From a virus: a stretch of DNA of 20,218 nucleotides. This document shows, one piece after another, positions 1-20,218 of this stretch. The position numbers were made by a program, and so were the translations under genes. The stretch spans positions 1 to 20,218 of the IMG/VR virus record IMGVR_UViG_3300049783_001672; one strand, given 5' to 3'. Position 1 is the stretch's first letter. Each line of letters starts with the position of its first letter. The notes below the pieces were generated by a model that did not search any database, had not been told where the DNA came from, and saw nothing but the letters and a program-made list of their open reading frames with translations.

Positions 1-2
1 AG

Positions 3-731
3 TGGGACGGTGATCTGAAAAAAAATATCACAGCCTTGGAACATGACATAAAGACTCATGAATTTGATTCTGGTAGATCGGCTCCCGCCGCAGGACACAT
101 GTCAAGACCAACAGAAATCGAAGATCACAGGCCATCTAACTTGCGCAGCCTCAAACGAGCATTGCAGATTGTCCAGAGTGGTGAATTTCATTCTGATCTT
201 CCTGCAACTGAATTCACATCAGGAGTTGCCCCAACGGAAAATAAAATTGTTGGCGAATTGGCATATTTGACGCGGTTGGACGCAAAGACTCTTGGTGAAA
301 AATTTATGCGTCGCCATCCAAATGCATCCTTGACAGAAATGCGACGATCTGATATTATCACAGATATATTGATTGCTGCTCATGGTCATACTGCTATTAA
401 AGAGGCAATTGATGCCGGAATTCTATCATTGATCGAAGTTGCTCCTGTTGGACCACGAACTAAAATGCCAAATTGGCTAGTGAGTGAATTGCGGGCAACT
501 GAAGTTGACACATTGGATGATGATTCACCGACAGGAAAAAAGGCGCTGGTTGATGATTTAAATCGGGCAGAACCGATAAAGGGTGGGATTGCACTCAGGT
601 TATCAGATGAAAGTCTTGACTATTTGATTTCTAATTCTATGCCAAATATCATTGACATTGCACAATCAAATGAAAATCGTCGTCTTGAAGGTCTAACAAA
701 AAGATTTCTTGCAAAATTAAACACAAAATAA
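3..731 (+). CDS. Hypothetical protein, 5' end cut by the window edge
   Basis: The reading frame is open from base 3 with no stop before the window edge, so this is the C-terminal part (about 242 residues seen) of a longer protein. A TTG at 36 is the first possible start but has no convincing ribosome binding site, so the true start probably lies upstream. The visible part is hydrophilic, with no signal peptide or membrane segment. An N-terminal stretch rich in polar residues is followed by a mixed helical region (MRRHPNASLTEMRRSDIITD) and a basic tail ending LTKRFLAKLNTK. I do not recognise the family. It sits 11 nt upstream of the ligase-like gene in the same direction, so co-transcription is likely. 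T4-like structural or scaffold-associated genes would fit such a neighbourhood, but that is inference only. Confidence 0.8.
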   Translation, partial: WDGDLKKNITALEHDIKTHEFDSGRSAPAAGHMSRPTEIEDHRPSNLRSLKRALQIVQSGEFHSDLPATEFTSGVAPTENKIVGELAYLTRLDAKTLGEKFMRRHPNASLTEMRRSDIITDILIAAHGHTAIKEAIDAGILSLIEVAPVGPRTKMPNWLVSELRATEVDTLDDDSPTGKKALVDDLNRAEPIKGGIALRLSDESLDYLISNSMPNIIDIAQSNENRRLEGLTKRFLAKLNTK

Positions 732-742
732 TTGGATATTAA

Positions 743-1822
743 ATGAGACTATTCGAGATAGTCAAAGCTAGAATTTCACACCCGGAAGATTTAGTGTGGC
801 AATATGGGGCAGATGGGGCAGAAGCCGCCTTGTCTGCCCTAGATCATATCGCATCTGATGTTAATAGTTTGAGCGTCAAATGGGATGGCTCGCCTGCCTT
901 GATTATTGGCAGGGATTCTGACGGCGCGCTCATGGTGACGGATAAGAGCGGGTTTAACGCCAAAGGATATGACGGGCGCTGTAAAAGCGAAGAGGCGCTG
1001 TACGGCATGTTAGCTGGGCGCTCCGGGGGTTCTGACCGGGCATCCTTCGCCCTGACAATCTCAACATTGTGGAACAAATTCGATCAGATGATCCCAAAAG
1101 ACCTTGTTGGATATTTTCAGGGTGACTTGATGTTTGTTGATCAGCCGGATTTGATCGACGGGCATTATTCATTTACTCCAAATAAAATCAGATATGATGT
1201 TGCAGCAAATAGTGAATACGGTAAGCTAATTCTTGGATCAACTTGTGGAATTGCAATGCACAGTCAATTCAAATCCGATTCTCATGCAGTATCGCCATTG
1301 ACTGACATTTCGATATTTGATAATGTGCCCGGTCTGTGTGTGTTTTCAACAGAGATGATGCACAATCCTGAAATAAACATTGACATTCCGGATATAACAA
1401 ACATTCACCATATTGCAGATTTGCTCGATGAAAAATCATTGCGGTCCAGAAAAATAACTGATTTGGGCGCATTGTTTGGAAAATATATAGCAGGTCTGGC
1501 ACGCCAAGGTTCAAACCAATACCATGATGCGCCAAATGGCTTTATTATTTGGCTTGATTCTGCAAAAATTAGTGATTCTAAGAAACAGAATGTCAGAGAT
1601 TATATTCAAATCAAACAAACAGAATATAATGCAACATGGGAAGCTATTCGACTCATTGCAGATTTGAAGACAGCAGTCAAGAATCAAATTGACACTGATG
1701 AGCATCAGCCAATCAAGGCATCCTTTGCCGGGAAAAGCGGTCATGAAGGATATGTTGCTGTAACTCCATATGGCGTCATCAAATTAGTGGATCGCCACCA
1801 TTTCATGAAGGAAAGCAAGTGA
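743..1822 (+). CDS. Putative polynucleotide ligase/nucleotidyltransferase-superfamily protein
   Basis: A protein of 359 residues. Seen: a K-x-D-G motif (K46-W-D-G) inside VKWDGSPALIIGRD, which matches motif I of covalent nucleotidyltransferases (ATP-dependent DNA/RNA ligases, capping enzymes), where the lysine is adenylylated. Further on are GYFQGDLMFV (about 123-132, motif III-like), HEGYV (334-338, motif IV-like EG-x-V) and IKLVD (346-350, motif V-like with K347). The order of all four matches the superfamily, but spacing III to IV is long and there is no obvious OB-fold domain after motif V. It could therefore be a minimal or divergent ligase, or a degenerate relative acting on another substrate. 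It starts MRLFE, as does the next gene, with which it overlaps by 4 nt (GTGA). A 6-bp inverted repeat lies at 747-763, directly after the ATG. Catalytic function is inferred, not shown. Confidence 0.6.
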   Translation: MRLFEIVKARISHPEDLVWQYGADGAEAALSALDHIASDVNSLSVKWDGSPALIIGRDSDGALMVTDKSGFNAKGYDGRCKSEEALYGMLAGRSGGSDRASFALTISTLWNKFDQMIPKDLVGYFQGDLMFVDQPDLIDGHYSFTPNKIRYDVAANSEYGKLILGSTCGIAMHSQFKSDSHAVSPLTDISIFDNVPGLCVFSTEMMHNPEINIDIPDITNIHHIADLLDEKSLRSRKITDLGALFGKYIAGLARQGSNQYHDAPNGFIIWLDSAKISDSKKQNVRDYIQIKQTEYNATWEAIRLIADLKTAVKNQIDTDEHQPIKASFAGKSGHEGYVAVTPYGVIKLVDRHHFMKESK

Positions 1823-2436
1823 GATTATTTGAGGTATTTCAGCCAAAGAAAACTGTTGCAATTCTGTCAGGAAGATTTCAGCCTCCGCATAAAGGGCACG
1901 CGCGGGGCTATCGGTGGCTCACTGATAAATTTGATGATGTCTACATTGCAACAACTTCATTGATTAGTCCAGAGAAAAGCCCATTCTCCTTTTCGGAAAA
2001 GCAATACTTGTTTTCAATATTGGGCATTCCAAAAGATAAAGTTGTCGAAGTAAAAAATACATATGCCGCAATTGAGATTGTCGGCAAATACGATCCCGCA
2101 AATATTACATTGATATTTGCAGTCAGTGAAAAAGATATGAATGATAATCCAAGATTTGTATTCACTCCAAAAAAAGATGGATCGACTCGTTATCTGCAAA
2201 AATATGCATCGATGACAACAAGTGCGGACAATCATGGATATATACTTACGCTGCCCACATTCGGATTTGAAATCAACGATTCTATAATGACTGGCGCTAC
2301 AGAGATTAGAAATAGTTTTGCATTGGCCAATAGAAACACGCAGGAGCGAATGATAGTTGATTTATACGGGGAATATGATCCCGCGATCCATCAACTATTC
2401 AGGAATCGTCTTGACTTACAATATATCGAATCATAA
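1819..2436 (+). CDS. HxGH-motif nucleotidylyltransferase (cytidylyltransferase-like)
   Basis: A 205-residue protein. The N-terminal SGRFQPPHKGHARGY holds the HxGH signature (H24-K-G-H27) of the adenylyl/cytidylyltransferase superfamily (NMN adenylyltransferase, pantetheine-phosphate adenylyltransferase, CTP transferases). ISPEKSPFSF and a C-terminal GATEIRNSF resemble the second, nucleotide-gripping motif (ISxTxxR). Such enzymes transfer a nucleotidyl group from ATP or CTP to a phosphorylated substrate; in phages they often act in NAD salvage. The precise substrate cannot be read here. The GTG start at 1819 overlaps the previous stop (GTGA) and is preceded by AAGGAAA, and it gives the same MRLFE start as the upstream protein. 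The next gene begins inside its 3' end. Fold assignment is secure; specificity is not. Confidence 0.8.
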   Translation: MRLFEVFQPKKTVAILSGRFQPPHKGHARGYRWLTDKFDDVYIATTSLISPEKSPFSFSEKQYLFSILGIPKDKVVEVKNTYAAIEIVGKYDPANITLIFAVSEKDMNDNPRFVFTPKKDGSTRYLQKYASMTTSADNHGYILTLPTFGFEINDSIMTGATEIRNSFALANRNTQERMIVDLYGEYDPAIHQLFRNRLDLQYIES

Positions 2437-3202
2437 ATTAACATCATCTAATTACATTGCATCTCATAATCACAGTGGAGTGATTTCTCCAAAATTTATT
2501 GTGATGCATTATACAGCAGGGTGGAATGCTTCCGGAGCAATCAATACGTTGACTAATCCACAAAGCAATGTCAGCGCACATGTGGTCATTGATTATGACG
2601 GCACTATTACTCAGCTTGTCCCATTCAACATAAAGGCATGGCATGCTGGGCCAAGCGCGTATGAAGGATATACCGGATTAAACAAATGGTCAATCGGAAT
2701 TGAAATTGTCAATCCCGGATTTCTTCGCAAAGTCGGAGATAAGTTTCAGGACGCATATGGGAATTTGAAAACTGCCGATGAAGTTGGCGACGTAGTGGAA
2801 GCTGCACATTCTCGTGTCGGAAGCGGATCATTCTTCTGGCCTGTATATCCGCAGGCACAGATGCATGTGGTTGCCGAATTAACAAAAACTCTGATTGATG
2901 CGTATTCTATTATTGACATTGTAAGCCATGAGGAAATTGATACTCGCGGATGGAAAACCGATCCGGGTCCAGCATTTCCAATGAATAGCATGAAGAAGTT
3001 GTTGCCTGATCGCAATGCGGATTCCATGCTGTTTCAGGTTACTCCTGCCAAACTCAATGTTAGATCAGGACCGGGAACATCATTTGAAGTTATTGCATCA
3101 GTTGTCAAGGGGAATATAGTTGAAGTCATTCAAAAATCTGATGGCTGGGGCAAAATTGACGATACTGGTTGGTTGCATATGAGTTACCTGCGACGAATTT
3201 AA
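2411..3202 (+). CDS. N-acetylmuramoyl-L-alanine amidase endolysin with C-terminal SH3b domain
   Basis: Peptidoglycan hydrolase expected to cleave the amide between MurNAc and L-Ala during lysis. Seen: an Amidase_2 (AmpD-like) domain with the first zinc histidine in FIVMHYTAG, a second histidine in IKAWHAG, SIGIEIVN with the conserved Glu, and the SHEEID...KTDPGPAF block carrying the third metal ligand and the catalytic Lys region. A linker is followed by a bacterial SH3 domain (LNVRSGPGTSFEVIASVVKGNIVEV...GWLHMSYL), typical of cell-wall binding. No signal peptide is visible, so export would need a holin. I chose TTG 2411 because AGGA lies 6 nt upstream and the domain starts soon after. ATG 2375 and TTG 2357 are in-frame alternatives with larger overlap onto the nucleotidyltransferase gene. 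Confidence 0.92.
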   Translation: MTYNISNHKLTSSNYIASHNHSGVISPKFIVMHYTAGWNASGAINTLTNPQSNVSAHVVIDYDGTITQLVPFNIKAWHAGPSAYEGYTGLNKWSIGIEIVNPGFLRKVGDKFQDAYGNLKTADEVGDVVEAAHSRVGSGSFFWPVYPQAQMHVVAELTKTLIDAYSIIDIVSHEEIDTRGWKTDPGPAFPMNSMKKLLPDRNADSMLFQVTPAKLNVRSGPGTSFEVIASVVKGNIVEVIQKSDGWGKIDDTGWLHMSYLRRI

Positions 3203-3205
3203 CCA

Positions 3206-3234
3206 TTGCTTTCTTATTGAAATCATGATATGCT
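3206..3234 (+). promoter_or_regulatory. Sigma-70-like promoter for the repeat-gene cluster
   Basis: TTGCTT (3206-3211), 17-bp spacer, TATGCT (3229-3234) with an extended -10 TGA just before it. The ten bases ATGATATGCT spanning this -10 recur exactly at the -10 of the MoxR gene promoter (15528-15537). It lies in the short gap after the endolysin and 30 bp upstream of the chosen ATG at 3264. An in-frame ATG at 3225 lies inside the promoter and so is unlikely to be the start. Confidence 0.6.
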
Positions 3235-3263
3235 TGAAGTCTGCAAATTTATATGAGGGCTAC

Positions 3264-3692
3264 ATGCATATCTGTGATAACTGCAAAAGAGAAATAACAT
3301 ACTCAATTGCGCATATTCAAGAAGATAACCCGCCGTTTGATCTTGCCCAAACCATAGAAGAATGGAAGTGTGCTTGCGGGCTTCAGTCATTTAATGACAA
3401 TCCTTCCATGATTGATAATTATTACCTGCCTGCTCTCCATCGCATTGAACAGTGGCACAGGAATGGGAGTTTACATCGATGTAATAATCCTGCTTTTATT
3501 GATCCAAATTGGGAACATTATTTTTATAATGGTCTACTCCACAGGCACGATGGTCCGGCAAGCGTCCATAGGCAATCCGGCAAGCAAGCATGGGCGTGGC
3601 TTGGGTTGGAATGTGGTGACATTGATGAATTCCTTGAAACAAGCACCTTACCAGATGAAAATAAAATAATGTTGAAGTTGCAATATGTCTGA
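3264..3692 (+). CDS. Zinc-ribbon-like protein with two divergent HR.DGPA repeats
   Basis: A 142-residue protein. The ATG at 3264 is preceded by GAGGG at a 4-nt gap, better than the in-frame ATG at 3225, which sits in the promoter. N-terminal ICDNC...KCACG gives a CxxC plus CxC pattern, suggesting a small zinc-binding knuckle. It is followed by two degenerate units (EQWHRNGSLHR..NPA and YFYNGLLHRHDGPA) of the same repeat that fills the next nine genes. Its end, DENKIMLKLQYV, aligns with their C-terminal module (..NEQIIMWKLLQ). It is therefore a founder-like or divergent paralogue heading the cluster, fused to a metal-binding head. The 3' end overlaps the first array gene by 8 nt. A perfect 14-bp palindrome, TTACATCGATGTAA, lies at 3471-3484. 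Function unknown. Confidence 0.85.
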   Translation: MHICDNCKREITYSIAHIQEDNPPFDLAQTIEEWKCACGLQSFNDNPSMIDNYYLPALHRIEQWHRNGSLHRCNNPAFIDPNWEHYFYNGLLHRHDGPASVHRQSGKQAWAWLGLECGDIDEFLETSTLPDENKIMLKLQYV

Positions 3693-4032
3693 AACTATAA
3701 TGCACACAAATGTGTATGGAACTAAAGAATGGTATTTAAATGACCAACTACATCGAATAGATGGACCTGCTGCTGAATATGCAAATGGGGCGACACAATG
3801 GTATTTAAATGGTGAATTTCATCGAATAGATGGACCTGCTGTTGAAAATGCATATGGGTCCAAATACTGGTATTTGAATGGCGAGCGGCATCGAATAGAT
3901 GGACCTGCAATTGAACATGCAGATGGGCGTCGCCATTGGTATTTAAATGGCATAAATTATTCATTTGAAGAATACATAATTGCCGCCGAGTGGTCAAATG
4001 AACAAATAATCATGTGGAAATTGCTGCAATGA
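3685..4032 (+). CDS. WYLNG/HRIDGPA repeat protein 1 (type A leader)
   Basis: A 115-residue protein with leader MSETIMHTNVYGTKE, three repeat cores, a partial fourth unit (WYLNGINYSF) and the common C-terminal module EEYIIAAEWSNEQIIMWKLLQ. No signal peptide, membrane helix or catalytic motif is visible. The strong periodicity suggests a beta-hairpin-per-unit solenoid, as in MORN repeats, with variable residues clustered on one face. The ATG lies 8 nt inside the preceding gene. The start of the following gene is fused to this stop (ATGA), so expression is probably by translational coupling. The leader is nearly identical to those of array genes 4 and 7. Confidence 0.9.
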   Translation: MSETIMHTNVYGTKEWYLNDQLHRIDGPAAEYANGATQWYLNGEFHRIDGPAVENAYGSKYWYLNGERHRIDGPAIEHADGRRHWYLNGINYSFEEYIIAAEWSNEQIIMWKLLQ

Positions 4033-4538
4033 GCACAATAAGACCAATAAGACTAATAAAAAACGGACTTATAACAGATTCAAGTGGGGATCGCTGCTGG
4101 TATTTAAATGACAAATTGCATCGAATAAATGGACCTGCTGTTGAAAATGCATATGGGTCCAAATACTGGTATTTGAATGGCGCGCGGCATCGAATAGATG
4201 GACCCGCTATTGAATATGTAAATGGGGATAAGTGCTGGTATGTAAATGGTGAACTGCATCGAGTAGATGGACCTGCTGTTGAAAGTGCAACTGGAAATAA
4301 ACAATGGTATTTAAATGATAGTCTGCATCGAATAGATGGACCTGCAATTGAATATACAAATGGGGACAATCACTGGTATTTAAATGGCAACCCACATAGA
4401 ATAGATGGACCTGCTATTGAAAATGCAAATGGGGCTGAGCGTTGGTTTTTAAATGGCAAAGAGTATTCATTTGAAAAATACATTGTCAAAGCTAATTGGT
4501 CAGATGAGCAACTAATTATGTGGAAATTGCTGCAATGA
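4029..4538 (+). CDS. WYLNG/HRIDGPA repeat protein 2 (type B leader)
   Basis: A 169-residue protein from the ATG that overlaps the previous stop. A GTG 15 nt upstream is in frame but lies in the conserved 3' end of gene 1, so I did not use it. The leader MSTIRPIRLIKNGLITD is rich in basic residues and is followed by five repeat cores; the first is HRINGPA, an Asp-to-Asn change in the frame. The terminal module is KEYSFEKYIVKANWSDEQLIMWKLLQ. The DNA of the leader is the same as in gene 3, evidence of a recent duplication or conversion between neighbours. Function unknown. Confidence 0.9.
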   Translation: MSTIRPIRLIKNGLITDSSGDRCWYLNDKLHRINGPAVENAYGSKYWYLNGARHRIDGPAIEYVNGDKCWYVNGELHRVDGPAVESATGNKQWYLNDSLHRIDGPAIEYTNGDNHWYLNGNPHRIDGPAIENANGAERWFLNGKEYSFEKYIVKANWSDEQLIMWKLLQ

Positions 4539-4975
4539 GCACAATAAGACCAATAAGACTAATAAAAAACGGACTTATAACAGATACAGATGGGACCCTG
4601 CGCTGGTATTCGAATGGCAAGCGACATCGAATAGATGGACCTGCTGTTGAATATGTAAATGGGAACAATTACTGGTATTTAAATGGCGCGCGGCATCGAA
4701 TAGATGGACCTGCAATTGAATATGCAAATGGGTCTTATGGATGGTATTTACATGGCAAGCCACATAGAATAGATGGACCCGCCATTGAACATGCAAATGG
4801 GTCCAAATACTGGTATTTAAATGGCAAATTGCACCGAATAGACGGACCTGCTGTTGAATATACAAATGGGGGGTCTAGTTGGTATTTAAATGGCATAAAT
4901 TATTCATTTGCAAAATACATTGTCAAAGCTAATTGGGCAGATGAGCAACTAATTATGTGGAAATTGCTGCAATGA
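4535..4975 (+). CDS. WYLNG/HRIDGPA repeat protein 3 (type B leader)
   Basis: A 146-residue protein with four repeat cores. The leader MSTIRPIRLIKNGLITD is shared with gene 2, after which the two proteins diverge (TDGTLRWYSNG here). One unit has WYLHG instead of WYLNG. The C-terminal module YSFAKYIVKANWADEQLIMWKLLQ is closest to that of gene 2, so these two genes are sister copies with reshuffled middles. ATGA coupling is present on both sides. No recognisable catalytic residues. Confidence 0.9.
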   Translation: MSTIRPIRLIKNGLITDTDGTLRWYSNGKRHRIDGPAVEYVNGNNYWYLNGARHRIDGPAIEYANGSYGWYLHGKPHRIDGPAIEHANGSKYWYLNGKLHRIDGPAVEYTNGGSSWYLNGINYSFAKYIVKANWADEQLIMWKLLQ

Positions 4976-5526
4976 GTGAATCTATAATGCACACAAATGT
5001 GTATGGAACTAAAGAATGGCATTTGAATGGCAACACACATCGAGTAGATGGACCTGCGATTGAAAATGCAAATGGGGATAAAGAATGGTATTTAAATGGT
5101 GAACTGCATCGAGTAGATGGACCTGCGATTGAATATATAGATGGGTCCAACGGCTGGTATTTAAATGGCAAGCGGCATCGAATAGATGGACCTGCTGCTG
5201 AATTCCCCAATGGGGATAAGGGCTGGTATTTAAATGATAGTCTGCATCGAACAGACGGACCTGCTGCTGAATATGCAGATGGGGATAAAGAATGGTATTT
5301 AAATGATAAATTGCATCGAATAGATGGACCTGCTATTGAATATCCAAATGGAAATAAAGAATGGTATTTAAATGGCGAGCGGCACCGAATAGACGGACCT
5401 GCTGCTGAATATGCAAGTGGGTCTTATGAATGGTATTTGGATGGCAAAGAGTATTCATTTGACCAATACATAATTGTCGCTAAGTGGGCAGATGAACAAA
5501 TAATCATGTGGAAATTGCTGCAATGA
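4972..5526 (+). CDS. WYLNG/HRIDGPA repeat protein 4 (type A leader, longest copy)
   Basis: A 184-residue protein, the longest member, with six repeat cores. The leader MSESIMHTNVYGTKEWHLNG is of the gene 1 type and its DNA is nearly the same as at 3685. One core is HRTDGPA. Later units alternate SLHR, KLHR and ERHR, showing that the dipeptide before HR is a free position. The end is KEYSFDQYIIVAKWADEQIIMWKLLQ. The extra units relative to gene 1 show that copy number changes by whole 69-bp steps, as expected from slippage or unequal recombination that keeps the frame. Confidence 0.9.
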   Translation: MSESIMHTNVYGTKEWHLNGNTHRVDGPAIENANGDKEWYLNGELHRVDGPAIEYIDGSNGWYLNGKRHRIDGPAAEFPNGDKGWYLNDSLHRTDGPAAEYADGDKEWYLNDKLHRIDGPAIEYPNGNKEWYLNGERHRIDGPAAEYASGSYEWYLDGKEYSFDQYIIVAKWADEQIIMWKLLQ

Positions 5527-5885
5527 GTGAAATAAGACCAAGGCGAAACAAAATTATAACAGATGCAAGTGGGAATAAACAATGGTATTTAAATGACAAA
5601 TTGCATCGAATAGACGGACCTGCTATTGAACATGCAAATGGAAGCACCGGCTGGTATTTAAATGGCAGGCGGCATCGAATAGATGGACCCGCCATTAAAC
5701 ATGCAAATGGGTCTTATGGCTGGTTTTTAAATGGCAACCCACATAGAATAGATGGACCTGCTATTGAATATATAGATGGAAATAAAGAATGGTATTTAAA
5801 TGGCATAAATTATTCATTTGAAGAATACATAATTGCCGCCGAGTGGTCAAATGAACAAATAATCATGTGGAAATTGCTGCAATGA
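5523..5885 (+). CDS. WYLNG/HRIDGPA repeat protein 5
   Basis: A 120-residue protein with three cores. The leader MSEIRPRRNKIITDASG is a shortened, diverged type B. One unit reads AIKHANG instead of AIEHANG and another has WFLNG. The C-terminal module INYSFEEYIIAAEWSNEQIIMWKLLQ equals that of gene 1, and the DNA of that segment matches closely, so the end of this gene looks transferred from or to gene 1. ATGA junctions on both sides. Confidence 0.9.
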   Translation: MSEIRPRRNKIITDASGNKQWYLNDKLHRIDGPAIEHANGSTGWYLNGRRHRIDGPAIKHANGSYGWFLNGNPHRIDGPAIEYIDGNKEWYLNGINYSFEEYIIAAEWSNEQIIMWKLLQ

Positions 5886-6304
5886 GCAAAATAAAAAACG
5901 GACTTATAACAGATGAATATGGGGATAAGTGCTGGTATGTAAATGGTGAACTGCATCGAGTAGATGGACCTGCTGTTGAAAGTGCATCTGGAACTAAACA
6001 ATGGTATTTAAATGATAGTCTGCATCGAATAGATGGACCTGCCATTGAACATGCAAATGGGGACAATCACTGGTATTTAAATGACTTATTTCATCGAATA
6101 GATGGACCCGCCATTGAAAATGCAAATGGGGATCGCTTCTGGTGTTTGAATGGCAAACGACATCGAATAGATGGACCTGCTGTTGAATATAGAGATGGGG
6201 ATAAGCGTTGGTTTTTCAATGGGGCGGAGTATTCATTTGAAGCATACATAATTGCCGCTAATTGGTCAAATGAACAAATAATCATGTGGAAGTTGCTGCA
6301 ATGA
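5882..6304 (+). CDS. WYLNG/HRIDGPA repeat protein 6
   Basis: A 140-residue protein with four cores. The leader MSKIKNGLITD is the minimal type B, shared with gene 9. The first units (CWYVNGELHRVDGPAVES and NDSLHRIDGPAIE) match units 2-3 of gene 2 almost base for base, a clear exchange over about 1.7 kb. Frame substitutions include WCLNG and WFFNG. The module AEYSFEAYIIAANWSNEQIIMWKLLQ ends the protein. Function unknown. Confidence 0.9.
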   Translation: MSKIKNGLITDEYGDKCWYVNGELHRVDGPAVESASGTKQWYLNDSLHRIDGPAIEHANGDNHWYLNDLFHRIDGPAIENANGDRFWCLNGKRHRIDGPAVEYRDGDKRWFFNGAEYSFEAYIIAANWSNEQIIMWKLLQ

Positions 6305-6648
6305 GTGAATCTATAATGCACACAACTGCGCTTGGAACTAAACAATGGTATTTAAATGGCGAATTGCATCGAGTAGATGGACCTGCTGTCGAATATACAG
6401 ATGGGAGTCGCCACTGGTATTTAAATGGCGAATTGCATCGAGTAGATGGTCCTGCTGTTGAATATGCAAATGGGGATCGCTGCTGGTATTTAAATAACAG
6501 GCAGCACCGAATAGATGGACCTGCTGTTGAATTTGCAGATGGGTCCAAATACTGGTATTTAAATAGCAAAGAGTATTCATTTGCAAAATACATAATTGCT
6601 GCCGAGTGGTCAAATGAACAAATAATCATGTGGAAATTACTGCAATGA
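6301..6648 (+). CDS. WYLNG/HRIDGPA repeat protein 7 (type A leader)
   Basis: A 115-residue protein with three cores and leader MSESIMHTTALGTKQ, the third type A leader, again three genes after the previous one. Its second and third units are identical or nearly so in DNA to units of gene 8 (for example CWYLNNRQHRIDGPAVE at both loci), indicating recent copying. The module is KEYSFAKYIIAAEWSNEQIIMWKLLQ with one frame change, NSKEYS. Confidence 0.9.
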   Translation: MSESIMHTTALGTKQWYLNGELHRVDGPAVEYTDGSRHWYLNGELHRVDGPAVEYANGDRCWYLNNRQHRIDGPAVEFADGSKYWYLNSKEYSFAKYIIAAEWSNEQIIMWKLLQ

Positions 6649-7076
6649 GCGCAATAAGCACAATAAAAAACGGACTTATAACAGATAAATATGGGGGCTG
6701 GCGCTGGTATTTAAATGGCGAATTGCATCGAGTAGATGGTCCTGCTGTTGAATATGCAAATGGGAGTCGCCACTGGTATTTAAATGGCGAATTGCATCGA
6801 GTAGATGGTCCTGCTGTTGAATATGCAATTGGAACTAAACAATGGTTTTTGAATGGCAAAGTGCATCGAATAGATGCACCTGCTGTTGAATATGCAAATG
6901 GGGATCGCTGCTGGTATTTAAATAACAGGCAGCACCGAATAGATGGACCTGCTGTTGAATATGCAAGTGGGTCTTATGAATGGTATTTAAATGACGTAAG
7001 GTATTCATTTAAAGAATACATAATTGCCGCCAAATGGTCTGATGACCAAATAATCATGTGGAAATTGCTGCAATGA
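6645..7076 (+). CDS. WYLNG/HRIDGPA repeat protein 8
   Basis: A 143-residue protein with four cores and leader MSAISTIKNGLITD (type B). The first two units are near-identical to each other (GELHRVDGPAVEYA), a local tandem duplication. One core is HRIDAPA, the only Gly-to-Ala change in the HRxDGPA core that I noticed. The C-terminal module VRYSFKEYIIAAKWSDDQIIMWKLLQ is nearest to gene 9. Confidence 0.9.
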   Translation: MSAISTIKNGLITDKYGGWRWYLNGELHRVDGPAVEYANGSRHWYLNGELHRVDGPAVEYAIGTKQWFLNGKVHRIDAPAVEYANGDRCWYLNNRQHRIDGPAVEYASGSYEWYLNDVRYSFKEYIIAAKWSDDQIIMWKLLQ

Positions 7077-7357
7077 GCAAAATAAAAAACGGACTTATAA
7101 CAGATGTATATGGGCACCGCTTCTGGTATTTAAATGACAAATTGCATCGAATAGACGGACCTGCTCTTGAAAATGCAAATGGGTCCAAATACTGGTGTTT
7201 GAAAGACAATGCACATAGAATAGATGGACCTGCTGTTGAACTTGTGAGTGGGGGTGATTACTGGTATTTGGATGGCAAAGAGTATTCATTTAAAGAATAC
7301 ATAATTGCCGCCAAATGGTCTGATGACCAAATAATCATGTGGAAAATAGAAAACTAA
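7073..7357 (+). CDS. WYLNG/HRIDGPA repeat protein 9 (shortest, last copy)
   Basis: A 94-residue protein, two cores only, with leader MSKIKNGLITD. The end differs from all the others: ...IIMWKIEN instead of ...IIMWKLLQ. The ATGA coupling sequence is therefore lost exactly where the array stops, and a new promoter begins 10 bp after the stop. Units show more drift (WCLKDNAHR, VELVSGG), consistent with a terminal copy that recombines less. Function unknown. Confidence 0.9.
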   Translation: MSKIKNGLITDVYGHRFWYLNDKLHRIDGPALENANGSKYWCLKDNAHRIDGPAVELVSGGDYWYLDGKEYSFKEYIIAAKWSDDQIIMWKIEN

Positions 7358-7395
7358 TACTAAGTATTGACAAAACAATTACTTACTGATATACT
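7356..7395 (+). promoter_or_regulatory. Strong sigma-70-like promoter with 13-bp dyad at the -35
   Basis: TTGACA (7367-7372), 17-bp spacer, TATACT (7390-7395): a near-consensus housekeeping promoter. It drives the gene at 7424, whose ATG has AAGGA 6 nt upstream, and probably also the beta-barrel gene and the DNA polymerase. A perfect dyad, AATACT-A-AGTATT (7356-7368), overlaps the first bases of the -35 and the stop of repeat gene 9, and could be an operator. TATAAATC at 7401-7408 also resembles a T4 late promoter box but is one base off and very close to the ATG. Confidence 0.75.
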
Positions 7396-7423
7396 ACAAA
7401 TATAAATCATACAAGGACAATAT

Positions 7424-7687
7424 ATGACCAATACCACATCCTACGATCCTGCCCAAATTAAGAAACTTGAAGACTACTTTGCAGCCGGAATTCTGATTGA
7501 AGAAGAGCGAGCTACATTAAATGATGGCCTAAAGGACTTGACTGCGGCTATAGCCGAGGAAATGAATATCAAGCCGGGGCTTCTGTCAAAGGCGCTGAAG
7601 CTTGCAGTAAAAGCATCATTCACCCAGCAAGAAACCGATTTTGAAACTGTTGGAGATATTCTTAGGGCGGTCAAGCGAGACCTTTGA
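7424..7687 (+). CDS. Small helical protein, possibly DsbA-like DNA-binding factor
   Basis: An 87-residue protein with a clear Shine-Dalgarno AAGGA and the strong promoter upstream. It is predicted to be mostly alpha-helical: KKLEDYFAAGI, EERATLNDGLKDLTAAIAEEM, PGLLSKALKLAVKAS, FETVGDILRAVKRD. The overall length and the order of helices (a central DLTAAIAEEMNIKPGLLSKAL stretch, then Phe/Glu-rich text) recall the T4 DsbA double-strand-binding protein family of about 89 residues, but I see no diagnostic motif, so treat that as a suggestion. Its position just before the DNA polymerase supports a nucleic-acid role. Its stop overlaps the next start (TGATG). A 12-bp palindrome, CGGCTATAGCCG, lies at 7545-7556. 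Confidence 0.8.
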   Translation: MTNTTSYDPAQIKKLEDYFAAGILIEEERATLNDGLKDLTAAIAEEMNIKPGLLSKALKLAVKASFTQQETDFETVGDILRAVKRDL

Positions 7688-7917
7688 TGACAGCGAATAC
7701 GTTGCCTCTATGTTACGACAAGCTTGACCGGGAAGTTAGGGTAGGCGATTATGTCGCCTACCCTATCACCGCCAGCATTCTAGGCGTCGGAAAAGTTATT
7801 AAAATAAGTAAAATACAACTTCATATCGAAGTGGCATGGTGTGATGTCAGAAAACGACATGACCAAGTTATTAAGATTGGCGATGCCGACATAATTATGT
7901 ATAAGTTGAAACAATAA
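7687..7917 (+). CDS. Small SH3/KOW-like beta-barrel protein
   Basis: A 76-residue protein. ATG 7687 overlaps the upstream stop; an in-frame TTG one codon earlier is less likely. The stretch VRVGDYVAYP...GVGKVIKISKIQLHIEVAW...HDQVIKI has the alternating hydrophobic pattern and the VGDxVxYP...G.V..I signature of small SH3/KOW/Tudor-type barrels, common in phage accessory proteins and often nucleic-acid or protein binding. The C-terminus ADIIMYKLKQ closely matches the C-terminal end of the repeat-protein family (EQIIMWKLLQ). A perfect 12-bp hairpin lies within the VGDYVAYP codons. It is followed by the AGGAG that serves DNA polymerase. Confidence 0.85.
   Translation: MTANTLPLCYDKLDREVRVGDYVAYPITASILGVGKVIKISKIQLHIEVAWCDVRKRHDQVIKIGDADIIMYKLKQ
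7737..7765 (+). promoter_or_regulatory. Perfect 12-bp intragenic stem-loop
   Basis: TAGGGTAGGCGA (7737-7748), loop TTATG, TCGCCTACCCTA (7754-7765). It lies 50 nt after the ATG of the beta-barrel gene, with no following T-tract, so it is not a standard intrinsic terminator. One of a set of gene-start hairpins in this window with unrelated sequences. Confidence 0.8.
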
Positions 7918-7945
7918 CAGGAGAATCAATATTTACATTGATGCA

Positions 7946-9550
7946 ATGCATGACAAAAATCGAGATATAATTAATATTGTCGAACGTGATGCCAGTGGCA
8001 AACGAGTCTTTCTCGAAAAGAACGCAGAATATGGATTTTACTACGCTGATCCAAAAGGCAAATTCACCAGCATTCACGGCGATAAGCTAAGCAGATTTCA
8101 GACAGACAGCAAGCGATTATTCAACAAAGAAAAAAAGATTCATGGATACAAGAAGATTTTTGAAAGTGATATGAATCTTATCTTCAAGTGTCTTGCTGAT
8201 AATTATAAAGATGCTGATTCTGCTGTATTAAATGTTGGATTTTTCGATATTGAAGTCGAAAAAGTTAAAGATCGCGGATGGGCACCAGTAAGTGATCCTT
8301 TTGCCAGAATAACCGCAATTAGCTTTCATCCAAAATGGCTCAATCAAACTATTTGTTTGGTGGTCGCCCCGGATGAAATGACATTTGAAGAAGCAACAGA
8401 AATATGTGACAGCATTGAAAATTGTTTCCTTATGGATGATGAAGTGCAAATGCTGCATGCATTCATTGAATTGATTGACGATGCGGATATTCTAAGTGGC
8501 TGGAACTCCGAGGGGTTTGATATTCCATATCTTGTCAATAGAATTGCAAGAGTTTTAGGGAAATCGTATCTGCGGAATCTTTGTCTGTGGAATCAGTATC
8601 CGGAACGTCGAATGGTTATGAAATTTGATAAAGAAGAAGAGACATTTGATCTTGTCGGGCGCGTCCATTTGGATTACATGGCTCTATACAAGAAGTATAC
8701 ATACAGTGTAATGCATTCATACAGTCTAGATAGTATTTCTGCACATGAATTGAAATCACAAAAGGTTCCATATGATGGCACTTTAGATCAGTTATACAAC
8801 AACGACTTTAAGAAATTCATTCTATACAGCATTCAAGATACTGCATTGCTTCGCCAATTAGACGATAAATTGCAGTATATTGAACTTGTCAACATGATCG
8901 CACATGCAAACACCGTCAAGATGCAAACTGTCTTGGGATCAGTCGCTCAGATTGATCAGGCGATAGCCAATGAGGCGCATGGGCGGGGCTTGATCGTGCC
9001 TGACAAGCGTAGGGGGCAAATATCTCCGAAGGCTGCTGGCGCGTATGTGGCGCATCCTAAGGTGGGGCTACATGATTGGGCTGCAAGCATCGACCTTAGT
9101 TCCTTGTATCCATCGATCCTCAGAGCATGTAATATGAGTCCGGAAACCATTGTGGCGCAAGTCAGGCAAGATTTAACCGCCGCAATGATTGAATCATTCC
9201 GCACGCCGAGAACAAAAGAAGACAATCATGTCCCCAGAGCATGGGAAGGTAAATTTGCATGCGTTGAATATGATTTGATCATGGCGCAAGACAAAGAAAC
9301 TATCCTGCATCTTGATTATGACGATGGGCGCGTCGAAGAATTGACCGGGGCACAAATCTACCGAATGATATTTGCTGAGAACCGACCATGGATTATGTCT
9401 AGTAATTGCACAATTTTCACCACTGAAAAAGAGGGAGTCGTCCCATCATTACTTTCACGTTGGTATTTTGAGCGACAGGAATTACAGGCAAAAAAAGGAA
9501 AATGGAGTGATTTGGTCGAAGGCATAACTATTCCCGACAGATTATTATGA
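7946..9550 (+). CDS. 43A: DNA polymerase family B, N-terminal fragment (exonuclease plus palm motif A), gp43A-type
   Basis: A 534-residue protein, the first half of the replicative polymerase. Seen: 3'-5' exonuclease motifs Exo I FFDIEV (D101, E103), Exo II WNSEGFDIP (about 187-192) and Exo III YSIQDTALL (about 292-298), then polymerase motif A SIDLSSLYPSIL (about 380-391) with the first catalytic Asp. It ends in the first fingers helix (LLSRWYFERQELQAKK...). Motifs B and C are in the next gene, so both products must associate. This split in the fingers region resembles the split gp43 known from some T4-like phages. The listed start is the first ATG. AGGAG (7919-7923) is 22 nt from it but 7 nt from an in-frame ATT at 7931, so the true product may be five residues longer. 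Confidence 0.95.
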   Translation: MHDKNRDIINIVERDASGKRVFLEKNAEYGFYYADPKGKFTSIHGDKLSRFQTDSKRLFNKEKKIHGYKKIFESDMNLIFKCLADNYKDADSAVLNVGFFDIEVEKVKDRGWAPVSDPFARITAISFHPKWLNQTICLVVAPDEMTFEEATEICDSIENCFLMDDEVQMLHAFIELIDDADILSGWNSEGFDIPYLVNRIARVLGKSYLRNLCLWNQYPERRMVMKFDKEEETFDLVGRVHLDYMALYKKYTYSVMHSYSLDSISAHELKSQKVPYDGTLDQLYNNDFKKFILYSIQDTALLRQLDDKLQYIELVNMIAHANTVKMQTVLGSVAQIDQAIANEAHGRGLIVPDKRRGQISPKAAGAYVAHPKVGLHDWAASIDLSSLYPSILRACNMSPETIVAQVRQDLTAAMIESFRTPRTKEDNHVPRAWEGKFACVEYDLIMAQDKETILHLDYDDGRVEELTGAQIYRMIFAENRPWIMSSNCTIFTTEKEGVVPSLLSRWYFERQELQAKKGKWSDLVEGITIPDRLL

Positions 9551-9567
9551 CATTGAAAGGAATTTAA

Positions 9568-10782
9568 TTGAAGACAGATATTGACTTTGCCAGATTAGAC
9601 CAGATATTTGCGAAAGGAACAAAAGAGGAATTATTGTCTTTTTGTTCAGAAAATGATCTGGAAATAAAAGATGGTAAAATTGTGGCAATTGATCCAGTTG
9701 CGGCAAAAGCAAATGAATCCTTTTGGGACAAACGCCAATTAGTCAGAAAGATTTTGCTCAACAGCTTATATGGCGCTCTATTGAACGCAGGAAGTAGGTT
9801 CTTCGATTTCCGACTTGGCCAGAGTACGACTTTGACTGGACGTGGGATTGATCAGCATATGGCTGCTGGCGTAAATGAAATTATCACTGGCGTCTATCAA
9901 CATGACGGCGCTGCAATCCTGTACTGCGACACAGATTCTTCATATTTCACTGCATACCCAACATATAAGCCCATGATTGACTCGGGCGAAATTAATTGGG
10001 ATGTGGAAACTATCATTACATTATATGACGAAATATGCCGTCAGATCAATGATACTTTTGTCGATCATATGGCAAGGAAGCATCATTGCCCGACAAAAAA
10101 TGGCGCGATTATTAAAGCTGCCAGAGAAGTTGTTGCGGAAAAAACTCTGTTCATCAAAAAGAAAAAATATGCTCTTTTAGTTATTGATGACGGCGGGAAA
10201 CGAAAAGACGTTGGCGGCAAGCGTGGAAAACTGAAGGTAACAGGGCTAGATATTAAACGCAGCGATACTCCTGCATTTGTCCAGAACTTTCTTGAAGAAA
10301 TTGTCATGATGACATTGACTGGTATTTCCAAAGAAGAAATCATCCAACGAATTATCAAATTCAGGACTGAATTTCGAGCAATGCCCTCATGGCACAAGGG
10401 AACTCCAAAACAGGTCAACAACCTAACCAGTAAAACAAAGACATGGCGCAAGACCGGCAAATGTGGAGTCGGACACGTTCTTGCTGCTATCAATTACAAC
10501 GAACTACTGAAACTAAACAACGACACAAACAGTATGCCTATTGTGGACAGTATGAAAACTATTGTTTGTAAACTAAAAGACAATCAGTTTGGGATGACAA
10601 GTATTGGTATCCCCACAGACGAAAGTAGAGTTCCGGACTGGTTCAAGGCATTGCCATTTGATGATAATTTGATGGAAGACACCCTGATCGACAAAAAATT
10701 AGACAATGTTATTGGTTGTCTTGATTGGGATATTAGTTCTTCTAATATAAAAACAACATTTAATGATCTATTCGGCTTTTAG
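9568..10782 (+). CDS. 43B: DNA polymerase family B, C-terminal fragment (fingers, palm motifs B/C, thumb), gp43B-type
   Basis: A 404-residue protein. Motif B is RQLVRKILLNSLYGALLNAG (K61, N65, Y68), motif C is LYCDTDSSY (D121, D123), and a KKKYALL (KxY) element follows, then the thumb. The first ~55 residues are a charged segment (KGTKEELLSFCSENDLEIKDGK) that would sit in the fingers. The C-terminus FNDLFGF resembles the clamp-binding peptide at the end of T4/RB69 gp43, which fits the gp45-type clamp encoded next. Start: TTG 9568 with AAAGGA 6 nt upstream. The 17-nt gap from the first fragment and the change of frame mean it is independently initiated, not a frameshift product. Together the halves (938 residues) are slightly longer than T4 gp43 (898). 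No homing endonuclease or intein motif is present at the break. Confidence 0.95.
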   Translation: MKTDIDFARLDQIFAKGTKEELLSFCSENDLEIKDGKIVAIDPVAAKANESFWDKRQLVRKILLNSLYGALLNAGSRFFDFRLGQSTTLTGRGIDQHMAAGVNEIITGVYQHDGAAILYCDTDSSYFTAYPTYKPMIDSGEINWDVETIITLYDEICRQINDTFVDHMARKHHCPTKNGAIIKAAREVVAEKTLFIKKKKYALLVIDDGGKRKDVGGKRGKLKVTGLDIKRSDTPAFVQNFLEEIVMMTLTGISKEEIIQRIIKFRTEFRAMPSWHKGTPKQVNNLTSKTKTWRKTGKCGVGHVLAAINYNELLKLNNDTNSMPIVDSMKTIVCKLKDNQFGMTSIGIPTDESRVPDWFKALPFDDNLMEDTLIDKKLDNVIGCLDWDISSSNIKTTFNDLFGF

Positions 10783-10785
10783 CCC

Positions 10786-10814
10786 TTGCTATTCCCTCCA
10801 TAATACTATATAAT
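10786..10814 (+). promoter_or_regulatory. Sigma-70-like promoter for the clamp operon
   Basis: TTGCTA (10786-10791), 17-bp spacer, TATAAT (10809-10814), directly after the polymerase stop. A short GGCT-TTT-AGCC hairpin immediately upstream (around 10775-10785) is too weak to be called a terminator. AAGG precedes the clamp ATG at 10839. Confidence 0.65.
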
Positions 10815-10838
10815 TAAACTTATAATAAGGAAACATTA

Positions 10839-11591
10839 ATGGAACCAAAAACAGTATTACTTGACGTTCTCAAGCATACAGCCGGACTAGGCATGATCGA
10901 GGCGATTAAGATCACTGGCACCGACGAATCCACTCAACTTGATGCAATTGATCCAGAAAAAACAATGGTCTTAACTGCAACTCTCCATGAGCCTGTCCCT
11001 GAATTTAAAGGGGAATTTGGATTTGGCAATCTGGGGTATTTGAGTAGTCTCACAAAACTCTCAAATTACAGGGCAGACGATGCAACCGTTTCTGTTATCA
11101 GGCAGAAAATTGAAAACGAAGAAGTGCCAACTTCAATTGTTTTTAAAGACGGAAGCGGGAGTAAAGACCAATATCGTTGTATGTCAGCAGCTATCGTTGA
11201 ACAGGTCTTGAAATTACAAGGCAAGAAGTTCAAGGGCGCAAATTGGAAAATTACAATTGATCCCACCATACAGAAAGTCAATCAGCTTTCAGAAGTCGCC
11301 AGCATTTATTCTGGCATTGAGCCTACATTTTCAGTAACAGTCGAGGATGGCAATCTAGTCTTCGGAGTGGGCAACGCACAAGGGGCGCTGACAGGCAGAC
11401 GAATTTTTGCAACAGATGTCACCGGAAAACTTGACGCGGTATGGAGTTGGAAGCTATCAACCGTGCTGAGCATTTTAAAATTGGGCGTAACTGGAACATG
11501 TGTGATGAAATTCAGCGAAGGGGTTTGTCAGATTGATATCGATTCAGGTATTGCGCTTTACAGCTACATTCTTCCGGCTCTGATGAATTAA
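10839..11591 (+). CDS. 45: DNA polymerase sliding clamp (T4 gp45-like)
   Basis: A 250-residue protein, close in size to T4 gp45 (228). It lacks short catalytic motifs, as expected. The assignment rests on overall pattern: two halves with LTKLSNYRADDATVSVIRQK and VNQLSEVASIYSGIEPTFSVTVEDGNLVFGVGNAQG, then a C-terminal strand-rich segment ending SEGVCQIDIDSGIALYSYILPALMN, comparable to the gp45 C-terminal domain. It follows the polymerase, whose tail looks like a clamp-binding peptide. The trimeric ring encircles DNA and tethers the polymerase; in T4 it also activates late transcription through gp55/gp33. The gp44/gp62 loader genes are not in this window. Its TAA overlaps the next ATG by one base. 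Confidence 0.85.
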   Translation: MEPKTVLLDVLKHTAGLGMIEAIKITGTDESTQLDAIDPEKTMVLTATLHEPVPEFKGEFGFGNLGYLSSLTKLSNYRADDATVSVIRQKIENEEVPTSIVFKDGSGSKDQYRCMSAAIVEQVLKLQGKKFKGANWKITIDPTIQKVNQLSEVASIYSGIEPTFSVTVEDGNLVFGVGNAQGALTGRRIFATDVTGKLDAVWSWKLSTVLSILKLGVTGTCVMKFSEGVCQIDIDSGIALYSYILPALMN

Positions 11592-11806
11592 TGGTCAGAA
11601 AAATTCGAGTGATCGATGACCATCAAAAACCTCCCATGACGGAAAATGAATTCAGATTAAAAATGCTTGAAACGCTTTCTGCAATTGATTGGAAATTATG
11701 GGAACTACTTAAACGTTCAGGATTTGAAGAAAAAACTCTGAGCGCAACAGGAACCCCCTCAACCCAAGATTTTAAATCTATAATTATAGATGAAGATATT
11801 ATCTAA
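11591..11806 (+). CDS. Small hypothetical protein coupled to the clamp gene
   Basis: A 71-residue protein. The ATG overlaps the clamp stop (TAATG), so it is probably translated by termination-reinitiation. A basic N-terminus (MVRKIRVIDDHQK), one amphipathic helix (ENEFRLKMLETLSAIDWKLWELLKRSG), then a disordered linker and an acidic-hydrophobic tail (FKSIIIDEDII). The hydrophobic-acidic C-terminus next to a clamp gene makes a clamp-binding role possible, since T4 gp33 and gp55 bind gp45 by such tails, but the sequence is not recognisably gp33. Function unknown. Confidence 0.75.
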   Translation: MVRKIRVIDDHQKPPMTENEFRLKMLETLSAIDWKLWELLKRSGFEEKTLSATGTPSTQDFKSIIIDEDII

Positions 11807-11839
11807 CTGGCAATCATGCCATCCCAAGGAACTGCAAAC

Positions 11840-12151
11840 ATGAAGACTTCAACTACCTTAGCCGACCTTAAATTCGATCTTCTGAAGATAACAGAACCCT
11901 ATGACGGGCTTCTTGAGGTCACGAATACCCACCCTGTCAGAAAATTATTTGTTTCTTATCTTAGGGACTTGCAGGCGGATAAAATGATCTATGATTTCTC
12001 GATTGACATTGAAAGCAAGACTGACACCATCACATTCAACGTGAATGTCAGATTGCAAAATGGGCGCGCTCCTAAAAAATTACGAATCCACGTCAGGACT
12101 TTTATCGGATCATCGTGGAATCCACGTCGATTGTCCTCCCATCTTCGTTGA
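11840..12151 (+). CDS. Conserved-looking phage hypothetical protein
   Basis: A 103-residue protein from ATG 11840 (AAGGA 9 nt upstream). An in-frame ATG at 11816 has no ribosome binding site and would add eight residues. Composition: helix-rich N-terminal half (LADLKFDLLKITEPYDGLLEV...RKLFVSYLRDLQADK), then a two-strand pattern (IYDFSIDIES, TITFNVNVRLQNGRAPKKLRIHV) and a basic tail (WNPRRLSSHLR). I do not recognise the family. Its 3' end carries the first of three operator-like elements (12139-12149) and a direct repeat GAATCCACGTC (about 12084 and 12117). Confidence 0.75.
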   Translation: MKTSTTLADLKFDLLKITEPYDGLLEVTNTHPVRKLFVSYLRDLQADKMIYDFSIDIESKTDTITFNVNVRLQNGRAPKKLRIHVRTFIGSSWNPRRLSSHLR

Positions 12152-12209
12152 TTTCAATTGACGCCAATGAACGAAGATGGTATGATAGAAAAATCACCAT
12201 CTTCGTTCA
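12139..12209 (+). promoter_or_regulatory. Promoter flanked by three inverted/direct operator-like elements
   Basis: Promoter: TTGACG (12158-12163), 17-bp spacer, TATGAT (12181-12186). Element A CCATCTTCGTT (12139-12149) is upstream of the -35. Element B, its reverse complement within TGAACGAAGATGGT (12168-12181), fills the spacer and touches the -10. Element C ACCATCTTCGTTCA (12196-12209) lies at the expected transcription start. B and C form a perfect 14-bp inverted repeat with a 14-nt gap; A and B form an alternative 11-bp one. Three copies in alternating orientation around one promoter look like repressor operators. Alternatively B/C could fold as a cruciform. AAGGA follows at 12213. Confidence 0.75.
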
Positions 12210-12223
12210 ATCAAGGATATATC

Positions 12224-12592
12224 ATGACGCTCTCCCCCACTCCGCTAAAAACCAATTCCAAAGAATTTTGGCAAAATATTGTATTCATCACCGGAAAACC
12301 TATCTCTCGCGAGCAATATGGTTTTGGCGTATCAGTCATTCTGGCAATTGGAACCGTTCTTGTTGCCGCCGCGCCAAGCGTTACATTTGCCACGATTATT
12401 CATATTATGATGATTGTTGGTATAGTGAATATCGCTGAACTGCGCGCCATTGTTCTCAAGATCAACAGACTATGGGCATGGACAATTATAATCGGCTCAA
12501 TGTATCCTGTCGTTGCCGTCATTCCTTTGCTTTTCTTTTGCTTGGCGCGTCGTGCATCTGATGGAAAAATCACCCTTCTAAACAGGAAATAA
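12224..12592 (+). CDS. Small integral membrane protein
   Basis: A 122-residue protein from ATG 12224, which has AAGGA 6 nt upstream. An in-frame TTG at 12158 overlaps the promoter -35 and is not a credible start. Three hydrophobic segments: GFGVSVILAIGTVLVAAA, TFATIIHIMMIVGIVNI and WTIIIGSMYPVVAVIPLLFF, with basic ends (RRASDGK...NRK), consistent with an inner-membrane protein. The FITGKPISREQY start and INRLW...PLLFFCL text loosely recall DUF805-type inner membrane proteins; a holin or superinfection-exclusion role is equally possible. It is the only gene here under the three-element promoter, then reads into peptide deformylase. Confidence 0.75.
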   Translation: MTLSPTPLKTNSKEFWQNIVFITGKPISREQYGFGVSVILAIGTVLVAAAPSVTFATIIHIMMIVGIVNIAELRAIVLKINRLWAWTIIIGSMYPVVAVIPLLFFCLARRASDGKITLLNRK

Positions 12593-12595
12593 TTT

Positions 12596-13120
12596 ATGAA
12601 TACTTATGATTTGTCATCCCACCAATTGGTTATTACTCCAAATCCAATTCTGGAATACCCAACTAGCCAATTCAAAAACGGCGTTCAGTCATATCGCGAC
12701 GCATTATTCAACCATATGTGCCATGTGATGACATCAAACCACGGCGTCGGTCTTTCTGCCAATCAAATCGGGCTGGATGCGTCACTGTTTATTATGATCT
12801 TGGATGGAAAAGCGACTATGATAATTAATCCAATCATTACTAAAATAAGCGACGAAACTGCATCATTGACAGAAGGTTGTTTGAGTGATCCGGGGTTGCG
12901 CATCGCCGTCAAACGACCAACGTCCATCGAAGTCCGATTTGAGGATATAAACGGGTATATGTCTGAGGGCAAAATGGACGGCATAACCGCCAGAATTTTC
13001 CTTCATGAATTTGATCATCTCAATGGAATTATGATTTCTGATCGGACCAGTAAATTAAGATTGACAATGGCTAAAAAGAAACGTGATAAAAAAAGGAGAC
13101 TAAATGAGTCTATGGAATAA
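12596..13120 (+). CDS. def: Peptide deformylase
   Basis: A 174-residue protein, normal length for the family. All three active-site motifs are present: GVGLSANQIG (50-59; motif I GxGLAAxQ with Ala replaced by Ser), EGCLS (93-97, metal ligand C95) and HEFDHLNG (137-144; metal ligands H137 and H141, catalytic E138). The enzyme removes the formyl group from nascent N-terminal Met at the ribosome. Phage-encoded deformylases are known from marine T4-like cyanophages and other phages, usually as short versions; this one has only a short basic tail (KKKRDKKRRLNESME). AGGAAA lies upstream of the ATG. Its 3' end overlaps the next gene by 17 nt. Confidence 0.95.
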   Translation: MNTYDLSSHQLVITPNPILEYPTSQFKNGVQSYRDALFNHMCHVMTSNHGVGLSANQIGLDASLFIMILDGKATMIINPIITKISDETASLTEGCLSDPGLRIAVKRPTSIEVRFEDINGYMSEGKMDGITARIFLHEFDHLNGIMISDRTSKLRLTMAKKKRDKKRRLNESME

Positions 13121-13391
13121 GCTATTTGGTTCGGCGGCGGCGGATCGCCCAGAAACCAACAGAGAAAACCTTACGAAAAAAGAGGCAACTGATTTAAAAC
13201 AGCCATGGGTTAATGTAACTAAATTCAACGTCATTGACAGTAAAGACCCATCTAACATTGAAATTGAGTTGGACTGGAATATCTTTTTTATTGACGAATT
13301 AAAGTCAGCAGGATATAACGGTAAAGAAGAAGAAGATATCATCGAGCAATGGTTTCATGATCTTTGTCGCGGGATTGTTGATGACATATGA
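13104..13391 (+). CDS. Conserved T4-like small protein of unknown function
   Basis: A 95-residue protein with a strong AAAGGAG 4-9 nt upstream. The N-terminal MSLWNKLFGS amphipathic start and a charged linker are followed by PWVNVTKF...IEIELDWNIFFIDELKSAGYNG and EDIIEQWFHDLCRGIVDD. The pattern (PWVxV...ELDWN..F...L...GY.G..ED.I..QWF..L) is one I associate with small proteins near replication genes in T4-like cyanophages, from memory only. Acidic C-terminal half; possibly a protein-interaction module. The stop overlaps the RNase H start (ATGA), so the two are translationally coupled. Confidence 0.8.
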   Translation: MSLWNKLFGSAAADRPETNRENLTKKEATDLKQPWVNVTKFNVIDSKDPSNIEIELDWNIFFIDELKSAGYNGKEEEDIIEQWFHDLCRGIVDDI

Positions 13392-14380
13392 AGTATGTAA
13401 TTATTGACGCGACGCATCTTTACTTCCGGGCGAAGCATGTTGTTCGGGGCGACGATATTGACATGAAGATTGGTATGGCAATGCAGATCATGTTTTCCAG
13501 TATCAATAAGGTCTGGCGTGATTTTGGAGCCGACCATCTTGTGTGTTGCTTTGAAGGCGGATCGTGGAGAAAAGATTTCTATGGACCATACAAGAGAAAT
13601 CGGGCTGAACGAACAGCAGGAATGAGCATGCGGGAATTAGAGGAAGACAAGCAATTTCTGGCATCTTTCAATGATTTTCGAGATTTTCTAAGTTCCCGGT
13701 CGAATGCCACTGTATTGGCTGCGCCCGGCGCAGAAGCCGATGACTGCATTGCCCGATGGATTCAGACGCATTCAGAGGATGAACATGTCATCATCAGTGC
13801 AGATTCTGATTTTTACCAATTACTAACTCCCAACGTAACTCAATACAATGGCATAACACAAGAGCATATTACTCTTGATGGAATTTATGACGCGAAGGGA
13901 TCATTGGTTATTGACAAGAAAACCAAAGCGCCAAAATCTATTGGCGATCCTGAATGGCTTCTTTTTGAAAAGTGTATTCGCGGGGATAAGGCAGATAATA
14001 TTTTTTCTGCTTATCCCGGAGCCAGAAAAAAAGGAACCAAAAATAAAACAGGGATGCAAGAGGCGTTTGATGACCGAAACAAACAAGGATATCACTGGAA
14101 TAACCTTATGTTGGTTCGGTGGATTGACATTAATAATGAAGAGCATGTTGTCAGAAACGATTATATCAGAAATAAAAAATTAATTGACCTGACAGAACAG
14201 CCGGAAAATGTATTGCAGTCTATTGATATGGTTATAAATAATGCTATAACAGCAGATAAAGTTTCTCAGTGCGGGCTTCATTTCTTGCGATTTTGTGGAA
14301 AATATAATCTTGTGCGCCTTGGTGAGCAATGCGCTGATCATTCCAAATATTTATCTGCTGCATATACAAGGGACAAATAA
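13388..14380 (+). CDS. rnh: RNase H / 5'-3' exonuclease of the FEN-1 family (T4 rnh-like)
   Basis: A 330-residue protein; T4 RNase H is 305. Seen: N-terminal VIIDATHLYFRA (metal-binding D7), CFEGGSWRKDFYGPYKRNR (the conserved basic segment after the second Asp/Glu), EADDCIARW (paired acidic residues in the first metal site), SADSDFYQLL (second metal site) and a helix-3-turn-helix-like GDKADNIFSAYPGARKKGTKN that binds duplex DNA. It removes lagging-strand RNA primers plus adjacent DNA. It is transcribed with the deformylase block and coupled to the preceding small gene. The C-terminal 100 residues lack known motifs and, by analogy with T4, would contact the single-strand-binding protein. Confidence 0.93.
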   Translation: MKYVIIDATHLYFRAKHVVRGDDIDMKIGMAMQIMFSSINKVWRDFGADHLVCCFEGGSWRKDFYGPYKRNRAERTAGMSMRELEEDKQFLASFNDFRDFLSSRSNATVLAAPGAEADDCIARWIQTHSEDEHVIISADSDFYQLLTPNVTQYNGITQEHITLDGIYDAKGSLVIDKKTKAPKSIGDPEWLLFEKCIRGDKADNIFSAYPGARKKGTKNKTGMQEAFDDRNKQGYHWNNLMLVRWIDINNEEHVVRNDYIRNKKLIDLTEQPENVLQSIDMVINNAITADKVSQCGLHFLRFCGKYNLVRLGEQCADHSKYLSAAYTRDK

Positions 14381-14842
14381 ATGATGGAACTTCACTGCAT
14401 TTTGCCGAATAAATATTGGATTGTCAAGGATTCAGGCAAACCAATAGGATCGCTTCGTGCTGCAACATCTGAGAATTATGATTTCTATCAATCATCTTCT
14501 GGTATCACCACGCAAGTAAATGTCGAGTATATCGCAGAATTTTTTACGCACATGGACCAGATTGATGATCCCGAAGTAAACATGAGTATCAATGGTTTTA
14601 TCACAAATTCCCCCGCGCCGTGCCTTATTGACATCAGGCACGATAATACTATATACAAAAAATCTTTGAACGCAAACCAACCATATCATGTTGCTGGATA
14701 TTTTGCAATCAAATATCCGAGCCAGTGGGGGATTTTACGAAGTCCAAGATTGGCAACCATTCTAAATAACGAATGTATTGGACCATTCAGGAAAGAATCT
14801 GATGCTAAAATTGCAATCTCTAACAGACGTAATTCCAGATAA
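14381..14842 (+). CDS. Hypothetical protein
   Basis: A 153-residue protein beginning immediately after the RNase H stop; AAGGGA lies about 8 nt upstream. Beta-rich text (KYWIVKDSGKPIGSLRAATSENYDFY; CLIDIRHDNTIYKKSL; YHVAGYFAIKYPSQWGILRSPRLATIL) with an alternating polar/hydrophobic pattern. No signal peptide, membrane helix or catalytic motif recognised. A 7-bp inverted repeat (CGTGCCT...AGGCACG) occurs mid-gene at about 14619-14642. Its last 41 nt overlap the next gene, which is read in another frame. Function unknown. Confidence 0.8.
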   Translation: MMELHCILPNKYWIVKDSGKPIGSLRAATSENYDFYQSSSGITTQVNVEYIAEFFTHMDQIDDPEVNMSINGFITNSPAPCLIDIRHDNTIYKKSLNANQPYHVAGYFAIKYPSQWGILRSPRLATILNNECIGPFRKESDAKIAISNRRNSR

Positions 14843-15269
14843 TCTTTCATATGATGATTTCAGAGAGGCGCTGACTCAGTATCTCACGTCTCCTGAAATC
14901 ATTGACTATTTGCTGAAATTAGAAACAATTATTTGCATGTCATACAAAACTACATCATATCGCAATGATTCTTTGTGGGACACCATACAAAACAAAAAAT
15001 TAAAAATATTCACCAAAAATAAGTCATATGTTCTGACATCACAATCCGCGCACGTCATGAAAGAATTATTCTATCATGAAACATTATCTCTGGAAAAACA
15101 AATCACATCTGGAGAATTGATTTTGCTTGGGCGCGCGAAATCACCATATATCATTCAGCCTGCAAATTTTATAATTCACCATCCAGAAATTGTTTTGTTC
15201 AATCCTGAACATATTATAATGAGCAAAATGTTGGACAGCCCGCATGAGTGGATTGCGACATTATCCTGA
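14802..15269 (+). CDS. Hypothetical protein with IIMxK-type C-terminal segment
   Basis: A 155-residue protein from ATG 14802, with AGGAAAG about 8 nt upstream; an in-frame TTG at 14778 lacks a site. N-terminal helices (DNLSYDDFREALTQYL; PEIIDYLLKLETII) are followed by a strand-rich region (SLEKQITSGELILLGRAKSPYIIQPANFIIHHPEIVLF). NPEHIIMSKM near the end resembles the C-terminal E..IIM.KL of the repeat proteins and several other small genes here, but another dozen residues follow. Not recognised. Confidence 0.8.
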   Translation: MLKLQSLTDVIPDNLSYDDFREALTQYLTSPEIIDYLLKLETIICMSYKTTSYRNDSLWDTIQNKKLKIFTKNKSYVLTSQSAHVMKELFYHETLSLEKQITSGELILLGRAKSPYIIQPANFIIHHPEIVLFNPEHIIMSKMLDSPHEWIATLS

Positions 15270-15277
15270 TTATCTGA

Positions 15278-15306
15278 TTGACACCCGCTATAATCCATGT
15301 TAAACT
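15278..15306 (+). promoter_or_regulatory. Sigma-70-like promoter
   Basis: TTGACA (15278-15283), 17-bp spacer, TAAACT (15301-15306), in the 63-bp gap before the 53-residue gene at 15333. A TATAAT at 15289-15294 lies inside the spacer but has no -35 at the right distance. ATAATCC (15290-15296) is the reverse complement of GGATTAT at the Shine-Dalgarno (15321-15327). Confidence 0.65.
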
Positions 15307-15332
15307 GATATTCTAGCAAAGGATTATGATAA

Positions 15333-15494
15333 ATGAACAATTTCCTAACCGCCGAAACTGTGACCGTCGATGCCGCCACACTTGAGCGAGCAAAGGATTG
15401 GTATGCCACATTTACTAATGGCCAATGTGGCAATATTCCAGACGATTTTGAAATTGTTGCTATTTTTGACATGGTTCGAAAAACATCAAAATAA
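15333..15494 (+). CDS. Small 53-residue protein
   Basis: A short complete frame, MNNFLTAETVTVDAATLERA... to ...IFDMVRKTSK, with AAAGGA 9 nt upstream of the ATG and its own promoter. It fills the otherwise empty stretch between the gene ending at 15269 and the MoxR promoter, which supports its reality. The text is a single helix-forming domain (VDAATLERAKDWYATF), a short loop (NGQCGNIPDD) and a second helix (FEIVAIFDMVRK). A 9-bp inverted repeat, TGCCACATT...AATGTGGCA (15404-15432), lies within the coding region. Function unknown. Confidence 0.75.
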   Translation: MNNFLTAETVTVDAATLERAKDWYATFTNGQCGNIPDDFEIVAIFDMVRKTSK

Positions 15495-15508
15495 CAACAA
15501 ATAATTGC

Positions 15509-15537
15509 TTGCCTTGTATCATACAGTATGATATGCT
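15509..15537 (+). promoter_or_regulatory. MoxR-gene promoter containing a 17-bp operator-like dyad
   Basis: TTGCCT (15509-15514), 17-bp spacer, TATGCT (15532-15537). The spacer holds a perfect dyad TATCATAC-A-GTATGATA (15517-15533) with 8-bp half-sites around a single central base, a geometry typical of helix-turn-helix repressor operators. The ten bases ATGATATGCT at the -10 are shared with the promoter at 3206. Confidence 0.7.
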
Positions 15538-15575
15538 ATGATCACCATAACCTTAACCCACAAGTAGGACAATTA

Positions 15576-16721
15576 ATGTCAACTAATCTAGTCGATCACT
15601 CAGTCACAACGCTACAGCTTTCTCGTTACCTAGAGACCCATATCCGGCTGAAACAGCCCGTAATGCTACATGGCGGACCCGGCATTGGGAAATCATCTGT
15701 GGTTGCGCAGATCATTGACCGCTGGAAAGCCAATGGTAAGACCGCTCATATGGTTGATGTGCGTCTTTCGCAGATGGACCCAACCGACCTTCGCGGAATT
15801 CCCTTTCTCGACAATACTGGCAAAACAAACAAGATGGCATGGGCACCTCCCGTTTCAATGCCTTCTGAAGAAATGGCAAAAGAATTTGATTTGGTCGTTC
15901 TTTTCCTTGATGAAATCAATGGGGCAACTCCATCTGTTCAGGCGGCGGCATATCAGCTAATTCTTGATCGGGCAGTTGGTGAATACAAGCTTCCTGACAA
16001 TGTTGCCGTGATCGCAGCAGGCAATCGTGCAAGCGATCAGGGCGTCACCTTTAAAATGCCTGCACCGCTTCGGAACCGATTTATCCATTATGAACTACGG
16101 CATGACTTCGACGCATGGTACGAATGGGCCAGCGACAATGATATTAACGCCGATGTTCTTGGTTATCTTATTTCCTCTAAGATTTCTCTGTATAATTTCA
16201 GCAGCAAAACGAAAGATGCCGCGTTTGCAACACCCCGATCATGGGCTGTCCTTGCACATCTTCTTGATAATGCAACTGGTATTCCCTCATCAGACCTAAA
16301 CAATATGGCAACTGGTATTATTGGCGCAGCGCAGGCAATTCCGTTTATGGCATTCCGTAAGAATTCCAAGAATTTGCCCAATCCAACTGACATTATGACA
16401 GGAAAAGTCACTAAACTCAACACGCAGGAGATTAGCGCGCTATATTCACTTACGATTAGTCTGGTGTATGAATTGAAAACATATAATTCAGCAATTGCGA
16501 CGGACTCCACCAAAAACAAAGAAACTCTTGACAAATACATGAACACTATCATTGAGTTTCTGATGGACAACTTCGAAACTGAAATGGCTGTTATGGGAAT
16601 GCGTCTGATTGTTCGAAAGTCATTGACTGCAAAGAACAATCTGCCCAACGTAAACCGTTCACTATCCGGTTGGAAACGGTTTATCTCATCCGAAACCGGC
16701 AAACTTATGATGGAACTATGA
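15576..16721 (+). CDS. MoxR-type AAA+ ATPase
   Basis: A 381-residue protein from ATG 15576 with AGGA 7 nt upstream; an in-frame ATG at 15528 lies in the -10 region. Walker A GGPGIGKS (33-40), Walker B LVVLFLDEIN (D112, E113), sensor-1 Asn in VIAAGNRASD (N150), and an arginine-finger region APLRNRF (R166, R168). The DLRGIP and insertions match the MoxR/CbbQ branch, which forms hexamers and, with a partner von Willebrand factor A protein, remodels or activates target proteins. The expected VWA partner is three genes on at 17378, separated by two small genes and a second promoter. The C-terminal ~130 residues are helical without recognised motifs. Confidence 0.92.
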   Translation: MSTNLVDHSVTTLQLSRYLETHIRLKQPVMLHGGPGIGKSSVVAQIIDRWKANGKTAHMVDVRLSQMDPTDLRGIPFLDNTGKTNKMAWAPPVSMPSEEMAKEFDLVVLFLDEINGATPSVQAAAYQLILDRAVGEYKLPDNVAVIAAGNRASDQGVTFKMPAPLRNRFIHYELRHDFDAWYEWASDNDINADVLGYLISSKISLYNFSSKTKDAAFATPRSWAVLAHLLDNATGIPSSDLNNMATGIIGAAQAIPFMAFRKNSKNLPNPTDIMTGKVTKLNTQEISALYSLTISLVYELKTYNSAIATDSTKNKETLDKYMNTIIEFLMDNFETEMAVMGMRLIVRKSLTAKNNLPNVNRSLSGWKRFISSETGKLMMEL

Positions 16722-17065
16722 CCGAGAAAAAGGTAAAGGGGAGAATCATTTCCCCTTTACCTACCGCCTTGCCTGTTTCTAATTTGGCAAGGCGGGCATT
16801 ATACCAACAGAAATACCCCGAATCACAACAAGTTATTGATGACCTTATTGGACTACATCCAACAATTACTGATATAATCAACTGGAAGGGTTCATGGCTT
16901 CCATTTACGAAATTCGTGGTATCTGTGCCAAATACTGACACCAACGCTCCAATTCTAAGAAAAGCAATCCATCCATATATGATTGAGGTAAATAGAGGGC
17001 GAGAAAATTCCGAATATAAATTTTATAATCAGGATGATTTTTTTATGTTCAAGTTATCACAATGA
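16718..17065 (+). CDS. Small hypothetical protein with FFMFKLSQ tail and two start-proximal hairpins
   Basis: A 115-residue protein from the ATG that overlaps the MoxR stop (ATGA). The basic N-terminus MTEKKVKGRIISPLP is encoded by a perfect 12-bp stem-loop and the next residues (TALPVSNLARR) by a 10-bp one. The C-terminal half (GSWLPFTKFVVSVPNTDTNAP...EVNRGR...YKFYNQ) is beta-rich, ending DDFFMFKLSQ, a version of the recurrent IIMxKLxQ tail. Layout resembles the following gene (W..F.V...PI/P...Y..EV...FKL), so the two may be distant paralogues. Function unknown; lying between the MoxR and VWA genes, it might be an adaptor or substrate. Confidence 0.8.
   Translation: MTEKKVKGRIISPLPTALPVSNLARRALYQQKYPESQQVIDDLIGLHPTITDIINWKGSWLPFTKFVVSVPNTDTNAPILRKAIHPYMIEVNRGRENSEYKFYNQDDFFMFKLSQ
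16731..16795 (+). promoter_or_regulatory. Two adjacent perfect intragenic stem-loops
   Basis: Hairpin 1: AGGTAAAGGGGA (16731-16742), 8-nt loop, TCCCCTTTACCT (16751-16762), 12 bp. One base later, hairpin 2: CCGCCTTGCC (16764-16773), 12-nt loop, GGCAAGGCGG (16786-16795), 10 bp. They start 13 nt after the ATG of the gene at 16718. Neither is followed by a T-tract. Confidence 0.85.
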
Positions 17066-17325
17066 ATTCTGCGAATTTACAAAAACAGGCGCTGCGAACA
17101 ATATTTGGATCGTCGCTCGTTGCCCCATCGACCGTATCGGCATGGAAGCTCTCATGGTTTAGAACTGGATTTATCGTTTCGATTAGTTCATTCAATAGGT
17201 GTGTTCAGGTATTTAGAGACAATGACATCCCGCCAATATATTATCAACTTTCAGTGATTGATCAACGACCAGTTTGCATATTGTTCCTTGAAGAACATGC
17301 CATATTGCTAAAGTTAAGTCATTGA
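17062..17325 (+). CDS. Small hypothetical protein with AILLKLSH tail
   Basis: An 87-residue protein, with the ATG overlapping the previous stop (ATGA). The N-terminal helix (NLQKQALRTIFGSSLV) is followed by beta-type text (SWFRTGFIVSISSFNRCVQVFRDNDIPPIYYQLSVIDQRPVCILFLEEHAILLKLSH). The tail EEHAILLKLSH matches the recurrent E..[IA]I..KL pattern of the repeat proteins and neighbours. Its stop codon lies inside the -35 of the VWA gene promoter, so gene end and promoter are superposed. Function unknown. Confidence 0.8.
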   Translation: MNSANLQKQALRTIFGSSLVAPSTVSAWKLSWFRTGFIVSISSFNRCVQVFRDNDIPPIYYQLSVIDQRPVCILFLEEHAILLKLSH

Positions 17326-17350
17326 CTTAATTACCAATTCATGTTATAAT
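17314..17350 (+). promoter_or_regulatory. VWA-gene promoter with 17-bp dyad over the -35
   Basis: TTGACT (17322-17327), 17-bp spacer, TATAAT (17345-17350): near consensus. A perfect dyad TTAAGTCA-T-TGACTTAA (17314-17330), again 8+1+8 but a different sequence from the MoxR dyad, covers the -35 and the end of the previous gene. GAGGA precedes the ATG at 17378. Confidence 0.8.
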
Positions 17351-17377
17351 CAATCATCATCATCTTATGAGGAATAA

Positions 17378-18679
17378 ATGAAACTTCCAGAAAATATCAC
17401 GCAGGCGCAATCTGACGAAAATGTCAAAGCTGCCCGTTATAAACTTGCCATGGCACGATCACGCCTTCTATTTGCACACCCATTTTTTGGGCAAATTGCA
17501 ATGCAGTTGCCTCTTGTGGCGCGGCGGGGAAAGTGTTCTACTGCGGCGACAGACGGACGATCCTTCTTCTTCAATCCAGAATTCGTTATGAATTTGGATG
17601 ACAAGGAACTTGTATTTCTTGTAATTCATGAATTAGGTCATTGCATCTATCAACATATGATCCGTCGAAGTAATCGAGACCCGAAGCTATATAATATTGC
17701 ATGTGATTATGTCATTAATAACATGATTGAAAATGATGTTATTAATGTATCAAGTTGCCATGCGGGCAAGGCGGGATCAACGTATTGTCGAATTGTTACA
17801 TTTATAAAGCCATATTTGGATCACAAATATGATGGAATGTCATCAGAACAAGTCTATGAGTTGCTGAAAAAAGAACAAGATGCCGGTGGGAAGCCCGAAG
17901 ATAAAGGCGAACTTCTTGACTGGCACCCTGATATGAATGGCGATGACCAATCAGACTCTGATGGTGAAGATGATGGCGAAACAGACGCCAGAGGTCAAGT
18001 AATTGGCGTGATGTCTAACGATGATCGCGATGATCTTACGCAGGAAATTCGTGCTCATATTATCAGTGCTGCATCGGCTGGCGGCGCTCCTGCTGACATT
18101 CAGCGTTTGATTGCCGATCTTATTGAACCAACGATTGACTGGACTGATATTATCTCGGCAACCATTGAAAGCAAATATACCGCTGATTATTCATTCATGC
18201 GAACAAGTCGCAAAGGCGCTCATCTACAGGCAATTCTTCCCGGTCAAGTCCCGGAAGAAGCAATCAATGTCTTTTTGGCAATCGATACCTCTGGATCAGT
18301 TAGCGAAGACATGCTTCGTGAATTTCTTTCTGAAATCAGTGGAATGATGGCGCAGTATAACAACTATATTATTAGAATCTGTCAGTTCGACACCAGCGTT
18401 TATGGTTATGCAGAATACACCCAAGATTCCGGTGAAGATATTGCTGATTATCCGTTGCGCGGTGGGGGCGGCACTAAGTTTATGGTAATTTGGGATTACA
18501 TGAAAAAGCACAGTATTGAGCCTGATCAACTTATCGTATTCACTGATGGAATGCCAAATCCTTCTACTGCATGGGGTGATCCGGACTATTGTGATACCAC
18601 CTTCCTAATCCATACACAGTATGGACGTGCTGTTGCGCCATATGGTGAATCAGTTTATTATAATGGCGGAAACGCATGA
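17378..18679 (+). CDS. Putative metallopeptidase-like domain plus von Willebrand factor A domain protein
   Basis: A 433-residue protein. N-terminal domain with a zincin-type HELGH (H84-E85-L86-G87-H88) and downstream YNIACDYVINNMI, as in the predicted metallopeptidase domain of the DUF2201 family. An acidic linker (about 182-205, DGDD/SDSDGEDDGETD) leads to a C-terminal VWA-like domain with the MIDAS motif FLAIDTSGSVSEDML (about 298-312) and VFTDGMPNPS (about 386-395). Such proteins pair with MoxR AAA+ ATPases, encoded upstream here, and are thought to link ATP-driven remodelling to metal-dependent binding or proteolysis. Own strong promoter with an operator-like dyad. The final stop overlaps the next start (ATGA). 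Whether the peptidase is active cannot be judged from sequence. Confidence 0.9.
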   Translation: MKLPENITQAQSDENVKAARYKLAMARSRLLFAHPFFGQIAMQLPLVARRGKCSTAATDGRSFFFNPEFVMNLDDKELVFLVIHELGHCIYQHMIRRSNRDPKLYNIACDYVINNMIENDVINVSSCHAGKAGSTYCRIVTFIKPYLDHKYDGMSSEQVYELLKKEQDAGGKPEDKGELLDWHPDMNGDDQSDSDGEDDGETDARGQVIGVMSNDDRDDLTQEIRAHIISAASAGGAPADIQRLIADLIEPTIDWTDIISATIESKYTADYSFMRTSRKGAHLQAILPGQVPEEAINVFLAIDTSGSVSEDMLREFLSEISGMMAQYNNYIIRICQFDTSVYGYAEYTQDSGEDIADYPLRGGGGTKFMVIWDYMKKHSIEPDQLIVFTDGMPNPSTAWGDPDYCDTTFLIHTQYGRAVAPYGESVYYNGGNA

Positions 18680-18966
18680 TCCGTGTGTTTCGTCGCAAAA
18701 CACTGAGCATGGATGAATTTGAAACCATGCTCAGTGACAGCACCAAAGAAAAAATGGCGCGCAATATTGTTTCTATTGCATATCAGAACACAGATATTGT
18801 CGCTATGATATCTGCCCTTGATCTGGATAACAGCAAGGGATTAGTATGCGAACTGATTGCGAAAGACAAGGACATGTATATTGAACATATATATTTTGAG
18901 TTAGGGGAAGACATGGAGCGATGTATTGAACTGATAACGTTGTATAAACTTTCACTAGATGGATGA
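18676..18966 (+). CDS. Small hypothetical protein with start-proximal hairpin
   Basis: A 96-residue protein, with the ATG overlapping the VWA stop. Begins MIRVFRRKTLSMDEFETML; residues TLSMDEFETMLSD are encoded by a perfect 12-bp stem-loop (18701-18736). The rest is helical and acidic (KEKMARNIVSIAYQNTDIVAMIS...LGEDMERCIELITLYKLSLDG). The end LITLYKLSLDG is a weak match to the recurrent IIMxKL tail. Overlaps the next gene by 8 nt. Not recognised. Confidence 0.8.
   Translation: MIRVFRRKTLSMDEFETMLSDSTKEKMARNIVSIAYQNTDIVAMISALDLDNSKGLVCELIAKDKDMYIEHIYFELGEDMERCIELITLYKLSLDG
18701..18736 (+). promoter_or_regulatory. Perfect 12-bp intragenic stem-loop
   Basis: CACTGAGCATGG (18701-18712), 12-nt loop, CCATGCTCAGTG (18725-18736), 25 nt after the ATG of the gene at 18676. 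No T-tract follows. Sequence unrelated to the other hairpins. Confidence 0.85.
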
Positions 18967-19135
18967 TCCTCTGCTAAATATTAGCGACTTGCAAGAAGTA
19001 TTGAATATCTTGCAAGTCGCAATCAAACGCGGCGCGTTTGAGCCAACTGAATTAGCAGCAGTTGGGACGATATATACTATCATTAAAAAATTCGTAGACC
19101 AACACGAAATTAGTGACGAAACAAAAAAGGAATAA
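18959..19135 (+). CDS. Small conserved-looking helical protein (58 residues)
   Basis: ATG 18959 overlaps the end of the preceding gene and the frame runs to TAA 19133-19135. It fills an otherwise empty 180-bp stretch. Two helices: NISDLQEVLNILQVAIKRGAFEP and ELAAVGTIYTIIKKFVDQ, with a polar tail. The pattern (DLQ..LN....A..RGAF...EL..VG..Y....KF) is one I associate with tiny proteins in T4-like marine phages, from memory. DLQEVLNILQVA is encoded by a perfect 13-bp stem-loop. Function unknown. Confidence 0.75.
   Translation: MDDPLLNISDLQEVLNILQVAIKRGAFEPTELAAVGTIYTIIKKFVDQHEISDETKKE
18984..19020 (+). promoter_or_regulatory. Perfect 13-bp intragenic stem-loop
   Basis: GCGACTTGCAAGA (18984-18996), 11-nt loop, TCTTGCAAGTCGC (19008-19020), 25 nt after the ATG of the 58-residue gene. 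No T-tract follows. Confidence 0.85.
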
Positions 19136-19143
19136 ATTAATAT

Positions 19144-19800
19144 ATGCTACATATAGGCAAAATCAAAGCAACAGGTCGTAAATGTGTTGTTGTATTTCGT
19201 GAAATACCCGACGCTAAAGGCAAAACTATAGATGAAAATCATTGTTTAGTGGTTGAAACTGAACGATTGCCCGACGCCGAACACGAAATGGTCATTAATC
19301 TGGTTAACGGCAGGAGCGCACAATCATCCCCAAATATCTATGACTTGTTTTCCCGAACGGCGATGAACAATGGCGCATCTCTGTTGACTTGGCTGCATAA
19401 ATCCGGCAGACTACAGAAAACAGCGACCTCTGACGTTATCATGACGCCCGGAGCGCGGGGCGAAGGCGAAATTCCTCTGAATGATCTAAATACTATCATA
19501 CGCATGCAGTCTATTGGAAAATCAGACGCGCAGATTAAAGATGCGTTGGGGGCAAAGAATGCCTCCCCTTCACCTACGCCTATTCCGGCTGCGATGGAAG
19601 TAGTTGGGGATTCTGTTATTGATGCGCCGACTACCGATTCCGTTCTGTCTGATCTAGATATTGGCAAATTGAAACTTGCCCAAGCCACGACATTCGAGAC
19701 TCAGGCAGCAGAATTGCGCAAAGAAGCATATAAATTGGATTCCTCATTGAAGCCTGTCCCTCGCGCCAGAAAAAAGGCGGTAGCAAAAGTAAAAGAGTAA
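19144..19800 (+). CDS. Conserved T4-like phage protein of unknown function
   Basis: A 218-residue protein. Domain 1 (1-75) starts MLHIGKIKATGRKCVVVFREIPD...CLVVETERLPDAEHEMVINLVN, a beta-strand-rich start. A helical segment (IYDLFSRTAMNNGASLLTWLHKSGRLQKT) is followed by VIMTPGARGEGEIPLNDLNTIIR, a Pro-rich linker (SPSPTPIPAA) and a helical basic tail (ETQAAELRKEAYKL...RARKKAVAKVKE) that could contact nucleic acid. I associate the ICxxRP-like text (KATGxxxVVVFREIP...LPDxxHE) with T4-like phage proteins of unknown role, from memory. A short palindrome, GTATTTC-GT-GAAATAC (19192-19207), lies 48 nt into the gene. AAGG is 13 nt from the ATG, longer than usual. Confidence 0.8.
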   Translation: MLHIGKIKATGRKCVVVFREIPDAKGKTIDENHCLVVETERLPDAEHEMVINLVNGRSAQSSPNIYDLFSRTAMNNGASLLTWLHKSGRLQKTATSDVIMTPGARGEGEIPLNDLNTIIRMQSIGKSDAQIKDALGAKNASPSPTPIPAAMEVVGDSVIDAPTTDSVLSDLDIGKLKLAQATTFETQAAELRKEAYKLDSSLKPVPRARKKAVAKVKE

Positions 19801-19803
19801 ATC

Positions 19804-20106
19804 ATGGCAATAACTGAACGCTCACGCGGATTTCGATCTCTGATAGACAATATGGATAAGAATCCACATAATGTTCCGTTGCGATTTCTAAAAGATATTA
19901 TTTTTTACATGGATTCTGGAGAAGCAATTCTTTGTCCCAGAGATGAATTTTCGGATTGTCCTCCGGATACCAGCATTCTCGGAGTAATAACCAGTCATCC
20001 TCTTGTAGAGCGCAATGCATGTAAGGCATTTAAATGCAGACTTGATTACAAGACAATGGAAAATGAAATTACTTCAACATTAGAGGAATTATTCTCCGGT
20101 AAATGA
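19804..20106 (+). CDS. Hypothetical protein
   Basis: A 100-residue protein starting 3 nt after the previous stop. Helical, basic first half (ERSRGFRSLIDNMDKNPHNVPLRFLKDIIFYMDSG) with several Cys later (ILCPRDEFSDCPP; NACKAFKCRLD) that do not form an obvious zinc motif. Acidic C-terminal helix (YKTMENEITSTLEELFSG). The stop overlaps the dihydrofolate reductase start (ATGA). Not recognised. Confidence 0.75.
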   Translation: MAITERSRGFRSLIDNMDKNPHNVPLRFLKDIIFYMDSGEAILCPRDEFSDCPPDTSILGVITSHPLVERNACKAFKCRLDYKTMENEITSTLEELFSGK

Positions 20107-20218
20107 CAATAAATGCAATTCTTGCGTGCGATACTGAGGGCGGTATCGCACGCAAGGGAATAATGCCTTGGCCCAAAAACAAAGTAGATTTGCGTTTCTT
20201 TTCGCAAATTACCAGAAA
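20103..20218 (+). CDS. folA: Dihydrofolate reductase, 3' part cut by the window edge
   Basis: Only the first 38 codons are present. MTINAILACDTEGGIARKGIMPWPKNKVDLRFFSQIT matches the N-terminus of DHFR: the AILACD strand, the GGIxxxGxMPW loop (Met20-loop region, usually GGIGKxGxLPW) and DLRFFxxIT leading to the first helix. The enzyme reduces dihydrofolate with NADPH and, in T4-like phages (gene frd), supports thymidylate synthesis, so a thymidylate synthase may lie further downstream. Gly-Lys of the loop is replaced by Ala-Arg. A strong perfect hairpin covers codons 7-18. The start overlaps the upstream stop. Confidence 0.9.
   Translation, partial: MTINAILACDTEGGIARKGIMPWPKNKVDLRFFSQITR
20121..20156 (+). 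promoter_or_regulatory. Perfect 14-bp intragenic stem-loop in DHFR
   Basis: CTTGCGTGCGATAC (20121-20134), loop TGAGGGCG, GTATCGCACGCAAG (20143-20156): a GC-rich stem beginning 18 nt after the DHFR start codon. No T-tract follows. The encoded residues are the normal DHFR loop, so the stem is created by codon choice rather than an insertion. Confidence 0.9.

Follow-up and report, generated by a model that had tools for sequence, protein, structure and literature searches.

The closest described systems are proteins built of MORN repeats. MORN repeats bind partners through a groove (PMC7725318), and MORN4 uses its groove side. Pandoraviruses carry multi-copy MORN genes (PMC13390436 and PMC6418002). 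Here, we analyzed a 20,218-nt stretch of DNA (the window) from a large bacterial virus, in which positions 3685-7357 hold nine intact ORFs, back to back on the (+) strand. This array probably encodes MORN-fold proteins that are produced together, bind through their grooves with differing specificity, and share a C-terminal helix for docking or dimerization.

Gene layout and leader order

The array lies directly 3' of a conserved single founder gene, which is itself located upstream of a gp43-type DNA polymerase gene. The array genes were read from the ATG at the first coordinate of each line below; the GTG starts given in a mechanical ORF list were rejected, being located within the upstream neighbor gene.

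3225..3692, (+): founder gene, 155 aa, degenerate HRxxGPA units, tail ENKIMLKLQYV
3685..4032, (+): array gene 1, leader A, 3 units, tail IIMWKLLQ
4029..4538, (+): array gene 2, leader B, 5 units
4535..4975, (+): array gene 3, leader B, 4 units
4972..5526, (+): array gene 4, leader A, 6 units; the structure-modeled member
5523..5885, (+): array gene 5, diverged leader B, 3 units; tail DNA equal to that of gene 1
5882..6304, (+): array gene 6, leader B, 4 units
6301..6648, (+): array gene 7, leader A, 3 units; first unit with 4 differences from contig L027
6645..7076, (+): array gene 8, leader B, 4 units
7073..7357, (+): array gene 9, leader B, 2 units, tail end MWKIEN

The full units add up to 34, all of exactly 23 residues, and in every array gene they are followed by one half unit and a tail. 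Stop and start codons overlap as ATGA at 8/8 joints within the array, and the founder stop overlaps the start of gene 1 by 8 nt. Because stop and start codons overlap, the nine proteins would be produced jointly, which suggests a repertoire expressed together rather than a switched archive. No gene of a diversity-generating retroelement, such as a reverse transcriptase, was found among the 10 ORFs scanned in this 20-kb fragment. Since the independent contig L027 matches window positions 6244-18459 without gaps at 99.84% identity, the array is more than an oddity of one contig. The end of L027 falls within gene 6, its gene 7 differs at four sites, and its gene 7 unit 1 contains a 17-bp tract identical to gene 7 unit 3.

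Type A leaders (SE[TS]IMHT) were found in genes 1, 4, and 7, and type B leaders in the other six (IKNGLITD in five, diverged NKIITD in gene 5). The leader order is therefore A-BB-A-BB-A-BB, and the nine-gene, 34-unit array was confirmed as originally predicted. The prediction had further read this order as amplification of a three-gene unit, that is, as an A-B-B block copied twice. Perfect spacing of three A leaders among nine places has a chance of 3/84 (hand count), and period three in leader similarity was significant by permutation (p = 0.010). However, the same test detected no period three in tails (p = 0.95), first units (p = 0.87), or last units (p = 0.45). The longest exact DNA matches join genes 1/5 (99 bp), 7/8 (82 and 69 bp), and 2/6 (68 bp), with genes 8/9 also among the longest, although a 60-bp exact match does join genes 5/8. 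Because period three is confined to the leaders and long exact matches join genes 1/5, 2/6, and 7/8, the array reads as a recombination patchwork of genes. Gene conversion could afterwards have wiped out a three-gene trace, leaving amplification unsupported rather than refuted; we consider it improbable. In the patchwork, variety would arise as genes and units are exchanged by recombination, both between repeats and where tail, stop, and start meet.

Predicted fold and family searches

The AlphaFold2 model of gene 4 (pLDDT 94.5, pTM 0.77) had as its best Foldseek matches in the PDB MORN1 (6t68, E 6e-8), radial-spoke MORN proteins, and junctophilin; Foldseek also matched Mimivirus R871 at 7e-17. 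VIA gave Z 9.5, with an rmsd of 5.6 across 163 residues. The array proteins are thus predicted to adopt a MORN-like fold, in which beta-hairpin units are stacked as an elongated grooved sheet. A 44-member profile yielded no match to PDB sequences up to E = 10, and the fold was detected by structure only. The MORN period of 23 residues was present in 34/34 units, while neither the MORN sequence signature (GxG ... G ... YEGEW) nor a curated profile match was found. MORN_2 matched only 5/44 members (best E 0.0012), and the classic MORN model was absent from the 18-family list. Because the signature and profile were lacking, we do not file the proteins as canonical MORN family members and call only their fold MORN-like.

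Pfam DUF6745 (PF20530) matched 43/44 members at E <= 0.1 by one HRxDGPA-like stretch. Gene 4 scored 29.4 bits (cut-off 27), with the best stretch at model positions 64-80 of 206. Full-length membership in DUF6745 was rejected, as the best stretch covers about 20 of the 206 model positions. Tcp10_C of Pfam matched 11/44 members. With PADLOC, the first member had no match at E 1, and over the 44 members five families each matched 1/44 weakly (best E 0.0013); no anti-phage defense system was matched. NCBIfam gave nothing near the cut-off for the first array member, and nine families in the tally over members (best E 0.00029). PHROGs matches were mostly to short families of unassigned function. 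In the open-license literature, we found no mention of HREDGPA, DUF6745, or FKLRWG, no paper on MORN repeats in jumbo phages or on MORN-gene duplication in giant viruses, and nothing relevant on jumbo-phage gene-family expansion.

Variable positions and selection

Within the rigid repeat frame, entropy exceeded 1.5 bits at unit positions 6, 7, 15, 17, 18, 19, 21, 22, and 23 of the window array. The frame and variable positions of the original prediction were thus recovered, but about nine positions vary, not five. In the 7 arrays compared, mean entropy was 1.70-2.76 bits at the alternate positions 15, 17, 21, 23, and 2, and 0.00-1.08 bits at positions 14, 16, 22, 1, and 3. In our own register, not taken from model coordinates, the alternate positions would line the groove of the MORN sheet. 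The same positions vary in arrays of other phages (rank correlation of per-position entropy, window versus others, 0.85).

When classes were picked on the window's own variability, pN/pS was 0.94 for the variable class and 3.8 for positions 18-19, but such a choice is circular. The count was therefore redone with position classes from other phages, then leave-one-out. The window variable positions then gave 1.04 (bootstrap 0.94-1.14), which is statistically neutral. Across 7 arrays with leave-one-out classes, pN/pS was 0.00-0.19 at conserved positions (0.19 in the window) and 1.03-3.36 at variable positions; these pairwise counts are not independent within a recombining family. Two arrays were close to 1 at variable positions (G005, 1.03; G004, 1.13), and four had values of 1.24 to 3.36 with bootstrap ranges above 1 (G010, G012, L009, and L011). 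Frame positions are under strong purifying selection, and groove positions change as fast as synonymous sites or faster. The predicted modular scaffold holds up, with pN/pS at 0.06-0.19 in the frame and near 1 at variable positions. Neutral drift at the variable positions, named beforehand as counter-evidence, is compatible with the window and contradicted by the four bootstrapped arrays.

The near-neutral values in the window, G005, and G004 would fit a recombination-driven accordion, in which repeats and joints recombine, array size shifts, and the proteins need only to fold while their surface drifts neutrally. Such recombination is also consistent with the sister phages L036 and L038, which differ by exactly one three-gene array at the founder site, present in one phage and absent from the other, with the junction within repeated tail/stop sequence. 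Against the accordion stand the absence of broken copies (0/9), the low pN/pS of the conserved class in the window, the four arrays above 1, and retention of arrays across many contigs. We regard it as unlikely. The array genes are all intact and therefore selected, in agreement with the original claim.

Genomic setting, tail helix, and comparison with known systems

In relatives, orthologs of the founder likewise precede gp43; five of them share 25-32% identity with it, and the columns H-R, G-P-A, and K..Y are kept across them. A single pseudogenized copy in relatives, also named as counter-evidence, was not what we saw: matching relatives have an intact single founder or arrays. The genes neighboring the array (dsbA-like, gp43, and clamp) place the locus in the replication-gene region, away from tail and virion genes. 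This setting leaves the proposed surface-binding diversity unsupported. Adhesins share a general likeness in repeat diversity, which would favor an extracellular or surface-binding repertoire (adhesion, receptor). Given these neighbors and short leaders with no signal peptide evident by eye, such a repertoire is highly improbable.

The C-terminal two-helix tail is nearly identical across the nine array proteins, and similar C-termini occur in three further window genes:

7687..7917, (+): conserved small gene preceding gp43, C-terminus DADIIMYKLKQ
16718..17065, (+): repeat-free small protein, C-terminus DDFFMFKLSQ, resembling the array tail
17062..17325, (+): tandem paralog of the preceding protein, C-terminus EEHAILLKLSH

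A strict tail pattern matched 3/26 non-repeat ORFs of the window (shuffled mean 0.03), 6/247 in G008 (shuffled 0.18), and 20/459 in G015 (shuffled 0.40). Because counts were at chance in G012, G005, G004, and a 49-kb Phosso piece (0 or 1 each), the tail link is confined to certain phages. The window ORF 18676-18966 matched a wider pattern and was lost under the strict one. In both modeled families, the tail is predicted to form a helix at the C-terminus. After removal of the last 25 residues, BLAST found no relation among the tail proteins within G015 at E 1e-3; trimmed in the same way, three orthologs were related across G006, G008, and G010. The helix resembles the ends of otherwise unrelated small proteins in certain phages.

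The one tail common to all array members would also suit a homotypic scaffold, whose C-terminal helices pair into a mesh or a particle-internal layer and whose variety tunes assembly, not targets. TbMORN1 and its homologs dimerize tail-to-tail and build meshes (PMC7725318). However, the variation falls on alternate residues that we place in the groove, the partner side of MORN4, and the locus lies amid replication genes rather than virion genes. The scaffold is distinctly unlikely.

In the preferred reading of diversified groove-binding proteins, each member starts with a leader, continues with between two and six full units and one half unit that are predicted to form the grooved beta-sheet, and ends in the two-helix tail. 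Variable groove positions would set binding specificity, and the common helix would dock all members on one partner or pair them. The proteins would act inside infected cells, against several targets of the host or of rival phages, plausibly defense proteins. The decoy or anti-defense role of the original prediction is possible.

Tandem arrays recur in many contigs, including other large viral contigs, with as many as 72 repeat ORFs within 128 kb. Relatives also occur in the cultured phage Atu_ph07. In a long-read study, MORN repeats were 37 times commoner in reads than in assemblies (PMC9238414), so such arrays may be under-counted. We tentatively suggest, as a rather doubtful generalization, that large phages keep recombination-fed libraries of groove-binding MORN-like proteins. 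Target choice would lie with the variable sheet, and a C-terminal helix (DAxMFKLxWG type), also present in many otherwise unrelated small phage proteins, would tag all library members for one and the same phage partner or compartment. Such a phage-encoded adaptor system would provide a standing, diversifying repertoire against host defenses or rivals. If the groove-binding reading holds, phages of several lineages evolved sets of diversified binders on a single scaffold, much as is done by design in repeat-protein libraries, and the targets of these sets could reveal new host defenses. The tail helix common to unrelated small proteins would be a handle on many uncharacterized phage genes.

Bacterial HREDGPA-repeat genes with the same 23-residue unit occur in Magnetovibrio, Beijerinckia, Ancylobacter, and Duganella. 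Unlike the phage array, 54/76 fetched loci have one repeat ORF only, and the tails differ. Certain of these loci may be prophage or binning errors. Among 10 long repeat ORFs, one carries a fused methyltransferase (L263, bacterial MAG); the rest were uninformative.

Like MORN1, MORN4, junctophilin, and radial spoke head proteins, the array proteins have a 23-residue period and, by prediction, beta-hairpin units in a grooved sheet. Their signature (HRxDGPA and WYxNG) departs from that of MORN proteins (GxG and YEGEW), and the groove positions are variable, whereas MORN proteins have conserved aromatics there. Also unlike MORN proteins, they are short, encoded in tandem gene arrays, and share C-terminal helices. 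The CPAP/Sas-4 G-box (Tcp10_C) is similar (Z 8.6) in that short repeats build a single exposed beta-sheet, but it is one domain of a centriole protein, without an array. The giant-virus MORN and uncharacterized families (Mimivirus R871, Megavirus, Pandoravirus) differ from the array in being long proteins of protist viruses.

Architecture of the repeat gene array

The repeat gene array is real and strongly structured; its proteins have a predicted MORN fold and a face that varies. Its nine tandem genes contain 34 units, each exactly 23 residues long, with a consensus of about WYLNGELHRIDGPAVEYANGSKY. Half a unit and a tail (YSF..YI...W(S/A)(N/D)(E/D)Q(I/L)IMWKLLQ) close each gene, the tail of gene 9 deviating (MWKIEN). 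ATGA overlaps were found at all eight joints between array genes, and gene 1 shares eight bases with the single gene directly upstream, named the founder. The features discussed are these:

3225-3692, plus strand: founder gene
3685-7357: array of nine repeat-protein genes
7367-7395: sigma-70-like promoter match
7946-9550 and 9568-10782: two frames of a gp43-type DNA polymerase
16718-17065 and 17062-17325: tandem small repeat-free paralogs with an array-like C-terminus

The record, an IMG/VR virus fragment of 20,218 bases, is placed in a large T4-like phage by its Pfam content (DUF6267, cytidylyltransferase, amidase with SH3 domain, family B polymerase, deformylase, 5'-3' exonuclease, AAA ATPase, and a VWA/metallopeptidase protein). 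At the DNA level, 50,697 phage records included no near match. Counterparts of the clamp-like protein in Pseudomonas phages, e.g., PA5oct, share 37.7% identity with it, and the nearest contig, L027, shows 99.84% identity across 12,216 bases. The polymerase (7946-10782) occupies two frames in the window versus one open frame in all 15 relatives checked. This state is common to L027 and the window, with no gap between them there, and may represent a split gene, a programmed frameshift, or a lesion. The promoter match (TTGACA-17-TATACT, 11/12) lies immediately 3' of the array and 5' of a dsbA-like gene and gp43; the promoter scan overall was at chance level.

Gain or loss of an array and probable recombination

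The founder has 155 residues, degenerate units, and the end KIMLKLQYV. Among 29 loci examined, founder orthologs were detected upstream of gp43 in five more contigs (L028, L036, L037, L038, and L059), and their alignment keeps the H-R, G-P-A, and K..Y columns. L027, also among the 29, is the same phage as the window and starts inside the array; the pattern used was unmatched in the remaining 23 loci, which may still have a founder, as many of them extend only a little way in that direction. The contigs L036 and L038 come from sister phages (DNA identity of 81.6% and 89.0% on the two flanks). In L036, three array genes in tandem follow the founder, whereas in L038 the founder is directly joined to the downstream sequence, without an array. 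Given this difference and its junction inside the tail/stop sequence CTACAATATGGATAATAGC, a whole array has been gained or lost at this joint, in either direction.

According to the original prediction, leader types follow an A-B-B order that points to amplification of a three-gene unit. The period of three was recovered for the leaders (p = 0.010) but is absent from the tails, first units, and last units of the array genes, leaving a three-gene amplification unsupported as the origin. Tail DNA is identical between genes 1 and 5. The longest exact matches span 99 bases (genes 1/5), 82 and 69 bases (7/8), and 68 bases (2/6); a second 68-base match links the gene 1 end/gene 2 start to the gene 2 end/gene 3 start, followed by matches of 64 (8/9), 61 (7/8), and 60 bases (5/8). 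Such a pattern would be expected if units had undergone unequal recombination and conversion with one another.

Between L027 and the window there are 19 differences, of which four affect the first unit of gene 7, two the clamp gene, and 13 the paralog pair. Three of the four gene 7 differences fall within 17 bases that match the third unit of that gene exactly; they may also be an assembly error, because L027 ends inside the array. The paralog pair, flanked by the AAA ATPase and VWA genes, is a second variable spot, with seven amino-acid changes.

Relatives and a shared C-terminal tail

Fourteen contigs were chosen, six for holding such genes, one via another window gene, and seven by polymerase similarity. 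Protein search found relatives in 11 of them, of which four belong to the polymerase-selected set. When separate pieces were run through a simple ORF caller, unit-bearing ORFs numbered 72/237 in G005, 38/220 in G004, 16/449 in G012, 13/93 in G010, and 8/36 in G007; in the 128-kb contig G005 (loci L109-L115), repeat ORFs thus make up about 30% of called ORFs. At locus L009, at least 16 repeat ORFs are consecutive. Leaders and tails are similar inside one phage and unlike between phages. A strict pattern retrieved 130 related stretches from bacterial and archaeal genomes, with a single repeat ORF in 54 of the 76 loci kept. Several neighboring HREDGPA-repeat genes were seen in bacterial isolates of Duganella (L217 and L253, with the common tail EFNQWLMKKNLN) and Janthinobacterium (L264); these may be either prophage or host genes.

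Array-like ends also occur outside repeat genes. Under a strict pattern, with the last 12 residues shuffled as control (mean in parentheses), they were found in 3/26 non-repeat window ORFs (0.03), 6/247 in G008 (0.18), 2/207 in G006 (0.27), 1/80 in G010 (0.04), 1/28 in G007 (0.10), and 20/459 in G015 (0.40). Counts were at chance in G012 (1/433), G004 (1/182), G005 (0/165), and the Phosso piece (0/66). An exact DNA scan of the viral collection for MFKLxWG-stop gave 27 stretches, and the permuted control FMLKxWG-stop gave five; the five control frames are all stubs six residues long, and 26 of 31 true-pattern frames have at least 60 residues. Structure prediction makes the tail a C-terminal helix both in the array protein and in the 17062-17322 family, the latter modeled with moderate confidence on a relative from G008 (ten sequences, pLDDT 81.5). 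This likeness could reflect homology, convergence, or a docking signal.

In G015, a 277-kb IMG/VR contig (loci L192-L205), 22/459 ORFs have a KL-type C-terminal motif (2.7 expected), mostly F....DA.LFKL.W(G). No similarity among these ORFs was found once the last 25 residues were trimmed.

Selection on the unit and likeness to MORN proteins

A rigid frame with variable positions had been predicted, as against neutral drift at the latter. The variable class was fixed by ranking positions on diversity in other phages, leaving one array out, and comprised positions 2, 6, 7, 15, 17, 18, 21, and 23 regardless of the array omitted. We calculated pN/pS by the Nei-Gojobori method, a pattern finder supplying 33 of the 34 window units; for the bootstrap ranges (5-95%), units were resampled 60 times (L009: 15 times). 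The conserved class gave 0.00-0.19, and we read the frame as strongly constrained in all arrays. At the variable face of the window array, no constraint was detectable (1.04, 0.94-1.14). The values were 1.24 (1.18-1.42) in G010, 3.36 (2.76-4.21) in G012, 1.46 (1.22-1.74) in L009, and 1.31 (1.08-1.53) in L011; G005 and G004 gave 1.03 and 1.13, without bootstrap. The ratio of nonsynonymous changes at variable positions to synonymous changes at conserved positions ranged from 1.12 to 2.35 in six arrays, with a value of 0.86 for G004. As for drift, the window array is statistically neutral, whereas we read mild to clear diversification at the face in the four other arrays with values of 1.24-3.36.

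The array is best explained by use as a binder repertoire. In the AlphaFold2 model (44 sequences; pLDDT 94.5, pTM 0.77), the strands are short and the C-terminus forms two helices (163-169 and 174-183). Solved MORN proteins top both structural match lists, with a loose global superposition (rmsd 5-6) that is expected because the repeats are twisted. As described in PMC7725318, the MORN unit has 23 residues, LxY at 5-7 and YEGEW at 13-17 line a longitudinal groove, and MORN4 holds its myosin partner in that groove. With the ANG turns aligned and a turn two residues shorter allowed, we infer that MORN positions 5, 7, 13, 15, and 17 correspond to phage-unit positions 15, 17, 21, 23, and 2, the varying alternate-residue face.

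Follow-up and report, generated by a model that had tools for sequence, protein, structure and literature searches.

Why should a virus carry three copies of one 11-bp sequence around a single promoter, directly in front of a gene for a small hydrophobic protein? A sequence-only reading of this locus had proposed an operator-like element with a dedicated repressor or a switch for a host-envelope function, and had pointed out that the middle copy B could pair with either of its neighbours, A and C. At issue is whether the copies act as DNA-binding sites, as strands of an RNA structure, or without any regulatory role. The window, i.e. the whole stretch of DNA analysed, comprises 20,218 bp and is a single virus contig (record IMGVR_UViG_3300049783_001672); the genome is incomplete. 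The features of the locus are as follows.

11840–12151, plus strand: upstream orphan ORF of 103 aa, its stop codon located where copy A ends
12139–12149, plus strand: copy A, CCATCTTCGTT, overlapping the last codons of the upstream ORF
12139–12180, plus strand: alternative A:B hairpin, 11 perfect base pairs around a 20-nt loop, mutually exclusive with the B:C hairpin
12158–12186, plus strand: sigma70-type promoter TTGACG-17-TATGAT with TG before the −10 (extended −10), predicted start at about 12193
12168–12209, plus strand: B:C hairpin, perfect stem of 14 bp that the inner pairs lengthen to 17 bp; the loop (12182–12195) contains the predicted start
12170–12180, minus strand: copy B, CCATCTTCGTT inverted, occupying the spacer of the promoter as far as the −10
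12197–12207, plus strand: copy C, CCATCTTCGTT, spanning positions of about +4 to +14 in the leader as predicted
12213–12217, plus strand: Shine-Dalgarno sequence AAGGA, 3 nt 3' of the hairpin and 6 nt 5' of the ATG
12224–12592, plus strand: downstream orphan hydrophobic protein of 122 aa, the presumed controlled gene

The exactness of the core and its confinement to this site, both claimed before, were borne out. All three copies are exact and lie within 69 bp of the 20,218-bp contig, and a search for the core in this contig revealed no fourth exact copy. With up to two mismatches allowed, 8 matches were obtained in the whole contig compared to 7.0 expected, so nothing stands above chance beyond the three exact copies. 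Of 300 dinucleotide shuffles of the contig, 0 contained an 11-mer with three copies of mixed orientation in a span of 100 bp. The same scan over 3.05 Mb of phage loci, some of them overlapping, returned a second contig of the same phage and two further sites, an AT-rich one in PA5oct and one in simple tandem sequence, neither of which resembles this element. From the shuffles and this rarity we conclude that the element is real and rare. The second contig is 99.84% identical over 12.2 kb, and none of its 19 differences falls in the element; owing to the high overall identity, this conservation carries little weight. A search for paired-core patterns in viral contigs led to the near-identical contig alone, an Rfam search of the element gave no match, and comparison of a 121-bp region with phage records by DNA similarity yielded weak chance matches only.

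The promoter claim is well supported in silico by a near-consensus sigma70-type match. In total, five near-consensus promoters were found on the plus strand in the gaps of the contig (7367, 10786, 12158, 15278 and 17322); these gaps offer only 614 nt of non-coding DNA, and each promoter is situated 18–31 nt 5' of a start codon. The earlier placement of the copies requires some correction: B lies in the promoter spacer as described but does not reach into the −10 hexamer (12181–12186), and C is near the predicted start but begins about 4 nt after 12193.

The pairing of B with A (11 bp) or C (14 bp) was confirmed, both being perfect inverted repeats of which only one can form at a time. The arms of the B:C hairpin (12168–12181 and 12196–12209) enclose a loop of 14 nt, and folding adds 3 bp past a 2-nt bulge. 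Predicted energies amount to −21.3 kcal/mol for the B:C hairpin alone and −16.2 kcal/mol for A:B, while the region 12164–12240 folds with −22.2 kcal/mol (z −4.7). The leader of the own-promoter transcript is predicted to be unstructured (−1.7 kcal/mol). Since the predicted start is located inside the B:C loop, RNA from this promoter would carry C alone, and only RNA read from upstream would fold B:C. In minimum-energy folds of the growing RNA, A:B appears first (at 12180) and B:C after C is made (12205). TTGAC begins 10 nt 5' of the B:C hairpin, and the stem ends at 12209, 3 nt from AAGGA (12213) and 14 nt from the ATG.

A simple sequestration of the Shine-Dalgarno sequence specific to read-through RNA is not predicted, as opening it is computed to cost about 2 kcal/mol whether or not the hairpin is present. 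Translation would therefore have to be blocked by a steric or kinetic route, or through an extra UGUCCU:AGGAUA pairing; weak pairing of the latter kind is present in one minimum-energy fold. An intrinsic terminator was rejected as well, as no T-tract follows the stem (ATCAAGGATA comes next) and the site is absent from the terminator scan.

On the strength of the repeats, the match to a promoter, the folding predictions and a layout that, as described below, recurs in other phages, we favour with moderate confidence a promoter-in-hairpin unit that would tie translation of the membrane protein to its own promoter and favour own-promoter transcripts. From these observations we infer a transcription start, read-through, a translational effect and a role of A in the following manner. 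A polymerase starting at about 12193 would produce a short unstructured leader with arm C only, whereas a polymerase entering from the upstream operon would produce RNA with both arms, able to fold the 17-bp B:C hairpin. The base of this hairpin, 3 nt 5' of the Shine-Dalgarno sequence, should interfere with the loading of ribosomes or else target the RNA for processing, and read-through RNA would yield less membrane protein. Copy A at the upstream stop codon would allow a rival A:B hairpin in read-through RNA, leaving C free; A:B is predicted to form first and then to give way to B:C. With a ribosome terminating at the end of the upstream ORF, A would be covered and B:C favoured. The layout that recurs in other phages does not include copy A.

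As for the product, the 122-aa protein contains long hydrophobic stretches (residues 31–80 and 83–109), and the proposed host-envelope function agrees with this hydrophobicity and with nothing beyond it. Family searches with the protein gave no match, and no homologues of it or of the 103-aa upstream ORF were found outside the same phage. The contig looks like a fragment of a jumbo phage, judging from its clamp-like protein (10839–11591), which has distant relatives in the phages PA5oct, Phosso and Atu_ph07 (identity at most 38%). Peptide deformylase, DNA polymerase, exonuclease and ATPase are further encoded products. The DNA polymerase is apparently split into two ORFs (7946–9550 and 9568–10782) that are 17 bp apart, and its annotation is likewise in pieces in Atu_ph07 and PA5oct. 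Between 3685 and 7357, about nine related genes with WYLNGxxHRxDGPAxEYxxG repeats are arranged in tandem, mostly with 4-base head-to-tail overlaps.

Perfect hairpins directly 5' of start codons are a repeated feature of Sinorhizobium phage Phosso and of the jumbo contigs G001 and G002, both of 460 kb. In Phosso, five pre-start hairpins have a predicted promoter start in the loop, compared to a mean of 0.08 at shifted positions. TTGAC was found 17–34 nt 5' of the loop 14 times in the first Phosso pieces (2.0 expected), where the layout was first noticed, so that the counts there are not blind. In later-fetched pieces, TTGAC at this distance was counted 12 times with about 5.2 expected, which is weaker support from a partial hold-out only, since the criterion was framed on a listing that included these pieces; a stricter count of promoters in loops gave a weak 2 compared to about 0.45. 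No enrichment of the layout was observed in PA5oct or Atu_ph07. Between G001 and G002, orthologous hairpin arms showed 249 unchanged, 7 compensatory, 7 G-U, 16 broken and 41 gapped pairs, some loci being counted in both directions; the loops are 69% identical with the arms kept. One conserved case (AATGGCTTCACCTA...TAGGTGAAGCCATT-ATAAGGAAAACAAATG) has nearly the same spacing between hairpin and Shine-Dalgarno sequence as here and a changed loop.

The element described here fits this jumbo-phage layout, in which TTGAC closely precedes a perfect hairpin with 11 bp or more, the predicted start is in the loop and an ATG follows within about 20 nt. The hairpins of Phosso, G001 and G002 similarly have TTGAC about 4–12 nt 5' of the perfect stem-loop, bases resembling a −10 at the edge of the loop and the ATG 0–20 nt 3'. 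Unlike here, most of them hide the Shine-Dalgarno sequence in the 3' arm, and none has the clean third copy. Separately, G001 and G002 were noted to contain a cassette in repeated copies, GGTTGAC-[CTCCTGTTTCTG ... CAGAAACAGGAG]-ATCGAAC-ATG, whose 3' arm includes the Shine-Dalgarno sequence. In the pieces examined, its tail AAACAGGAGATCGAA was counted 10 and 13 times, and the cassette may be a distinct multi-copy regulatory unit.

The recurrence bears directly on the operator question. A, B and C could be operators at which a DNA-binding protein, of the phage or of its host, represses or activates the promoter, with B between −35 and −10 and C just past the start. Three exact copies at typical regulatory-site positions around a good promoter are what such a protein would use, and the triple is far beyond chance. 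Moreover, a clean third copy is absent from all other hairpins surveyed, and A is thus left unexplained by structure alone. However, the cores are not palindromic, and with their centres 31 and 27 bp apart, or about 2.95 and 2.57 helical turns, they do not share one face of the helix. There is no second target within the contig, and its other four promoters carry no repeats of this kind. No HTH gene was recognised among the scanned contig proteins, which represent a subset of the ORFs of an incomplete genome. The idea of a genome-wide operator was dropped, as no more copies occur in the contig and 17-mer matches in other viral contigs come without the two other copies and look like chance. Since the same layout with other arm sequences occurs in jumbo phages, structure rather than a sequence-specific operator is indicated. 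We consider operators unlikely, and the dedicated repressor put forward before is not upheld.

Equally doubtful is an explanation of the repeats as a mutational by-product of template switching or of a 58-bp duplication with no regulatory role. Perfect inverted repeats are unusually numerous in this contig, genes included: with stems of at least 12, 4 intragenic ones were found in the genes tested compared to 0.03 in synonymous shuffles, and their density is three- to six-fold above that in other jumbo phages. Further, A and C form an 11-bp direct repeat 58 bp apart, so that copy A may mark a 58-bp duplication. If one 58-bp unit is removed and the flanks are joined, the TGA of the upstream ORF overlaps the ATG of the membrane gene (ATGA), and such a 4-base overlap is the commonest gene junction in the contig (13 of 33 counted). 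The restored overlap suggests insertion of the promoter unit into what may have been a coupled gene pair. Against a mere by-product, the placement of the repeats relative to promoter, start and Shine-Dalgarno sequence fits a layout that recurs elsewhere, and in that layout the arms are better conserved than the loops.

A more elaborate version would combine this origin with the pairing alternatives. In this three-strand RNA switch, A, either covered by a ribosome or freed, would compete with C for B, and the output would read both the promoter used and upstream translation; the promoter would have been installed by the 58-bp duplication splitting a coupled pair. We offer it as a speculative reading with a small chance of being right. 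Least probable is that the hairpin acts on RNA stability or processing (as an RNase III site or a 5' stabiliser of the downstream message) and not on ribosome loading: a long perfect stem in intergenic RNA without a following T-tract, and a Shine-Dalgarno sequence that lies outside the hairpin with its opening energy unchanged, would suit this role, but a processing site needs no promoter in the 5' arm, and yet this combination recurs in other phages.

Other hairpins of the contig deserve mention in their own right. Long perfect hairpins lie in coding sequences at 7737–7765, 16731–16762, 16764–16795, 17713–17747, 18701–18736 and 18984–19020; several are within about 50 nt of a start codon, and they share no sequence. 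Clustering of intragenic hairpins at gene starts was rejected as a general rule, being only slight in other jumbo phages. At the contig end, a 14-bp perfect hairpin (20121–20156) has a 3' arm running into AAGGGAATAATG and may cover the Shine-Dalgarno sequence of the next gene; no clear promoter was found within it.

Should the favoured promoter-in-hairpin reading hold, initiation hairpins with an internal promoter, as known from T4, would not be confined to late genes of T4-like phages. The arrangement would constitute a recurrent sigma70-type layout in jumbo phages, by which compact genomes gain promoter-specific translation without a repressor, and the third copy would turn the present element into a simple switch of competing strands. 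Among known units, the PeSL cassettes of T4-like phages (Arbiol 2010, Comeau 2014) are small intergenic units of early promoter and stem-loop, described as promoter-terminator motifs. The unit found here is likewise a small intergenic promoter with a stem-loop and may likewise be inserted; it differs from PeSL cassettes in lacking a terminator T-tract and in having its promoter within the stem.

In the T4 genes e, soc, 49 and I-TevI, initiation hairpins fold only in upstream-initiated RNA (PMC3014915, PMC2988022). As in these genes, the 5' side of a hairpin located at the ribosome-binding site shares sequence with the promoter, here as predicted, and the start site falls within the hairpin in silico (12193 in the loop 12182–12195). 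The T4 e-type, however, has its Shine-Dalgarno sequence or AUG within the stem, whereas here the former lies 3 nt outside, and its unblocked RNA comes from a late promoter (TATAAATA) instead of TTGACG-17-TATGAT. As these two defining features differ, we do not file the element as a T4 e-type member; the T4 hairpins also have no third arm copy. Lowered translation of long transcripts is a further mark of the T4 e-type. For seg43(25) of Aeromonas phage 25, whose description in the cited section includes no third copy such as the one found here, a very stable hairpin directly 5' of an uncovered ribosome-binding site is reported (PMC2988022). This hairpin, which adjoins but spares the ribosome-binding site, is an especially close likeness to the element described here.
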